A DNA stretch of 64,000 bases from a virus, in the IMG/VR virus record IMGVR_UViG_3300009154_000042, positions 1-64,000 of that record, one strand, 5' to 3'. The translations under genes and the position numbers were made by a program. Each line of letters opens with the position of its first letter. Positions within the stretch are counted from its first letter, which is position 1. Positions 1-64,000 of the stretch are shown piece after piece. The notes under the pieces were generated by a model, which was not told the DNA's origin, made no database searches, and was given only the letters and a program-made list of their open reading frames with translations.

Positions 1-249
1 GGAATTCTTGATATTTTAAATTTCATTGATATTCCTGCATTGGCAAGTGACTCTCAGTATACCTTGACTAGTAGACATCTGCATAGGCCTGATTTACTCG
101 CATCAGATGTGTATGGCGATCCGCAACTTTGGTGGGTATTTGCCGTTAGGAATAAAGATGTAATTAAAGATTCAATTTTTGACTTTGTTCCTGGTCAGAC
201 TATCTTTATTCCTAGAAAAGATGCTATAAACAGGGCTTTGGGAATTTAA
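1..249 (+). CDS. 53: Baseplate wedge protein gp53-like, C-terminal part (5' end outside window)
   Basis: The frame is open from base 1 and ends at the TAA at 247-249, so only the last 82 residues are seen. The stretch LLASDVYGDPQLWWVFA matches the conserved 'A-x-x-Y-G-[DN]-P-Q-L-[WY]-W-V' segment of T4 gp53 and related wedge proteins, which help join wedges to the hub. The end (GQTIFIPRKDAI) resembles the closing strand of a LysM-like fold found in such proteins. It is followed 4 bases later by the hub gene, matching the T4-like order 53-5. An internal TTG at 40 is not the true start because homology extends upstream of it. Confidence 0.75.
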   Translation, partial: GILDILNFIDIPALASDSQYTLTSRHLHRPDLLASDVYGDPQLWWVFAVRNKDVIKDSIFDFVPGQTIFIPRKDAINRALGI

Positions 250-253
250 AATT

Positions 254-3200
254 ATGGCATCTGTAAATCCTCCAAAGAACGATATTGAAGCACTTGGCAA
301 GTGGCTCAAGGATCAGGGTTATAAAGTAAGTGGACACAGGGGTTACGACGGAGGAATAGAACTAGGAAAACACGTAGCCAATTCCCTACACTATTCTAAC
401 CAAGCGTATGATGTAAATATTTATGGAGCAGGCTTTGAAGCGAATAATAAAGAATATAGCGCAAGATTTGATGAATTGCAATCAAAATTGCAAGCGGCGG
501 GATATCGTGTATTTTGGAAGGTAAGAAACCACTTTAACCATCTTCATGTTGATACTGGAAAACCAAATACTTCACGAAAAACGGCCTCTGCCTCTGCATC
601 TACGAGTACACAAGCAGCCGGTAATCCTATTCCTGAAAAATTTACACTCGCTTCAGAAAATAACATTCTAAATCAATACAATTCGTGGAATTATAATTTT
701 ACAATTGGATGTTTGCCACTGGATGTTACAAATTCTCCAGTTGATCTAGACAGGGTAAAACAAAGTATAGAGAAATATACTGTGTTGACATCAAAGGGCA
801 AAGGAACACAAGGCATTGACGATGAATTGAACAAAAAATTGATTGATTCGTTTAACAAATCCAGTCCAGGAAGATTCGATCTATTCATAGATGAAGTAGA
901 AATTAAAAGTATTGTAACAGCGGGTTCAGAAGAAGCGGGTTCAACCCAAGCACATGGAATTGACTTTGTAGTACAAGAACCGTATAGTATGAACGGATTT
1001 ATTGAAGCACTACAGGTTGCGGCGGTTGCAGCCGGTTATGACACTTACATGAATGGCGCAATCTTTGCGCTAAAGGTGGAATTTATTGGCTACCGAGATG
1101 ATATTCCGGTTAATGAACTTGTACCTGAAATTATACCAAAAAGTACTCGGTATTTTATTATTCAAATTACTACAATTGATGTTACTGTTACCGAAGCTGG
1201 TACCAAGTATCGGTGTAAAGCAACTCCGCCAAATCAACTTGCATTTGGAAATGCCTCTATTCTACTAACCGATCTTTCTGTAGGAGGAAGTACAGTAGGT
1301 GAAGTTTTGTGTAATCTTTTTAAAGAAATAAACACATCTGTAAAAAACAATGCAAAAAAAACAAAAGGTGAAACTGATCCTAAACATGATATTTATGAAA
1401 TTTCTTGTCCTAAATTTGCAACGGCCGCTTCACCAAGTGATGTTATGAATGCGATGCTATATTCACCACGACAAGGAGTGACTTCTTCTAATGGCGAATC
1501 AAACAGTTATCAAAACGATATTATCAAGGAAAAAATGAATCAGGGATTGTCAGATCTTAATATATTCAATTTTTCAGATCCTGCACTAACTAAAGGATAT
1601 GTTGGAGCAAAACCAGAAGGAGGAGTGGCAAAAACGGCGGATGGAACTCAGCCAACAAACCAACCAGATCCAAAAACCGGTGCAAAAACCCAACAATTTA
1701 AATTTAGTGCAAATCATAGTATTAATGACTGTATTACTGCAATTATATTACACAGTGAATATGTAAGAGTTAATGTTTTACAAACGCAAATAGAAAAAGC
1801 AAAAGAAAGTAAAGATCCATACATAACTTATTTTAGCATTGGAATGGAAGTAGATAGAGGTGAATTTGATATTAAAAATAATAGATATTATAGTATCTAT
1901 CGGTATGTATTGAATCCCTTTAGGATGTTATATACAGAAGTTCCCGGCTATGGACAGTCTAAAATAGATATGTCTCCTGTGCGATATCAGGTAAAACGTG
2001 AATACAATTATATATATTCTGGAAAAAACACAGATATAATAAAATTTGAATTAAAGTTTGATAAGTTATATTATGAAGCACTTCCAAATATGCTTGGAAA
2101 TAAATCTTCAGTATCTTCAACTCCCGCTGCTGCATCCAAGAATAATACAGTAGAGGTTAAACAACCCGATAGTGCTATATCAATCAACTCAAAAAGTGAT
2201 TCCAAACCTATAAATGTTGTTCCATCTGCTGAAATGCAATCAGACCGGACCTCAAACTCTCAGGTATCTCCTGCGACTGGACAAAAACTGTCTGATCCAT
2301 ATCAGAGACTTGCAAGGGGAATGCATGATGCTGTGTTAAACAGTGTTTCTATGATTTCTGGAAATATGGAAATTTTAGGTGATCCGTATTTTCTAGTTAG
2401 TGGTGGTAGTGTTACTGAAAATTTGAAATTGGATAATAGTAAAACCGGTACCACAATGATTAAAGAAGATGGACAGGCAGCTGTTACTCAAGGCGACATT
2501 TTTATACAGATCAATTATAGGAATCCAATTGACATTTCAACTACAGGTAGAAATGCCGGATTGATTGAATTTGGTCCATTGTTACCATTTAGCGGATTGT
2601 ATAAGGTAAATACATTGACAAGCACTTTCAAAGGCGGAGTATTTACACAAGAACTGAACATTTTAAGAATTCCCGGACAGGCTGATCCTGGAGGACCTGA
2701 AGTTCTTCCTAATTCACTAAAAAATTCGCCTTTACCTGGAGAACAAAAAACAGAAGATACCAAGCCAACAGATGTTCAGGCTACTGGAATTCGGCAGGAT
2801 TCCCTGGGAATACTGAATATGTTATCCAGAGGTTTACCAAATCCAGTTGATAACTTTATCAATTTTGCGACCGATGCAGAAGCCGCACTTTCTAACGCAG
2901 TTGGAAGTGTTGGAAATTTTTCCAAAAGTTTGGTATCCGATTTTTCAGGACTTGCAGGCCAAGCTGGAGAATTGGCAAACCAACTAAGTGGTGGAATTGA
3001 CAATATTGACAAAAAGATATCTGTGTCCGCGGAATTATTTAATTCAACTATTGTTTCACCCAATCCATCCGCTTCTGCAATAACAGCTGTCAGTAGGTCG
3101 ATTAGTGGAACTATAGGTATAGATGAGACCGATGCTTCCACTGCACTGGCAACATCAGTTGCTACACAGATAACAGCGGCAGGTGGTTCAGCTAATAGTA

Positions 3201-4003
3201 TTGTATCAGATGTCAATAAAAGTATATCCAGTGTGGTTGGCAAGGTTGATGATACAGTGGGAGACGTTACGAATGCAATTAGTAAAGCATTCAACTCTAG
3301 TTTATCCGATCCACTTGCAATTGCAGACTCATTGAGAATAGATACATCCAAAATATCCGGTCTTTTGGGTCCAGTTGGCAGTCAGATTACAGGTGAATTG
3401 AAAAAGATTTCTAGTTTGATTCCTGATAACGTTGATTTTGGAACGTTAGGAAATAAAGGTCTAATGTTTAAATTCATCACCAAGGATAACATACCAAATT
3501 TGCCACCAGCTCAGCCGAGTGTTTCTGCACCTAAACCTTTGCCTGATCCTGCGCTCAAGAGTATTATAAATTCATTTGGTAGTATATCGGGTACATTAAA
3601 TGATTTGACCAATCTTCCTGCACTTACTGATATTAATAAAATTACAAACTCAGTGGGAAGTCTTTCATCAGGACTTGATAAAATTTCTGGAGCAGTTCAA
3701 GGATTATCAGATAATATAGGCACAGTAAATAGTATAGTCAATAATGTAGTCGGAGAAGCAGTTGGAGTTGTTAATTCTGTAGGATCTAGAGCACAAAATG
3801 CTGTATCAGGAGTCATGCCAGCATCGGTTGGACTAGGTTCGGTAGAAAGTGGCGCGCTAACGATTAAATCAGTTCTACAAATGGGATCAACTCCTGTAAA
3901 TTCATCTCTAGATAATACTGTAATATCCGCACTTGGCAGTAAACAATCACAGAGTCCATTGGTGAAATTAATACAGAACAATAATATCCAGGGAAGTACT
4001 TAA
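254..4003 (+). CDS. Large baseplate hub/tail protein with N-terminal M15-type peptidase domain
   Basis: A protein of 1249 residues. Residues about 1-102 look like a D-Ala-D-Ala carboxypeptidase-type (M15) zinc peptidase. H46 and D53 lie in an H-x6-D motif (LHYSNQAYDVN), and H96-x-H98 lies in NHLHVDTG; together these give the usual His/Asp/His ligand set. Such domains cut peptidoglycan cross-links. Residues about 110-850 have the look of a hub (gp27-position) or tail structural protein. The last 400 residues are Ser/Ala/Gly/Asn-rich and predicted helical, with many 'S-x-I-x-G' repeats. It lies between gp53 and the gp5-like spike, so a hub role is inferred from position. The peptidase assignment rests on motifs; the rest is not recognised at family level. 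Confidence 0.65.
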   Translation: MASVNPPKNDIEALGKWLKDQGYKVSGHRGYDGGIELGKHVANSLHYSNQAYDVNIYGAGFEANNKEYSARFDELQSKLQAAGYRVFWKVRNHFNHLHVDTGKPNTSRKTASASASTSTQAAGNPIPEKFTLASENNILNQYNSWNYNFTIGCLPLDVTNSPVDLDRVKQSIEKYTVLTSKGKGTQGIDDELNKKLIDSFNKSSPGRFDLFIDEVEIKSIVTAGSEEAGSTQAHGIDFVVQEPYSMNGFIEALQVAAVAAGYDTYMNGAIFALKVEFIGYRDDIPVNELVPEIIPKSTRYFIIQITTIDVTVTEAGTKYRCKATPPNQLAFGNASILLTDLSVGGSTVGEVLCNLFKEINTSVKNNAKKTKGETDPKHDIYEISCPKFATAASPSDVMNAMLYSPRQGVTSSNGESNSYQNDIIKEKMNQGLSDLNIFNFSDPALTKGYVGAKPEGGVAKTADGTQPTNQPDPKTGAKTQQFKFSANHSINDCITAIILHSEYVRVNVLQTQIEKAKESKDPYITYFSIGMEVDRGEFDIKNNRYYSIYRYVLNPFRMLYTEVPGYGQSKIDMSPVRYQVKREYNYIYSGKNTDIIKFELKFDKLYYEALPNMLGNKSSVSSTPAAASKNNTVEVKQPDSAISINSKSDSKPINVVPSAEMQSDRTSNSQVSPATGQKLSDPYQRLARGMHDAVLNSVSMISGNMEILGDPYFLVSGGSVTENLKLDNSKTGTTMIKEDGQAAVTQGDIFIQINYRNPIDISTTGRNAGLIEFGPLLPFSGLYKVNTLTSTFKGGVFTQELNILRIPGQADPGGPEVLPNSLKNSPLPGEQKTEDTKPTDVQATGIRQDSLGILNMLSRGLPNPVDNFINFATDAEAALSNAVGSVGNFSKSLVSDFSGLAGQAGELANQLSGGIDNIDKKISVSAELFNSTIVSPNPSASAITAVSRSISGTIGIDETDASTALATSVATQITAAGGSANSIVSDVNKSISSVVGKVDDTVGDVTNAISKAFNSSLSDPLAIADSLRIDTSKISGLLGPVGSQITGELKKISSLIPDNVDFGTLGNKGLMFKFITKDNIPNLPPAQPSVSAPKPLPDPALKSIINSFGSISGTLNDLTNLPALTDINKITNSVGSLSSGLDKISGAVQGLSDNIGTVNSIVNNVVGEAVGVVNSVGSRAQNAVSGVMPASVGLGSVESGALTIKSVLQMGSTPVNSSLDNTVISALGSKQSQSPLVKLIQNNNIQGST

Positions 4004-4004
4004 T

Positions 4005-6032
4005 ATGGCAATTGATACACGCTCTTCTGATAGGTCGAACATTAATCCAGGACCATATCTTGCAAGAGTTACGAATCATTTAGATACTACATTCATGGGA
4101 TCTCTACAAGTTCAATTATTAAAAGCTATTCCTGGTTTGGCAGAAACTGAATCTTCCAATATAATTGTAAGATATTGTAGTCCATTTTTTGGAGCAACAT
4201 CTAGTAAATTTGAAGGTAATAACTCTGCGAGTTTTAATGATGTTCAAAAATCTTATGGAATGTGGATGGTTCCACCGGATATCGGATGTACGGTTCTAGT
4301 CGTTTTCATTGCAGGTGATATAAATCAGGGCTATTGGATTGGTTGCATACCAGATATGTATCAAAATCACATGGTACCGGGAATAGCAGCTAGTCAGTAT
4401 TCAGCAATGACAGATGATCAATTGCGTCAATACAATACTAGAAATGTTCCTGTTGCAGAGTTTCTAAAAAGTACTCGTGATTTATCCAATCCTACTCCAG
4501 ACACGTTTACCAAGCCGATACATCCATTTGCCGATAGATTAGTTCAACAGGGTTTATTAGTTGATGATGTTCGTGGAGTTACTTCTAGTAGTGCTAGAAG
4601 AGAAGTTCCAAGTCAGGTATTTGGAATTAGTACTCCTGGACCAATTGATGTGAATTCTCCACTTAAATCAGCAGGATTTACTTCAGGCGCTGGAACCATT
4701 TTATTGCCGGTAAGTAGACTTGGTGGACATCAGCTTGTCATGGATGATGGCGACAGAGATGGAAAAAATGAATTATTACGCATTCGAACAAGAACAGGTC
4801 ATCAAATTCTATTACACAATAGCTCAGATTTAATATATATCGGAAATAGTAAAGGAACTGCCTGGATAGAATTGACATCCAACGGCAAAATTGATATGTA
4901 TGCAGAGGATAGTGTTAGTATCCATACACAACAAGATTTTAATTTTCTAGCGGACAGGGATATAAATCTAGAATGCAAAAGAAACATGAATGTCTCCGTT
5001 GGCGGCACTTATCATATGGATGTTGCAAAAGATTATGTATTGAATGTTTCCGCAGGAGGCCAGTTGACTTTTGAATCCGATGTGAATATACGTACTGGAT
5101 CGTCTTTGTATCAAACCGCGGATGGAGATATTCACATTTTAGCGTCTTCAATTTATGAAGGTGCTGGTGGCGAGTTTAATATGAGTTCAGGAGGAGACTG
5201 GAAAGTCAGTGCTTCTGGTACTTCAAATGTTACAAGTTCACATCATAAAGAAACTGCTGGCATGATAGATATGAATGGTGCTCCAGCTGCGTCTGCAACT
5301 GGTCCATCCTCTGCCTCATCGGCTTCGCCACTGACCGTCTTTAATTTGCCTAATCGTGATAGTACTCAAGGATGGGCAAACGCAGAGTTATACAAGGCCG
5401 CAGATGTGATTACTATTATGAAGCGAGCGCCAACACATGAGCCATGGGATCATCATGAAAATATTAACCCTGATCAATTTAGTCCAGGAAATCTAGATGT
5501 TAGTGTTGGTGGAGGAAATCAATCAGTTAACTACAATGTGCCACCGTCAGTTGGAACGCCTCCTACTAAAACTGGGAATGTTGAGCAAGATAATATTGCG
5601 GCATTCTTGTGGACAATTAGGGTATGTGAGGGCACAAGCGGTGCAAATGGATATAATACCATGTTTACCGGTAAAACATTTAGTGGATTTGCAGATCATC
5701 CTAGAATTAAGAATACAGCATCGGTCAAAGGAAGACCAATAACTTCAACAGCAGCAGGCGCATATCAATTTTTAGCTAGTACATGGGATTCTGTAAAAAA
5801 GGCTCTTTCATTGAAGGATTTTAGTCCAGCTAGTCAGGATAAAGCTGCTGTTTTATTGATTCAACAGAAGGGAGCACTGGATGACGTTAAAGCTGGAAGA
5901 ATAGCTAATGCCACTAGGAAAGTTTCCAGTGTGTGGGCAAGTTTACCAGGTAACAACTATAATCAGGGTGGAAAATCCCTAGCAGCCGTTCAAACCTATT
6001 ATAAACAGGGCGGCGGAACGATATCAGCCTAA
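4005..6032 (+). CDS. 5: gp5-like tail spike with C-terminal lambda R-type (GH104) muramidase domain
   Basis: A protein of 675 residues. The N-terminal ~130 residues (GPYLARVTNHLDTTFMGSLQ, later VPPDIGCTVLVVFIAGD) are the gp5/VgrG-type OB fold. Residues about 235-400 are short beta-strand repeats of the triangular spike helix (GKIDMYAEDSVSI, RNMNVSVGGTYHM). After a linker, residues about 510-675 closely match the lambda endolysin R: SDHPR-like FADHPRI, TSTAAGAYQFLAST, KDFSPASQDKAA, QKGALDDVKAG and SVWASLPGNNYNQ. Lambda R is a lytic transglycosylase, so this domain should cut glycan strands during entry. In T4 the lysozyme sits between OB fold and helix and is of another family; here it is at the C-terminus. 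Confidence 0.9.
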   Translation: MAIDTRSSDRSNINPGPYLARVTNHLDTTFMGSLQVQLLKAIPGLAETESSNIIVRYCSPFFGATSSKFEGNNSASFNDVQKSYGMWMVPPDIGCTVLVVFIAGDINQGYWIGCIPDMYQNHMVPGIAASQYSAMTDDQLRQYNTRNVPVAEFLKSTRDLSNPTPDTFTKPIHPFADRLVQQGLLVDDVRGVTSSSARREVPSQVFGISTPGPIDVNSPLKSAGFTSGAGTILLPVSRLGGHQLVMDDGDRDGKNELLRIRTRTGHQILLHNSSDLIYIGNSKGTAWIELTSNGKIDMYAEDSVSIHTQQDFNFLADRDINLECKRNMNVSVGGTYHMDVAKDYVLNVSAGGQLTFESDVNIRTGSSLYQTADGDIHILASSIYEGAGGEFNMSSGGDWKVSASGTSNVTSSHHKETAGMIDMNGAPAASATGPSSASSASPLTVFNLPNRDSTQGWANAELYKAADVITIMKRAPTHEPWDHHENINPDQFSPGNLDVSVGGGNQSVNYNVPPSVGTPPTKTGNVEQDNIAAFLWTIRVCEGTSGANGYNTMFTGKTFSGFADHPRIKNTASVKGRPITSTAAGAYQFLASTWDSVKKALSLKDFSPASQDKAAVLLIQQKGALDDVKAGRIANATRKVSSVWASLPGNNYNQGGKSLAAVQTYYKQGGGTISA

Positions 6033-6045
6033 GAGTAAATAATGT

Positions 6046-6486
6046 ATGCCTTATAAAAACATCATAATAACTCCTAACAATATAAGCAATCAGCAAAGTG
6101 TGCAAAAAAGTCAATTTTATAAAGGCTTTAGCACCGCTGATAGCACTCGATTGTCTAGTAAAATATATGACTTTGATCTAATTCAACAAGATATTATTAA
6201 TATTTTTCAAACTCGCAGAGGTGAAAGAGTCATGGATCCAGGATTTGGTACAATGATTTGGGAAATGATTTATGAACCATTTACAAATGATGTTAAGCAG
6301 AGAATCAGTGATGATATCACTAATATTTTGAATTATGATCCTAGAGTGGTGCCTACTAGAGTCAATATTTCCGAAGCAGAATATGGACTTCTATTGGAGG
6401 CAACTCTTTATTACAAGCAGCTAGATTTAACACAGGACATCAAGCTTGGATTTAATAAAGATTCAGGAAATATAACACGACAATAA
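6046..6486 (+). CDS. 25: Baseplate wedge protein gp25-like
   Basis: 146 residues, close to the usual length for T4 gp25 (132) and GpW/gp25-family proteins. The central segment (TRRGERVMDPGFGTMIWEMI, then DITNILNYDPRV) is the typical family core with the conserved 'G-E-R-x-x-x-P-x-F-G' motif. gp25 sits at the inner end of the baseplate wedge next to the sheath initiator. The gene lies between the spike and gp6, the order seen in many T4-like environmental phages. Confidence 0.9.
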   Translation: MPYKNIIITPNNISNQQSVQKSQFYKGFSTADSTRLSSKIYDFDLIQQDIINIFQTRRGERVMDPGFGTMIWEMIYEPFTNDVKQRISDDITNILNYDPRVVPTRVNISEAEYGLLLEATLYYKQLDLTQDIKLGFNKDSGNITRQ

Positions 6487-6506
6487 TATGTATAGTTAAT
6501 CCATTC

Positions 6507-6514
6507 AATAAATA
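6507..6514 (+). promoter_or_regulatory. Late-type promoter box AATAAATA before gp6
   Basis: An AATAAATA box lies 23 bases before the gp6 start at 6538, with a ribosome site (AGGAAA) between. T4 late promoters carry TATAAATA, read by the gp55/gp33/gp45 system. The spacing equals that of the boxes at 56270-56277 and 62396-62403. In AT-rich DNA the box alone is weak evidence. Confidence 0.35.
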
Positions 6515-6537
6515 TGTTATCTAGGAAAATATAACAT

Positions 6538-9500
6538 ATGATACCCTCAACTAAAGCACAATTACTCGTTGCAGAGACTTGGACTAAACTTTATCAAAAC
6601 TCTAGTAATGCTGATTTTCAAAGCTACGATTTTGATACTCTTCGTAGGACTATGATTGCATATCTTCAGGAAACTTATCCTGAAGAGTTTAATGACTATA
6701 TAAATTCTAGTGAATATATAGCATTGGTTGATCTTATTGCGTATGTTGGTCAAAATCTAAGCTTTCGAGTTGATCTCAATGCTCGGGAAAATTTTCTAGA
6801 GACTGCTCAACGAAAAGATAGCGTACTTCGATTGGCTCAATTGATTAGCTATAATCCCAAGAGAAATATTCCGGCAAGTGGTTTATTGAAAATAACTTCG
6901 ATTAGAACAACTGATAATATCATAGATTCTAACGGTATTAATCTGGCAAATCAAGTAGTTGCATGGAATGATTCTTCTAATAATAATTGGTATCAGCAAT
7001 TTATTAACATCATGAATTCTGCTATGACTCCAGGATTAGTCTTTGGACTTCCTGATGATACTGCTACATTAAATGGCATTAGTGCGGAACAATATAGATT
7101 TAATAGTCGATCAGATGATCTTTCAATTTACAGTCTATCAAAGTCCATAAATGGAACACAGATGACATTTGAAATCACTGGTGCTGAGTTTACTGGCAAA
7201 AATTACATATATGAGCAAACACCTCGTCTAGGTTCGGCATTTTCATTGGTGTATCAAAACGACAATCAAGGTACTGGATCAGCTAATACTGGATTCTTTG
7301 TCTATTTTAGACAGGGATCAATGTCATCGAGTGCATTCAGTGTGCCTACGCCTGTGCCAAACGAAATTATTGGAATAAATGCAAATGGTGTCAATAACGA
7401 TGATGTTTGGCTATGGCAATTGGGCACAAACGGATCTTATGATACATTATGGACACGAGTTGATGGACTAGTTGGTAACAACGTGGTATATAACAATATT
7501 TCTAAAAACATACGAACGATATACTCGGTTACTAGTAGAAATAATGATCAGATAGATTTGAATTTTGCTGACGGTAGCTTTGGCAATTTGCCTAAAGGCG
7601 ACTTTATAGTATTTTATAGGCAAAGTAACGGACAGAATTATTCAATTACTCCTGATCAGATGTCTGGTATCAATGTTAATATTCCATATACTAACAAAAT
7701 GGGTGCAACACATCAATTAACATTAACCCTGTCTCTTCAAAATACAGTGTCAAACAGTAGTAATTCGGAGACAATTGATAACATTAAAACAAATGCTCCT
7801 CAAAATTATTATCTACAAAATAGAATGATAACAGCGGAAGATTATTCGATTGGTCCTCTTAGTGCCAGTAATAACGTGCTGAAGGTCACCAGTATCAACC
7901 GTGTTTCTAGTGGAATATCCAAGTATTTTGAATTGTCAGACATTAGTGGTAGATATTCAAACACTGACATTTTTGCACATGATGGAATTCTCTACAAAGA
8001 AAATAAAAAGGTATCATTTACTTTTAAGTTTACCACTAGAAATCAAGTATTCGCAGTGATAAAAGAAAGAATTGAGCCAATTGTTGCATCTGGTAGTTTT
8101 AGAAACTTCTATTATGAAAACTATTCTCGGCCTAATTTAGAATCCTTCACATACGCATGGGAGGCTGTTACCAATTTGCCTAATCAGACAACTGGTTACA
8201 TAAGTAATACCTCGACTTCTATTCCGGTACCGGTTGGATATTTTGGCTCTAGTAGTGCCATTTACATAACCACTGGAGCATTGATTAAATTTAATATAAC
8301 TCCTCCTACTATATCTGAACCTAATAGAACACCTACATATATTTGGTCCAAGGTAATTCAAGTTATTGGAGATGGTGCAAATTCCGGCAAAGGTAAACTA
8401 AACGATGGGACGGGACCAATTATCCTGTCTGGAAAAATACCTACTTCTGCCAAGATGATAGAAGTTATCCCGGCATTCGTGAGTGTTTTTAATTATGCGT
8501 TTGAAACACAAATTTCAAATCTTTGCATGGTACAAAGAAACTTTGGACTGAGTTTTGATAGACTTTCTAGGCAGTGGTTTGTTATTCTAGAAAGTAATCT
8601 GGATTTAGTTAATGCATTTTCGTTGATTTATCAAAAAGATGTTACAAATTCTCAAAAAGATTCTAGCTGGATGATTGCATTTGAGTGGAATGGAACGGGT
8701 TATACTGTAACTCATAGACTATTGGAATATATATTTGAAAGTGCTAATCAAACTGCATTTTTTGTTGATTATAATAATGTCAACTATGACTACGTCACTC
8801 GGACATTAATTAAAGATCAGATTGATGTATTGGCAGTTAATTCAAATGTATCAACATCAACACTAGGACTCAGTATGGACTATCGCTGGCAAATAGAAAG
8901 TACTATAATTGAACCCGATGGATATATTGAACCTAAAAAAGTAATTGTAAGTTTTTATGACGCCAATAACGACGGACAAATAGATACTCCTGATGCATTT
9001 ATTGATATAGTTGATCCTAATAAAACTCGTAATAAATTTGTTTATTTTAAAATATTATCAGATGGTAGTAGATATGAATTATTGAGCGACCAGAGTTTGA
9101 TAACTTCGTACCAAAACTCTGATGAAGTCAATTCACCAGTTGTAGGAAAACTTTACTATTTTTACGACATTGATGTGATTCAAGAATATGATGCCTCGGG
9201 ATCTTTTATATTAAACAACACATATTTTGCTAGACCTGGTAGATCTGGTATTAAATTTCACTATATGCACAATAGTGGTGAAGAACGACGAATTGACCCT
9301 AGTAAAAGTAATATTATTGATGTTTATGTATTAACGGCCAGTTATGACACCGCATTCCGTCAGTACCTAGTAAATGGTGGAATGATGCCACCTGCGCCAA
9401 CTAGTCAAAGCTTGGAAAACGATTTTTCGGCAACATTGGATCCTATAAAGTCAATATCTGATACATTGGTATATCATCCTGCAAATTATAAAATATTATT

Positions 9501-9891
9501 TGGTAGCACAGCCTCGCCTAATTTACAGGCAACATTTAAAGCGGTGCGCAATCCCGAAAGAATTACAAGTGATAACTATCTAAAATCTAGAATAATTTAT
9601 GCAATAGATACTTTTTTTAGATTGGACAATTGGAATTTTGGACAAACCTTTAACTTTACGGAACTGTCTGCATTTGTGATGATATATGTATCTCCTGATA
9701 TCATTAACTTTATCATAACTCCTAAAAATCCTAGTTTACCATTTGGAAGTTTGTTTGAAATATCATGCCAGTCAAATGAGATATTAATAAGTGGAGCAAC
9801 AATCGATGACATTGATATCATTGATGCTGTTACTTCAAATCAAATTAACGCTATCTCCCCAATTATAAACAATACGAATGTGAGCAATTAA
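6538..9891 (+). CDS. 6: Baseplate wedge protein gp6-like, extended
   Basis: 1117 residues, against 660 in T4 gp6. The N-terminal 120 residues are typical for T4-like gp6: a helix (AQLLVAETWTKLY), then 'DFDTLRRTMIAYLQ', 'YPEEFNDYINSSEYIALVD', 'YVGQNLSFRVDLNARENFL' and 'ISYNPKRNIPASG'. The C-terminal part (SRIIYAIDTFFRLDNWNFGQ) is also typical of gp6/gpJ-like ring proteins. gp6 forms the continuous ring that links the six wedges. The extra length lies in the beta-rich middle (about 250-900), which includes a calcium-loop-like DANNDGQID. A ribosome site AGGAAA precedes the ATG. The stop is two bases from the next gene. Confidence 0.88.
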   Translation: MIPSTKAQLLVAETWTKLYQNSSNADFQSYDFDTLRRTMIAYLQETYPEEFNDYINSSEYIALVDLIAYVGQNLSFRVDLNARENFLETAQRKDSVLRLAQLISYNPKRNIPASGLLKITSIRTTDNIIDSNGINLANQVVAWNDSSNNNWYQQFINIMNSAMTPGLVFGLPDDTATLNGISAEQYRFNSRSDDLSIYSLSKSINGTQMTFEITGAEFTGKNYIYEQTPRLGSAFSLVYQNDNQGTGSANTGFFVYFRQGSMSSSAFSVPTPVPNEIIGINANGVNNDDVWLWQLGTNGSYDTLWTRVDGLVGNNVVYNNISKNIRTIYSVTSRNNDQIDLNFADGSFGNLPKGDFIVFYRQSNGQNYSITPDQMSGINVNIPYTNKMGATHQLTLTLSLQNTVSNSSNSETIDNIKTNAPQNYYLQNRMITAEDYSIGPLSASNNVLKVTSINRVSSGISKYFELSDISGRYSNTDIFAHDGILYKENKKVSFTFKFTTRNQVFAVIKERIEPIVASGSFRNFYYENYSRPNLESFTYAWEAVTNLPNQTTGYISNTSTSIPVPVGYFGSSSAIYITTGALIKFNITPPTISEPNRTPTYIWSKVIQVIGDGANSGKGKLNDGTGPIILSGKIPTSAKMIEVIPAFVSVFNYAFETQISNLCMVQRNFGLSFDRLSRQWFVILESNLDLVNAFSLIYQKDVTNSQKDSSWMIAFEWNGTGYTVTHRLLEYIFESANQTAFFVDYNNVNYDYVTRTLIKDQIDVLAVNSNVSTSTLGLSMDYRWQIESTIIEPDGYIEPKKVIVSFYDANNDGQIDTPDAFIDIVDPNKTRNKFVYFKILSDGSRYELLSDQSLITSYQNSDEVNSPVVGKLYYFYDIDVIQEYDASGSFILNNTYFARPGRSGIKFHYMHNSGEERRIDPSKSNIIDVYVLTASYDTAFRQYLVNGGMMPPAPTSQSLENDFSATLDPIKSISDTLVYHPANYKILFGSTASPNLQATFKAVRNPERITSDNYLKSRIIYAIDTFFRLDNWNFGQTFNFTELSAFVMIYVSPDIINFIITPKNPSLPFGSLFEISCQSNEILISGATIDDIDIIDAVTSNQINAISPIINNTNVSN

Positions 9892-9893
9892 TA

Positions 9894-12800
9894 ATGACCA
9901 ATAAAGAATTTATTAATCCAGTGGATATAAACAATCCTTCAAATGTACGTAGGACTGTTGATCTGTTGCCGGGATATCATAAAACAGATAAAAATGCAAA
10001 ATTTTTAGCGAGTACCCTTGATCAGTTTATTCAAGAGCCACAATTAGAACGTCTCGACGGATTTGTTGGAAGCAAGCTCAGTTTAAATTATGATCCTGCA
10101 AAAGATATATACCTCGATTCTAATGGCACATTGAGAAATAGCTATCAATTAGAGCCGTCTCTTGTTATAAAAGATCCAAATTTGAATATAACATATTCGT
10201 CTACATATGATGATTTAATTAATGAATTGAAATTTAATGGAGCTAAGGTGTCTAACCTAGATAGACTATTTAGGCCAAAATCGTTCTCATATGATCCGTG
10301 TATAGATTGGGATAAATTTATTAATTATGGACAATACTATTGGTTACCAAATGGTCCAGACACTATCGAAATTGCAGGCCAGCAAGCATCGACTATTAGT
10401 TCCTACACAGTAACCGATTCAGTTGATGGTAAAAGTTTGATTTTTACTCCAGATGGTCTATCAACATCTCCTTTGTTAACTTTATATAGAGGATCTACCT
10501 ATGTATTTGATGTTAACAGTGACTATCCATTTTATATAAAAACCGGATATGTTCCTGGAGAAGTTGGTCTATATAGAGGAGCTACCAATCAGGGTGTTAA
10601 ACAAGGTAGACTTATTTTAACAATTGATGACACTACTCCTGATAATTTATTTTATTTTCCAGAAGGAAATCTCTACGGCGTTGGACAAATTGTAGTAAAG
10701 CGCGCAATAGAAAATTCGATCTTAGATGTTTCTGCGGATATTATAGGCAAAAAGACTTATTCGTCTATTGGCGGGGTAGAATTCTCAAATGGCATGAAAG
10801 TTAGATTCGTGGGCAATGTTATGCCCGAAGAGTATGCAGAAAATGATTTCATAGTAGAGGGAGTTGGCACATATATCACTCTTGTTCCTTATAACGAACT
10901 AAAGACTGTTGGTATATCTACTACTAATTTGAATGTTAACTTTGATGCTACTCCATTTGATCAATATCCATTTGATGATTTTAGTTATGTTCCTCTTTTG
11001 CCTGAATATATTACAATCAACCGAGCAAGTCCCGATAGAAATTCATGGAGTCGATATAATCGATGGGTCCATGTTGACGTGATTAAAGCTACTGCTCTTG
11101 CTAACGGAGTTCAACCAGAATATTCTTCTCTTCAACAAGCAAGGCGCCCTATTGTTGAATTTGTTTCTGGATTAAGACTTTATAATTTTGGTGCAACTAC
11201 CAAACAAACAGTTGATCTTATTGATACAATTACAGTTGATGCTCTTTCGGCATTTGCAAACAGTCCTGGATTTTATATTGATCAAGTAATGGTTGAACCT
11301 GGTTTTAGAGTAATTTTTAATGCAGACAAAGATCCTTTAACTCGTGGTAAGATTTTTGAAGTTAACTTTGTTACTGTAAACGGAAAACAAGTAGTAGACT
11401 TGGTAGAAACTCTGGATACTGTATCTGAGTACAATTCTTCATTGGTAGTTCTTCGTGGCGAAACATATAAGGGAACAAATTGGTGGTTTAACGGCACTGA
11501 ATGGACATATTCTCAACAGCGTGTTGCGTTAAATCAATTTCCTAAGTTTGATGTTTTTGACGATGATGGAATTAGTTTTTCTGACCAGGCCGTATATAAT
11601 TCCACATTTCGTGGAACAAATGTGTTTAGTTACGCAGTGGATACCAATAATTCAAAAGATGCTATTTTAAATTTTCCATTAAAATATAAAAATATAGCAA
11701 ATCAAGGCGACTATCTGTTCAATAATGATTTTATGACGGATACGTTTGCATTATCGGTCAATAATCAGATCGAAGATCGAATGGTCGCTGGCAATTATCT
11801 AAAGATAACATACGCCGATGGTACAGAATCATTTTTAGATGTGTGGACAGAACAGTCCGAACTACATATTCCAATTATTCAATATCAAGTGATTGATTCA
11901 GAAATCATATACGTTCAAATTATTGCAATTGACGAGCCTGGCTATACACCTGATCTTGAGATTGATCTATATGTCAATGATGTCAAAAAGCGTCGTTATA
12001 TTGATTTTAGAATAGCAAGAGATTCAGATAGAGCATATGTTGTAGTAGAAAAATCATTTTCAGTGGACGATAGAGTTTTAATAAAACTGTTTACTAAAAA
12101 ACCTTCTAATGATCATGGTTATTATGAAATACCTAGTAATTTAACCGACAATCCATTAAATGGACCTATTGGCAATTTTACATATGCTGAACTAAGTGAT
12201 CACGTCAGAACAATTGCCTATAATAGTCCTGAATTTATTGGAGTTTTTCCAGGAAATGGAAACTTGCGAGATTTATCAAATGTTGGAAAATATGGATCTA
12301 AATTAGTAAGTCATTCCAATCCCGTGAGTTTTGCTCATTACTTTTTAGGAACAAAACAACACAGTATAATTGATTCTGTAAGACAGGTTGCACAAGATTA
12401 TAATCAATTTAAATCCAATCTCCTTAGAAGTATTACTGATTTGAGAAATTCCTACGATTTATTTCCCAGGGATATTCTAGATTTAGCAATATCCTCACTA
12501 AATCTGGTAAAAGACAATTCAGTTTCGTATAATTTTTCAGATATGATTGCTTATGGCAAAAATCATAGTGATAGATCATATACAGTCACTGATTCAAGGA
12601 ACAAAATTTATAGTTTGGAGAGTATTTTTGATAATACAGTCCTGAGCGAAAGATCAATTTTGATATATTTGAATGATGTGTTATTGATCAGTGGCAGAGA
12701 TTATATTATTGATAGATTTTCTGCAAGTTTTACGATTAAAGTTCCTCTTTCATCCGGTGATATTATTTTAGTTTCTGACTATTCCAGTACTGTAGGCAAT

Positions 12801-15800
12801 TTTGTTCCTCCTACACCTACAAAATTGGGTCTTTATCCTAAATATACTCCAGCAAAATTCTATGATGACACATATGTAGGTGATCCTCGTTTGGTTATTC
12901 AGGGGCATGATGGTAGTATCACTCTTGCATTTGGCGACTATAGAGATGATGTTTTATTAGAATTTGAAATTCGTGTTTATAATAATATAAAAACAGATTA
13001 TAAGAGACATTTGATTGACATAAACTCAATTATTCCAGGTGCATTTAGAACAACTGACTATTCAATAAATGAGATTACCGATATTATTACTCCCGATATA
13101 TTAAAGTGGGCAGGTAATTTTGGGGTAGATTATCAAACTAATAATACATTTGATCAGTTGGATACGTTTACATTTAATTATTCTGGAATGATTGATGGAA
13201 TACACAAGCGTAGAATGCCAGGACACTGGCGAGCAATATATAAATTTTTCTATGACACTGATCGTCCTCATACTCATCCATGGGAAATGCTAGGATTTAC
13301 TGAAAAACCTGAATGGTGGAATACCGAGTATGGACCTTCTCCTTATACTCGTGGAAATACAATTCTTTGGAATGACTTGGAATCTGGCAAGATTGCAAGT
13401 GGTGATCGCGCAGGAACACATTCTTTGTATTCAAGACCAGGATTGTCTAATTTTATTCCAGTTGATGATAGTGGTAATTTATTAAGTCCAACAGATACTG
13501 GACTGGTAACAACTGCTATAATTAATCCTGGTGATCCTAAAAGAATTATTAATATCAGAAGCATTAATATTGACAGTGATTGGATAGTGGGAGACCAAGG
13601 TCCGGCCGAAACCTCATGGAGAAAGAGTAGTTATTGGCCATTTATCTATCAAATTGTTGCAGCGCTTACTAAGCCGGCCGATTATGCAGCTTTTATGTTT
13701 GATCCTGATAGGTTGATAGCAAATAAGTTTAATCAATATAAGTATGGAAAAAGTCATCAGTTTTTAAACTTGTCAAAGGTTTCTCTATATCGTGACGTTG
13801 TCAACGGCACTAGGGTACTTGCTTCTGGTTATAGTGTTTTTGTAATTGAACGCGGACTAATGAATGACGTAAAATATCTTACCACCTTAAAAAATGATTT
13901 GTCCAACATAACCTATAATTTGATGGTAAAATTAGGCGGATTTGTAAGCAAAGACAAACTTCAAATCTCAATTGACTCTATAGATCCTACGAGTCCATAT
14001 CCTGGAGTATTATTGCCATCTGAAGACTATCAGATATTTTTTAATCAAAGTTCACCTATACAGACTTTGGGAATTTCTGGAATAATAGTACAAAAGACTC
14101 TCACGGGATTCTCTGTTAGAGGTTATGACAAATATGAACCATACTTTACAGTATTTGAGCCAGTACCAGTTGCAACTGACCGACTTGAAGTTTCTGGAGG
14201 TAGATCCGAAAATTTTGTAAATTGGCAGGCAAATACTATATATGATCTTGATCAGATTGTATTTTATATGGACAGGTACTATCGGTCAAAACAGAAGCAC
14301 AATAGTGGTGTAGACTTCGTGATGTCTTATTATCAAAGTCTTCCTTATTTGCCAATGACCGGTGGAATAAGTGTATCTACTCGCTCGTTATTTTCAGATA
14401 CTGCAAAGAATGTTCCCTATGGGACCACCTTTGAAACTATTCAAGAAGTATATGATTTTATTATCGGTTATGAGCGTTGGCTTGTATCTAATGGATTTAT
14501 ATTTGATGACTTTATAAATGATTTAGGTGAAATTTCTGATTGGACACTTAGTGCTAAAGAATTTTTATTCTGGACAACTCAGAATTGGACAACCAATTCA
14601 GTTATAACTCTGAGTCCGTTTGCAAATAAACTAAACTTTTATTCAAATACTGGAATAGTTGATAACATACTCAATAAATTTTATGAGTATAGTTTGCTTA
14701 GAGCAGATGGATCACCATTCCTACAAAATAGATTTACGTTGATTCGATCGGATGGAAACTTCACAATATCAACGGTGAATACCACGGATGGTATATATTT
14801 TGCCAAATTAAATCTTGTTCAAAAAGAACATGCATTAATTTTTAACAATTATAGTCTGTTTAATGATGTTATATATGATATTGAAACAGGTTATCGTCAG
14901 CGTAGAGTAAAACTTCAGGGATTCAGAACTAAAAATTGGAATGGAGACTTTTTTAGTCCAGGATTTATATTTGATAGAGCAACGATAGTTGATTGGGAAA
15001 AATTTACTAGTTATGAAATTGGTCAGGTTGTACGTTTTTCTGGCAATTATTATTCTGCCACAAAGTCAGTACAAGGCAGTCAGTCCTTTGATCTAACTAG
15101 TTGGACCCTTTTGAGTAGTAAACCGGAATCAACTTTATATCCAAACTTTGATTACAAGATTAATCAATTTGAAGATTTTTATAGTCTTGATATTGATAAT
15201 TTTGATGCAGGTCAACAGCGCATGGCACAGCATTTGATTGGTTACTTGCCACGACCTTATCTTAATAATATTATTGGCAATTCAGTTGCGGAATATAAGT
15301 TCTATCAGGGATATATTCGTGAAAAGGGTACAAAAAATCCTTTGATTAAGTTGAGCAAATCTACCCTAATCAATGATAGTGGAAGTATAGATTTCAACGA
15401 GGAGTGGGCATTTCGCATTGGATATTATGGTGGATTCAATACTTATCAAGAACTGGAAACACTCCTAGACCCTACAAAATTTATTGAAAATCCACAGATT
15501 ATTGGCTTTGTCAAAACAATACCAACTGATGTTGCTGACTCCATTTATTACAAAGATATTAATGATGTGATTATTTCGCCTGACAATTTTGATATTGAAC
15601 AGGCGTTCCCAACTCTGACTACATCCACTGTGTACACAGATTTTGAAATACCTGTTGCGGGATATCCTAGATTTGATGATATATCATTAACTGCTTTTAA
15701 TAAAAATAGTATTTTAGATATTTCAAATAATGCAGCACTCACTGATGGAACGGCTATTTGGCTAGGTTATACTGAGAGTAGAGATTGGGATGTATTACGA

Positions 15801-18800
15801 TATACCAAAGTTGCTACTAAGATTATTGCTGCTGAAATCTATATTTCTGGTCAGGAAACTGCTTTTGTTACTAGCAGACCACATTTACTCAATACAAATG
15901 ATATTGTTAGTATAACAGGCATTGCAGTTGATGTTGATCGGTGTTATGTAGTTTCACGAATTATCAGTCCAACCGAATTTACAGTATTCTCTGTACTTTT
16001 TGAATTGCCAGTATTGCCTGATTTTCTAGGAGGATTATTACACACATTTAAAAGCTCTAGAATGTCAGATTTAAATTGGTCAGCTACCAACAGTTTATCA
16101 TATGATACTGACCGACGTATCGGTGAACTAATGTGGATCGATAATAAAGGCGACGGTAATTGGGCAGTATATCAAAAAATTGATAATTTTACAACAGTTA
16201 CCAGTGTTATATCTGCTCCGGCGCCTGATATTACCAGTCAACAGTATGGTTATAAAATTGTTCAGAATGTCAATACTACCACTATTATCGTATCATCTCC
16301 TACCTACAAAGAGACTATCTACGGTTACACTGGCCGTATTTCCGTTCTAACTAGAAATGCCGATAGTAATCCTCGATTTAATTTTAGCTATTCTATTAAT
16401 AAAGATAATATTACATACTATGATGGAACTGAAACTAGTTTCTTTGGAGAAGCAGTTGCGTTTGATTCAGGAATATCATTGGTTATTGCAGGAGCATCCG
16501 GTGCATCAAGCGTGAAATCAACCTTGACAAATACAGTAGTTAATCCTGCATCGGGTATTTCTAATCAATTTGTCAACCAGGGAGTTGTAAAACTATCCAT
16601 AATCAATGAAAATGGACGCAGGGAAACGACTGCAACTGTTATAACAACTCCTAATCCTGGAAACAACACTCGATTTGGAAAATCATTGGCATATTCAACT
16701 CAGACATCAAAATTAATTGTTGGCTCTCCTGGATATGCTAATGGCATAGGTGCAATTTATCGTTATACTGTTGGTGTAACAACTTCGGTCAATGTAACAT
16801 ATTCTAGTAGAACTTCGCCTTCTATTTCTACAGGAAGTAACTTTGGTACAAATATTGCGGCAAATTGGAATAATAGTATTGTTGCCGTAACTGCTCCAGG
16901 AATTAATAATACATTGGGATCAACCGGTGCAGTATTTGTATATCGTGAAAATTCTACAACCAATGTACTTGAGCAGTTGAAAATAATATCAGGAGATAGC
17001 TCTGAACTTCCAGTTACTTTTGGAGCATCTGATAATTTTGGATCAACGATAAAACTAACAAAAGATGGAAAGTTTTTGTTTATTGGTACACAAAATTATA
17101 ATGATTCTGCTAGAGGAAACAATACAGGTGTAGTCGATATTTTCATGTGGACAGGTACCAATTATTCATTCAATCAGCGTCTGGATTCGCCATTTGAATT
17201 TGGTAAATTGGAATTTGGGTATGATATTGCATTGGATGAAACTGAGACTGAGTTAGTGATTTCGACCAAGAATAGTATATATTCTGGTACAACAACTTAT
17301 GATAGAAACTCAACAAGACTAGGAAGTACCATTGCAAACTCATTATATGGTACAATTTATGTGAATGATCCTACAAGTCCCGTTAGGAATTCAACTACAG
17401 ATTTTGATACAGGAACGACCACCTTTTATGATGTAGTTTATGATGTTGGAACAGTTCATGTTTACTACAAGTATGGAGAATTTTGGACTTACGCGCAAGA
17501 ATTGCCTTCATCCTCAGTCAATTTGGGAAGCTCATTTGGATCAGGTTTATCAGTTACTTCAAAGACTATTTGTGTTGGTGCACCGTCACTGTTGAGTTCA
17601 TACAATCAAGGCCGAGGTCAGGTCTACATCTATGATCGAAAAGAAGTGTCTGTAAATGCATGGAAACTTCTCAGACAAAATTCACCACTGGTCGATCTAA
17701 CACTAGTTAAAAAAGCATCAACTATTGATTCAAATACACAACAAGTCAAAGATTACCTTGACATTATTGATCCAGTTAAGGGTGATATTTTGGCAACAGC
17801 AAAGCAGGAATTAAAATTTATCACACCTTATGATCCTGCAATCTACAGTATTGGCATTGATAGTACAAATGTTGATACAAATTCTAACTGGCTTGATGAG
17901 CACGTGGGTGAATTGTGGTGGGATCTTTCTAATGTAAAATTTGTATGGTACGAACAGGGTGAGTTGGAATATAGAAAAAACAATTGGAATCGTTTATTTC
18001 CTGGATGTACAATTGACGTTTATGAGTGGGTAAAGTCGGAATTCTTGCCAATAGAGTGGAGCACTTTTGCAGACACTGCTGATGGATTGGCACGAGGAAT
18101 AAGCGGCCAGCCAAAATTTGCCACAAATACAGTAATGTCGGTAAAACAGGTATATAATTCAGTTTCAAACTCGTTTAGTAATGTATACTATTACTGGGTA
18201 AAGAACAAAAATATTCTTCCTGACAACGTTCATAATAGGAAACTTACTGCATTTAGTGTTGCATCACAAATAGTTGATCCTGTTGGTTCAGGGATTAAAT
18301 CAATAGCAATTCTAGGTCCAACATCGGCCATGATATCAAATATCAAGCCTGCTCTTATGTCAAATAATGTTAATCTTAATATTACATTTGATTATACCAG
18401 AAATTCTGCAAATAGGCACACCGAATGGCTATTATTGCAAGAAAATGATCCTAATAGTAAGCCAAACGCATTATTAGAAAAAAAATTGATAGATAGCTTA
18501 ATAGGGCATGATGAAATAGGAAATGCAGTGCCGTTTCCTAACTTGCCAGAAAAGGTTAGATATGGACTGGGAATTAGACCACAGCAGAGTCTCTTCAAAT
18601 ATCCACTAGAAGCAATGCGCAATATCATGGAATTCAGTAATACAATATTGTCATCTTTATTGATTACCGATAAAATTAACTTTGGGAATCTGGAATCAAA
18701 AGATCAGATTCCATCAACAGCATCTTATGATTTACTAGTTGAAGACATTTACGCACTTGAGCTTGTAAACGTCAAGAGTATAAAATCAGCAGATATTAGA

Positions 18801-21800
18801 CCAATAATTGATTTAAATGGTAAAATTTCATCAGTTGTAATTGTTGATCCTGGATCAGATTATAGAGTATCACCGACGCTTGTGATTACAGGTGACGGAA
18901 CGGGAGCAGAGATCATTGTTCCTGAAAAGGATGGAATAGATGAAACTGGTGGTGTTGTTCGTGTATCTATAATAAATCCTGGTAGTCAATACACTTATGC
19001 AACGATTACAGTTAGACCCTTTACCGTAGTGGTGCAGACTGATTCCACTGTTAACGGCAAGTGGGCAGTATATGAGTGGGATGTTGAGAGACAGCGTTGG
19101 AACAAGTCCAGAACACAGGAATATGACACTACTCAGTACTGGAAATATATAGATTGGATGAGTCCTAATTATAATTCCCGAAAGGAAATATCTGCAAAAA
19201 TATCCTCGGCATTTGCACTCGATGCATGGGAGTCGTTGGACATCGGCAGTTACATTAAAGTTGAAAATGGCGGTGACGGAAGATATTTGATACTTGAAAG
19301 AACCGCTGGCACTGGCGGCACATTCGATGATAATTGGAATATTGTGTACTCTCAAAATGGCACTATACAATTCCTTGAACCACTATGGAACCTATCGGGA
19401 TCATTATATGCATGGGATCAACGTGCTGGATTTGACCAAACTCAATTCGATCAATCACCTTCTAAAGAAATTTTTTATGCTGTTACAGCATTAAAAGATG
19501 ATATATTCGTAGGAAATTTAAAGATATATTGGAATCAGCTTTTCTTCAAAGCTGTTCGATATGCAATGACTGAGCAGAAAAATTTAGACTGGGCATTCAA
19601 AACTACGTTTATTTCAGTAATAAATAATTTGGGTAGTTTAGATCAGCGTCATTCCTACAAATTACAAAATAGTAAAAATTATGAAAATTTCTTAAAAGAA
19701 ATTAAACCATATCATACAAAAATTAGAAAATTTGTAGAGGCATATACCAGTACGGAATTTACTCAAAGTTTCACCACTGACTTTGATTTACCAGTGTATT
19801 ACAATACTTTGACATTTAATTTTACTAATGTTGATTTTGGAAATAAGAAACTATTACAGTATCCTTGGAAATCATGGTTTGAAAATCACACTCATGGCAT
19901 AGAGTCAATAACTGTATTTGATGGTGGATCTGGTTATAATGCAGTGCCAACTATTTCAATAATAGCCGCCGCAAATGATACTGGATATGGCGCAACTGCA
20001 ATTGCATATGTTGCGCTAGGAAAAATAACCGATATCATTGTGACAAATCCTGGAAATGGATACACTGTTGCGCCTACTGTTGTTATCAACGGAGGAGGAA
20101 ATGGTGCTCTAACTCCTGCAAGGGTGTATGCTAGACTAGGCAAAAGTCCAGTTAGAACAAACACTGTTGCCTTAAAGTTTGATAGGGTGACTGGTCAACG
20201 AGAAATTGGCACATCAACATGGACCGACTCGTTTGTTGCTATTGATAACCAAGTCTCATTTGATTTAACATGGGTACCTATTTTAAACAAAGCAGATATA
20301 GACCTATATGTCAACGATACTTTACAGCTTTATGATAGTTATACAATAGAATATCGAAAAGAAAAATTTAATAATAGCTATACAAAATCATATGCTGTTC
20401 TTAAATTACAGTATATTCCTAATAAATTTGATAGAATTAGAATTAGTTATTTAAAAAATCTGTCGTTTTACACAGCTGTAGATCGAATTGAATACTATTA
20501 TCAACCAACCGCTGGTATGCCTGGAAAAGATCCCGAGCAGTTGATGTCGGGAGTGACCTATGATGGTTTATCAATTGAAACTTTGCCATTTGATTTTTCA
20601 AATGGTTGGGATATGTTGCCATTTGGGACTACGTCATGGGATAATTATTCTTTAGAATCTGGTTATATTTCATATTCAACAAATTCTACGAGTACACAGA
20701 CATTTGTTCTTACCGATACTATAATCAGTACTGGAACAAGAGTTAATGTTTACCTAAATAAGACTAGAATTGACGGCACGGGATCTGCAATAGTTCCTAC
20801 GATTATTGGAATAGGATCAGGAGCAATTGACAATATAGAAGTCACTGTGTCAGGTTCAGGTTATGTATCTTCATTGACAACAGTGACAATATCTTCGCCT
20901 AATTCTATCAGTGGAACTGCTGCAACCGCCACTGCAATACTGAATGTGTTAGGCCAAATTACTGGTATAGAATTACAAAATAGCGGCAGAGGATACACTT
21001 CTACTCCAGTAGTTACAATCACTGGACCATCCACGATACAAGCATACGCAAGAGCAGTGATAAAATCTGAGTTCACAACAACTGTTTCGGCTACCACTCA
21101 GACTGTGATCACCATTCCTTCTTCGGCTTTCCTGACAACGAGTACGCTAATTGAATTCAGGCACTCTGATAGTGATGGAACATTGCAAATATACGATATT
21201 GAAAGAAGCTTGGACTCCGTTATTAATGGCGGCAATATGGCATACACTACCGCTCTAGGATTAACTCCTAGTGAAATAATATTAGATGGTGGCTCAACAT
21301 CAACTAGATTTATGACAGGAATGATCGATGATGGTTTCTTAAATTCTTATAATAGTCCTGCTCCGGAAGAGTGTGTTCCTGGTCAGATTATGGAATCAGT
21401 TGGTATCAGTCTTTATACACAATCTCCTTTGGTACAACCTAACATCGTTAATAAATTGTATACAGTGAACGGATCCACTTCCACTTATAGTCTAGGTCTA
21501 AAACCTACTAATATTGATTCTGTAATTGCAGTGTTTAATAATAGAAAATTGAACAAAAATGAATATGTGATAGATTTTACCAATAATACTTTTAGGTTCA
21601 CTTCGACAACTCCTGGATTAGGTGCTCTTAGCTTGACATCGATTCATGCAGGAACTATATCTTTAATAGATTATAATGTTGAGACTTTTTCTGCGCCAGG
21701 TGGCAAATATTCGCCTCCAGTACTATTTGATGCAATAGGCAGTGCTGGATCAAGTACATATGTTACAATTAATGGAATTCCGGCAATATTTGGAGTTGAT

Positions 21801-23282
21801 TATAGCTTAGTGGATAACTTAAATAATCCAGAATTTACTTTCTTCAGTGCAGGAACAATACAGTCATATCTGTTCAGTGCGCCGATAAAAGCGATTAGCG
21901 AGATAACTGAACAAGTATATGTGGCATATACAGCTACCACTGTAATTTCACTTACTAATCCTCCGGGCAAATTGGCTCCATATCATAGTCAGGTAATTGT
22001 TACTAACAATGGTCTTCGATTGAATCCTCCTGTAACAAGTTATTACCAAGTGATGAATGGACAATTGGTTTATAATATTAGCGAATCATATACATTTAAG
22101 AGTAGAACTATTGCATTAAATGATCTTGAAGTTTATATAAACGGAGATATTTCCACGGTTGCTGGAATTTGGAAATTAAATCAAAACAAAAACACTATTA
22201 AATTTGCCGAAAATTCATTGATTGATGGAGATGTGATTGCGATAGTTGTGAAAAAAAATCATGATTATCTTGTACAGGATGACAAGTTAATTCTAACATA
22301 TTCAACTCAGCCTTATGATGAGTTTAGAATCACTACCTTTACCAACCATGATCCTAATTTTATCCGAACAGAACGATTTATTGGACACGCAACCGGTGAA
22401 TATAGATTACAACGACCTGTGTTGAATTCCGCATATGTGTGGGTAAGTGTTAATGGGAAACCAATGGCTCTGGGAGTTGATTATACAGTTGATGCGGATG
22501 GATATACCGTTGTAATTAACAATAGGATCGCTCAGACGCAGGACATTAGTGTTGTGATTACTAGTTTTGCTGATCTTGTGAATACTCTTTCTGGTTACAG
22601 AATATTCAGGGATCTCTTAGGACGAACTCATTATAAGGCTCTTAGAGGAAAAAATACAGCAGTCTTGGCAGAGAACTTGTATTCAACGTCTACATATATA
22701 GCCGTGTCATATACGCATTCATTATCTCCGCCAAATAAATTAGAAAATAGACCTGGAGTAATTTTGGTAGATGGCGAAAGAATTGAATTCTTTGAGATCA
22801 ATGAGAATCGATTAACACAGATTAGAAGAGGAACTTTAGGAACCTCGCCAAGAAGGGTCCATAAGGCAGGAACTGAAGTAATAGATCAAGGAACAGCGCA
22901 AACATTAGGTTTTACTGATGTGACTCAGACATTTTCCACTTCTACAACTCTGTCAACTAATTATTATCTTAGTAACTTCTATTTTGATGATACTGCTTCT
23001 TATACCGATCAAGTAGAAGTTCGATATCAGGGACGCTTGTTGTTGAAGCCAGGACAATCAACGATAAAACATGACTTTGATAAATCATATGACTCATCTG
23101 AGTTGTCGGACATTGTTCTAACATCTCAGTATGATATTTCCACGACCACTAATATATTGACATTGAACTTTGTTCCGGTAATTGGAGCAAGATTGGATGT
23201 GACTAAGAGAACATCAAAACAGTGGTACATTGGCAATGTTTTACAAGAAGGCAGTGATGAAATAATTGATTTGGTCATATAA
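9894..23282 (+). CDS. 7: Giant gp7-like baseplate wedge protein with beta-propeller and adhesin-like modules
   Basis: 4462 residues in one uninterrupted frame; T4 gp7 has 1032. The N-terminal region (FLASTLDQFIQ, NSYQLEPSLVIKD, WDKFINYGQYYWLPNGPD) and late region (YYYQPTAGMPGKDPEQLMSG, then RRGTLGTSPRRVHKAGTEV) have the look of the gp7-position proteins of T4-like cyanophages. Between them are added modules. Two carbohydrate-binding-like motifs occur at about residues 1443-1471 and 1700-1740 (W-x-x-x-x-x-Y-x-x-x-Q-[IV]-V). About six FG-GAP repeats at 2130-2590 (RFGKSLAYS, NFGTNIAAN, NFGSTIKLT, SSFGSGLSV) suggest an integrin-type propeller. Three double 'G-x-G-Y-x-x-x-P-x-[VI]' blocks lie near 2985-3040, 3343-3412 and 3645-3720. 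It follows gp6 as gp7 does in T4. The wedge role is inferred from order and these motifs. Confidence 0.75.
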   Translation: MTNKEFINPVDINNPSNVRRTVDLLPGYHKTDKNAKFLASTLDQFIQEPQLERLDGFVGSKLSLNYDPAKDIYLDSNGTLRNSYQLEPSLVIKDPNLNITYSSTYDDLINELKFNGAKVSNLDRLFRPKSFSYDPCIDWDKFINYGQYYWLPNGPDTIEIAGQQASTISSYTVTDSVDGKSLIFTPDGLSTSPLLTLYRGSTYVFDVNSDYPFYIKTGYVPGEVGLYRGATNQGVKQGRLILTIDDTTPDNLFYFPEGNLYGVGQIVVKRAIENSILDVSADIIGKKTYSSIGGVEFSNGMKVRFVGNVMPEEYAENDFIVEGVGTYITLVPYNELKTVGISTTNLNVNFDATPFDQYPFDDFSYVPLLPEYITINRASPDRNSWSRYNRWVHVDVIKATALANGVQPEYSSLQQARRPIVEFVSGLRLYNFGATTKQTVDLIDTITVDALSAFANSPGFYIDQVMVEPGFRVIFNADKDPLTRGKIFEVNFVTVNGKQVVDLVETLDTVSEYNSSLVVLRGETYKGTNWWFNGTEWTYSQQRVALNQFPKFDVFDDDGISFSDQAVYNSTFRGTNVFSYAVDTNNSKDAILNFPLKYKNIANQGDYLFNNDFMTDTFALSVNNQIEDRMVAGNYLKITYADGTESFLDVWTEQSELHIPIIQYQVIDSEIIYVQIIAIDEPGYTPDLEIDLYVNDVKKRRYIDFRIARDSDRAYVVVEKSFSVDDRVLIKLFTKKPSNDHGYYEIPSNLTDNPLNGPIGNFTYAELSDHVRTIAYNSPEFIGVFPGNGNLRDLSNVGKYGSKLVSHSNPVSFAHYFLGTKQHSIIDSVRQVAQDYNQFKSNLLRSITDLRNSYDLFPRDILDLAISSLNLVKDNSVSYNFSDMIAYGKNHSDRSYTVTDSRNKIYSLESIFDNTVLSERSILIYLNDVLLISGRDYIIDRFSASFTIKVPLSSGDIILVSDYSSTVGNFVPPTPTKLGLYPKYTPAKFYDDTYVGDPRLVIQGHDGSITLAFGDYRDDVLLEFEIRVYNNIKTDYKRHLIDINSIIPGAFRTTDYSINEITDIITPDILKWAGNFGVDYQTNNTFDQLDTFTFNYSGMIDGIHKRRMPGHWRAIYKFFYDTDRPHTHPWEMLGFTEKPEWWNTEYGPSPYTRGNTILWNDLESGKIASGDRAGTHSLYSRPGLSNFIPVDDSGNLLSPTDTGLVTTAIINPGDPKRIINIRSINIDSDWIVGDQGPAETSWRKSSYWPFIYQIVAALTKPADYAAFMFDPDRLIANKFNQYKYGKSHQFLNLSKVSLYRDVVNGTRVLASGYSVFVIERGLMNDVKYLTTLKNDLSNITYNLMVKLGGFVSKDKLQISIDSIDPTSPYPGVLLPSEDYQIFFNQSSPIQTLGISGIIVQKTLTGFSVRGYDKYEPYFTVFEPVPVATDRLEVSGGRSENFVNWQANTIYDLDQIVFYMDRYYRSKQKHNSGVDFVMSYYQSLPYLPMTGGISVSTRSLFSDTAKNVPYGTTFETIQEVYDFIIGYERWLVSNGFIFDDFINDLGEISDWTLSAKEFLFWTTQNWTTNSVITLSPFANKLNFYSNTGIVDNILNKFYEYSLLRADGSPFLQNRFTLIRSDGNFTISTVNTTDGIYFAKLNLVQKEHALIFNNYSLFNDVIYDIETGYRQRRVKLQGFRTKNWNGDFFSPGFIFDRATIVDWEKFTSYEIGQVVRFSGNYYSATKSVQGSQSFDLTSWTLLSSKPESTLYPNFDYKINQFEDFYSLDIDNFDAGQQRMAQHLIGYLPRPYLNNIIGNSVAEYKFYQGYIREKGTKNPLIKLSKSTLINDSGSIDFNEEWAFRIGYYGGFNTYQELETLLDPTKFIENPQIIGFVKTIPTDVADSIYYKDINDVIISPDNFDIEQAFPTLTTSTVYTDFEIPVAGYPRFDDISLTAFNKNSILDISNNAALTDGTAIWLGYTESRDWDVLRYTKVATKIIAAEIYISGQETAFVTSRPHLLNTNDIVSITGIAVDVDRCYVVSRIISPTEFTVFSVLFELPVLPDFLGGLLHTFKSSRMSDLNWSATNSLSYDTDRRIGELMWIDNKGDGNWAVYQKIDNFTTVTSVISAPAPDITSQQYGYKIVQNVNTTTIIVSSPTYKETIYGYTGRISVLTRNADSNPRFNFSYSINKDNITYYDGTETSFFGEAVAFDSGISLVIAGASGASSVKSTLTNTVVNPASGISNQFVNQGVVKLSIINENGRRETTATVITTPNPGNNTRFGKSLAYSTQTSKLIVGSPGYANGIGAIYRYTVGVTTSVNVTYSSRTSPSISTGSNFGTNIAANWNNSIVAVTAPGINNTLGSTGAVFVYRENSTTNVLEQLKIISGDSSELPVTFGASDNFGSTIKLTKDGKFLFIGTQNYNDSARGNNTGVVDIFMWTGTNYSFNQRLDSPFEFGKLEFGYDIALDETETELVISTKNSIYSGTTTYDRNSTRLGSTIANSLYGTIYVNDPTSPVRNSTTDFDTGTTTFYDVVYDVGTVHVYYKYGEFWTYAQELPSSSVNLGSSFGSGLSVTSKTICVGAPSLLSSYNQGRGQVYIYDRKEVSVNAWKLLRQNSPLVDLTLVKKASTIDSNTQQVKDYLDIIDPVKGDILATAKQELKFITPYDPAIYSIGIDSTNVDTNSNWLDEHVGELWWDLSNVKFVWYEQGELEYRKNNWNRLFPGCTIDVYEWVKSEFLPIEWSTFADTADGLARGISGQPKFATNTVMSVKQVYNSVSNSFSNVYYYWVKNKNILPDNVHNRKLTAFSVASQIVDPVGSGIKSIAILGPTSAMISNIKPALMSNNVNLNITFDYTRNSANRHTEWLLLQENDPNSKPNALLEKKLIDSLIGHDEIGNAVPFPNLPEKVRYGLGIRPQQSLFKYPLEAMRNIMEFSNTILSSLLITDKINFGNLESKDQIPSTASYDLLVEDIYALELVNVKSIKSADIRPIIDLNGKISSVVIVDPGSDYRVSPTLVITGDGTGAEIIVPEKDGIDETGGVVRVSIINPGSQYTYATITVRPFTVVVQTDSTVNGKWAVYEWDVERQRWNKSRTQEYDTTQYWKYIDWMSPNYNSRKEISAKISSAFALDAWESLDIGSYIKVENGGDGRYLILERTAGTGGTFDDNWNIVYSQNGTIQFLEPLWNLSGSLYAWDQRAGFDQTQFDQSPSKEIFYAVTALKDDIFVGNLKIYWNQLFFKAVRYAMTEQKNLDWAFKTTFISVINNLGSLDQRHSYKLQNSKNYENFLKEIKPYHTKIRKFVEAYTSTEFTQSFTTDFDLPVYYNTLTFNFTNVDFGNKKLLQYPWKSWFENHTHGIESITVFDGGSGYNAVPTISIIAAANDTGYGATAIAYVALGKITDIIVTNPGNGYTVAPTVVINGGGNGALTPARVYARLGKSPVRTNTVALKFDRVTGQREIGTSTWTDSFVAIDNQVSFDLTWVPILNKADIDLYVNDTLQLYDSYTIEYRKEKFNNSYTKSYAVLKLQYIPNKFDRIRISYLKNLSFYTAVDRIEYYYQPTAGMPGKDPEQLMSGVTYDGLSIETLPFDFSNGWDMLPFGTTSWDNYSLESGYISYSTNSTSTQTFVLTDTIISTGTRVNVYLNKTRIDGTGSAIVPTIIGIGSGAIDNIEVTVSGSGYVSSLTTVTISSPNSISGTAATATAILNVLGQITGIELQNSGRGYTSTPVVTITGPSTIQAYARAVIKSEFTTTVSATTQTVITIPSSAFLTTSTLIEFRHSDSDGTLQIYDIERSLDSVINGGNMAYTTALGLTPSEIILDGGSTSTRFMTGMIDDGFLNSYNSPAPEECVPGQIMESVGISLYTQSPLVQPNIVNKLYTVNGSTSTYSLGLKPTNIDSVIAVFNNRKLNKNEYVIDFTNNTFRFTSTTPGLGALSLTSIHAGTISLIDYNVETFSAPGGKYSPPVLFDAIGSAGSSTYVTINGIPAIFGVDYSLVDNLNNPEFTFFSAGTIQSYLFSAPIKAISEITEQVYVAYTATTVISLTNPPGKLAPYHSQVIVTNNGLRLNPPVTSYYQVMNGQLVYNISESYTFKSRTIALNDLEVYINGDISTVAGIWKLNQNKNTIKFAENSLIDGDVIAIVVKKNHDYLVQDDKLILTYSTQPYDEFRITTFTNHDPNFIRTERFIGHATGEYRLQRPVLNSAYVWVSVNGKPMALGVDYTVDADGYTVVINNRIAQTQDISVVITSFADLVNTLSGYRIFRDLLGRTHYKALRGKNTAVLAENLYSTSTYIAVSYTHSLSPPNKLENRPGVILVDGERIEFFEINENRLTQIRRGTLGTSPRRVHKAGTEVIDQGTAQTLGFTDVTQTFSTSTTLSTNYYLSNFYFDDTASYTDQVEVRYQGRLLLKPGQSTIKHDFDKSYDSSELSDIVLTSQYDISTTTNILTLNFVPVIGARLDVTKRTSKQWYIGNVLQEGSDEIIDLVI

Positions 23283-23355
23283 GTATAAGATCGCATGATC
23301 TACAAAACGTTAAAGAATACTCATCTTCCTTATTATTGATTGGATAAATATAATT

Positions 23356-24006
23356 ATGAAAAACGAACATAATAAAACAACGCCGGTAGTCGTAGAAACT
23401 GCTCCAAATGAATCAGGAGCATGGAGTGTTCAGGGACATATTAAGATTTTTGATCCCAAGACTAATGAGGTTTACATTAATAAAAGAAATGCCATCCATT
23501 ACGAAAATTTCTCAATTGGACTGGCCCAGGCAATGAGTAATCAAGGCCGAGGATTTATTTCAGAAATGTGTTTTGGAAATGGCGGTAGTAGAATTGATCC
23601 TACTGGTATTATAACTTATTTGACTCCCAATGTTGTTGGAACATCTTCTAGTTTATACAATCAAACATATATAAAAAATATTGACACAAACAATGTTTTA
23701 AATTTGGATCCCGCTAGAAATTTCATGGAATATAGACATATTTCTGGAACAGCTTATACTGATATTTTAGTAAGTTGTCTATTAGACTACGGTGAGCCAT
23801 CTGGCCAACAGGCGTTTGACAATACAACTGATATGAATAGTTCTTTTGTTTTTGATGAACTGGGTCTTAGAGCATATAGTCCCGAAGAAGACGGTACTGG
23901 AATGCTATTGACTCATGTTATTTTTCATCCTGTGCAAAAAAGCCTAAATCGCCTTGTTCAAATTGATTACACTGTGCGAATTCAAAGTCTGTCTAACGGA
24001 GCATAA
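23356..24006 (+). CDS. Putative baseplate/tail-fibre connecting protein
   Basis: 216 residues, not recognised by name. The end of the protein reads S-S-F-V-F-D-E-L-G-L-R-A-Y ... LLTHVIFHPVQKS ... IDYTVRIQ. This is the 'F-x-E-[LI]-G-[LI] ... L-x-x-[VA]-x-F-x-P-[VI]-x-K' pattern common in phage tail-fibre and baseplate attachment proteins. The gene stands between gp7 and the fibre genes, where T4 has gp8/gp9, so it may connect fibres to the baseplate. No similarity to T4 gp8 could be seen by eye. A GATAAATA box ends only 5 bases before the ATG and no clear ribosome site is visible. Confidence 0.5.
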   Translation: MKNEHNKTTPVVVETAPNESGAWSVQGHIKIFDPKTNEVYINKRNAIHYENFSIGLAQAMSNQGRGFISEMCFGNGGSRIDPTGIITYLTPNVVGTSSSLYNQTYIKNIDTNNVLNLDPARNFMEYRHISGTAYTDILVSCLLDYGEPSGQQAFDNTTDMNSSFVFDELGLRAYSPEEDGTGMLLTHVIFHPVQKSLNRLVQIDYTVRIQSLSNGA

Positions 24007-24008
24007 TA

Positions 24009-25628
24009 ATGTCATATACCATTTATTATTCAGATCCCGTAAAGGCTAGCAATCCAATATTGATCAATGACGGTACTAAAAATATTCAAGCAACTAGTCT
24101 TGAACTCATTGGTAGAAATTATCCTGGATATGGACAAGCAATTGCAACAAATCTAGTACATTTATTAGAAAATTTTTCAAGTTCTAGTCCTCCAAATAAT
24201 CCAATTGAAGGACAAATTTGGTTTGATACCAGTGATCCTACTAATAAGAAATTAAGAGTAAATGACGGAAGTGCAACCGGTTCAAATTGGTCGCCTGTAA
24301 ATGGTGTTTATCAACAGTCCACACAGCCATCAAGTGTTAAAATTGGTGATATTTGGGTAGATACCGCTAATCAACAAATGAAAATCTATAATGGAAGAGA
24401 ATTTGTTTTAGTTGGTCCAAATGTTTCATCAAATACAATTACTGGAAGTTATCCAGAAACTGTAACCGATATTACTGGAAATCCTCATGAAATTATAATT
24501 AATTATGTTGACGGTAATGCTATTAGTGTTATATCACAAGACACTTTTGTTCCATATGTTACTATAGACGGATTTAGTTTAATTGAATCTGGTGTAAACT
24601 TATCAGAAACTTCTATATTAAATGGAAATGCAAAATCCTCATACAATCTGGCAGTAACTTCTCCATCAATTGAAAATGTTTCTGCAAATTCTTTTTTAAG
24701 AAATGATATACCTCAGAAAATATCAAGACGCCTTGATATCACTGTTGATTCTGAACAAGGAGGTACAGCACTAGGAATAGGCACAAATCCCACTTTTACC
24801 TTGAGTAGAAGAAATCAATATGATGCTGTATTTTCAAATGAAGAGACTCAGGGAAGATTCTCATTTGAGGTCACCGGTGCAGGAGCTGCAACACTTGTAA
24901 TTGATGGTTCTACTAAGACTGTGCAAGTCAATGCCCCAAGTATTGATAGTAGCAGTACCGCCCTCAGTGTTTATGGATCTATTAGTGCAACCTATAATGG
25001 ATCTTTTCAAAAAATTGTAACAAATTCAACTGCAAGTGATTCTATTATTATAGCTGGAGGCGCTAGGGTTGGTGGAAATCTTACGGTAATTGGATCAATA
25101 GTAGGAAGAGTGTCATCTGCCACGTCATTGACTAGTCCGTCGGTTTTTGCAGTTAATGGTGACATGACTGCTCCATCAGTGTCGTTCTCAGGTGCAGGCA
25201 ATCCTGTTTTATTAACAGTGACCGCGTCTAACTCGCTAATTATAGGAAAACCTATCACGACGGTCACTAGTACTACTGATATGATATTGATTTTTAGCAC
25301 TGGTACTCAAACTTTAAATAGTCAAACAAAAAGTGCTTTCTTGCGAGATATCAATTATAATAATACCGGTACAGTGACATCTACTCCATTTGGCAGTCTG
25401 GTTCCAGTAGGAACAATGATGCCATATGCAGGAAGCACATCAACAAATGCTCCAGCTGGATGGTTATGGTGTGATGGTAGCCTGATACCAACCGCCACTG
25501 TATACTCTGCACTGAGAACAGTAATAAATGGTCGATATGGCAATACCGGTGGTGTACCAAAATTGCCAAATTTAACCGGATTGATTGCACCAAGTGCAGT
25601 CGCAATTAACTATATTGTGAAGTATTAA
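24009..25628 (+). CDS. Tail-fibre protein 1 with C-terminal tail-collar domain
   Basis: 539 residues. The first ~140 residues belong to an N-terminal module shared with the next three genes: a start M-S-Y-x-x-x-x-S, 'LELIGRNYPGYGQAIATNLVHLLENF', 'GQIWFDT', 'GDIWVDT' and 'LVGP'. This is probably the part that binds the baseplate. The middle is low-complexity and beta-rich, as in fibre shafts. The C-terminus (VPVGTMMPYAGSTSTNAPAGWLWCDG ... PNLTG) is a phage tail-collar domain as at the tip of T4 gp12-type fibres. It overlaps no neighbour, but only 2-3 bases separate it from the genes on both sides. Receptor binding is inferred. Confidence 0.8.
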   Translation: MSYTIYYSDPVKASNPILINDGTKNIQATSLELIGRNYPGYGQAIATNLVHLLENFSSSSPPNNPIEGQIWFDTSDPTNKKLRVNDGSATGSNWSPVNGVYQQSTQPSSVKIGDIWVDTANQQMKIYNGREFVLVGPNVSSNTITGSYPETVTDITGNPHEIIINYVDGNAISVISQDTFVPYVTIDGFSLIESGVNLSETSILNGNAKSSYNLAVTSPSIENVSANSFLRNDIPQKISRRLDITVDSEQGGTALGIGTNPTFTLSRRNQYDAVFSNEETQGRFSFEVTGAGAATLVIDGSTKTVQVNAPSIDSSSTALSVYGSISATYNGSFQKIVTNSTASDSIIIAGGARVGGNLTVIGSIVGRVSSATSLTSPSVFAVNGDMTAPSVSFSGAGNPVLLTVTASNSLIIGKPITTVTSTTDMILIFSTGTQTLNSQTKSAFLRDINYNNTGTVTSTPFGSLVPVGTMMPYAGSTSTNAPAGWLWCDGSLIPTATVYSALRTVINGRYGNTGGVPKLPNLTGLIAPSAVAINYIVKY

Positions 25629-25631
25629 CCT

Positions 25632-27512
25632 ATGGCATATGTATTAAAACTATCTAACGGCAAAGTTCTATTAACTCTTTCTGATCAAAAAAGGGATAGT
25701 GTCACTACTAGTTTAACATTGATTGGAAAAAATGTCAATGCATATGGTACTGACATTAATGATAACTTTATTAGATTGATGGAGAATTTTGCAAACACCT
25801 CAGAACCTACAAGTCCACTTGTGGGTCAAATTTGGTTTAATACAGAAGATCAAAAAATATATGTTTATAATAATTCACAATTTTTTAAACCTATTGGAAG
25901 TCCCACTATACAAGCAACTGCGCCTGAGGGACTTGCCGAAGGTGACTTTTGGATAGATTCGGTTAGACAACAGTTGCATTTTTGGGATGGCACACGATTT
26001 ACTCTAGTTGGTCCAGGATATAATTCCGCCACTGGAAAATCTGGAATAATGGTAGAGGATATTCTTGACAATTTATCTAGAACTCGAACCGTTGCCAACC
26101 TTTATTCAAACGATAAATTAATTGCTTTGATAACTAGTTCAACATTTTCTCTGAGTACAAGTTTAGCAACTACTATGGGTATTGCTAGCGTAGTTCCTGG
26201 AATTAATCTTTCATCAGATGTTATACTAAACGGCACATCTGCTAATTCAAATGGGTTAGGCAGTGTTGATGCGGGTGATTTTATAGCTTCATCTACTTCG
26301 TCTCTGCAACTACTCTATGGTCCAATTGATATATTCAACAACGAAGGACTGTCAATTGGCACGAACAATGATTTTCAGTTTACAGCAGAGGGATCGTCTC
26401 CTAAAGTTGCCACCATGGCAATTAGTTCTAATGATGATTTCAATCTACTAGCTGGACCAGGAAGTTGTTTATATTATAGAAATGATTCAGGAAATCTAGG
26501 TGTCTTTACTACGAATCCTATCTATAAATTACATGTAAATGGTAATGTGGGTATACAGGGAAATCTTCATGTCACTGGAAACTCAACTTATGTTACAACT
26601 ACTGATCTCAGGGTCGATGATAAAGCTATAGAACTTGCATATGTGGCACCACCAGGATTGCCAAGTAACAATCTCGCAGATGGCGGTGGTATTATATTAC
26701 ATGGAGACACTGATAAGACTTTTCTTTGGAATTCCGCAAATGGTACATTTGGATCATGGACGTCATCAGAAAGTCTTGAACTTGTTGCTGGCAAATCATT
26801 TAGAATTAATAATAAAATTGTCCTGAGTGAAACTTCCCTTGGAATAGGAGTAACAGATGCGCCTGGATTAGTTAATCTTGGACAACTTCAACAGTTGGGT
26901 GTAGGACAAGTTTATATATCAGCTTCTGCAATTGGTACTATTAATTATGTACCATTGATACTAGGTAGAAATTCAGATGGTGTCAAGTTTGATGGAAATA
27001 AATTAAGTAATGTTGCTACTCCAACAGGAACGGATTCTTCAGATCACGTTGCAACTAAAGAATATGTTGATAGTGCAGTTACTTTAGCAAGAGTGGGACA
27101 GTACACGCTGAATATTGATGTAACCGGTTATGCTAATAGTTCAGAAGATCCTAATCTGAATACTTTTGTTATTAATATGTTGAGAAGGCTTTTGCCACCG
27201 GATGGATCAAATATACCTAATAATGCAATCGCTAGAATTCTAGTGACTAGATATAACACGACATCACTGACAGCCGCGAGTAATGCTATTGGATTTACTC
27301 CTGCAGGAGTTGTTCAGTATGGTACCAATAATGAGATACAGGCAATTGCATATAGTACGGGATATGTTGCAAATGTAACTTTCCCAGGTGCTCAGTTAGT
27401 AGTTAATCGCGCAATAAAGCGATATGTTGTTTCCGGAAATGCATGGCAAACTTATCCTGTTAATATCGGCGGATCAAATACATTATGGGTGGATGACCTG
27501 AATCCATGGTAA
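25632..27512 (+). CDS. Tail-fibre protein 2, paralogue of its neighbours
   Basis: 626 residues. The N-terminal module repeats that of the gene before it: LTLIGKNVNAYGTDINDNFIRLMENF, GQIWFNTED, GDFWIDS, FTLVGPGY. The middle has the 'LHVNGNVGIQGNLHVTGNSTYVTTTDLRVDDKAIEL' type of shaft sequence known from environmental phage virion proteins, and a 'DHVATKEYVDSAV' segment that often precedes the tip. The tip (about residues 490-626) has no collar domain and differs from those of the other three fibres. A separate receptor is a reasonable inference. It overlaps neither neighbour. Confidence 0.75.
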   Translation: MAYVLKLSNGKVLLTLSDQKRDSVTTSLTLIGKNVNAYGTDINDNFIRLMENFANTSEPTSPLVGQIWFNTEDQKIYVYNNSQFFKPIGSPTIQATAPEGLAEGDFWIDSVRQQLHFWDGTRFTLVGPGYNSATGKSGIMVEDILDNLSRTRTVANLYSNDKLIALITSSTFSLSTSLATTMGIASVVPGINLSSDVILNGTSANSNGLGSVDAGDFIASSTSSLQLLYGPIDIFNNEGLSIGTNNDFQFTAEGSSPKVATMAISSNDDFNLLAGPGSCLYYRNDSGNLGVFTTNPIYKLHVNGNVGIQGNLHVTGNSTYVTTTDLRVDDKAIELAYVAPPGLPSNNLADGGGIILHGDTDKTFLWNSANGTFGSWTSSESLELVAGKSFRINNKIVLSETSLGIGVTDAPGLVNLGQLQQLGVGQVYISASAIGTINYVPLILGRNSDGVKFDGNKLSNVATPTGTDSSDHVATKEYVDSAVTLARVGQYTLNIDVTGYANSSEDPNLNTFVINMLRRLLPPDGSNIPNNAIARILVTRYNTTSLTAASNAIGFTPAGVVQYGTNNEIQAIAYSTGYVANVTFPGAQLVVNRAIKRYVVSGNAWQTYPVNIGGSNTLWVDDLNPW

Positions 27513-27522
27513 GGGGAAATAA

Positions 27523-30102
27523 ATGTCTTACGTTATAAACAAGAGTAATAATGAATTATTCTTAATTTTAAATGATAATATCATTGATAAGAATAATGCA
27601 TCTATATCACTGGTTGGTAGAAATGTATCCAACTTTGGCGATGCTCAGAATGAAAATTTTCTCCATATGTTGGAAAACTTTGCCAGGTCTAGTGCAGTTG
27701 GTGGTCAACCTAGAAGTCCCATAACGGGACAAATATGGTTTGATACTAATAGTAATATATGTAGACCCCTGGCATACGATGGCAGGGTGTGGAGACCACT
27801 TGCTGTTTCCATATATAGTCCATCAGCTAGAGATACACTCACCAACGCAACCTCAAGTCCTGCAATTCCATTTGCAGCATCTCAACCTGGTGATTTTTGG
27901 GTAAATAGTGTTACCAAACAGATGTACTTGGTAACTAGTACTGCATCCGATGTTTCGTTGATTGGCCCTGAATTGGTAGAAGGCTTTGCTACTACCAAAA
28001 TGTCTTCGCGTTCAATGAATGATAATTCAGGCACTGCTCGGCCAGTAATTCAAACAATCATCAATGGCGAAGTAATTAGCATCCAGAGCAATGTCACTTT
28101 CGTGCAAACCTCCACTAATGCAGTCGCTGGTTTTCCTATAATTTATCGCGGCGTGACTTATAAAAATTATAGTTCTTCTACTAGGTATTCCACGCTATCA
28201 ACTGACGTTGTCCTTCATGGATTACACGAGCAGTTAGATCGATCATATCCTCGTAGAAATATCGATGAGCATATACAAGGTGATTGGAGTGTAGATACTG
28301 GAAACTTTTTCTATTTTGGATCTTCACAAGAATCTAGTATAAGCTGGAAGTCGTCCGCAAATTCATTGACATTAAAAACAACATCAGATATTTCGTTTAA
28401 AACAACTACTACTTCTTTGATTTTTAATGGTGCAACATTAATACCTTCGGTGTCTTCAATAATAGATTTGGGATCAAATGATTATTTGTACAATTCTGTC
28501 TATACAAAACGCATTGATAGTGGAGCAACAACCGGTACTGTCGGCGGAGATTGGAAAATTGACGCAGCGACTGTAATTTCGCCAAACACAGATCTTTCTA
28601 GTAATATAGGCACAGCATCTTCAAGATTTAATAATGTTTTTGCTGCAAATCTGTCAACCGGTAACTCATCAAATCAAGGCACATTAACAGGTGCTTGGCA
28701 ACTTAGTGCTAATTCTACATTTTCGCCACTTTCAAATTTGAGTAATAATCTTGGACTGTCAAATAAGAAATTTAATACGGCGTATGTTTCAACAATTTCT
28801 GGAATCACATCAATTATAGGATCTCCCGTTTTAACTGGCCATTTACTGCCATCTGTTACTGGAATCTATGAATTAGGTAATACAGATTATCAATGGTTAA
28901 AGATGTACGCAACCTATGTTAGATCGAATAACTTAATTTCAACCACTGGAACTATTGGAACATTTACTGCCACTAATGCTACTATTGGCGTTTTAACTGC
29001 TACAAGTGTCAATGCCGTTAATATTACTGCCACTGGATCAATCAATGCTCCTGCCGTGTATATAAATGGATATTCTGCATTAACAGCAACTTATGTATTG
29101 AATACAGCATCTTCTGTGGTACTTGGAGGAATCAAAGTTGGCAATGGCATTAGTGTGTCATCTAGTGGAACTATTTCAGTAGTTACGTATAATCAAAGTT
29201 TAAACACTTCAAATTCGGTCACATTTAACAATATATCGGTCAATGATATAACAACTGGTGGCATATTTACGGCACCGACAGGAACAATTTCTAATTTCAA
29301 TGCAAATACCGCAACCATTGGTGGCAACTTAACTGTAAATTCTGCAGGAATTGTAAATGCTACTATAAATTCTCTTAATTCTCCTTCTGCAACAATTACT
29401 AGACTTTCTGGAGGAAATTCAACATTTAATAATGTTACCGCGACCGTTGCAACAATTAGTACTCTAACCGTATCTACTTTGATAGACAGGTTTTCAACAT
29501 CTATCAATAAAATTGATACTGATAGTTTTATGATTGCCAATTCTGATTCAAATCTTGCAACTCAGCGAGCAATAGTTAGTTACATTGCTCGCCTATTATC
29601 TCAGTTGCCATCTATTCCTCCTGTTCCAACGGGAGCAGTATTTTATGTTGCCATGCAGGCATTGCCAAACGGCTATGTGATTTGTAATGGAGGATCTTAT
29701 TCTACCACTGATAGTCGATATCTTAATTTGTTCAATGCTATAGGATATACATACGGTGGCTCTGGTAACACATTTAGAGTTCCAGATCTGAGGGGACAAT
29801 TCATAAGAGGACATGATGCAGGTAAAGGAGTTGATTCTGGCCGAGCGTTCGGATCTGCACAATCTGATGATATTGTATCACATAGTCATTATATGTTTGC
29901 CGACGGTAATAGTGCATATAATAATATGTCATCTTATCCAGAAGCTGCACCTTCTGCTAACACTTCTGGAGGATCATCTGGATCAAGTTATAATATTGGT
30001 ACAAATGGAGTTAGTGACGCAACTGAGGGCAGAACAAGCGCAGTCGGTGGCAATGAGACTAGGCCTAAGAACGTTGCGCTTATGCCAATTATAAAACTTT
30101 AA
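27523..30102 (+). CDS. Tail-fibre protein 3 with gp12-like collar tip
   Basis: 859 residues. It carries the shared N-terminal module (ISLVGRNVSNFGDAQNENFL, GQIWFDT, GDFWVNS). The shaft holds repeats of about 50 residues of the form 'G-x-W-[KQ]-[IL] ... S-P-x-[TS]-[DN]-L-S-x-N-[IL]-G ... F-N' at about residues 340-450. The C-terminal ~130 residues are a full tail-collar domain: PTGAVFYVAMQALPNGYVIC, FRVPDLRGQFIRGHDAG, HSHYMF, and the closing ETRPKNVALMPIIKL. This tip resembles that of T4 gp12 short fibres and many long-tail-fibre tips. A good ribosome site (AGGGGA) precedes the ATG. Confidence 0.82.
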   Translation: MSYVINKSNNELFLILNDNIIDKNNASISLVGRNVSNFGDAQNENFLHMLENFARSSAVGGQPRSPITGQIWFDTNSNICRPLAYDGRVWRPLAVSIYSPSARDTLTNATSSPAIPFAASQPGDFWVNSVTKQMYLVTSTASDVSLIGPELVEGFATTKMSSRSMNDNSGTARPVIQTIINGEVISIQSNVTFVQTSTNAVAGFPIIYRGVTYKNYSSSTRYSTLSTDVVLHGLHEQLDRSYPRRNIDEHIQGDWSVDTGNFFYFGSSQESSISWKSSANSLTLKTTSDISFKTTTTSLIFNGATLIPSVSSIIDLGSNDYLYNSVYTKRIDSGATTGTVGGDWKIDAATVISPNTDLSSNIGTASSRFNNVFAANLSTGNSSNQGTLTGAWQLSANSTFSPLSNLSNNLGLSNKKFNTAYVSTISGITSIIGSPVLTGHLLPSVTGIYELGNTDYQWLKMYATYVRSNNLISTTGTIGTFTATNATIGVLTATSVNAVNITATGSINAPAVYINGYSALTATYVLNTASSVVLGGIKVGNGISVSSSGTISVVTYNQSLNTSNSVTFNNISVNDITTGGIFTAPTGTISNFNANTATIGGNLTVNSAGIVNATINSLNSPSATITRLSGGNSTFNNVTATVATISTLTVSTLIDRFSTSINKIDTDSFMIANSDSNLATQRAIVSYIARLLSQLPSIPPVPTGAVFYVAMQALPNGYVICNGGSYSTTDSRYLNLFNAIGYTYGGSGNTFRVPDLRGQFIRGHDAGKGVDSGRAFGSAQSDDIVSHSHYMFADGNSAYNNMSSYPEAAPSANTSGGSSGSSYNIGTNGVSDATEGRTSAVGGNETRPKNVALMPIIKL

Positions 30103-30114
30103 ATAAATAGTAAT

Positions 30115-32490
30115 ATGTCATATACACTATACAAATCAAATGGATCAAAATTTTTAATCATACAAGATGGTACAGTGGATACTACCACTGATCTCACATT
30201 TGTTGGTAAAAATTATACCGGTTATGGTACACAAGTTAATGAAAATTTTGTTAAATTATTAGAAAATTTTGCAAATAATAAATCACCAAAGGTACCAGTA
30301 GTAGGACAGCTTTGGTTTGATACATCTGATAAGCGTCTAAAGCTGTATGATGGTTCCAGATTCAAGTTTATGGGCGTCATTAATTATGGCGCCACTGCGC
30401 CAGTGAGAATGAATGCAGGTGATCTGCATTTTGATACAGACAACTCACTGTATGCATATAATGGTACAACCTGGATAAAAATTGGTCCGACTACGATACC
30501 TAATTTTCAAAGTAGTGAAGGTGGTGGACTTCCTACCACTACTATACTAGGCAACGACAGTTTGCCTTATAATATTGTAAAGATAGCTGTTTCTGGTACA
30601 ACTGCAACAGTTATATCAAATGGTCCAATCTTTCAGCCTAGGGGCGATCAGGACATCACGGCATCATTTCCGAGAATTTATCCTGGCATAACTCTTCGAG
30701 GCGCCGATCCTATCACTGGAGTAAGTTCTACGTCCACTAATGGCGGCAAGTATTTACTTTGGGGTACCGCTGCATCATCGTTATCCTTGGTAAATGCAAA
30801 TGGAACAATTTCATCGGCGTCAAATTTTGTAAAAGCTCTTGATCTTCAAAATGGAGTTTCTTATCAAATAACATCCCTCAATGATACCGGAATAACTGTT
30901 GGCAATCAAAGAGTTATTCAAATGCATGTTACTTCTTCAACGGTTGGAAATGTAAGTGTAATTGGCGGATCGAGACTGTTGTTAAATGTCAATGGAATTG
31001 CAGGAACTTATACTAATGTTATTAGTCTTGAAGGATCTTCTTCTCTTGGTATTCTACCTAACGCAAGTTATCCAGTTGCACTTGGATCGACTGCTACTGG
31101 TCGAAGATTCAGTAATTTATATGTAAACACGGTCACGGCTGCATTTTTAACAAGCACAAATATTTTTTCGACGGTAATAACTGCTACGACTTTTAATGTA
31201 GCGACCATTTCAGCAAGTAGTAGTATTCAAATCAACGGCTCAAATGTTTGGACGGCCGCTAGTTTAACCAATAATAATCAACTTTCTAATGGAGCAAATT
31301 ATTTAACATCCTCTACTTTGGGAACTTATGGCGTTACTTCAATCACAGGAACTGCTAACGAGGTAACAGCAAGCCCATCAAAGGGAGCTGTCACGATTGG
31401 TCTTCCTAACTCTGTTCGAATTACTAATAGTCTGACTGCCGCAACAGTTTACGGTAATACAGTATATTCAAATGGATTCGAATGCTTGACATCAGATACA
31501 TTGAATATTCCTGCTTCTGGAATTCAAGCAGTTTTGGGAACGACAAATGAAACTGATGTGACTGTTGTGAATTCTGGGACAATACGAGTTGGTTTGGTCA
31601 GTGCGGTAAGTGGATTAACTTCTCTATCTGCAAATGCATTGTATGACAGTGCCGATAGAGTATTGACTACTGCTACAATTACTACGGCTACTAACTTAGG
31701 ACTAAAATTTACTATAACTGGAGCGACCGCATCATTGGGCGGTACATTAACTGTTGTAAGTGGCGGAACAGGTCTAACTAGTTATAGTATAGGTGACTTG
31801 TTATATGCTAGTGCACCGACTACCATTGGTAAATTGGCATCAGTTGCTTCAGGTAATGTTGTTATTTCAAATGGCGTTAATACTTTGCCTACTTGGGGCA
31901 AAGTGGGATTAACCACACATACTACTGGAACACTCGGTGTTGGTAATGGTGGTTCAGGCGCAGCGACATTTACTGCTGGATATTTAAAAGCTAGTGGAAC
32001 AACTGCATTTACTACAACTGCTACCATTCCTGGGGCTGATGTAAGTGGTAATATATCAGGCAATTCTGCGGATATTACAGGTTATAAACCGTTGCGAAAT
32101 ATTACCAGTGGTTATACAGGTGGCAGTAAAGTTTCTGTAAGTAGTACTGCTCCGACTAGTCCAACGCAGGGTGATATGTGGCTTGATATATCAGGAGGCA
32201 CTGGATATAGTCAATCACTAGGAACCGCTGGATGGACAAAATTACCAAATGGTATCTTAATACAATGGGGATCTGCTAGTGCTCTTGCCAACGATTCAAG
32301 TGGTCCATTTAATTTTCCAACAGCGTTTACGGGCGCTGTATATCGCATTTATGGAACTTGTTCTACTGGAAACAGCGGCGCGACCAACGGTAATAAAGTT
32401 GGGGCAACAATAGTGAGCACTACCCAATATCGGGTTTATAGCGATGATAATGCAGAAACAGTTGACTGGCTTGCAATAGGAACTTATTAA
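30115..32490 (+). CDS. Tail-fibre protein 4 with gp53-like receptor-binding tip
   Basis: 791 residues. It has the shared N-terminal module (LTFVGKNYTGYGTQVNENFVKLLENFANN, GQLWFDT, GDLHFDT) and a Ser/Thr/Ala-rich shaft. The last ~80 residues (GWTKLPNGILIQWGSASA ... FNFPTAFTGAVYRIYGTC) fit the C-terminal tip of many tail fibres, with 'G-x-x-x-Q-W-G ... F-P-x-A-F'. The next gene is a fibre-assembly chaperone, the usual partner of a host-range fibre of this type. This is therefore the best candidate for the main receptor-binding protein. Confidence 0.8.
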   Translation: MSYTLYKSNGSKFLIIQDGTVDTTTDLTFVGKNYTGYGTQVNENFVKLLENFANNKSPKVPVVGQLWFDTSDKRLKLYDGSRFKFMGVINYGATAPVRMNAGDLHFDTDNSLYAYNGTTWIKIGPTTIPNFQSSEGGGLPTTTILGNDSLPYNIVKIAVSGTTATVISNGPIFQPRGDQDITASFPRIYPGITLRGADPITGVSSTSTNGGKYLLWGTAASSLSLVNANGTISSASNFVKALDLQNGVSYQITSLNDTGITVGNQRVIQMHVTSSTVGNVSVIGGSRLLLNVNGIAGTYTNVISLEGSSSLGILPNASYPVALGSTATGRRFSNLYVNTVTAAFLTSTNIFSTVITATTFNVATISASSSIQINGSNVWTAASLTNNNQLSNGANYLTSSTLGTYGVTSITGTANEVTASPSKGAVTIGLPNSVRITNSLTAATVYGNTVYSNGFECLTSDTLNIPASGIQAVLGTTNETDVTVVNSGTIRVGLVSAVSGLTSLSANALYDSADRVLTTATITTATNLGLKFTITGATASLGGTLTVVSGGTGLTSYSIGDLLYASAPTTIGKLASVASGNVVISNGVNTLPTWGKVGLTTHTTGTLGVGNGGSGAATFTAGYLKASGTTAFTTTATIPGADVSGNISGNSADITGYKPLRNITSGYTGGSKVSVSSTAPTSPTQGDMWLDISGGTGYSQSLGTAGWTKLPNGILIQWGSASALANDSSGPFNFPTAFTGAVYRIYGTCSTGNSGATNGNKVGATIVSTTQYRVYSDDNAETVDWLAIGTY

Positions 32491-32491
32491 T

Positions 32492-32866
32492 ATGACAATT
32501 TATTACAGCCCATCGACAAGCGGATTTTATGATACCCGGGTTGGTTATGGCAATCTTCCTAATGATATAGTAGAAATTGAGTATTCAACTTATATTGATG
32601 CTCTAAATCAGCAATCATTGGGAAATAAACAAATTATATTTGAAAATAATACAATAAAAGTTGTGGAATATATGCTTGATTTAACGTGGGGAAATATTAG
32701 ATTGCTGAGGAATAAAAAATTGTCTCGTTCTGACTGGACTCAAAGCAAAGATGTTCCAGATAATATTTCTTCTCAATGGGCAGTATATAGACAAGCTCTT
32801 AGAGATATTCCTCAGATTCAAACAGATCCAAATAACATTATTTGGCCAACTCCTCCTGGAGAATAA
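32492..32866 (+). CDS. Tail-fibre assembly chaperone
   Basis: 124 residues. The second half (WGNIRLLRNKKLSRSDWTQ, then WAVYRQALRDIPQ) is the hallmark 'R-x-x-x-L-x-x-[ST]-D-W-T-Q ... W-x-x-Y-R-Q-x-L-R-D-[IL]-P' of phage tail-fibre assembly (Tail_APC/Caudo_TAP-type) proteins. These help the neighbouring fibre tip to fold and trimerise, as T4 gp38 and lambda Tfa do. It starts just after the stop of fibre 4, which fits a dedicated partner. Confidence 0.85.
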   Translation: MTIYYSPSTSGFYDTRVGYGNLPNDIVEIEYSTYIDALNQQSLGNKQIIFENNTIKVVEYMLDLTWGNIRLLRNKKLSRSDWTQSKDVPDNISSQWAVYRQALRDIPQIQTDPNNIIWPTPPGE

Positions 32867-32868
32867 TC

Positions 32869-33417
32869 GTGGCAGCAGTTTCTAAAATATGGAATGGTTC
32901 TTCTTGGATTAATCCATTTTTTCTCTATCCAAAAGTATGGAATGGCACTGATTGGGTATATGGATTGCCTAAGATATGGGCAATTGCACAAGCTACTGAT
33001 AGTAAAATTGTTGCAGTTGGCGTAAATTATACCTTTATTCAAGGCGGTGGCGGAATTCCTGGACCTGGGGGAGGTGTTCCTCCCCAAACTATTACTACCT
33101 GTGGTTATTTAAAAGACAATTACGGTAATATTAATAGCACTGCATCGGCATTGTACACAGGATGGGAACCATTAACAATTGATCAAATTACTTACTTAGA
33201 AAGAGTAAATGACAACACTGGTGGTATTATAATACAAACAATTACATTAATTATTAATGGTGCACCAAACTCTGGATGGACTACAATGACAATCAACGGT
33301 ACTTCATATTCTAGAGCAAGCGCCGCATATACCACCGGCGGCACCTGGGTGTGGACTCCTACATCAAATCCGTTTGGAACAACACCCGGCTCTCAAATTA
33401 CAGTAACGTGGGCATAA
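32869..33417 (+). CDS. Small putative virion protein with WNG repeats
   Basis: 182 residues if begun at the GTG at 32869, two bases after the chaperone stop. A longer reading from TTG at 32842 would overlap that gene and adds no conserved sequence. The N-terminus repeats 'K-[IV]-W-N-G-[ST]-x-W' (KIWNGSSWINP, KVWNGTDWVYG), then a Gly/Pro-rich hinge at about residues 62-75, then a beta-rich domain ending ITVTWA. It is the last gene of the + strand late block and is likely structural. The family is not recognised. Confidence 0.6.
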   Translation: MAAVSKIWNGSSWINPFFLYPKVWNGTDWVYGLPKIWAIAQATDSKIVAVGVNYTFIQGGGGIPGPGGGVPPQTITTCGYLKDNYGNINSTASALYTGWEPLTIDQITYLERVNDNTGGIIIQTITLIINGAPNSGWTTMTINGTSYSRASAAYTTGGTWVWTPTSNPFGTTPGSQITVTWA

Positions 33418-33423
33418 GATAAT

Positions 33424-33454
33424 AGAAAAGCCCTAGTTAGGCTAGGGCTTTTCT
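33424..33454. terminator. Two-way intrinsic terminator between converging gene blocks
   Basis: A perfect 13-bp inverted repeat (arms 33424-33436 and 33442-33454, loop of 5) has a GCCCTAG core flanked by A-run and T-run. Read from either strand, the stem ends in a T-rich stretch. It lies between the end of the + strand virion block (33417) and the end of the - strand block (33463), so it can stop transcription from both sides. Confidence 0.9.
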
Positions 33455-33462
33455 AATTGAGC

Positions 33463-34071
33463 TTAAATAGTTTCAACAGCGTCTTTAGTAGCTGTTTTCT
33501 TACTTTTGGGCGGATCCACTTCGTCGGCCGCCTTTCTCAACTTCGCTGCTTCTTTATAGAGTGCATCAGCACGACTACGCATTTCGGCAGGAGTCAAAGT
33601 TATACTAGATGTTTCAAATGTTTCATCAGATGCCGCATCTTTGACAACGGTTTCATTCGAGTCTACTAGTGTTGGAATAGTTGCATTTGAACCATCCTTG
33701 ATAGCTAACTCATTGAGCGAAACTCCTTTTTGTTGAGCAATAATGTTATTAAGTTCATCAAGTGGTATTGATGTTTTATTATCTGGAGTAATCAATACGC
33801 CATTGGTAGGAACTTTTTTCATTAATCCATTGGAGTGAACATAGTGCAGCATGTTTGAACCATCTGGAAACCGACGAACAGACATAACATCCGCAAGTTC
33901 ATCGGCTTGTTGTCCGGTTTCTGAATCAATCAGACTCATTAATGAGTCGTGATAAGAGTCCATGAGCGCCTGTGTTCCTATAACTAGAGCAGAGTGCGGA
34001 TCGCCTGGTATTGTACGATAGGCAATTACAATCTTTGCTCCGTTGTTTTTCATTTTACCAACGTGTTTCAT
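33463..34071 (-). CDS. Conserved phage protein of unknown function
   Basis: 202 residues. The first ~115 residues (KNNGAKIVIAYRTIPGDPHSA, SYHDSLMSLIDSETGQQADEL, VMSVRRFPDGSNMLHYVHSNG) form a compact domain that resembles conserved hypothetical proteins of T4-like cyanophages. The last 80 are charged and partly disordered, with helical 'MRSRADALYKEAAKLRKAADEV' near the end. AAGGAGA precedes the ATG. It is third in a run of three small genes behind the VWA gene. No function can be given. Confidence 0.6.
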   Translation of the reverse strand: MKHVGKMKNNGAKIVIAYRTIPGDPHSALVIGTQALMDSYHDSLMSLIDSETGQQADELADVMSVRRFPDGSNMLHYVHSNGLMKKVPTNGVLITPDNKTSIPLDELNNIIAQQKGVSLNELAIKDGSNATIPTLVDSNETVVKDAASDETFETSSITLTPAEMRSRADALYKEAAKLRKAADEVDPPKSKKTATKDAVETI

Positions 34072-34082
34072 GTTGGTTCTCC

Positions 34083-34319
34083 TTAGGCTGCTGGCGCAGT
34101 TGTATCTTCGTTTTCCTGAGGTGGAGCAACAGCGTTTAGGAAATCGTTGAGCTTATTAAATGCGGTGCCAATAGCTGCCATTTCAGCAGCACGAAATGCA
34201 CCACGAGTGGCAGCAACATCAATAATTGAACGAAGGTTACCTAGATCCTGAATGGTTAGTTCTGGAGTTGTAGTTGTAGCATCGGTTGCGGCTACATCAG
34301 TTGTATTTTGATCAGACAT
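34083..34319 (-). CDS. Small conserved phage protein
   Basis: 78 residues. A disordered Thr-rich start and an acidic end flank a conserved core (LTIQDLGNLRSIIDVAATRGAFRAAEM, then GTAFNKLNDFLNAVAP). Very similar small proteins occur widely in T4-like cyanophages without known function. The core is predicted to be two helices. AGGAGA lies well placed before the ATG. Confidence 0.65.
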   Translation of the reverse strand: MSDQNTTDVAATDATTTTPELTIQDLGNLRSIIDVAATRGAFRAAEMAAIGTAFNKLNDFLNAVAPPQENEDTTAPAA

Positions 34320-34333
34320 TTATATCTCCTGTG

Positions 34334-34609
34334 TTATTTGTCTAAGTATGGACACGATAGACTCAATATAGTTAGTTCTTTTGGATCTTCGATCCCCAAT
34401 TCTTGAATTTCAACTAACTTATTATTTGAATCTATTCGTAAATTTTTAACAATAGCATATCTGCTATCTAAATTTTGGTAGATCCAGATATCAACTGGAT
34501 CTACCCTAGATACTTTCAGTGTCATTTTTGCAAAATGCAGTGGAATATATGACAGTCTTCTTGTACCTGTTATATTATATGCATTTGCATTATCACGTAT
34601 TAACGCCAT
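34334..34609 (-). CDS. Small protein of unknown function
   Basis: 91 residues, beta-rich (RRLSYIPLHFAKMTLKVSRV, DIWIYQNLDSRYAIVKNLRI). No family recognised. It begins 13 bases after the stop of the VWA gene and is probably co-transcribed with it. A TATAAATA octamer at 34623-34630 on this strand overlaps that stop codon, but it lies only 13 bases from the ATG, closer than the other late boxes here. Confidence 0.5.
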   Translation of the reverse strand: MALIRDNANAYNITGTRRLSYIPLHFAKMTLKVSRVDPVDIWIYQNLDSRYAIVKNLRIDSNNKLVEIQELGIEDPKELTILSLSCPYLDK

Positions 34610-34621
34610 TATATATCTACT

Positions 34622-35833
34622 TTATTTATAATATGCATATTGCCCGAATGGCGGAACTATGTTTTCACTTCCGTGAATTACAAAGATAGATTCACAATAA
34701 TTCTCATCGCCCCAGCTTCCGCAAGGATATCCATCTGTGAACATTATGAATCGCTTCGGTTCAATATCGTTGTCTTTCATGAACTTGAAGTTAGCATCAA
34801 AGTCAGTGCCACCACCACCCTTGACTTTGTAAGTCAGAATGTCAGAGGCATTGTCTCCGGTGAACTCTGCATAGTTATAAACTTTGGTATCAAAGCACCA
34901 CAGATTTAACTTAAAATCTGTATATTCGTCCATGATTCCCTTGACCTCAGAAATAAAATCAGTTGCCTGTCGATCACTGATAGAACCACTCATGTCAATT
35001 GCGCAACTTACATCAATAGTTTCTTCGTTAATCATTCCAGGAAGAACCGCTCCGCACATCTGACTTTTACGGTTTACACGCGAAAAGCTAAAATTGCTTT
35101 TAAGAATACTTTGAATATTCATATGAAGTAGTTCACGCCAGTCGATTTTTGGCTCGGTAAACTCGTTTATCAGTCTTGCAACACTAGCTGGAACACTATC
35201 TGCGCCCGCCGCATGGGCTGCACTAATCATTGCTTCTTTTATTTCGTCACGGATTTTCTTTCGATCTTCTTCCGAAATTGAAGGACCATCGTTATCTCCG
35301 TCACCGCCAAGGTGCTCATCTAAAAGATCACCAAGGCTACTAATGTCAATTTTAGTAGCTTTTTCGTAAATGTCTTCATAGATTTGTTCAAATGACCATC
35401 CACGATACTTGTTATCTTGAAACACGCTTATAAATTTTGGAAATTCGCCTATCTTTTCGTCTTTGCAGATTTGATTAACTGCATAATCCATTGCAATGTT
35501 TGCAAGCTTTCTGTCACGGCTCTCACGGCGTCCCATATGATCAAATACATTATGAAGTACTTCGTGTGCAAAACCAAAGCTACATTCTTTGGAACTAAGC
35601 TTGTTAACAAATCCTACATTGTAATAAAAATGACGACCATCTGTTGCTAAAGTAGATAGCCAGTCAGATGCATCAACGATTTTTAATCGAGTTGCCATGT
35701 TTCCAAAAAATGGATGACGGAGAAGTAGTCCAATTCGTGCAGTGACTAACTTTTCCACCGCCGAGTGCTGCTCTTCGCGAGAATATTCTTTCTTTTCTGG
35801 CTTCTTGATTTTTTCTTGCTTCATAACAGACAT
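34622..35833 (-). CDS. VWA-domain protein with metallopeptidase-like HExxH motif
   Basis: 403 residues. Residues 90-94 are HEVLH, followed by H99, as in the putative metallopeptidase domain that precedes VWA domains in this family. The VWA domain carries a MIDAS motif D280-x-S-x-S (AIDMSGSISD), a 'GGGGTDF' threonine loop and 'IMFTDGYPCG'. In this family it pairs with a MoxR-type ATPase, as the next gene upstream shows. Such pairs act as metal-dependent chaperones that insert cofactors or remodel complexes; the phage target is unknown. AGGAG sits 6 bases before the first ATG, which fixes the start. It has its own sigma70 promoter. Confidence 0.85.
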   Translation of the reverse strand: MSVMKQEKIKKPEKKEYSREEQHSAVEKLVTARIGLLLRHPFFGNMATRLKIVDASDWLSTLATDGRHFYYNVGFVNKLSSKECSFGFAHEVLHNVFDHMGRRESRDRKLANIAMDYAVNQICKDEKIGEFPKFISVFQDNKYRGWSFEQIYEDIYEKATKIDISSLGDLLDEHLGGDGDNDGPSISEEDRKKIRDEIKEAMISAAHAAGADSVPASVARLINEFTEPKIDWRELLHMNIQSILKSNFSFSRVNRKSQMCGAVLPGMINEETIDVSCAIDMSGSISDRQATDFISEVKGIMDEYTDFKLNLWCFDTKVYNYAEFTGDNASDILTYKVKGGGGTDFDANFKFMKDNDIEPKRFIMFTDGYPCGSWGDENYCESIFVIHGSENIVPPFGQYAYYK

Positions 35834-35858
35834 TGCAGACTCCTATTGTTATTCAACC

Positions 35859-35886
35859 ATTATACACTAACATATTGAAATGTCAA
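35859..35886 (-). promoter_or_regulatory. Sigma70-type promoter for the VWA gene
   Basis: On the - strand, TTGACA (35881-35886) and TATAAT (35859-35864) are perfect hexamers with a 16-bp spacer. The -35 box overlaps the arm of the hairpin that follows the MoxR gene. The VWA start codon is 26 bases below the -10 box. Confidence 0.85.
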
Positions 35887-35906
35887 GGGGCCCATACGAG
35901 CCCCTT
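35885..35906 (-). terminator. Possible short terminator after the MoxR-type gene
   Basis: A 7-bp GC-rich inverted repeat (35885-35891 with 35900-35906, loop of 8) lies just after the stop at 35914. It has no U-run of more than two, so it is a weak terminator, or a hairpin that insulates the following promoter. Confidence 0.45.
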
Positions 35907-35913
35907 AACGGTA

Positions 35914-36993
35914 TTATTCCATTGACGAGATGATGTACTTGCCGTACCTTTCATGAAACTCATCAAAACTCGTGAGTTTCGCAGCATCAAAAGGCAGATT
36001 GTACTGAGTGAGTGCAACCTTTGCACCCATGACATTAAGCTCAGTAGGAAAATTGTTCATCATGAACTTGAAAAAGTTGTCTGCTTGGTTATTCCAGTCT
36101 TTTTCATTTCGCTCACTTGCTGCTAATAGTTCATAGCACATACTGATGGTCAATGAGTACATCGCGGAGATTTCTTTTACCTTCAGCTCGGTAACTTCGC
36201 CACTAAGAATCGATTCCGGCCTCGGTAATTTGCTAGCAATCTTGCGATGTGCCATAAACTTGACAGCAAGTCCGTCACCGATAGCGCCTGATACCAAGTC
36301 CGTGAGAGTGTTCTCTGGCAGATCATCGTCTTCTAGGAGTTCAGCAACAAACGACCAAGAGCGAGGAGTGGCAAATGAGCGACTAGAACTACGAGGATCG
36401 AAGTCGTACAGATCCTGCTTTGCAAATCCAATGTAACCGATTACCTGTTCATGAACATTGTTAGCAATTGCCCATTCTTGCCAATCACCGTGGTTTACCT
36501 TAATTTCAAGGTGAAGGAATCGGTTGGCAAGTGGCGCAGGCATTCGATAAGTAACGCCCTTGTCACTTTCACGATTGCCAGCGGCAATGATACTAACACC
36601 CTTGGGCAGATGATATGTACCGACTCGACGATTTAGAATCAACTGATATGCGGCTGCCTGTGTTGCAGGCGCAGCAGAGTTGAGTTCGTCAAGAAAAAGA
36701 ATAGCAGTGGAATTAGGATCGCTAGGCAATTCAATAGGCGGTGCCCATGTCATTGCGCCCTTGTCTGGATTATAAAAGGGAATGCCCTTGATGTCAGTTG
36801 GTTCCCACAAAGAAAGTCGAACGTCAATGACTTCTCGGCCATTTTCAGCACCGACCTGATGAACGATATCTGACTTGCCAATGCCAGGAGGTCCCCACAT
36901 GAATACAGGACGATTTACCTTAAAACACTTACGGATTGCAGCCTTGGCCTCGTTTGGACTTTGGGTGCGATTAACACTGGATACATCTGCCAT
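35914..36993 (-). CDS. MoxR-type AAA+ ATPase
   Basis: 359 residues. Walker A is GPPGIGKS at residues 34-41 or so. Walker B is ILFLDELNS (D102, E103). A sensor-like 'SIIAAGNRESD' and a helix-2-type 'SRSFATPRSW' region follow. These are the features of the MoxR branch of AAA+ proteins, which work with VWA proteins. The partner VWA gene is next downstream but has its own promoter. T4 lacks this pair; it is common in environmental T4-like phages. AGAGG is well placed before the ATG. Confidence 0.88.
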   Translation of the reverse strand: MADVSSVNRTQSPNEAKAAIRKCFKVNRPVFMWGPPGIGKSDIVHQVGAENGREVIDVRLSLWEPTDIKGIPFYNPDKGAMTWAPPIELPSDPNSTAILFLDELNSAAPATQAAAYQLILNRRVGTYHLPKGVSIIAAGNRESDKGVTYRMPAPLANRFLHLEIKVNHGDWQEWAIANNVHEQVIGYIGFAKQDLYDFDPRSSSRSFATPRSWSFVAELLEDDDLPENTLTDLVSGAIGDGLAVKFMAHRKIASKLPRPESILSGEVTELKVKEISAMYSLTISMCYELLAASERNEKDWNNQADNFFKFMMNNFPTELNVMGAKVALTQYNLPFDAAKLTSFDEFHERYGKYIISSME

Positions 36994-37041
36994 TTTAAAC
37001 CTCTATGAATTATTGTGAATGCAGCGTCTTGCTGTGATATA

Positions 37042-37070
37042 ATTCTAGCTGATTAAGTGCGCAGTGTCAA
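37042..37070 (-). promoter_or_regulatory. Sigma70-type promoter for the MoxR-type gene
   Basis: On the - strand, TTGACA (37065-37070) and TAGAAT (37042-37047) are separated by 17 bp. The start codon of the ATPase is about 48 bases below the -10 box. Confidence 0.8.
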
Positions 37071-37075
37071 TAGGT

Positions 37076-37453
37076 TTATTTTTCTTGTTCAGCCATTGCT
37101 CTGGCAATTCCATACTTTTGTATATCGCCGTTGAATAATATTAATTGAACGGCCATTTTTTCTTTAAAAACCACTATTGAATTTTTATCAATATAATATG
37201 GACTATCAATGAATTTATCCAACCATATCATGACTTGATTGGTAATTGTAGTTTCTTTGCAAAAATCAATGCTGTAGGATTTCAAATCCAATTCGTTTAC
37301 AAGAAGTTGATATCCCTCTTCCGTAAGTCGTAAGCCACCTGATGATTTTTTTCTGGGATTTTGCCAAATGTAATTATATAACTTATCAAAAGACTCGGAG
37401 GGCTCGTTTTTTTCATTGATCACCAACTGAGTGAGGTGTCGCTTGATGTCCAT
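37076..37453 (-). CDS. Hypothetical phage protein
   Basis: 125 residues from the ATG at 37453, which directly follows the upstream stop (TAATATG). A GTG at 37468 would add five residues but lacks a better ribosome site. The protein is mixed alpha/beta (LRLTEEGYQLLVNELDLKSY, then QVMIWLDKFIDSPYYI). The 'LRLTEEGYQLL' segment resembles small T4-like phage proteins that hold a winged-helix-like fold. No function is known. Confidence 0.55.
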   Translation of the reverse strand: MDIKRHLTQLVINEKNEPSESFDKLYNYIWQNPRKKSSGGLRLTEEGYQLLVNELDLKSYSIDFCKETTITNQVMIWLDKFIDSPYYIDKNSIVVFKEKMAVQLILFNGDIQKYGIARAMAEQEK

Positions 37454-37454
37454 A

Positions 37455-37736
37455 TTATTGCTTTTCACCGTTTATCAATTTATAAACGGAAAAATCCGAG
37501 CAATTAAACATTTTGTTCAATTTCTCAGATAAATTAAATGCATGTCCTTGATTTGAAAAGGATACTTTTTTATATTTTGTTCCTGATTGATGAGCAATCA
37601 TACTTGTAGTTTTTAAATTTACCGGTTTACCTTTGTAAAATACTGCCCAAATAGCGTCAGCTTCCAATACTTGCTCAGTCTTATAAGTTTTTTTATTTGT
37701 AATTTCTAAAACTACATTAGGTTTTGGTCTAGACAT
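37455..37736 (-). CDS. Hypothetical phage protein
   Basis: 93 residues, basic, beta-rich at the start (PNVVLEITNKKTYKTEQVLEADAIWAVFYKG would be the opening strands) with a conserved-looking 'W-A-V-F-Y-K-G-K-P' turn. It is followed directly by the next gene. The family is not recognised. An AATAAATA box lies 32 bases upstream but at odd spacing. Confidence 0.5.
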   Translation of the reverse strand: MSRPKPNVVLEITNKKTYKTEQVLEADAIWAVFYKGKPVNLKTTSMIAHQSGTKYKKVSFSNQGHAFNLSEKLNKMFNCSDFSVYKLINGEKQ

Positions 37737-37782
37737 GGTTGCATATATCTCACTCGGTTATATGCTATTATTTATTCAAAAT

Positions 37783-38007
37783 TTATAAATTGCCGCCGTC
37801 CATTTTGACAGTGACCTCTGTTTGTACAGACGATCTTAGTGCAATTACATCTAATTCTCCTGCTAAACGAGTCATTACTACTGCCAATGATTCTTCGAGC
37901 ATATTTGCTTCATTTATCGGCAAATTTAGTGTTTTTTGACCGCTTTTTCGCGCAATTCTAGCTTTTTCCAAGAACATTTCGATAGGTAGAGTATTAAGAC
38001 TATTCAT
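37783..38007 (-). CDS. Small conserved phage protein
   Basis: 74 residues. The helical core (FLEKARIARKSGQKTLNLPI, then EANMLEESLAVVMTRLAGEL) and the short basic tail with 'VKMDGG' resemble small conserved proteins of T4-like cyanophages. No function is known. Its start overlaps the end of the gene before it (38000-38488) by 8 bases, so the two are probably translated together. Confidence 0.6.
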   Translation of the reverse strand: MNSLNTLPIEMFLEKARIARKSGQKTLNLPINEANMLEESLAVVMTRLAGELDVIALRSSVQTEVTVKMDGGNL

Positions 38008-38488
38008 TGTTTGTTTCTCTGTTTAATGAATTTATCATATTTTTTGCCTCTTCCTCAGTCTTAAACGGACCAATATATGGATATCTAGAAACTGTGATCA
38101 GTTTTGGACAAAATGATCTGATCCAGATTTTGGAAAATTTAACAGCATAGTATCCTGCGCAAAAAAAACATTTACTTCTACTAGTTTTTGTAAAAATAGG
38201 AAGTTTCTTCTTGACATCCCAAAGAGGATTAGTGGGTATACCTTTAGTGGGATATCCATATATTTCATTTTCCGGAGACAAAGTCTGAGATTCTTGTTGG
38301 ATTGTTTCGTCTGGTATTACTATACCAAATCGTTCTTTAATCTCATTTAATGTATCCACTTGAAATGTCTGACCACTACTGACCAGTCTGTAACCACTAT
38401 TTTCTCTGTTGAGGGTTGCTATTTTATTCCTGCCGTCATTTACTAGCCATGATTTGTTAGGAATGAGTACTTTTGCAGTAATATTCAT
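38000..38488 (-). CDS. Hypothetical protein with cysteine pair
   Basis: 162 residues. The N-terminal ~60 residues have repeated 'L-x-x-x-x-S-G' beta strands (NRENSGYRLVSSGQTF). The C-terminal half holds C-x-x-C (SKCFFCAGYYAVKF) and a third Cys (SFCPKL), and ends in 'IGPFKTEEEAKNMINSLNRE'. That last part looks like a SPOR-like or arm helix found in small phage proteins. A metal site is possible. It overlaps the stop of the exonuclease gene by 4 bases. Confidence 0.5.
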   Translation of the reverse strand: MNITAKVLIPNKSWLVNDGRNKIATLNRENSGYRLVSSGQTFQVDTLNEIKERFGIVIPDETIQQESQTLSPENEIYGYPTKGIPTNPLWDVKKKLPIFTKTSRSKCFFCAGYYAVKFSKIWIRSFCPKLITVSRYPYIGPFKTEEEAKNMINSLNRETNNE

Positions 38489-39471
38489 TTATGATACCTT
38501 GCTGTTAATGGATCAGCATAGCTTTGAATTTGCTCGCTGATTTTTATTAAATCATGTTGGGCACAAAACTTTATTAATCTTATGCCTACCTGGCTGATAT
38601 TTTTTTCTTTATTGAGTTCGTCAGCGACCGTATCTAGAATTTTCTGTTTGATATCAGATGGCTGAGCCTTGAGATCACACAAAATAACATTTCGATTATA
38701 ATCTTCCAGAACTCGGTGCTCTTTGCCCTCATGATCTACCCATCGTTGTAACATAATATTGTTCCATGCCCACCCTTTAGAATTGCGATCAGCGAATGCT
38801 TCCTCTAGGCCTACCTTATTCTTGGTGCCTTTTTTGCGAACGCCTGGATACGCACTGAATACATTGTCGGAAGTATCACCTCTCATGCACTTTTCAAATA
38901 GCATCCACTCGGGATCTGGAGCTGGTTTAATCTCTCCAGTTTTTTTATCTTTGATGGGCTTATTTTTTTCATCAAAATATCCCTCATGGGTGATAGTCAC
39001 TCCCATGATACCGTTGTATTGCCTGACATTGGGTGCAATTAATTGTGCGAAGTCGCCATCAGTTGAAATAATAACATGATTATCATCAGGATGAGTTGAA
39101 ATCCATCCTGCGATTAAGTCATCGGCTTCTAGATTAGAATGCTGCAACACGGTACAATTAGTCTTTTCTTTTAGAAATTCCTTAAATGTATCAAAAGTTT
39201 CCCAAAATAACTGGTCTTCTTCCGCCTCTCTTGGAGTAAGTGCATCACGAGCGGCACTTCGGTTTCGTTTGTATGGTTCATACACATCCTTTCGCCAGCT
39301 TCTGCCCTCGAGGCAAAATATGACATGTTTACCCTCAAACTGTCTCCATGCCTTTCTTACTGAATCAAACATGATGTGGAGACACATGCCTACCCTTTCA
39401 TCAGCAGATCCCCGAACTACATGCCGTGACCGAAAAAATGTGTTTGCAGCATCTACTATGATATAAGTCAT
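38485..39471 (-). CDS. rnh: 5'-3' exonuclease / RNase H-type flap nuclease
   Basis: 328 residues, near T4 RNase H (305). The PIN/FEN-type active-site series is present. D7 lies in 'IVDAANTFFRS'. Next come 'YEPYKRNRSAA' (primer-binding arch), 'LEADDLIAGWI', 'ISTDGDFAQLI' and 'MRGDTSDNVFSAYPGV', which together give the acidic metal ligands. T4 RNase H removes RNA primers and short flaps from Okazaki fragments at the fork. The gene is in the same operon as other small replication-region genes. Its start overlaps the previous stop (TAATG). Confidence 0.85.
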   Translation of the reverse strand: MTYIIVDAANTFFRSRHVVRGSADERVGMCLHIMFDSVRKAWRQFEGKHVIFCLEGRSWRKDVYEPYKRNRSAARDALTPREAEEDQLFWETFDTFKEFLKEKTNCTVLQHSNLEADDLIAGWISTHPDDNHVIISTDGDFAQLIAPNVRQYNGIMGVTITHEGYFDEKNKPIKDKKTGEIKPAPDPEWMLFEKCMRGDTSDNVFSAYPGVRKKGTKNKVGLEEAFADRNSKGWAWNNIMLQRWVDHEGKEHRVLEDYNRNVILCDLKAQPSDIKQKILDTVADELNKEKNISQVGIRLIKFCAQHDLIKISEQIQSYADPLTARYHK

Positions 39472-39848
39472 TAACTAACCTCTGATTTTCCGTTGCCTAA
39501 ATTATTTACATTGATGTATCCACTAAAACGTCGATCCATCATTACGCCTTCTTCGTTGCCAATTTCTCTACAAAGATCTTGGAACCATGAATCTACTAAT
39601 TCTTCATCGGCTATTCCTGTATATCCATGACTTCGTAACATTACTATGAAATGCTCGTTCCAGTCAATATCAAAAAATCCATTTCTAGGGTTATCTGGAT
39701 TAACATGCGTTTCTAAAACCGACACCCAAGGTTCACCATTAGCAGTTGCCGCGGTTTTTGGATCAACTGGTTCTGATGTAACAGAATACTCTTTTGCTGT
39801 TTTATGAATCGAATTTCTTAATAACCAATTTTTAATTAATTTAAACAT
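39471..39848 (-). CDS. Conserved T4-like phage protein of unknown function
   Basis: 125 residues. The segment 'ATANGEPWVSVLETHVNPDN' then 'PRNGFFDIDWNEHFIVML' and 'DSWFQDLCREIGNEEG' is strongly conserved in T4-like environmental phages, cyanophages included. No function has been assigned that I know of. The stop and the exonuclease start share bases (TAATG), so translation is probably coupled. Confidence 0.7.
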   Translation of the reverse strand: MFKLIKNWLLRNSIHKTAKEYSVTSEPVDPKTAATANGEPWVSVLETHVNPDNPRNGFFDIDWNEHFIVMLRSHGYTGIADEELVDSWFQDLCREIGNEEGVMMDRRFSGYINVNNLGNGKSEVS

Positions 39849-39854
39849 AATAAA

Positions 39855-40136
39855 TCACTCATATATATTTGACCATTTTTTCAATTTTTCAATTTTCTTT
39901 AAACAAGCATCGTTTACTTCTTCTGCTGATACAGTATTGGATGCAATTAATAAATTGATCATGCACTGGAGGTCACCCAGCTCTTCCGCAAGGTGTTCCC
40001 TATTATCCTTACTACTTGATGGATGATAGCTTTCAAACCCAAATCTTCGAATTTTGCAAACTGCTTGTACGACTTCAACACATTCTTCTTGAAGAATGTT
40101 TAAAATCTCATCAATTTTCGTGTCTACGCCGATCAT
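39855..40136 (-). CDS. MazG-like nucleotide pyrophosphohydrolase
   Basis: 93 residues. The all-alpha MazG core is visible as 'LQEECVEVVQAVCKIRRFG', giving E-E-x-x-E, and 'LAEELGDLQCMINLL', giving E-x-x-D for Mg2+. The family hydrolyses (d)NTPs to monophosphates and pyrophosphate. In phages it is thought to shape the host nucleotide or ppGpp pool during infection. The length is that of a single-domain phage MazG. Confidence 0.8.
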   Translation of the reverse strand: MIGVDTKIDEILNILQEECVEVVQAVCKIRRFGFESYHPSSSKDNREHLAEELGDLQCMINLLIASNTVSAEEVNDACLKKIEKLKKWSNIYE

Positions 40137-40146
40137 TATAAATGCC

Positions 40147-40509
40147 TTATACTATTGAGTTGTTTTCTACCAGGGCAATTGTTGTTTTTAACTGGCTCTT
40201 TGCACGGTTGAAATTTTCAACGGCAATACTGACCGCATTATTGTTTTTTGCCAACTCTGTTATTTTTTGTTCTTCTGCCATTTGTTTAGCTACATAATTA
40301 AGAAGAGCATCAGTATGTGCAGAAAGCTGAATATCATAATGTTTTTCAGGAATGGCAGTCCACGATCCATTTTCGAGTGCTTCCATTTTATTGATCGCAC
40401 TATTATATCTTACATTCGGAAGAAAAGACACTGGTGAAAAATTATAACTGGAAGATTGTTTGTCATTAACGTGTATATGTGGACTATTTGAATATAAGTT
40501 AGTGTACAT
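40147..40509 (-). CDS. Hypothetical phage protein
   Basis: 120 residues. A disordered Ser/Asn-rich start is followed by 'VRYNSAINKMEALENGSWTAI', a short beta motif often seen in virion proteins. A long helix then runs to the end (ALLNYVAKQMAEEQKITELA ... ENFNRAKSQLKTTIALVE), likely a coiled coil. Similar unnamed proteins occur in T4-like cyanophages. Confidence 0.55.
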   Translation of the reverse strand: MYTNLYSNSPHIHVNDKQSSSYNFSPVSFLPNVRYNSAINKMEALENGSWTAIPEKHYDIQLSAHTDALLNYVAKQMAEEQKITELAKNNNAVSIAVENFNRAKSQLKTTIALVENNSIV

Positions 40510-40530
40510 GTATTACCCATTCAACAAGTG

Positions 40531-40749
40531 TCATGAAAAAGTTTTTACACCTTTAAATCTTGCCAAGTCAGCTTCCCATTGATTCTTTGCATCCTTGCCT
40601 TGGATGAATCGCTGATACTGCTTGAATGAAAAACTTTTGTAATTAAACAAATCCTGTTCATTGAACTTGTATCCAAAATCACGACAAAATGTGCGATACT
40701 GCTCAAGTGACTTGAAGATATTGTTAACAGTTTGATTAGTAATTGGCAT
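40531..40749 (-). CDS. Small conserved phage protein
   Basis: 72 residues, largely helical and aromatic-rich (SLEQYRTFCRDFGYKFNEQD, then FKQYQRFIQGKDAKNQWEAD). Its start overlaps the stop of the upstream glycosyltransferase gene by one base. Unnamed relatives occur in T4-like phages. The function is not known. Confidence 0.6.
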   Translation of the reverse strand: MPITNQTVNNIFKSLEQYRTFCRDFGYKFNEQDLFNYKSFSFKQYQRFIQGKDAKNQWEADLARFKGVKTFS

Positions 40750-41735
40750 TATATTTCCTCTTGTGTGTTTGTTGTTGGATTGTTATTGGTAATATTATTT
40801 TCGACACACCACTCATCATAATTGGTGATTAGCTTCATGCCGTAATTGTCATATTTTTCTGGTAAAATTAGATTTGATTTTAATATTAAGTTATTTTTTT
40901 TAAATGAGCTATAATCTACATGGTGATGCCATCTTCCGTACCTGAATACAACTGTTGCAACGTCGGGATGCAAATCAACTAACATCTGTGATTTTGCAAT
41001 TGTTCCTGCAACATTATATCTTTCTTTAATTTCAAGATTTTCACTAGTAATTGCTACTCCGCTTTCATCCAGGCCTATTTCTTTGTGATAAAATTCAGCA
41101 GTGTTGCCACCAGACACCGTTTGTGTTGCAGCTTTGCCTTGTAAAAATGCATTAAACTGAATAGTACAATCACCGTCTTTTAGGACTCGTAAGCAAATAT
41201 CTGTATCTTCGTTGTATCGTCCACGCCAACGATGCTTACAGTCATTTTTGATAAGCAATGTTGAATAAATGCGGCAATTCTTTGAGTATGGAGGATATTT
41301 TTGATTTGGTGCAATAAAGAATCTATACTGAAAACCTGCAATTGGCACATTTTCGTACCTATCAACAAAGTCTTCTGCTGCTCGGAATATTGCACCAGAT
41401 TCTACACGAATTCTTTCATTCTTGTACAAGCGATAAAAATCTGCAATATTATCATCTAGGACCCAGTGACGTTCTGCTCCTAGAGCAATTGAGTGATCCC
41501 AGCACCAATTTCTAGCCCGCCCTGGACCATCTCCATGATTACTAAAAGGAGCAATCAATAAAGTCACATATTCACGAATGCCAAAGATATCTAATGCAGA
41601 TTCATAAAGTTCTTCATCCTGTGGCTCAATTGCAATATAATGAGGAACTCTCATGCGAGACAACGACCTTGAAGTCAACATTGACTCATGGCGACCTTTA
41701 CTTATAATATATACGGGATATCTTGGATTTGTCAT
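40749..41735 (-). CDS. TET-associated-type glycosyltransferase (TAGT), GT-A fold
   Basis: 328 residues. 'PVYIISKGRHESMLTSRSL' begins the nucleotide-sugar-binding Rossmann-like half. 'GDGPGRARNWCWDHS' and 'HWVLDDNIADFYR' (D94-D95-N96) form the GT-A metal/nucleotide-sugar site. 'GRYNEDTDICLRVLKDG' is the second conserved acidic motif. These are the marks of the TAGT family. It was described in phages beside TET/JBP dioxygenases and is thought to add sugars to hydroxymethylated pyrimidines in DNA. No TET gene or hydroxymethylase is in this window. It overlaps the next glycosyltransferase by ATGA. DNA as the substrate is inferred. Confidence 0.8.
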   Translation of the reverse strand: MTNPRYPVYIISKGRHESMLTSRSLSRMRVPHYIAIEPQDEELYESALDIFGIREYVTLLIAPFSNHGDGPGRARNWCWDHSIALGAERHWVLDDNIADFYRLYKNERIRVESGAIFRAAEDFVDRYENVPIAGFQYRFFIAPNQKYPPYSKNCRIYSTLLIKNDCKHRWRGRYNEDTDICLRVLKDGDCTIQFNAFLQGKAATQTVSGGNTAEFYHKEIGLDESGVAITSENLEIKERYNVAGTIAKSQMLVDLHPDVATVVFRYGRWHHHVDYSSFKKNNLILKSNLILPEKYDNYGMKLITNYDEWCVENNITNNNPTTNTQEEI

Positions 41736-42799
41736 CTAAAGCCTTTTTCAACCGTCAAAAATTTGTGTTTATAGTATTCTAACATTTCCAGTCTCTTGGA
41801 CTCATTTGGCTTATCATACATGATAAGCGGGGTTAAATCAACATCAAATGAAATTTGAACATCAGAAATATTACACATTTCATTTATGATTGGTAAACAA
41901 TTGTTATGCAATGATTCTATAAATCGATAAATTGAAAAACAGTGTTGATCATATGATGGAAGAACAAGTGTAAATTTTGATTTCTTAATATAGTCCAGAT
42001 ATGTGTCTCTATCAACCAGACTATCTTCGCCAGTTACATAGTTCTTGCAAAAAATATTTGTATTTGAAAAATAGGGAGACATTTGATCTACATAATCTAG
42101 TGCATAGTCTCTTTTGCTATTTTCAAGTACAGAGTATCCAAATGTTAGATCATATATCTTTTCTTCCTTGACTTCAAAAAGATCATTTTTATTGTTGAAG
42201 TGAAACTGAAGACTGTCTAGTCTTTTAGTATTATACTCTTTTATATCATATCCATGATATAAATGGTAGTTATTACTATTAGGAGCATAATCCTCGTGAA
42301 CAAGATCTAATGACATTTCATTTGGATCAAATGCTAATTCATGTAACGGAATATCATATGTCCTATGTGCCTTCAATAAAGCCAGTAAGTTTGTCAATAT
42401 AACACCACATGATTGCCATTTTAGCTGTCCCCTGTCGAGTGGAAATACTCCATTTCTTTTACTTCCGCGAGTGAGATTTGACCTCCAGAGATCGACGCCT
42501 CCGATGATATACAAATTTTTATATTCACTCAGAGGTGATATATCTATGCTATCATAAACTTCTTTCCAATTTGACATATTGATCGCATTTTTTTCATAAA
42601 ATTCACCAAAAATATTTAAATTTTTATTAATATGAATATTTGCGTAGCTGGAAATAAACTTACTAGTTTTATCTGTTTTTTTACATGACAAGTAGTCAAC
42701 GTTAGTACCATTGCTGCGAAGAATACTCATATGAGCAACCACAGACTTGCCTTCCCTGCCTGTTATAGGCCTAGTTGTAAAAAAAAGACTGGAACTCAC
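41732..42799 (-). CDS. GT-B/exostosin-like glycosyltransferase
   Basis: 355 residues. The N-terminal half holds 'SEYKNLYIIGGVDLWRSN'. The C-terminal half reads 'YLDYIKKSKFTLVLPSYDQH', then 'FSIYRFIESLHNNCLPIIN'. This is the sugar-nucleotide-binding pattern of exostosin-type and phage glucosyltransferases of GT-B fold, in which the 'E-[SA]-[LM]-x-x-x-x-[LV]-P-[IV]-I' helix binds the donor. It overlaps the TAGT gene (4 bases) and the gene before it (4 bases). The two enzymes may act on one substrate in turn. T4 alpha/beta-glucosyltransferases of DNA are also GT-B, but no close similarity could be judged by eye. Confidence 0.65.
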   Translation of the reverse strand: MSSSLFFTTRPITGREGKSVVAHMSILRSNGTNVDYLSCKKTDKTSKFISSYANIHINKNLNIFGEFYEKNAINMSNWKEVYDSIDISPLSEYKNLYIIGGVDLWRSNLTRGSKRNGVFPLDRGQLKWQSCGVILTNLLALLKAHRTYDIPLHELAFDPNEMSLDLVHEDYAPNSNNYHLYHGYDIKEYNTKRLDSLQFHFNNKNDLFEVKEEKIYDLTFGYSVLENSKRDYALDYVDQMSPYFSNTNIFCKNYVTGEDSLVDRDTYLDYIKKSKFTLVLPSYDQHCFSIYRFIESLHNNCLPIINEMCNISDVQISFDVDLTPLIMYDKPNESKRLEMLEYYKHKFLTVEKGFR

Positions 42800-43143
42800 T
42801 CTTCAATCCATCGCTTAAGGAAATTCGCAGACCTATCAAGCTTTGGATACCAAATGCTTTTAGTCTTTTTAGAAAGATTTTGATCTACTAGCTTTGCAAA
42901 TGCGTTATAGTCATCTTCGTTCCTAAAGCTGACATAAATTTTCATATATGGAGCATTGTCTTCCTGAACAAATTCAGGCATTCCCTTCCAATGTTTTTTC
43001 CATTCAGCTTCATCATCTTCGTCCCATCCTTCGAATAGTGTATCTGCGGTGTTTTCTGGTTCCTCTAACGGAACTACTTTTCCAATACAATTTTCGTATT
43101 CAGTTGATTCTTCAACTGTAATTTTTGATGATTTGTCTGTCAT
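42796..43143 (-). CDS. Conserved phage protein with KTKSIWYP motif
   Basis: 115 residues. An acidic start precedes 'WKKHWKGMPEFVQEDNAPYM', 'FRNEDDYNAFAKLVDQNLS' and 'KTKSIWYPKLDRS'. This pattern ('G-M-P-E-F-x-Q-E-D ... K-T-K-S-I-W-Y-P') is found in many phage proteins near DNA-modification or ParB-like genes, but I know of no biochemical role. It starts 4 bases past the clamp stop and overlaps the next glycosyltransferase gene by 4 bases. Confidence 0.65.
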   Translation of the reverse strand: MTDKSSKITVEESTEYENCIGKVVPLEEPENTADTLFEGWDEDDEAEWKKHWKGMPEFVQEDNAPYMKIYVSFRNEDDYNAFAKLVDQNLSKKTKSIWYPKLDRSANFLKRWIEE

Positions 43144-43147
43144 TGTA

Positions 43148-43882
43148 TTATTTTGCCTCCGCTGGAAGAAGGTATCGGTAGTCTGCTATTCCGCTGTCAA
43201 CTGTAATTTCAACAGCGCCGCCATCAGAGAACTTGATAACTTTATTACCTGGTAGATCCATGATTGCCATAAAAACTTTTACAGGCCAGTTCCAAGATTT
43301 GGTCAAAACTCCATTTACATTACTTTGAAATACAAAATTTCCGTTATTTGTACCGACATCGCCAAAATAAAATCTCAAATCACCCTTATCAGTGCGAGCA
43401 ACAAAGTTCAGTTCTTCATTGTTTGCTGATGCTTGTTTCTTCATTTTCTGAATACTAGTGATGGCAGGCACAAGTTCAACATTCCATGTTGCGCCCTTGA
43501 ATATAACTGTTTTTATCTTGTCTTCGATTACTGATTTTGCCATGAGCCGATAATCGTTGACGAAATCGCCAACTTCTGTTTCAAAGTGAATGCTTATAGG
43601 AACATTCTTTTCTTCGCCCTTATCTTCACGAATGACGTTTATTTTTGCCTTATTATCGTATTCATCAAAACTTAAAATTGTCTTTAACTTTGAAAGATTT
43701 GGCATACCAAATGTTCCTTGAAGTTCAGCAATAGGAACTTTGGACACTCCAGAAACAATAACTTTTCTATCTTCTGAATATGCAGAAATCTTGGTCTCGG
43801 TAGTTGAACTTTCTACTTTTATAAGTTCAATTATGCCTAGGCTGTATGTATGTTGAATGAGATCTTGTAGAAAATTTTTCAT
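43148..43882 (-). CDS. 45: DNA polymerase sliding clamp, gp45-like
   Basis: 244 residues (T4 gp45: 228). The end 'KFSDGGAVEITVDSGIADYRYLLPA' and the duplicated beta-alpha pattern are typical of T4-type clamps. In T4 the trimeric clamp tethers gp43 and also couples replication to late transcription through gp33/gp55. The gene follows the polymerase and has its own sigma70 promoter, as fits a protein needed in large amounts. T4 order is 45-44-62-regA-43; here the loader gene gp44 is far away at the window end. Confidence 0.88.
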   Translation of the reverse strand: MKNFLQDLIQHTYSLGIIELIKVESSTTETKISAYSEDRKVIVSGVSKVPIAELQGTFGMPNLSKLKTILSFDEYDNKAKINVIREDKGEEKNVPISIHFETEVGDFVNDYRLMAKSVIEDKIKTVIFKGATWNVELVPAITSIQKMKKQASANNEELNFVARTDKGDLRFYFGDVGTNNGNFVFQSNVNGVLTKSWNWPVKVFMAIMDLPGNKVIKFSDGGAVEITVDSGIADYRYLLPAEAK

Positions 43883-43904
43883 TTTTATTATCCTTATTTC
43901 ATTA

Positions 43905-43933
43905 ATTATACCGTAAATTTATTAAAAAGTCAA
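43905..43933 (-). promoter_or_regulatory. Sigma70-type promoter for the sliding clamp
   Basis: On the - strand, TTGACT (43928-43933) and TATAAT (43905-43910) are 17 bp apart. It sits in the only gap between polymerase stop and clamp start, about 22 bases above the start codon, with an AAGGA ribosome site between. Confidence 0.85.
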
Positions 43934-43938
43934 TAAAT

Positions 43939-46617
43939 TTATTCAAACGAGAATAAATCATTGATTGAACTGTTTGTGTTTATATCTGACTTTAAGTCCC
44001 AATTTAAGACTCCTAATAGATTTTCCAATTTTTGATCAACCAACGTCTCGATCATGCCGTTGTTATCAAATGGTAATTCTTTGAACCATTCTGGCAATCT
44101 TAACTGGTCAACAGGATATGATATTGATGTAAGTCTAAGTGGATTTTCTTTTAATTTACACACAACAATTTTAGATCCATCTACGATTTTTTGGCTGTAA
44201 TTATCTCCATTTAATTTTCTAAGATAATTATAATTCAATGAGGCACGTGCATGTCCTGGCATATTAGCTCTACCGGTCTTGCTGTTTGCTTCTAGAGATT
44301 CATAGTGCGCAAGTTTGTTAACAGACTTAGGCGAACCCATTGTCCAGCTTGGTTGATCATACATCCAAACTTTGAATTCTATTATTTCTTTGACTATGCT
44401 ATTTTTGTCTGAACCTGCGAGTAACATTTCAAGGATTTTCATTAGAAATTCTTGAACATATTTCGGTGTATCCGCTCTTTTTAGGTCAAGACCCATTGCC
44501 TTGACTTTGCCGTCCTTGCCATCTTTGTCCTGTCGTTTGCCTTCTTTATCGTAATACCTAACAGCATATCGTTTCTTGGTAATAAAAAGAGCACGATCTG
44601 CAACAATCTCTCGTCCAGCTTTTATAACTTCACCTCTTGTTTTTGGACAATGAAATTGTTCGAGCATCATTTGTGGAAATGTAACGTTTACTTCTTCTGA
44701 TATTTGATCATACAGTTGTATTACAGTGTCTTTGTTCCAAACAATTGATCCATTTTCAACTTCTTTTTTTAGGGTTGGCCATGCGGTAAAATACCCAGAA
44801 TCAGTGTCACCGTATATTATACTAGTGCCAGCATGATCATACGAACCTGTGATAAATTCATTTATTTTTGCCGCCATATGTCGCGTGATTCTTCGACCAG
44901 ATAGAGTTGTACTTTGGCCAATTCTTTTGTCAAAAAATCTGCAACCCGCATTGAGAATTGCACCATAGAGAGAATTTAGGTTAATCTTTTTCACCAACTG
45001 GCGTTTATCCCAATATTCTTCTTCAATTGGATTTTCAGCTTTGATTGCGTCTTTTAGTTTGGCCTGCATTTCTTTTCGTTCTGCATACCAACGCTTTAGT
45101 AGGCCTGGAATAATACCTTCTTTTTCATAGGTAAATATTGTACCGTTTGCGCTAAGAATCCACTGTTTGTTACTTTTGAAAATTAATTGATATATTTCTG
45201 CACCGTTTGTTATAACAGTGCTTCCATTTTCCCAGTCAATTATAATGTCATGCATGGTATCTTGGTTCATGACAAATTCATACTCGTTGCTGCCAAATTT
45301 ACCTTCCCATGCCGCAGCAAAGCTCATGCCTTTGGCCATTTTTGCTTCAATTTCTGAAGTAGTATAATCCTGACGCAATTGGCCGATGATAGTTTCTGGA
45401 CCCATATTCAATGCGCGAATCGCTGATGGATACAGCGAGTTAATATCCATTGATCCAATCCACTCATGTAGTCCTTTTTTAGGAACAGCTACATAAGCTC
45501 CTGCTGCTTGAGTGTCATCTCGGTCATTTTTACGAGATCGACTTGGAACTATTAGACCATATCGATGCGCCTCATTTATAATTGCCTGTTCAGTGACAGC
45601 CACTGCGCCCATAGTTGTTTGAAGAAGAACGGTATTTTCATGCGCAATTGAACATGCTAAGTCTATGAATTTTAACTTTTTATCCAGTTTATCCAATAGT
45701 GCAGTATCTTGGCGGTTATATTCGATGAACGTTCTAAAATCATTATTATAAAGTTGATCAAGTGTGCCTTCATATACTGTTTTATTTTCACCAATTTCTG
45801 CCTCGCCTATTGCATCTAGTCGATATGAATGACGTTCTTCGTATGTGTATTTTTTATACAGTGATAGGCTGTCAAGGTGGACTCTGCCAACAAAATCATA
45901 TGTTACGGCAGATTTTCCAAACTTCTCATATTCTCTTTTTTTTGGATATTGATTCCATAGGCATAATCTTTTTGTTGCTTCTTTGCCTAATGTCTTGCTT
46001 ATTCTATTTACGGTATACGGAATATCAAACCCTTCAGAATTCCATCCGCTAATAACATCAGCATCATCAATTAAGTTAAGAAATGTGTCTAACATTTCAG
46101 CTTCAGAGTCAAATAGAAATGTATTGGGAATATCTTTTATTAATTCATTTGCTGCATCCATTGTCAGCGTCTTTGGAGGAAGCGCAAGGCATACAAGCGT
46201 GTCTAGCCATTGTAGATGTACTGATATAGCGGTGATGGGCATGAATGCGTCTTCGGGACTTGCGTATCCTCTTTCTGGATCAAAGTCTACCTCAATATCG
46301 TAAAAGGCCACATTTAGTTTTGGCTCATCTTTTCCTAGATAGTTTTCTTCGAGGCATCGAAAAACAGCGTTCATGTCGCTTTCGTAGAGTTTATGACTGC
46401 CGTGAATCTTTTGTTCTTTGATGAACTCTTTCCACGTTTTGCATTGTACTTTTGCTAATGGTTCATCAAAAATACTTTTATATTTTCCCTTTTGATCTGG
46501 ATAATAAAAAACATATTTTGCAGGATAATCACGATAAACTCTGCCTATTTTTGGATCACGTTCAACAACATGTATGGTATCGTTGTCTCTGTTCCAAATT
46601 GCATCAACATAGCTCAT
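43939..46617 (-). CDS. 43: Family B DNA polymerase, gp43-like
   Basis: 892 residues (T4 gp43: 898). The 3'-5' exonuclease motif I is 'VAFYDIEVDFD'. Exo II/III-type motifs 'ISGWNSEGFDIPY' and 'YNRQDTALLDKL' follow. Polymerase motif A is 'SMDINSLYPSAIRAL', motif B 'KINLNSLYGAILNAG', and motif C 'IIYGDTDSGYF'. All catalytic aspartates are present. The C-terminal end (INDLFSFE) is the expected clamp-binding peptide. Its ATG overlaps the TGA of a 41-residue gene. It is the replicative polymerase with proofreading and leads the replisome with gp45 and gp44. Confidence 0.97.
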   Translation of the reverse strand: MSYVDAIWNRDNDTIHVVERDPKIGRVYRDYPAKYVFYYPDQKGKYKSIFDEPLAKVQCKTWKEFIKEQKIHGSHKLYESDMNAVFRCLEENYLGKDEPKLNVAFYDIEVDFDPERGYASPEDAFMPITAISVHLQWLDTLVCLALPPKTLTMDAANELIKDIPNTFLFDSEAEMLDTFLNLIDDADVISGWNSEGFDIPYTVNRISKTLGKEATKRLCLWNQYPKKREYEKFGKSAVTYDFVGRVHLDSLSLYKKYTYEERHSYRLDAIGEAEIGENKTVYEGTLDQLYNNDFRTFIEYNRQDTALLDKLDKKLKFIDLACSIAHENTVLLQTTMGAVAVTEQAIINEAHRYGLIVPSRSRKNDRDDTQAAGAYVAVPKKGLHEWIGSMDINSLYPSAIRALNMGPETIIGQLRQDYTTSEIEAKMAKGMSFAAAWEGKFGSNEYEFVMNQDTMHDIIIDWENGSTVITNGAEIYQLIFKSNKQWILSANGTIFTYEKEGIIPGLLKRWYAERKEMQAKLKDAIKAENPIEEEYWDKRQLVKKINLNSLYGAILNAGCRFFDKRIGQSTTLSGRRITRHMAAKINEFITGSYDHAGTSIIYGDTDSGYFTAWPTLKKEVENGSIVWNKDTVIQLYDQISEEVNVTFPQMMLEQFHCPKTRGEVIKAGREIVADRALFITKKRYAVRYYDKEGKRQDKDGKDGKVKAMGLDLKRADTPKYVQEFLMKILEMLLAGSDKNSIVKEIIEFKVWMYDQPSWTMGSPKSVNKLAHYESLEANSKTGRANMPGHARASLNYNYLRKLNGDNYSQKIVDGSKIVVCKLKENPLRLTSISYPVDQLRLPEWFKELPFDNNGMIETLVDQKLENLLGVLNWDLKSDINTNSSINDLFSFE

Positions 46618-46739
46618 TCGGATTCTCCTCGAATGTCAGCAACATTTTCGTCTAATTGTTCTTGAAGTTTGCACCGCGTTGAGCAGTAATCTATGTCTAT
46701 GCAAGATTCGCACAGAAATTCTCTTTGTTCTTTTATCAT
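46614..46739 (-). CDS. 41-residue protein with four cysteines, coupled to the polymerase gene
   Basis: Found by translating the gap above the polymerase. ATG at 46739, TGA at 46614-46616 overlapping the gp43 ATG (ATGA). The product has C-x-x-C (FLCESC) and C-x-x-x-C (YCSTRC) 8-9 residues apart, then an acidic end (QEQLDENVADIRGESE). The four cysteines could bind one zinc ion. The ribosome site is poor (purine-rich, no clear AGGAG), which lowers confidence. A 6-bp hairpin (46752-46757 with 46766-46771) lies just above the start. It could be a small polymerase-linked zinc protein or a leader peptide that couples gp43 translation. Confidence 0.55.
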   Translation of the reverse strand: MIKEQREFLCESCIDIDYCSTRCKLQEQLDENVADIRGESE

Positions 46740-46821
46740 TATAGTTCTTTCTTTCCGCTTGTGGCCGGAAAACCATCTTCATAATGATTTATGGCTCATC
46801 ACACCACGGCTCAAATATTAA
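46740..46821. other. Short gap with a hairpin
   Basis: 82 bases between the DsbA-like gene and the small cysteine protein gene. It holds a 6-bp hairpin (TTTCCG at 46752 with CGGAAA at 46766). A TATAAT-like string overlaps the small gene's start but has no -35 box. No gene is seen here. Confidence 0.3.
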
Positions 46822-47091
46822 TTAAATTTGATCTCGGTTATCATGCCCGGTTATGCTAACAATCGATTCAAGTGTATCAAAGTCAGTGTAGACATCACTC
46901 CAGTTGCCATTTTGTGCAACTTTTATAGCTCGCTTGATTAGTGCAGGCTTAATTTCTAATTCTTCAGCTACTGCCTTGATCGTGTCTTTTAAACCATTGG
47001 TTAGGTCTTCGATTTCCTGTAAAACGGTAACGCCTTCCGAAATTAACTGCTTAAGCTTTGCTTGCTCTGCATTACCAAAAACTTTACTCAT
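46822..47091 (-). CDS. dsbA: DsbA-like dsDNA-binding protein (late-promoter accessory)
   Basis: 89 residues, the same length as T4 DsbA. 'FGNAEQAKLKQLISEGVTVL', 'EIEDLTNGLKDTIKAVAEEL' and 'IKPALIKRAIKVAQNGN' give the long-helix then helix-turn-helix layout of that family. The 'E-E-L-x-[IV]-K-P-x-x-[IL]-x-[KR]-A-I' part is shared with cyanophage relatives. T4 DsbA binds DNA near late promoters. The gene is first in the transcript to the polymerase and follows a consensus sigma70 promoter. AAGGAG is well placed before the ATG. Assignment rests on length, layout and context. Confidence 0.65.
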   Translation of the reverse strand: MSKVFGNAEQAKLKQLISEGVTVLQEIEDLTNGLKDTIKAVAEELEIKPALIKRAIKVAQNGNWSDVYTDFDTLESIVSITGHDNRDQI

Positions 47092-47111
47092 TATTTTTCT
47101 CCTTGACCAAC

Positions 47112-47140
47112 ATTATATGTGATTTATTGTTGAAAGTCAA
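47112..47140 (-). promoter_or_regulatory. Sigma70-type promoter for dsbA-like and polymerase genes
   Basis: On the - strand, TTGACT (47135-47140) and TATAAT (47112-47117) are 17 bp apart. The -35 box overlaps the last codons of the Dps-like gene, so this promoter can be read independently of the long operon above it. The next start codon is 20 bases below the -10 box. Confidence 0.85.
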
Positions 47141-47583
47141 GAATTTGATCGCTTTATACTTGCTCTTAGCATCCAAGAATGTGTTCTATGAGCGTCCATT
47201 CTTTCAGCAAGGAAATTGGAGAATCCATGTTCGCCTTCTTGCTCAGCCAAGTCGTAAACTACCTTTAGTATTTTGACCATATGATCACTATCATTTAGTA
47301 GCACCTTTACCATTGTAATTTGATCTGGAATACCATTCTCGTCTTCTATTTGACTTAGAACGCTAAATTTTGAAAAGCTACCGGGAACATATGCGTCCAG
47401 TGATCTGATTTTTTCTGCAAAATTATCAATATGATCTAAAACTTCCTCATAGATTTTTCCAAATAATTCATGATATTCAAAAAAGTCCGAGCTTTCAATA
47501 TTCCAGTGATAATTGTGTGCTTTTAAATAAAACGCAAATTCTGATGAAAATGCAACCTTTGCTGCTTCTGTGAGATCACTCAT
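47137..47583 (-). CDS. Dps-like ferritin
   Basis: 148 residues, close to other phage Dps-like proteins. The ferroxidase ligands keep exact family spacing: H26 and H38 (12 apart), D53 (15 on) and E57 (4 on), matching E. coli Dps H51/H63/D78/E82. The motif is 'HNYHWNIESSDFFEYHELF', then 'DHIDNFAEKIRSLD'. Dps proteins oxidise and store iron and protect DNA from peroxide. It is the last gene of the putative internal-protein cluster, overlapping the previous stop by 4 bases. Whether it acts in the cell or in the head is not shown. Confidence 0.82.
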   Translation of the reverse strand: MSDLTEAAKVAFSSEFAFYLKAHNYHWNIESSDFFEYHELFGKIYEEVLDHIDNFAEKIRSLDAYVPGSFSKFSVLSQIEDENGIPDQITMVKVLLNDSDHMVKILKVVYDLAEQEGEHGFSNFLAERMDAHRTHSWMLRASIKRSNS

Positions 47584-48710
47584 CTTTTTAATTTCCTATT
47601 TAAATTTCCCATTAGTTGATCCTCATAAGTAAGTTCTTGTTCAAACAGCTTTGCAGCAAGAGAATCATGTGTCCATTCGTTTACAGGTTCTTCATAAACA
47701 GGACGTATTGTGTGTGCATATGAACCGTATTCATTGTCTTTTTTGTCTAAAATTGTTCTAGCACGTTGTCTAGATTTAGCGCGACCAACAACTTTACCAG
47801 TAGGCTTACATACTACTTCATATCCAATCGGAGTTGAATCTGCTTCATAAACAGGATCAATTGGTTTGCCAGAATCATCACGTACTTCATCATCGGTTAC
47901 TCTCAAATGATCTAATGTGACTTGAATTCTGTGATCAAGTTCTTTTACTTTTTCCTCATCTCCCAACTTTATTGCACGTTCACGAAACTGCGCAAGTTTT
48001 GCTAGTTGTGGATCACTGCGCATGAGATGCTGTGCCTGCATATGATTAATTCCAGTAATAGATGCAATTAATGCAGCAGTGCCTAGGAGAGCTTTGCCCC
48101 ATCCCTCGTTGATGCCTAAATTATGCTTGGCCTGCTCAATTGCTTCTTCTCTAGACGATGCTTCATCTGCGGGAATTCTTACAATTTTATTATCAATATG
48201 AACTTGCCATTCGTCGCCAATTCTCAAAACTTTAGTGGCGGATTTAGCTTCCATTGTGTATATTTCTCCACTTGCATGTTGACTTAGCATATAGTCTTTA
48301 GCAGTGATTAACATACTCTTTGATATTGAAATCTTTTCTTCCACCCATTCAGGAAGATTTTCATTGGTTTTTAGAATTTCCAATAATTCTTTAATAGCAT
48401 GTACCATTGTGATGAGGTTATTTTTAACCATTCCAACTTCGTCGTTGTATTCGCCACCGCCGCTGAAGTTTTCACTGGGTCTGTAATCTCCCATTCCAAC
48501 GCCAGCCATCCTGTCTTGAAATTCTTTTAAGTTTTTGTTTAGGCGCCGATTCAGGTCTTCAAAATACTCTGTATTTTTATGTTTTGTTTCTCCGCGCTTC
48601 ATTGCTGCTTTCTTGTCTTTATGCGTTCCAGCACCACTTTTCTGCATTGAACCTGCAACTGGATTTCTTGGCTTAACTGTGGGAACTTTGACTTTATTTG
48701 TTTTGCTCAT
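47580..48710 (-). CDS. Basic phage protein of unknown function, candidate internal protein
   Basis: 376 residues. The N-terminus is basic (KVPTVKPRNPVAGSMQKSGA, then THKDKKAAMKRGETKHK), a sequence type repeated in many environmental T4-like phages. Residues 200-225 begin with GINEGWGKAL and run into a hydrophobic stretch (LLGTAALIASITG). I200-N201-E202-G203 fits the [LI]-x-E|[AGS] site used by the T4 prohead protease gp21. Residues about 305-345 (PIGYEVVCKPTGKVVGRAKS) form another conserved piece. The function is not known. It overlaps both neighbours by 4 bases. Confidence 0.6.
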   Translation of the reverse strand: MSKTNKVKVPTVKPRNPVAGSMQKSGAGTHKDKKAAMKRGETKHKNTEYFEDLNRRLNKNLKEFQDRMAGVGMGDYRPSENFSGGGEYNDEVGMVKNNLITMVHAIKELLEILKTNENLPEWVEEKISISKSMLITAKDYMLSQHASGEIYTMEAKSATKVLRIGDEWQVHIDNKIVRIPADEASSREEAIEQAKHNLGINEGWGKALLGTAALIASITGINHMQAQHLMRSDPQLAKLAQFRERAIKLGDEEKVKELDHRIQVTLDHLRVTDDEVRDDSGKPIDPVYEADSTPIGYEVVCKPTGKVVGRAKSRQRARTILDKKDNEYGSYAHTIRPVYEEPVNEWTHDSLAAKLFEQELTYEDQLMGNLNRKLKR

Positions 48711-50188
48711 CTTTTTAACACCTTGGATTTTTTATTTTTTGATTTAGGTGCACCAACTGTACCGCCAAATAACCAGCCGCCGCCTTGTGCGGGCGCACTA
48801 GCAACTGATCCTGCCGAAGTGCCGCCTGAACTTGCGGATTCTTTAGCCATTATTGGATTCTGTTGAAATCGTGGATTAATCTCATCATTCTCCTCGACTG
48901 TAGAATCTTTTTCTGATGCGCCTATAGTTAAACCTGGTCCAGCCATTCTTTTCATATCATTTTTGCTTAATGTTCTGGTATCTGGAACCATGATAAAAAC
49001 TGAATTTCCATGTGAATCGTTATGATCCTGATGAAGACCATATCTCATGTTTGGAATCAATCCTAATTTTTTCATTTCATTATGTGTTATATTAAAGTTA
49101 TATCTAGTAGATTCGCCAGTTGTGTCTCGGTCATGAATAACTCTAAATCCTAGTTTTCTTAATTCATGGCTATTTTTACTATAATCGTGTGGTTTTGCCA
49201 TGAGTAAAACAGGTTTGCCGCCCATTAAATCTACTTTGAGATAACCACCAGACTCTTTATCATAATATTCTCGTGTGAATTGAGTATTAAGAACTATATT
49301 GAAATTTTTAAAATCATCAATATTTGCAGATCGTTCATTTGATCTATGAATTTGGTCAAATGCATTCTCTCTGGCTTCGCCTTGAGAATTTCCTATTCCA
49401 TAATAAACTAATGATTTATTTTTTCGGTGTTGTGCAACTGCTACGAATTTTTTACCATTGCCAGTAATTTTTCCCATGGCAACTGGTTCTTTAGACATTT
49501 TTACAATCCATGTTGCATAATTTTCAATATCATATTCAGGAACATTTTTTGAAATATCTTCATTGGTCTCTTCATCATGGTCGTCATTATGACCACTTTT
49601 AGCTACTAATTTGCCAGTTGTGAGATTCTTAGATTGCAACTCTTGAGGAACATGTTCTAATTCGCCTTTTAATATTTTTCGTGCTCTTGCTATGCCATCA
49701 ACTATTTTTTCTAGGCCATCTTCGTCCGCTTGATATTTGATACCAATTCCGCCCTTGGCTTCCCATGCAGAAATATTGCTGCCACGATCATCAATTAGTA
49801 TATTAGGAGTGCCATCTTTTTGAACAGCATACTTTGCTTTATTTGGCGTTATTATAATAGATGCTGGTGCTGGACTTAGGTGCTTTTTAATCCAGATTTT
49901 TTTCTGATATTCTGAATTTTCATGATCACCACGCAGCGGACTAGAACATATATGATAGCTTCCATATAGTTTGGTAACCATTTTGATAAGTTGATCCGCA
50001 CTTGCAAATTTTGGCAATCTAGCAAAGAAATCTGTACCAATCATTTTATCCAAGGTTGGATCAGTTTTTGCCGGTGGAATATCTCGATAATTGCCTGATT
50101 TGATACCGGCCAGTTTGGCGTATTCGGCAAAAAAGTCTGCCAATACGCCGTCCATGTCCACATATACTTCTGGTCGTTTTTCTTTCAT
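48707..50188 (-). CDS. HAD-type nucleotidase with long C-terminal extension
   Basis: 493 residues. Residues 8-200 are HAD-like: 'YVDMDGVLADFF' gives D-x-D-G, and 'YHICSSPLRG' and 'PNILIDDRGSNISAWEAKGG' match the motifs of 5'(3')-deoxyribonucleotidases and other small phage HAD phosphatases. The next ~240 residues (TWIVKMSKEPVAMGKI ... MMVPDTRTLSKNDMK-like end) are not recognised. The tail holds 'KESASSGGTSAGSVAS', a motif that recurs at the ends of phage proteins of this kind, then a basic end (KSKNKKSKVLKR). Dephosphorylation of nucleotides is family knowledge; its role here is inferred. Confidence 0.65.
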   Translation of the reverse strand: MKEKRPEVYVDMDGVLADFFAEYAKLAGIKSGNYRDIPPAKTDPTLDKMIGTDFFARLPKFASADQLIKMVTKLYGSYHICSSPLRGDHENSEYQKKIWIKKHLSPAPASIIITPNKAKYAVQKDGTPNILIDDRGSNISAWEAKGGIGIKYQADEDGLEKIVDGIARARKILKGELEHVPQELQSKNLTTGKLVAKSGHNDDHDEETNEDISKNVPEYDIENYATWIVKMSKEPVAMGKITGNGKKFVAVAQHRKNKSLVYYGIGNSQGEARENAFDQIHRSNERSANIDDFKNFNIVLNTQFTREYYDKESGGYLKVDLMGGKPVLLMAKPHDYSKNSHELRKLGFRVIHDRDTTGESTRYNFNITHNEMKKLGLIPNMRYGLHQDHNDSHGNSVFIMVPDTRTLSKNDMKRMAGPGLTIGASEKDSTVEENDEINPRFQQNPIMAKESASSGGTSAGSVASAPAQGGGWLFGGTVGAPKSKNKKSKVLKR

Positions 50189-50586
50189 GATTTCTTCTTT
50201 TTAGTTGAGTTGGAGTTTTTCATCCAGTCAGCAACTGGACTAACGGTGTTGGTATTACTTAATTCTTCACTGCGATTGCTAGTAAATCTTCTAACTTGTC
50301 CTGCTCCTACCATTTTTGCAGCAGCATTGATGATTTCTAATTCTGCATCAGTATAAGTTGCAAGTAGTGGGTCGCCTGCAATTGCGCCAGCTGCTTGTGT
50401 TGGAAATTCAGGAGCCCCTGCAAGTGCTAGCCCGAATCTATATTGTTCATAAGGACTGCCGTTTTGTTTATTTATGCTTATGCCTGGCATACTAATACCG
50501 CCCTTTAGTGCTGCTGCCTGACTGGCATCCAGTTTTTTAGAATCTGAATGGTGATCGGTTTCGTTTATGAATTCTCGTGCTCTCAT
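50185..50586 (-). CDS. Small protein with T4 internal-protein-like leader
   Basis: 133 residues. It begins MRAREFINETD, very close to the capsid-targeting leader of T4 internal proteins (M-K-T-Y-Q-E-F-I-A-E-A), and I-N-E would fit the gp21 cleavage rule. The rest is helical and Ala/Gly-rich (LDASQAAALKGGISMPGISI, then ATYTDAELEIINAAAKMVGA), ending in a basic tail (STKKKKS). It overlaps both neighbours by 4 bases. A head-packaged protein is an inference from the leader. Confidence 0.6.
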   Translation of the reverse strand: MRAREFINETDHHSDSKKLDASQAAALKGGISMPGISINKQNGSPYEQYRFGLALAGAPEFPTQAAGAIAGDPLLATYTDAELEIINAAAKMVGAGQVRRFTSNRSEELSNTNTVSPVADWMKNSNSTKKKKS

Positions 50587-50861
50587 TTATTTTTTCCAAA
50601 CCATAATTGAAACCATTCTGGATCTCCTGGTTTTATATTGTTATTGCGTTCAAACTGACGTTTTTCTAGACCAGACATAGAAATTTCAGCATTATTTATT
50701 TTGAGTTGGGTAGCTCTGTATTCTTCTAGTCGTGCTTCTGATCCCAGACCTCCAAGGTAGCTGGCTATTTTAAGTTCTTGAATCGGATCATCTGGTGATA
50801 GATGTGCATCATCTTCCGAATCTTGTAAAATATTTTCAGAAGTTATTCGATATTGTTTCAT
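50583..50861 (-). CDS. Small hypothetical protein in the coupled cluster
   Basis: 92 residues. It opens MKQYRITSENILQDSEDDAH, without the E-F of its neighbours. The middle (IASYLGGLGSEARLEEYRAT) is a helical segment and the end (KPGDPEWFQLWFGK) is aromatic. It overlaps both neighbours by 4 bases (ATGA), so the ribosome probably passes from one to the next. The family is not recognised. Confidence 0.5.
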   Translation of the reverse strand: MKQYRITSENILQDSEDDAHLSPDDPIQELKIASYLGGLGSEARLEEYRATQLKINNAEISMSGLEKRQFERNNNIKPGDPEWFQLWFGKNK

Positions 50862-52180
50862 TTTTGTTCCAATATTTTTATTAACCTTCTGAGTTCATTT
50901 TCATAAGATTCATCAACTGGCACACAATTTGGAACAGTTCTGCCATTTTTTTCTTTAGTTCCAACTGGATGATATCCTTTCCAACAAGGATTTGTATTGC
51001 GCAAAGTTTTCTTCTTTGCTTCTTTTACTTCTGAATCTTTGCTTTCTTCGGCTACTTTGACACAGTTGCGTACTTGGCCGCCACTTCTGCCAGTTTTAGT
51101 ACCTTTAGCTTGATAGCCAGGCCAACATTTAGTAACGCCGTTTGAATCTTTTTGGCCCTTCTTAATTTCATTAAGATTGCCATGTGTTTTGCACATGCCA
51201 CATTCCGGGCAAGTCATTTCCATTTCAACAGATTCATTGTGCTTCTTTTTGCCTGCACAATGCGCCTTTTGACTAAATCCTTTTGGGTGAGAGCAGTTGA
51301 TTGATTTTTTATACTTGGCACTCCATGATTCATTATATTTGTCGTGCTTGTCTCTGATTGTATCAAGTTCTTCTTCACTAGCGCCATCACGGCCTGCTTT
51401 TGCTAATGCCATCATACCTTGCTTGCCATATTTTTCATATCCCTTGGCTGCCCGGCTCATTCTTTTTTCGCTTTCCTCCATGTTATGTGGTTTTTTGCCT
51501 TTCTTCTTCATATTAATTGCAATGGCAGCTTGTTGTGCTGGATTAGCTGCTTCTTTTAACGCAGTTATTTTCAGTTCTGCATTAATGATCATGTCACGCA
51601 TTTCTTCAATGCTTTCGCAGTGCCAGCGACGAAGTGACTTGTTGATTGGACTATTAGGATCACGCTTTGTCTTGGCACTCGCATGAGCTTTCTTCATGCC
51701 CTTCATTCTAGCACAAAATGATTTACGGCGTTTTGCTGCCTTTGATCCCTTTTTTAATTTGCTTGGTTTGGTGGTTACCGCTGTGCTTAACTTAGAACCG
51801 GGATTTTCTCTACGATATGCCTTTACTGCTTTTTTACTCATGCCTGGAGTTCTATCTTTTCGATTGGCTTTTTGCCAATCTTCATAGATTGATTCGCCAA
51901 AATACTTCTTGTCCATTTCCTCATATGCATGACGAATTTGCTCAATATTCATTTCAAGTTCTTTCATGTGATGTGCAATTATTCGCCATTCTTCAGGACT
52001 AGCAGTTTGTGCTCGTTTAGCTAACTCTGATAGCATCCATCTAGCTTGCTTTATTCTGTATGACAATTTTGCAGGATTTATTCCCAGATGACCTGTGATC
52101 ATTGGATCATCTGGATTTTCTGAATTATGCTCTATTGCCTCATCAGTGTCAGTGAAAAAAGTAAACTCGTTGGATCTCAT
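50858..52180 (-). CDS. Cysteine-motif phage protein, candidate internal protein
   Basis: 440 residues from the ATG at 52180, which has AAAGGAAG nine bases upstream; a TTG two codons earlier is too close to that site. The N-terminus (MRSNEFTFFTDTDEA) again has E-F after a basic start. A helical domain (about 30-90) follows. Next comes 'KSFCARMKGMKKAH ... SLRRWHC' (a domain known in many phages), 'LKEAANPAQQAAIAI', 'NCSHPKGFSQKAHCAGKKKH', and two copies of 'C-W-x-G-Y-x(3)-G-T-K ... N-C' (CWPGYQAKGTKTG, CWKGYHPVGTKEK). The paired cysteines suggest zinc binding. The role is unknown. Confidence 0.6.
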   Translation of the reverse strand: MRSNEFTFFTDTDEAIEHNSENPDDPMITGHLGINPAKLSYRIKQARWMLSELAKRAQTASPEEWRIIAHHMKELEMNIEQIRHAYEEMDKKYFGESIYEDWQKANRKDRTPGMSKKAVKAYRRENPGSKLSTAVTTKPSKLKKGSKAAKRRKSFCARMKGMKKAHASAKTKRDPNSPINKSLRRWHCESIEEMRDMIINAELKITALKEAANPAQQAAIAINMKKKGKKPHNMEESEKRMSRAAKGYEKYGKQGMMALAKAGRDGASEEELDTIRDKHDKYNESWSAKYKKSINCSHPKGFSQKAHCAGKKKHNESVEMEMTCPECGMCKTHGNLNEIKKGQKDSNGVTKCWPGYQAKGTKTGRSGGQVRNCVKVAEESKDSEVKEAKKKTLRNTNPCWKGYHPVGTKEKNGRTVPNCVPVDESYENELRRLIKILEQK

Positions 52181-52195
52181 ATACAAATACTTCCT

Positions 52196-52747
52196 TTATA
52201 AAGGTATATTAGTACTTATCATTTCCATAAGAAATTTTACACGATTGTCATCCATAGTATCTGGAATCATCTTACGAAATGCTGCAAAATTGTCATCTAG
52301 TGCAGCTTTCCTAGCAGCAGTACCACTTACGCCCTCTATGCCATCGCTATCAGGATCACGATTGCCGATCGACAATAGTTCAATTGAGTCGTAGTTGTAG
52401 TCAACGCCGTTTTGTTTCTCGATAACACTGCCCAATGTGTCAATACGATCACCACCTGCAACGAATACTAAATTCTTGTATTTCTCATTTAGAAATTTAG
52501 CAGCCTCTACAGGAGTGCGAACAGTATCGTTGCACTCGATAAAGTTAATACCGGGAAATATTTCACACAGAAACTCAATCTTAACATCAATTGTCAGCGG
52601 ATTTTTCTTCTTGTCGTGTGTCTTGCTTACAAAGATTGCGTAGTCGGCATTTTCCGACGCAGCATAATTCTTAATCAGCTGAAACATCATTCCGTGCGCA
52701 ATCGTAGGAGGCTGAAAGCGACCAAATGCAAATACTATGCTAGACAT
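52196..52747 (-). CDS. NadM-like/cytidylyltransferase-fold adenylyl- or cytidylyltransferase
   Basis: 183 residues. 'FAFGRFQPPTIAHGMMF' is the G-R-F-Q-P-[PL]-[TH]-x-x-H nucleotide-binding signature of the HIGH superfamily. 'VSGTAARKAALDD' near residue 140 is the second conserved motif ([IV]-S-[GSA]-T-x-x-R). The closest named families are NMN adenylyltransferase (NadM) and phosphopantetheine/glycerol cytidylyltransferases. It overlaps the first nucleotidyltransferase gene by 13 bases. The exact substrate cannot be told from sequence. Confidence 0.75.
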   Translation of the reverse strand: MSSIVFAFGRFQPPTIAHGMMFQLIKNYAASENADYAIFVSKTHDKKKNPLTIDVKIEFLCEIFPGINFIECNDTVRTPVEAAKFLNEKYKNLVFVAGGDRIDTLGSVIEKQNGVDYNYDSIELLSIGNRDPDSDGIEGVSGTAARKAALDDNFAAFRKMIPDTMDDNRVKFLMEMISTNIPL

Positions 52748-53604
52748 AAGATTACCTTTGACAATGCCTTTTCCTTGTTAGCACCTTTAGGTGTGCCAAC
52801 TTCACCTGACTTAACTGTGACCATACTCTTGAACAAGCCCATAATACGCTTTGCACTACGAGGATTTACAATAGTATTCTTTACATCTAATAGCAGTTGA
52901 TCAAAGCTCTTGTCAAGATCGTAATTATCTAATAGTGTGACTACATCATTCCAATTCTGACTGGTCCACATAACGTCATGCTCTATTTCTTCATACGTGC
53001 CTGGTTTGTAATGAACCAGGCGTAACTCCAGTTTAGAACTGCTTAACGTGAATTCATATTCACGGTCACGCCAAGGCAACATGTAACCGGCAAGATCATT
53101 TAACTTTGAAAAAATTTCAACATATGGCGTTTCAATGGCCTCAACCTTAACAAGACCTAGCACAAGACCCTGTTTTTCAGCAGGCATATCAAGAAACTGC
53201 CTCTTAAACTCCATTTCTTCTTCAGTTAGTGCAACGATAGTATCAATCTGCACAGAATATCCTAGTGTCTTGTTATGAAAACGAACAGATACAAGTTCAC
53301 CAGTGTTGCTTGTACGCTTGCCGCGATGCTTTTCTGAAGTGAACGGTACAATCACATCCTCAGGAAATTCCTGAAGATACTTAACTAGATTCTGTTTAAG
53401 TACTTGCTTAGTAAGACTTGTATGAATATGAACAATCAAATCGATGTCACCAAACGTAGTCTTAGTAAGGTCGGAGTTATAGCTGCCGGATGTAACCATA
53501 TCAACAAAGCCAGGAAAATCTCCCATTACTTCACGAAACTCGTCAACAAACTGTGCAAAGTCTGCACGGTTACGAACACGCTCTGCACCAGTTACACCGC
53601 TCAT
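52735..53604 (-). CDS. Polymerase-beta-type nucleotidyltransferase 1
   Basis: 289 residues. 'TSGSYNSDLTKTTFGDIDLIVHI' has the G-S-x(9-10)-D-x-D site of the Pol beta nucleotidyltransferase superfamily (minimal/CCA-adding type), which transfers an NMP to a hydroxyl. The C-terminal half is helical and charged. It overlaps the NadM-like gene by 13 bases and the second nucleotidyltransferase by 4. The substrate is not known; tRNA, a protein or a sugar are all possible for this fold. Confidence 0.75.
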   Translation of the reverse strand: MSGVTGAERVRNRADFAQFVDEFREVMGDFPGFVDMVTSGSYNSDLTKTTFGDIDLIVHIHTSLTKQVLKQNLVKYLQEFPEDVIVPFTSEKHRGKRTSNTGELVSVRFHNKTLGYSVQIDTIVALTEEEMEFKRQFLDMPAEKQGLVLGLVKVEAIETPYVEIFSKLNDLAGYMLPWRDREYEFTLSSSKLELRLVHYKPGTYEEIEHDVMWTSQNWNDVVTLLDNYDLDKSFDQLLLDVKNTIVNPRSAKRIMGLFKSMVTVKSGEVGTPKGANKEKALSKVILCLA

Positions 53605-54542
53605 ATAAACTCTTTCAGCTTAGAAGTCTCAGGCAGGAATTTGCCAGTCAACCCTAGTTCATCTTTGTAGTTCAGCCAATGATATGTTAAGTTGTCAGGA
53701 ATGTCAACCCTTGTTGAATCCAGAATCTTAAAGTAAGTACAAAGCAAGCGATACATTTGATCGGGATCAAGATTTTCAGCAAGCAACATGTAGAGCTTGT
53801 AATAATCCTCTGCATCGTCTTCGGTAATTTTAAATCCAAGATGTGAGCCAAGCACAGCTAATGCACCTGCTGGTGATACTGCCACTAACTCGCCTGTGTG
53901 CTTATCCTTAACGCCTGCGACATGCCCAAATGATAATCCTGCTATTTGAAACGCACTTAACATCAACTGTGTACGATGCAGACCTTTAACATTTGAATCT
54001 TCAGGATATGCAGCCGAGTAGTAGGAAAACTTCAGCCATTCAAGATTACCTACCATCCAGTCAATTTGTACACCTGTTCCTAAACTGGAGTTATTTTCAT
54101 CAACCTGTGGATACAGTGTAAAGATGTTACCATCTGTTACCTTCTTCCCGTCGCAGAAGATATGTTCAGCATGATCGTTAATGTACTTGGTCAACAACTT
54201 AAGAAACGCTTTAATGCGCAGTTGGTTATCATTACTAGATCGGGCCCGTTTCTTGAGTAGAATAAATTCATTCTCAAATTCTGCGGCAGCTAATCCCCAC
54301 TCTTCTAAAGACTCATATACATCATTCAGATTGAGAATATCGTCAATGCTAACGCCAAGATCAATATCACCACTTACAGCTTTCTTGCCGACAGAACCTA
54401 GGGCAATGAAGTGATCTGTATTAAAAATGTCTTTTTTAGCTGGAAATAAATTAGATAATTCAGCAAAATATGCTGTTAAAGTCGGAGTAATGTGTTCACG
54501 CTTGATGCTGCTTGTTTTATCAGCAAATACGTTTCCGCCCAT
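53601..54542 (-). CDS. Polymerase-beta-type nucleotidyltransferase 2
   Basis: 313 residues. 'IALGSVGKKAVSGDIDLGVSI' carries G-S-x(9-10)-D-x-D, as in its neighbour; overall identity between the two looks low. A later helical part (YYKLYMLLAENLDPDQMYRL) follows. The gene overlaps the fused deaminase gene by 23 bases and the next nucleotidyltransferase by 4. Two such enzymes side by side with a NadM-like protein suggest one pathway. The reaction is unknown. Confidence 0.7.
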   Translation of the reverse strand: MGGNVFADKTSSIKREHITPTLTAYFAELSNLFPAKKDIFNTDHFIALGSVGKKAVSGDIDLGVSIDDILNLNDVYESLEEWGLAAAEFENEFILLKKRARSSNDNQLRIKAFLKLLTKYINDHAEHIFCDGKKVTDGNIFTLYPQVDENNSSLGTGVQIDWMVGNLEWLKFSYYSAAYPEDSNVKGLHRTQLMLSAFQIAGLSFGHVAGVKDKHTGELVAVSPAGALAVLGSHLGFKITEDDAEDYYKLYMLLAENLDPDQMYRLLCTYFKILDSTRVDIPDNLTYHWLNYKDELGLTGKFLPETSKLKEFI

Positions 54543-55854
54543 TTGATTTACTTTCTTCTAGTGGTTGAAAAGATAGATACTCAGGATACTCTTTATTAAA
54601 ATGACGCATTACAATACCAGCAACCGCATTAGCCTCATTCTCTTCAGGCGATCCTGTGGTAGGATCGATGTCAATGTGTTGTTCATGTTGTTTTGCATGT
54701 GCCAATTCATGTGCCAATGTTCTTAGTATATCAACTGGCTGTCTATTTGCAATGGCTAATTCTAATGTGTATGAATCATTATGAAATCTGCCCATGGTAG
54801 GCTGATCACCCGAAGATAATGTCTTTTTAAGAACAATAGTTGGCATATTATCTAGATTAACAATTTTTTTAGCAAATGGCAAGAACTTTTTTAAGATTTC
54901 TTTGAAATCAGCAACATTAATTGATTCAGAAATTCCATTTTTTTCGTGAGATGCTTGGCCCATTCCTATATCTGCCAAATCCATTATGTCTTTTTTAGGA
55001 ACAAGATAAACATCTATCGTTTTTCGGTTCTCTAAACTTATGGCTTTTTTCATGCGGTTGAGCCCATCGGCAACCGTAAGATGACCATCATCATTCTGTA
55101 ACACTAATAACGGATAGTTAGTATCTGCATTAGCCATTCTCTTACGCTGCTCTGGATTATCTTCCCACCAGTCTAAGTCATGCTGTAGTTTGCTTAGTGG
55201 AAAGTCTTTTTTGAAGTATACAGGATTGCTCTTAGCAAAATCCAATACACTTTCTACGCTCCAAGTATTGCCTTCTTCGTCGCCAAACTTGCTGCCTCGA
55301 AAATAATCTTTTTGTTTTGGATGTTTATCATCTGCAAAGTTTTCATCAATTTTGTCATTCAAAAATGTATCCGCTAAAGCTTTACAGGCTTTTCTAAGAT
55401 TTTCACTATTTGTTTCTTGTAGCGTAAATTGCCGAGTGTCGTGTTCATGTTGCGTAGGATCCATATATCCACAGTAAACTTTGTGAACAGGACTTTTGTT
55501 AATTAAATCAGTGCAACTTTCTCCAACACGGTCATCCATGTGATCTGAGCACGGACTTAGTGTGGTGATAATAATACTGCCTTTGGGAATTTCACCATAT
55601 TTTTTTGTATAAGCCATCATTGCCGCCCGCTCGGCGTGGATTCTTCGACCATCTTTTCCGGGAAAGTTTAACCTTGCAACAAGGTTATTGTCAGGATCTA
55701 GAACGGCAGCAGCGACCATTCCATAATAGTCAGGATCTTTGTCCTGTCCTTGAATAACCATTTCAGCCAATTTTGTTAAAATTCTGTCAAGTTTATCGAG
55801 ATTTTTAATTTCCCAATCGGCCTGATCTTCGACAAAGAATTCTAGTAATTTCAT
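54520..55854 (-). CDS. Three-domain protein: deaminase + ParB-like + zincin
   Basis: 444 residues. The leader is MKLLEFFVEDQAD, like the T4 capsid-targeting peptide. Residues 45-130 form a cytidine-deaminase-like domain: H73-A-E75 and P101-C102 with C114 as the zinc site (TTLSPCSDHMD, then GESCTDLI). Residues about 195-290 look ParB-like, with 'YPLLVLQNDDGHLTVADGLN' then R-M. Residues 375-420 hold H382-E-L-A-H386 and nearby acidic residues (SPEENEAN), a zinc-peptidase site. I-S-E|S near 310 and L-E-E|S near 434 fit gp21 sites. The substrate of each domain is unknown. It overlaps the next gene by 23 bases. Confidence 0.7.
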   Translation of the reverse strand: MKLLEFFVEDQADWEIKNLDKLDRILTKLAEMVIQGQDKDPDYYGMVAAAVLDPDNNLVARLNFPGKDGRRIHAERAAMMAYTKKYGEIPKGSIIITTLSPCSDHMDDRVGESCTDLINKSPVHKVYCGYMDPTQHEHDTRQFTLQETNSENLRKACKALADTFLNDKIDENFADDKHPKQKDYFRGSKFGDEEGNTWSVESVLDFAKSNPVYFKKDFPLSKLQHDLDWWEDNPEQRKRMANADTNYPLLVLQNDDGHLTVADGLNRMKKAISLENRKTIDVYLVPKKDIMDLADIGMGQASHEKNGISESINVADFKEILKKFLPFAKKIVNLDNMPTIVLKKTLSSGDQPTMGRFHNDSYTLELAIANRQPVDILRTLAHELAHAKQHEQHIDIDPTTGSPEENEANAVAGIVMRHFNKEYPEYLSFQPLEESKSNGRKRIC

Positions 55855-55855
55855 A

Positions 55856-56245
55856 TTACTTGCCTAAGTCGTATTCGTCTCCGACTACATCCTTGTGAAA
55901 GTGTTCAGCTAACCGTTTACATAAATCAATTCGAAATTTTTTATTAAATATTTCTTTTGGATTTCCCGGAATATCATTTTCTTCGTAATATTTGATACAT
56001 CCAGAGTTTACCATAGGTTTCCAAACTTTGTAATCGTGAAGATCGTGCTCATCATCAAGTGTTTTTTTAAGCTCTCTGGCGATTGGCATAAAGTATTTTT
56101 TATATAAGTCATCGTCATCGATAATAAACCAAAAAATCTCATCGGATAGTCGGTTTTCTTCTTCTTTATCCATTTTATTAGGATCTTTTTTTGTTTCTTT
56201 ATTGGCGTCATGGGAGATATTGCCAAAAAATTCACAGAGTTTCAT
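55856..56245 (-). CDS. Small hypothetical protein with leader-like N-terminus
   Basis: 129 residues. It starts MKLCEFFGNISHD, again M-K-x-x-E-F-F. Most of the rest is acidic and helical (NRLSDEIFWFIIDDDDLYKK, then RELKKTLDDEHDLHDYKVW). Two bases separate it from the next gene. It is first in the long cluster, right behind tandem late-type boxes. No family is recognised. Confidence 0.55.
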   Translation of the reverse strand: MKLCEFFGNISHDANKETKKDPNKMDKEEENRLSDEIFWFIIDDDDLYKKYFMPIARELKKTLDDEHDLHDYKVWKPMVNSGCIKYYEENDIPGNPKEIFNKKFRIDLCKRLAEHFHKDVVGDEYDLGK

Positions 56246-56261
56246 AAAATTAACCTCGATT

Positions 56262-56277
56262 GATTTATATATTTATG
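56262..56277 (-). promoter_or_regulatory. Tandem late-type promoter boxes for the coupled cluster
   Basis: On the - strand, CATAAATA (56270-56277) and TATAAATC (56262-56269) lie end to end. CATAAATA is 24 bases above the ATG at 56245, with GAGG between; this spacing matches the boxes at 6507-6514 and 62396-62403. If real, the eleven-gene cluster is late, as expected for head proteins. Confidence 0.45.
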
Positions 56278-56281
56278 TGAA

Positions 56282-56749
56282 TTAATAATTCAATCGTACC
56301 GATTGTAATGTGCCCTGTCGTATATCAAGTCGTACTCTGCACCATGCATAGTCTCCTGTAAAAATAACAGCAGAAGTATAAGTTGGACGGCTAACTGCGC
56401 CACTAAATCCGCCACTAACTCCAGCACTGCCAGTTGTTTCCAGGCCAGTGTAAGTGATTCTGGTAGCCGTTAAATCAGTCCAGTCATTTTCTCCTGGATT
56501 AGGAGTTGTCGTAACTTGGATCATACATGAACCCTTGAATGATCCTTCAATGGTATAGGCAACATTATGCAATCTGCTGCCTAACCGAAAATATCCAGTA
56601 CTACGAATGGGAGTACTGAATAGAGTGAGTGTGGTAGGAGGTCTTTGTCCATTTACCATTTGCGGCATGGTTATACTGCATTGGGTATTGTGACTATTTC
56701 TAGTCAACCATGGATTATAAAACTCAAATGCTTGACTTATTGATGGCAT
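56282..56749 (-). CDS. Putative beta-sandwich virion protein
   Basis: 155 residues, almost wholly beta-strands (YTIEGSFKGSCMIQVTTTPN, then YAWCRVRLDIRQGTLQSVRL). The pattern 'G-S-F-x-G-x-x-x-[IV]-Q-x-T-x-x-P-N-P-G-E-N-D-W' resembles unnamed virion proteins of many phages. It overlaps the gene before it by 13 bases. It is last in the chaperone operon, which is unusual for a structural protein. The role is not known. Confidence 0.55.
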   Translation of the reverse strand: MPSISQAFEFYNPWLTRNSHNTQCSITMPQMVNGQRPPTTLTLFSTPIRSTGYFRLGSRLHNVAYTIEGSFKGSCMIQVTTTPNPGENDWTDLTATRITYTGLETTGSAGVSGGFSGAVSRPTYTSAVIFTGDYAWCRVRLDIRQGTLQSVRLNY

Positions 56750-57441
56750 ATATCGTCCTCAGATACACTATTTATTAGTGTACTTCGGACAATATAGTGC
56801 TCTGTCTTTAATAAATTTTTACCTAAGTATAGTTGAATAAATGCCAAGGATTTATCATTTTCTATATCAAATGTTATGTAAGTTCGCCATCTCTTGATTC
56901 CTTGAAACCACTCTTTTGTGTAGTAAGGAATATCTATGCTATCTTCATAGTTGATTAACCAGTTGTGCATTTTCAATCGGTCATCCACTGGCATTAATTG
57001 ATTTAGATAAACTCTATACTGAAATTTACCACCTGGAAGTTTATTGCATAATTTAATATGCTTTTTTTCAAATAACTTGATCAATTCTTCATTACCGGTA
57101 GGCTCGGTGATCTCTGTTATCCAAGATGATATAGCCGTGATGATTTTTTGATGAGTGTCATTATCTGCCGAATAAAACATGATATAACTGCCCTCACACC
57201 GTACTTTAATTGATTTATCGTTGAGAATATCTTCACTGTCATTGATAAACTTTAGTAGTTCCGCACGAGCATGTACACTGATATCATATCGTTTGTGAAT
57301 CTCCATTACACTGGTTGGATCACAGTATTTTTTTGTCGATGCCAACCCAAGTACTCTAATCAAGTATATATTTTTAACTAATGCTTCTACTTTATACGGA
57401 TATTTTCCGTAATACAGCTTTTTAGTCTTCTGATACTTCAT
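56737..57441 (-). CDS. Hypothetical protein downstream of ClpA
   Basis: 234 residues from the ATG at 57441; the upstream TTG at 57444 is less likely. The start 'KLYYGKYPYKVEALVKNIYL' recurs in small T4-like phage proteins. The middle (YIMFYSADNDTHQKIITAIS) and end (RTYITFDIENDKSLAFIQLY) suggest two repeated beta-alpha units. It overlaps ClpA by about 20 bases, so translation is probably coupled. No family is recognised; a link to ClpA (for example an adaptor) would be a guess. Confidence 0.55.
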   Translation of the reverse strand: MKYQKTKKLYYGKYPYKVEALVKNIYLIRVLGLASTKKYCDPTSVMEIHKRYDISVHARAELLKFINDSEDILNDKSIKVRCEGSYIMFYSADNDTHQKIITAISSWITEITEPTGNEELIKLFEKKHIKLCNKLPGGKFQYRVYLNQLMPVDDRLKMHNWLINYEDSIDIPYYTKEWFQGIKRWRTYITFDIENDKSLAFIQLYLGKNLLKTEHYIVRSTLINSVSEDDICHQ

Positions 57442-59701
57442 CAATTTGTTCCTTTACTTTAGGAGTTTTCTTCGCAAGTACATCAATAAAATTAAATTCA
57501 AAGTCGTCATCTTTTGCAGTGATTTCCACTACTCCACCGTTTACTAGTTTACCAAACAGTATTTCTTTGCTCAGTGGCTTTTTGATAAACTCATCAATTG
57601 TACGACCAAGAGGTCTTGCGCCCATTTTGCTATTGAATCCCTTCTTGATGAGTAATTCTACAGCATCCGGAGTTGGCTTGACAAACACATTCTTGTCCTT
57701 GATCTGTGCATTTAGGCTGTCAATAAATTTCTTGACAATTTTGATCATGACTATGTGATCTAACTTGCCAAATTCAACAATGCCATCTAGACGATTGCGG
57801 AATTCTGGTTTAAAGAAGCCATTAACTGCGTTTGTTATTTCTCCAGTTCGATCTTGATTGCCAAATCCTACACCATTTTTCTCGGCATCACTTGCTCCTA
57901 GATTTGAGGTAAGAATAATTGTGCAATTTCTACCGTCTGCCTTTTTGCCATTGGATCCTGTTACGATGCCACTGTCCATTAGACCAAGTAATATATTACT
58001 TACACTAGGATGTGCCTTCTCAATTTCATCAAACAGTAGTACGCAGTTAGGATGCTCCTGTAGTTTGGTTATCAATTGTCCAGCATTATCTTCAAATCCT
58101 GCATATCCTGGAGGAGCGCCGATAAACTTAGCAACGGAGTGTGATTCTTGAAACTCACTCATGTCAAACCGTATAAGTTGTACGTTCAACGATTCCGCAA
58201 GTGCTTTTGCCGTTTCAGTTTTGCCGCATCCAGTTGGACCAACAAACAAAAAGCTACCTATTGGCTTATCATGTGCTTTTAATCCAGCTTGTGCAATAAA
58301 AATCTTATCTAATAGAATATCAATTGCATTGTCTTGTCCATACACTCTTGTGCGCATGTTCTTCTCAAGATTCTTGAGATTCTTGTTTTCTTTGGCAGCA
58401 ATTTGTTCAACAGGCAAATTTGCCTGCTTTGCAACTTCAAAAACAATTTCATCGTGATCGACTATTCCACCAGTCTCGTCTCTGATTTTAAATCTAGCAC
58501 ATGCACTATCAATCAAGTCAATTGCCTTGTCTGGAAGATGCCGACCAGTTAGATATTTGGAACTATATGTCACGGCATCGGTGATTGCTTGATTTGTGAT
58601 TTTAACGTCATGATGCTTTTCATAAAATTTCTTAAGTCCTTTGATGATTTTAATTGCCATTGTTTCGGATGGCTCATCAATAATGACTCGTTGAAATCTA
58701 CGCATTAATGCACGATCTTTTTCAAAGTGCTTTCGGAATTCCTCCCACGTAGTTGATGCAATTACTTTGAGTGTTCCATTACTCAGTGCTGGCTTAATCA
58801 TGTTACTCATATCATTGGGACCACCACCAACTGCACCCGCTCCGCTCATCATGTGTGCCTCATCAATGAACACAATGCAGTTCTTTCGCTTTTCCAGTGC
58901 ATTAATAACTGCCTTGAGACGCTCTTCAAAGTCACCTCGATATTTTGAACCTGCAAGCATTGCACTGATATCTAGGTTATAAATTGTATGATTTTTTATA
59001 TAGTTTGGAACAGTGCCTTCGACGATTTTACGAGCCAATCCTTCGGCGATTGCAGTTTTACCAACACCGGGTTCACCAATCATCATGACACTGGACTTTT
59101 GACGCCTTGCCAGTACAAGTAGAATGTCATCAATTTCTTTTTCTCGACCAATTACTGGATCAATTTGCTTTTCAAGTACTTTGGCATTAAGATTTGTGCA
59201 AAACTGTACCAGAACTTTTTCAATTTGACTTAGGCTTGAATCCTCGTCAGTTTCGTTTGGTGTATCAAATGAGCTTTTATTCAGATAGCTGATAAATGCA
59301 TCTTGATCTATATTTGCCAGTTTGATGAAATGTACGGCATGACTTTTCTTTTCTGAAAATATTGCAAGAAAACAATCTCTTGGCTCAATTACCGTCCGAC
59401 CAGCAAACAAAACTTGAGTGAATGCACGATTAAGAACACGTTCAACGCTATTGGTCTTTCGTGGTCTTCCTTCAAGCTTTTCGACCTTGATGTCTCCAAG
59501 GTCGTTTTTAATATACTCATTCAAATTGTTTTTTAGAGAATTCGTATCTACGCCAAAATCAATCAACAACTCATTAAATTTATTGTCGGTTACTATACTA
59601 TGAAGCAAATGTTCTAACGTGACGTATTCGTGTTTATTTTTGGTTGCATTTTTAATTGCTCGTTCAAAAATTGCAGCCAAATCTGGCGTTGGTTCTAACA
59701 T
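57422..59701 (-). CDS. clpA: ClpA-type AAA+ unfoldase with ClpP-docking loop
   Basis: 759 residues, the length of bacterial ClpA (758). The N-domain (1-140: [14 protein letters not shown]) is followed by D1 with Walker [10 protein letters not shown] (near 209) and Walker [10 protein letters not shown] (near 276). D2 has GPTGCGKTE (near 488) and [11 protein letters not shown] (near 555), then '[15 protein letters not shown]'. The loop between ILTSN and FKPEFRNR, where ClpA has I-G-L, reads G-V-G-F-G (near 611-613), a form known from ClpC as a ClpP-binding tip. So it can probably feed substrates to host ClpP. It starts 11 bases below the DnaJ stop with AAGGAG. Confidence 0.92.
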
Positions 59702-59712
59702 TTAAACTCCTT

Positions 59713-60546
59713 TTAGTTTATGTTAATGGTTTTTAGAAGATTCTTTTGATCTTCAGTCAATTTTGGTACGGTAATTTTTACTTTTACTAATAGTCTTCCT
59801 CTTTGAGAGGGATTATTAAAATTAGGCATACCGTGTCCTGATATTCCTAGGATAGTTTCATTTTGTACGCCGGAGGGAATAGTTGTTTCAAGGATCTTAT
59901 TATCGATTCCTTCGACAGTTATGGTGCATCCAGTCATTGCATCAATGCAGTTAATCTCAACTTCCTGAATAAGATCATCGCCAGACCGTTTAAACTTTGC
60001 ATGATTTTCAATATGCACAGTTAGGAGTATATCTCCCCTAGGCGCATTAGGAACTCGATCATCTCCTATTCCTGAAAGTTTGAGAGTTAATCCCTCATGA
60101 ACTCCTCTTGGAATTTTTACATTAATTTCCTGCTCTTTGCCACTTGGCAAGGTCACATTTGCAAATAATTCTTTGCCGTTAAACGCATCTTCCAGTGAAA
60201 TTGAAGTTTGTAATTGAATATTTTGATTAGTTGGACCACGTCTGTGAAAACCAAACATATCGCCGAATGGATTTCCATTTCCAAAAAACTGCTCAAACCC
60301 ACCTGGTCCACCAAACTCAAAGTGAAATCCTCCGGGTCCTTGATGAAACTGTGATTGGGGAGAGTCATATTCTGTTCTTTTTTGAGGATCTCCTAGAACA
60401 GAATATGCTTCTTGAATTTTTTGAAATTGTTCAGCATCACCGCCTCGATCTGGATGATGCTTCATTGCCAGTGAGCGAAAAGATTGTTTAATTTCTTGCT
60501 CACTGGCATTTTTACTTACGCCTAAAATTTCATAATAATCTGTCAT
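59713..60546 (-). CDS. DnaJ/CbpA-type Hsp40 co-chaperone
   Basis: 277 residues. The J domain occupies the first ~65 residues with 'MKHHPDRGGDAEQFQKIQEA' holding the essential H-P-D. A Gly/Phe-rich region follows (GPGGFHFEFGGPGG). Two beta-rich client-binding domains end the protein (LKLSGIGDDRVPNAPRGDIL, then GMPNFNNPSQRGRLLVKV). There is no zinc-finger region, so it resembles CbpA rather than full DnaJ. It would stimulate host DnaK and deliver clients. It is first in the operon with ClpA, behind a consensus sigma70 promoter. T4 encodes other chaperone factors (gp31) but not this. Confidence 0.93.
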   Translation of the reverse strand: MTDYYEILGVSKNASEQEIKQSFRSLAMKHHPDRGGDAEQFQKIQEAYSVLGDPQKRTEYDSPQSQFHQGPGGFHFEFGGPGGFEQFFGNGNPFGDMFGFHRRGPTNQNIQLQTSISLEDAFNGKELFANVTLPSGKEQEINVKIPRGVHEGLTLKLSGIGDDRVPNAPRGDILLTVHIENHAKFKRSGDDLIQEVEINCIDAMTGCTITVEGIDNKILETTIPSGVQNETILGISGHGMPNFNNPSQRGRLLVKVKITVPKLTEDQKNLLKTININ

Positions 60547-60574
60547 TTTTAAAATCCGTTATAATGTAATATTA

Positions 60575-60603
60575 ATTATACAGATTTTTACTAGCAATGT
60601 CAA
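60575..60603 (-). promoter_or_regulatory. Consensus sigma70 promoter for the dnaJ-clpA operon
   Basis: On the - strand, TTGACA (60598-60603) and TATAAT (60575-60580) are both perfect, with the ideal 17-bp spacer. It starts in the short gap after the SpeD stop and lies about 28 bases above the J-domain start codon. This is the strongest promoter seen in the window and should be read by host RNA polymerase early in infection. Confidence 0.92.
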
Positions 60604-60604
60604 A

Positions 60605-61000
60605 TTAAGAATTAATCAAAAATCCAGTATCAAGTAGCTCTAATTCATTTTCTCTATCAATGTATTTGTATTCTACTTTAGTAGGTTCAAATGGCTCAAT
60701 TGCTGCAAATACATCCTGAATATTTAAAGCACTACACGTATATACATCTAGCTGCATCATTGCAGGCTCGCATTCGTCCCATACATGCATTGCAATATGG
60801 CTAGTTTCAATAATAGTCACGGCGGTCAGTCCGCGATTACCGACCATGTCAGAATATACAGCGTAGGGGCCCATTAAAATTTTCATATCGATTTGACCTA
60901 CTAGATTTTTCATCCAGTCTTGAATCGCTTCGGCACATTGTGGTGGATTATTTAACTCTGCTCTGACGATAAGATGCTTGTGTTCAAGTACTTTACCCAT
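60605..61000 (-). CDS. speD: S-adenosylmethionine decarboxylase proenzyme
   Basis: 131 residues from the ATG at 61000, which has GGGAAGG just upstream; a longer reading to 61036 lacks this and adds 12 unlike residues. 'IIETSHIAMHVWDE' and 'MQLDVYTCSALN' hold the Ser that should become pyruvoyl, the catalytic His and Cys. Bacterial forms cut at Glu-Ser; here the residue before Ser is Thr. 'EHKHLIVRAELNNPP' and 'MKILMGPYAVYSDMVGNRG' match the phage SpeD type. The enzyme makes decarboxylated SAM for spermidine synthesis. It is a known auxiliary gene of cyanophages and related phages. Confidence 0.85.
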   Translation of the reverse strand: MGKVLEHKHLIVRAELNNPPQCAEAIQDWMKNLVGQIDMKILMGPYAVYSDMVGNRGLTAVTIIETSHIAMHVWDECEPAMMQLDVYTCSALNIQDVFAAIEPFEPTKVEYKYIDRENELELLDTGFLINS

Positions 61001-61060
61001 TTCATACCTTCCCTGTTTAAATGGTGATATCCGCATGGATAGAAATCGTCCGCGGTGTTT

Positions 61061-61068
61061 TATTTATT
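61061..61068 (-). promoter_or_regulatory. Possible late-type box upstream of speD
   Basis: AATAAATA on the - strand, 60 bases above the speD start. The distance differs from the 23-24 bases of the other late boxes, so it is weak evidence. Confidence 0.2.
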
Positions 61069-61090
61069 CTTTTTTATAGATAAATTTAAT

Positions 61091-61867
61091 TTACCAAGTG
61101 TTTTTTGTAATTATAACAGCTTTTTCACCATTTCTGATCAAGAAATGGTCTTCTATTTTATGAATTTCATAGTTGCCTAAATACTTATTCAGGTATAATA
61201 CTTGATTTTGACTCTGTTCGTCAAGTTGAATAGCACCTGAAAGTTCATTTTTTAATATGGCATATTCTCCAATTGCAACTACATTTGCTGTCAATAGTCC
61301 AGCATATGGTTTGTTAAAAGAGATATTCCTATTTTCGTCAATTTCAACGGAATCAATTGCTCCTTGGTTGAAAAACTCGCCAATTTCAGAAACATCAGAA
61401 TCTTTAGTTGCGGTGTTATATTTTTCCGGTGTTAACGGTACATATTTGGCAAATGTTTCTCTGTCAAAATCGTGACCAACTGCGTCCTTGTACCAACGAA
61501 ATCGCCAGTTATCAATATCACATAGTTCTGATATTCCATTTAGTAATTCTGATACATACTTGGCAGCATCATCATTTCTTTCTATTTCTACAAAAACGCT
61601 ATATGCACCGTTTTTCTCTTCTCCTGAGCTTATGTCAGAGTCCAATACGAATGCATATCCCTTTTCAATGAACTCCATCAAATCAATTGCAGGTTCTTTG
61701 TTAAATGCATGAAACTTTAAAACAATAGTGTCTTCGTCGTTTCCCATTTTACTCTGATATTGATCTACCGTAAAAATTCGATTGATCGCATCACTGAGGT
61801 CTCCTGCATGAAGGCCTTCGGATAAATTAGGAACTTTGTTCTGGGAGTTCATTTGAGACTGGTTCAT
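61091..61867 (-). CDS. Hypothetical late protein
   Basis: 258 residues from the ATG at 61867, which has AGGAAG nine bases upstream; a start at 61942 would add 25 residues deep inside the previous gene. Even so, it overlaps that gene by 41 bases. The protein is mixed alpha/beta: 'DTIVLKFHAFNKEPAIDLME', 'AYSVFVEIERNDDAAKYVSE', 'WRFRWYKDAVGHDF', and a C-terminal beta-rich part (YLGNYEIHKIEDHFLIRNGE). No family is recognised. The late box upstream of the gene pair suggests a virion or assembly role. Confidence 0.55.
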   Translation of the reverse strand: MNQSQMNSQNKVPNLSEGLHAGDLSDAINRIFTVDQYQSKMGNDEDTIVLKFHAFNKEPAIDLMEFIEKGYAFVLDSDISSGEEKNGAYSVFVEIERNDDAAKYVSELLNGISELCDIDNWRFRWYKDAVGHDFDRETFAKYVPLTPEKYNTATKDSDVSEIGEFFNQGAIDSVEIDENRNISFNKPYAGLLTANVVAIGEYAILKNELSGAIQLDEQSQNQVLYLNKYLGNYEIHKIEDHFLIRNGEKAVIITKNTW

Positions 61868-62372
61868 TGGGTAGAGCTTCCTGTGCTGCTTCATTTGGAT
61901 TGATTGCTTCATTTTTGTCAATATCGATATGATCTTTGACATACTCGCTTTGTTGGCGTTTTTGGCCCTGGTATATGTCTTGCATTAATTTCTTTGGTAT
62001 AGTTAATTTTACTAACCATATAGGCTGAGTGTCTATTTTGCCTTTTTTTGTTCCTGGACGAAAATCGTTGTGTGTATATATTTTTCTGGGAACCATAAGA
62101 TTAGATTTTTGATAAGAGATTTTACATCCATAATCTAGAAGTCGTTCTCCTCCAACTGGATCTGGCATATTTTTTTCTGGCCACATGAAAGTGCATGACA
62201 CTGTGTGCCTATGTACCTCTGGTCCCATCATCAATTCACCATCTTCCCAGTTTTTAAAAACATATATATCAAGATCGTCCAAGACTCTTTCAAAGTCCTT
62301 TAGGATCTTGAATGCATTGTCATTTGTGGTCAATGCTTCGATTGTTTTGATAATATCTACTATGTCATGCAT
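61827..62372 (-). CDS. Hypothetical late protein
   Basis: 181 residues. 'DDLDIYVFKNWEDGELMMGP' then 'HTVSCTFMWPEKNMPDPVGG' and 'GCKISYQKSNLMVPRK' form a conserved-looking domain seen in unnamed T4-like phage proteins. The end is acidic and disordered (NEAINPNEAAQEALPNEPVS). A TATAAATA late box stands 23 bases above the ATG, so late expression is likely. The function is not known. Confidence 0.6.
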   Translation of the reverse strand: MHDIVDIIKTIEALTTNDNAFKILKDFERVLDDLDIYVFKNWEDGELMMGPEVHRHTVSCTFMWPEKNMPDPVGGERLLDYGCKISYQKSNLMVPRKIYTHNDFRPGTKKGKIDTQPIWLVKLTIPKKLMQDIYQGQKRQQSEYVKDHIDIDKNEAINPNEAAQEALPNEPVSNELPEQSS

Positions 62373-62395
62373 GGCGTTTCTCTTTTTTGTATCAA

Positions 62396-62403
62396 TATTT
62401 ATA
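62396..62403 (-). promoter_or_regulatory. T4-type late promoter TATAAATA
   Basis: An exact copy of the T4 late-promoter box on the - strand, 23 bases above the ATG at 62372, with a GAGA-type ribosome site between. It is divergent from phoH. In T4 this box is read by RNA polymerase with gp55 and gp33 under control of the gp45 clamp. Confidence 0.65.
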
Positions 62404-62488
62404 TAATTTCAAAAAAATGGTGTTTGGTTAGGTTTTTTAGAAATTCAGATAATTAAGTGTGCAGGTCGAAAACTTTAGGAGATACAAT

Positions 62489-63241
62489 TTGTCTAGACTA
62501 AAGAAACGCAATGGTACTTATAATAACCAGACAAATTCGCAGCGCGATGAGTCACCTAATCTCATCGAAATTAAAAACTATATTAAGAAAAAACAGAATG
62601 TTCAAATTATTCCTCGTAACACTAGTCAGGAAAATTATTTAGAACTTTTGAGAAATCCCCGAAAATATATTATCTTTGCTATCGGTCCTGCCGGTACGGG
62701 TAAAACTATGCTCGGAGTACAGCATGCCATCAAGCAATTCAAAGAGGGGGTGGTTGACAAAATAGTCATTACACGGCCTGCTGTATCAGTTGACGAAGAA
62801 CATGGATTCTTGCCAGGAACATTAGAACAAAAAATGGAACCTTGGACAAGGCCTATATTTGATGTTTTTAAAGAATACTATCATCCAAAAGAAATTACTG
62901 CCATGTTAGAAAGTGGAGTGGTGGAAATAAGTCCACTTGCTTATATGCGCGGCAGAACATTTAAGGATGCATACATAGTAGCGGATGAAATGCAGAATGC
63001 TACTCCTAGCCAAATGAAAATGTTACTTACTCGTATTGGCGAAAACAGTCGAATGATTGTTACTGGAGATTTGCAGCAGGCAGACAGGCCTACTACTAAT
63101 GGTCTTTTAGATTTTATCGAAAGAATCAAAGGACATTCCGGTCATAAAATGATCGATATCGCAAGATTTGAAACTAAAGATATTGAACGTCATCCTGCGG
63201 TAAAAGAAATATTATCAATCTATAAGGAGCTTGATGACTGA
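62489..63241 (+). CDS. phoH: PhoH-like P-loop ATPase
   Basis: 250 residues from a TTG at 62489, chosen because AGGAG (62477-62481) lies 7 bases upstream; the GTG at 62459 has no such site. Walker A is 'IGPAGTGKTMLGVQHAI'; Walker B-like 'AYIVADEMQNATPSQMKMLL' and sensor 'MIVTGDLQQAD' follow, as in PhoH. 'ITRPAVSVDEEHGFLPGTLE' is the conserved PhoH middle motif. PhoH proteins are ATPases/RNA helicase-like, common in marine and freshwater phages; their role in infection is unclear. It is the only + strand gene after 33417. Confidence 0.92.
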   Translation: MSRLKKRNGTYNNQTNSQRDESPNLIEIKNYIKKKQNVQIIPRNTSQENYLELLRNPRKYIIFAIGPAGTGKTMLGVQHAIKQFKEGVVDKIVITRPAVSVDEEHGFLPGTLEQKMEPWTRPIFDVFKEYYHPKEITAMLESGVVEISPLAYMRGRTFKDAYIVADEMQNATPSQMKMLLTRIGENSRMIVTGDLQQADRPTTNGLLDFIERIKGHSGHKMIDIARFETKDIERHPAVKEILSIYKELDD

Positions 63242-63268
63242 TAAATTATAACCCCTAGCCGATATATG

Positions 63269-63312
63269 AAACCCGCGTAACAATCGACCTGCAAATCAAG
63301 TTACGCGGGTTT
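63269..63312. terminator. Two-way intrinsic terminator between phoH and gp44
   Basis: A perfect 13-bp inverted repeat (arms 63269-63281 and 63300-63312, loop of 18). The stem core is CCCGCGTAAC with A-run and T-run at its ends, so it works for either strand. It separates converging phoH (ends 63241) and gp44 (ends 63316). Confidence 0.88.
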
Positions 63313-63315
63313 TCA

Positions 63316-64000
63316 TTATTGAAGTCTGGCTAGTTTTACTAAAGTTGCTGCTAGATTCAATTCTGGATCGGCAATAATTGTATGATCTACTAGTCCCTGT
63401 TTAATAATTAACAGAGCCTGGTCTTTAGTTTCATCGTCTTTGCCAAAAAGATCAAGATTATCATACATCCATCTGTAGATTTCTCCCATCTCTTCTGGTC
63501 GTGCAGTTCCACAAAGCAATTTACGGGCCGCCTGTATTTTTCCAGCTTTGAATAATTCAACCATTTCAATTTTATAATCACTTACGCCACTGTCACTATT
63601 ATTTGCAACAATCAACTTTTTATTGCGAGTGTTTTGTTGAACAAAATTTATACACTTGCGAAGATCGGGATATGTTGCTTTGACATATGTATCTAGGGAA
63701 TCAATATCAAAATCTACCTCTTCGGTGATGAGAATAGTGGCAACCCTAGCAGTGAATTCCGTTTGATCAATGCTACTAAAATGCATTTGTTGACATCTGC
63801 TATGAATCGCAGGTATGATCATATGAGGAGAATTGCATGTTAAAATGAATCTACTTGTATCTGAAAATTCTTCCATAACTCCTCTCAGTGAGGCCTGTGC
63901 AGGAGGAGTGAGATAATCAGCCTCATCTAGGAGCACGACTTTGAATTTGCCAAATGGAATTGTGCTAATAAAAGAACTTATACGATCTCTCACCTCGTCA
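63316..64000 (-). CDS. 44: Clamp loader ATPase gp44-like, C-terminal part (5' end outside window)
   Basis: The frame is open to the window edge, so about 227 C-terminal residues of the expected ~320 are seen; the GTG at 63993 is not the true start. 'KVVLLDEADYLTPPAQASLR' is the Walker B motif with D-E-A-D. 'FILTCNSPHMIIPAIHSRCQ' holds sensor 1 and the S-R-C arginine finger of clamp loaders. The rest (RKCINFVQQNTRN, IYRWMYDNLDLFG) fits the lid and collar of T4 gp44. It loads the gp45 clamp with gp62. Walker A lies outside the window. Confidence 0.9.
   Translation of the reverse strand, partial: DEVRDRISSFISTIPFGKFKVVLLDEADYLTPPAQASLRGVMEEFSDTSRFILTCNSPHMIIPAIHSRCQQMHFSSIDQTEFTARVATILITEEVDFDIDSLDTYVKATYPDLRKCINFVQQNTRNKKLIVANNSDSGVSDYKIEMVELFKAGKIQAARKLLCGTARPEEMGEIYRWMYDNLDLFGKDDETKDQALLIIKQGLVDHTIIADPELNLAATLVKLARLQ

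Follow-up and report, generated by a model that had tools for sequence, protein, structure and literature searches.

In phage T4, the gp5-gp27 complex carries one glycan cutter, which lies between the OB fold and the helix of the spike. For phage CBB, the accessible sections of the published description report a spike domain order different from that of T4 gp5 and a possible M23 peptidase, which is located within the spike and not on the hub (PMC5259590). Hub gp15 of cyanophage A-1(L) is described, in the available part of the report, as carrying glycan- and peptide-cutting domains on one hub, with assays (PMC10966104). In the diffocin hub-hydrolase CD1368, by the accessible text, the hub is joined to both a transglycosylase and an endopeptidase (PMC11329794), and VgrG3 of Vibrio cholerae, according to the excerpt available, is an evolved VgrG with a C-terminal muramidase (PMC9927483).

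Results

Gene layout

We analysed a stretch of viral DNA of 64,000 nucleotides (the window), taken from an IMG/VR record of metagenomic origin that is an 82 kb fragment of the genome of a large phage. The hub and spike ORFs named in the original prediction are both present at their positions. The features of the locus are as follows.

1-249: end of a gp53-like gene, upstream of the hub gene (PF11246, E 6.9e-5)
254-4003, + strand: baseplate hub gene, predicted gp27-type, with an added N-terminal domain (1249 aa)
290-562, + strand: M15/hedgehog-like (LAS-type) putative zinc peptidase domain (hub aa 13-103)
569-667, + strand: Ser/Thr/Ala-rich linker (hub aa 106-138; pLDDT <50 at aa 89-131)
668-2680, + strand: predicted gp27-type hub core (aa 139-809; Foldseek and VIA; PHROG 11190)
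2681-4000, + strand: Ser/Gly-rich C-terminal extension of the hub, common to many relatives
4005-6032, + strand: central spike gene, gp5-type (675 aa)
4050-4394, + strand: OB-fold region (spike aa 16-130; PF04717 below cut-off; PHROG 13211)
4395-4649, + strand: conserved segment (spike aa 131-215; 30/85 positions invariant, n=23 sequences)
4800-5279, + strand: triple-stranded beta-helix region (spike aa 266-425, approximate; high-pLDDT block; gp5/VgrG matches)
5415-5474, + strand: post-helix motif R-x-P-T-H-E-P-W-x-x-H-E (spike aa 471-490; 7/20 positions invariant, 23 rows)
5562-6029, + strand: lambda R-type transglycosylase domain (spike aa 520-675)
6046-6486: gp25-like gene, after the spike gene (PF04965, E 5.6e-12)
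6538-9891: gp6-like gene (PHROG 10646, E 1e-284)

The hub core

Sequence comparison of the hub with gp27 gave no match. At E <= 0.001, a Foldseek search with the model of the hub core gave 33 matches, of which almost all are hub, VgrG, baseplate or tail-tip chains. VIA aligned the core with T4 gp27 (1k28_D; Z 9.2) and with the A-1(L) hub (Z 12.2), and both methods also paired it with Mu gp44 and the diffocin hub. All VIA rows obtained for the hub model are hub-type chains, covering aa 139-809; no M15 chain is among them, which carries no weight for or against the N-terminal domain. PHROG 11190 was detected in 48/48 aligned hubs. Judged from its modelled fold, the ORF at 254-4003 is a gp27-type hub adjoining a spike gene. 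The model was built from hub rows only, in which the M15 part has no homologs, so that confidence in this part is low.

A tblastn search of phages with the full hub revealed nothing at 1e-5; weak matches in phages of the Paride, Atu_ph07 and Phosso type were detected when the hub core alone or the hub of a related contig (L014) served as query. A pattern-based search of IMG/VR with the full hub revealed no relatives, which marks a limit of the pattern search and not an absence, because the spike-adjacent gene in related loci is a hub relative.

The N-terminal domain of the hub

The SxH(x6)D ... HxH metal/catalytic motif of M15/LAS metallopeptidases is present in the N-terminal domain of the hub. 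The predicted ligands H46, D53 and H98 are located where they had been placed originally, and H96 of the HxH and H93 can be added to them. No loss of the M15 ligands was seen among homologs of the domain: H46, D53, H93, H96 and H98 are invariant in 28/28 of them, although for H93, H96 and H98 this reflects selection in part, as most homologs were retrieved with a pattern that includes the HxH motif. A profile of these 28 homologs matched zinc-binding hedgehog N-domains (E 3.5e-4) with the zinc-ligand motifs aligned, and this match across the ligand motifs supports the M15/LAS superfamily. The M15 enzyme 1LBU reached only E 0.22 against the same profile. None of the Pfam M15 models reached its cut-off for the hub protein, and M15_3 and M15_4 matched below threshold, in domain homologs only. 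The proposal that the hub starts with an M15-type peptidase is thus supported by sequence at the level of the M15/LAS superfamily, and we assign the domain to no specific M15 family.

The domain is found in 0/67 complete hub relatives, in which it is missing as a whole; the hubs of L015 and L002, two of the closest relatives, are truncated by the ends of their contigs. Homologs of the domain occur in tape measure proteins of siphophages, where an SLT transglycosylase follows in 14/21 fragments; one protein (L083) contains both the domain and PG_binding_1 (E 5e-5). With these neighbours, the domain appears to travel with wall-degrading modules. A scan of genome contigs for the M15 domain revealed 5 loci only, in Geodermatophilus and Brevibacterium. 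By hhalign, no link was detected to the M15 domain carried by the PAAR protein of Paride, and we do not place the two on one branch. The putative hub peptidase is the unusual part of the locus, by its sequence a lineage-specific addition shared with siphophage tape measure proteins.

It is very improbable that the fusion is an artefact of sequencing, assembly or start-codon choice and that the true hub begins at about aa 110-137, like its relatives. Each of the 67 complete hub relatives begins either close to this point or with an unrelated tail, and the window comes from an IMG/VR virus record; however, ATG, GTG and TTG are all missing between hub codons 80 and 153, which leaves the hub core without a start nearby. 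The frame is open across the junction, and the G+C of 0.394 falls inside the local range, being equally high in 16% of 239 comparison windows.

Alternatively, the domain might keep the hedgehog/M15 fold and the zinc, yet be no wall peptidase and act as a structural or binding module or as an assembly protease with tail proteins as its substrates. Its closest solved relatives by profile, the hedgehog N-domains, belong to proteins that are not known as peptidases. The sub-threshold Pfam M15 scores, the restriction to this one hub and the position of the homologs inside tape measure proteins, which are not proven lysins, point in the same direction. This alternative is nevertheless unlikely, given that the ligand set with its HxH is kept in all homologs, that SLT domains adjoin in two thirds of the tape measure fragments and that PG_binding_1 occurs in the same L083 protein.

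The spike and its C-terminal domain

The N-terminal region of the spike matched PHROG 13211 (aa 17-411, E 7e-48), whereas the OB-fold model PF04717 (aa 83-115, E 2.5e-4) and DUF2345 (aa 285-415) remained below cut-off. Foldseek with the spike model detected T4 gp5, VgrG and eCIS spikes (E 1e-6 to 1e-5). The mean pLDDT of this model is 65, with a good helix and lambda R domain and a poor OB part. The spike displays the order that defines the gp5 type, an OB fold followed by a triple-stranded beta-helix.

The expectation that this gp5-like spike ends in a lambda R-type domain was confirmed by a match to lambda lysozyme (1AM7; aa 546-673, E 3.4e-24), which is far beyond chance, and the predicted domain compared with 3D3D gave a TMt of 0.88. 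Glu542, which we take to be the position of lambda Glu19, is kept, and a catalytic-type Glu is present in 16/16 lambda R-class tails. The muramidase also lies, as predicted, after the helix and not between OB fold and helix. The stretch in which T4 gp5 has its lysozyme (aa 131-215) is a conserved segment without enzyme match, and about 80 residues including the conserved HEPWxxHE motif separate helix and enzyme. It is a fair inference from the two families that one domain would cut peptides and the other glycans.

The post-helix segment in related spikes

Comparison of the window with 80 related contigs (81 spikes in total) revealed a lambda R-like domain after the helix in 16 spikes, a GH19-like domain in 40, an SLT-like domain in 14 and none in 11. 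The enzyme type changed at least 15 times on the spike-core tree, and the closest spike-core relative of the window (L015, 74% identical) has SLT in place of lambda R. HEPWxxHE or a close variant is present in 81/81 spikes. In this family, the spike C-terminus is an exchangeable cassette for enzymes, and some relatives can do without the cutter, as 11/81 spikes have no tip enzyme at all. A tentative reading, which we hold possible at somewhat less than an even chance, is that the constant spike with its invariant PTHEPWxxHE forms a standardised docking site for enzymes, to which the lineage of the window adds a hub peptidase and so obtains a split cutting pair. This docking site would extend over a widespread group of uncultured myoviruses. 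In the same reading, SGNH esterase-like domains are optional additions to the repeatedly swapped enzymes.

The original prediction had concluded from the C-terminal muramidase that the tip and its cap must be arranged differently. This conclusion was not upheld. The position of the enzyme is normal for the family since 70/81 spikes have it after the helix, and 121Q does as well. PAAR genes coexist with post-helix spike enzymes in Atu_ph07, Phosso and Cr30, directly downstream in Cr30, and the enzyme position therefore implies no different cap. In the available part of the Atu_ph07 paper, a trypsin-like domain and PAAR are not mentioned (PMC6102473). Searches of the 82 kb record with PF05488 and a profile of four jumbo-phage PAAR sequences detected no PAAR gene, which decides nothing because the record is a fragment. 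This missing match and the roughly 80 residues with HEPWxxHE beyond the helix would fit a spike tip without the usual PAAR cap, arranged differently from T4 since the muramidase ends the helix. We consider such a tip improbable, as the record is incomplete, both elements occur together in the three phages named, and a review, in its accessible part, describes most jumbo myoviruses as having PAAR proteins (PMC7824862).

Discussion

The locus probably encodes the device with which a large myovirus related to T4 punctures cells, equipped with two different virion-associated wall-cutting domains. The computations show which domains are present and in which order, the folds of hub and spike, and the conservation of residues of catalytic type. 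With the trimer stoichiometry of hub and spike taken from T4, three lambda-lysozyme-type transglycosylases would be carried past the end of the gp5 beta-helix on probably flexible tethers of about 80 residues, and three M15/hedgehog-like zinc peptidases would sit on linkers of about 30 residues at the N-termini of the gp27-type hub. Activity, substrate and timing of both domains, as we infer them, would be the following: once sheath contraction has pushed the tip across the outer envelope, the enzyme at the tip comes first and cuts glycan strands, and the hub enzyme follows, cuts stem peptides and may widen the hole for the tube. Against this explanation stand the scores of the hub domain below every Pfam M15 cut-off, the hedgehog proteins as its best sequence relatives, the spikes without tip enzyme (11/81) and the low confidence of the M15 part in the hub model.

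The range of cell walls open to a phage depends in part on its virion-associated wall enzymes. The spikes analysed here are a natural series with a common core and unrelated or no tip enzymes, in which it becomes testable whether the enzymes track host wall chemistry and, with the enzyme-less members, whether a tip enzyme is needed at all. The hub fusion indicates that a contractile hub can carry a siphophage tape measure module and bears on the exchange of tail-tip enzymes between unrelated tail types.

Like T4 gp5-gp27, the locus combines a predicted gp27-type hub, a spike with OB fold and triple beta-helix and neighbouring gp53, gp25 and gp6 genes; in contrast to T4, it has the glycan cutter behind the helix and an additional, peptidase-like domain on the hub. 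The Rak2-like/Asteriusvirus jumbo phages (CBB_240, 121Q gp587) share the gene order, a homologous spike and a C-terminal lysozyme after the helix, but their lysozyme is T4-type (PF00959), whereas that of the window is lambda R-type. An M15-type motif in the tail-tip complex is likewise found in other T4-related phages, at the C-terminus of the gp5-type spike in Cr30, pf16, Melnitz and BUCT-ZZ01 and at the C-terminus of the PAAR protein in Paride, whereas the window has it on the hub. Within the spike of Cr30, HMMER gave a weak lambda R-like signal (domain E 0.02) that a phmmer search of PDB did not bear out, and we make no use of it.

The A-1(L) hub, matched by Foldseek and VIA, is also a gp27-type hub with cutting domains; however, A-1(L) carries all enzymes on the hub, with the peptidase C-terminal, and has a plain spike, whereas the window uses the hub N-terminus and the spike C-terminus. 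In CD1368 both enzymes are C-terminal on the hub and the endopeptidase is of the Cys-His-His type, whereas that of the window is of the predicted zinc M15 type and N-terminal. A hub-hydrolase is defined by both cutters on one hub polypeptide; the hub of the window has the peptidase-like domain only. A glycan-plus-peptide pair split over two proteins is a layout that we did not meet among the solved hubs compared. VgrG3 shares the wall-cutting domain at the spike C-terminus, but is a bacterial weapon with an immunity protein, whereas the spike of the window is a phage entry device. A spike lysozyme after the helix was already known from CBB, going by the accessible text (PMC5259590), and so were two-enzyme hubs from A-1(L) and diffocin; the unusual element here is the predicted peptidase domain on the hub.

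Gene order of the locus

The full virus record comprises 82,135 bases, of which the window represents bases 1-64000. The following genes were assigned:

1-9891: end of a gp53-like gene, hub, spike, gp25-like gene and gp6-like gene, in this order
254-4003: gp27-type baseplate hub
4005-6032: gp5-type central spike
9894-23282, after gp6: 4462-aa virion protein, its first 1500 aa matching PHROG 10938 (virion structural protein)
43939-46617, - strand: DNA polymerase gene (PHROG 262, E 5e-198)
57422-59701, - strand: ATP-dependent protease-like gene (PHROG 4871, E 3e-244)

Escherichia phage 121Q has the same gene order, and the phages Paride, Atu_ph07 and Phosso display it too, with small inserted genes or unnamed products. 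Since the order is common to these four, the window phage belongs among the jumbo T4-related myoviruses.

An M15-like domain at the N-terminus of the hub

Structure prediction of hub aa 1-840 gave 33 Foldseek matches with E <= 0.001, nearly all of them hub, VgrG, baseplate or tail-tip chains. VIA over aa 139-809 yielded Z scores of 12.2 for A-1(L), 12.0 for diffocin and 9.2 for T4 gp27. The predicted hub fold is thus gp27-type, and the N-terminal domain is placed ahead of its first residues. A Ser/Gly-rich C-terminal extension of about 440 aa (2681-4000) is lacking in short hubs, e.g. those of the compared loci L078 and L080.

Homologs of the N-terminal domain were found in 37 phage records (35 from Brevibacterium phages, where the match lies within tape measure proteins) and in 11 IMG/VR loci, or 22 loci by profile search. 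An SLT domain follows the homolog in 14 of 21 tape measure fragments. Every one of 28 aligned homologs keeps H46, D53, H93, H96 and H98; the 22 profile-search loci were chosen by a pattern including H93, H96 and H98, so that only H46 and D53 are unbiased there. All Pfam M15 models scored below cut-off for this domain. The homolog profile matched hedgehog N-domains with E 3.5e-4, both ligand motifs lying within the alignment, and the M15 enzyme 1LBU with E 0.22; hedgehog proteins and M15 peptidases form one fold family. The full record contains one copy of the domain.

The comparison covered 80 loci, the best among at least 599 candidates. Of these, 67 have a hub relative including its N-terminus; the remaining 13 lack the hub or have it interrupted at the contig end. 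None of these 67 relatives, near-copies counted, carries an M15-like domain, and most start with a short low-complexity tail in its place. An HMM of the 28 homologs run in all six frames (3251 open stretches) on the window, these 80 loci and four named-phage stretches matched the window alone (E 8.8e-32). The loci with the nearest cores by tree, L015 and L002, have incomplete hubs and lie outside the 67; the domain may therefore occur more widely among the closest kin. Of the whole device, the M15-like hub domain is the most unusual feature, an addition specific to this lineage.

The spike and its exchangeable C-terminal enzymes

PHROG 13211 spans spike aa 17-411, and by structure match the full model resembles T4 gp5, VgrG and eCIS spikes. 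Alignment of aa 546-673 with lambda lysozyme gave E 3.4e-24, and the predicted C-terminal domain superposed on 3D3D with a TMt of 0.88. Both putative enzyme domains of the original prediction are real: M15-like on the hub (H46, D53, H98; hedgehog E 3.5e-4) and lambda R-type on the spike. Aa 425-506 are largely of low confidence in the model, a monomer in which the trimeric tip is not represented, and are consistent with a flexible tether. Aa 131-215 (4395-4649) take the place of T4 lysozyme, with 30 of 85 positions invariant in 23 spikes. The consensus of this segment, TSSSARRE..PS.VFGISTPGP, is strongly conserved.

HEPWxxHE or a close variant was present in all 81 spikes, drawn from the window and from the 80 loci that ranked best among at least 599 candidates; many of these spikes are near-copies. 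This PTHEPWxxHE-type motif (5415-5474), kept even in enzyme-less spikes, is a candidate tip or cap-binding element. Splitting off the tails of the same 81 spikes after the conserved motif and sorting them into enzyme classes gave 40 GH19-like (one with SGNH), 16 lambda R-like (one with an inserted SGNH domain), 14 SLT-like (one with SGNH) and 11 enzyme-less tails. The profile of the GH19-like class (23 rows) matched GH19-type endolysins (E 7.5e-23), and that of the SLT-like class (12 rows) matched the lytic transglycosidase 9udh in the PDB (E 1.5e-46). An SGNH/GDSL hydrolase-like domain is inserted within the lambda R-like domain in L018 (8001-10739) and appended behind the glycan cutter in L062 (8001-10604) and L064 (5561-8140).

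A quick tree, built from the 69 distinct cores among the 81 spikes, implies no fewer than 15 changes of tail class. The nearest partner of the window core, L015 (SH-aLRT 98, 74% identity over 334 columns), has an SLT tail, in contrast to the lambda R-type tail of the window. Enzyme placement behind the helix is the norm in this spike family.

C-terminal enzymes and PAAR proteins

The C-terminal muramidase had been thought to demand a different arrangement of tip and cap. A search of the 82,135-base record revealed no PAAR gene, either by PF05488 or by a four-sequence PAAR profile. PF05488 was positive in 4 of 15 further records (Atu_ph07, Paride, Phosso and the 353 kb contig of L075), and found none in 121Q or ten other IMG/VR contigs; the four-sequence profile was positive in one of 18 records, the L075 contig. 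The spikes of Atu_ph07 and Phosso have long segments beyond the helix, and in Cr30, where the spike carries an M15 domain at its C-terminus, a PAAR gene lies directly downstream. C-terminal spike enzymes and PAAR proteins coexist in these three phages, so that a different tip or cap is not required.

The Atu_ph07 spike (L098 7905-10502) ends in a transglycosylase-like stretch, recognised by eye, and a trypsin-like domain (PF13365, E 6e-17). The C-terminus of the Phosso spike (L101 7950-11084) resembles it by eye, behind a long glycine-rich stretch. The PAAR ORF of Atu_ph07 is unannotated (MF403008.1, about 347917-348213; L125 1435-1731, +; PF05488 E 1.9e-10). The PAAR protein of Paride (WPK40272.1; L124 1432-2454) carries a fused C-terminal M15-type domain, whose homologs in other phages are annotated as peptidase M15, endolysin or gp5-type spike (C-terminus). 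According to the review PMC7824862, most jumbo myoviruses encode PAAR proteins, and these are termed standalone.

Comparison with known systems

In a literature search covering few subscription journals, no paper recognisably described a gp27-type hub with a fused M15 domain. The ECOD name "Hedgehog/DD-peptidase" is given in a passage of PMC10684548. Excerpts of the respective papers describe a hub of A-1(L) with lysozyme, endoglucanase and peptidase domains, two of them shown active (PMC10966104), a hub-hydrolase in diffocin (PMC11329794), a gp5-like protein of CBB with lysozyme at the C-terminus and a domain order different from T4 (PMC5259590), and VgrG3 with a C-terminal muramidase (PMC9927483). 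The tail-tip device of the window, with its putative enzyme activities, is ordinary in kind and new in combination.
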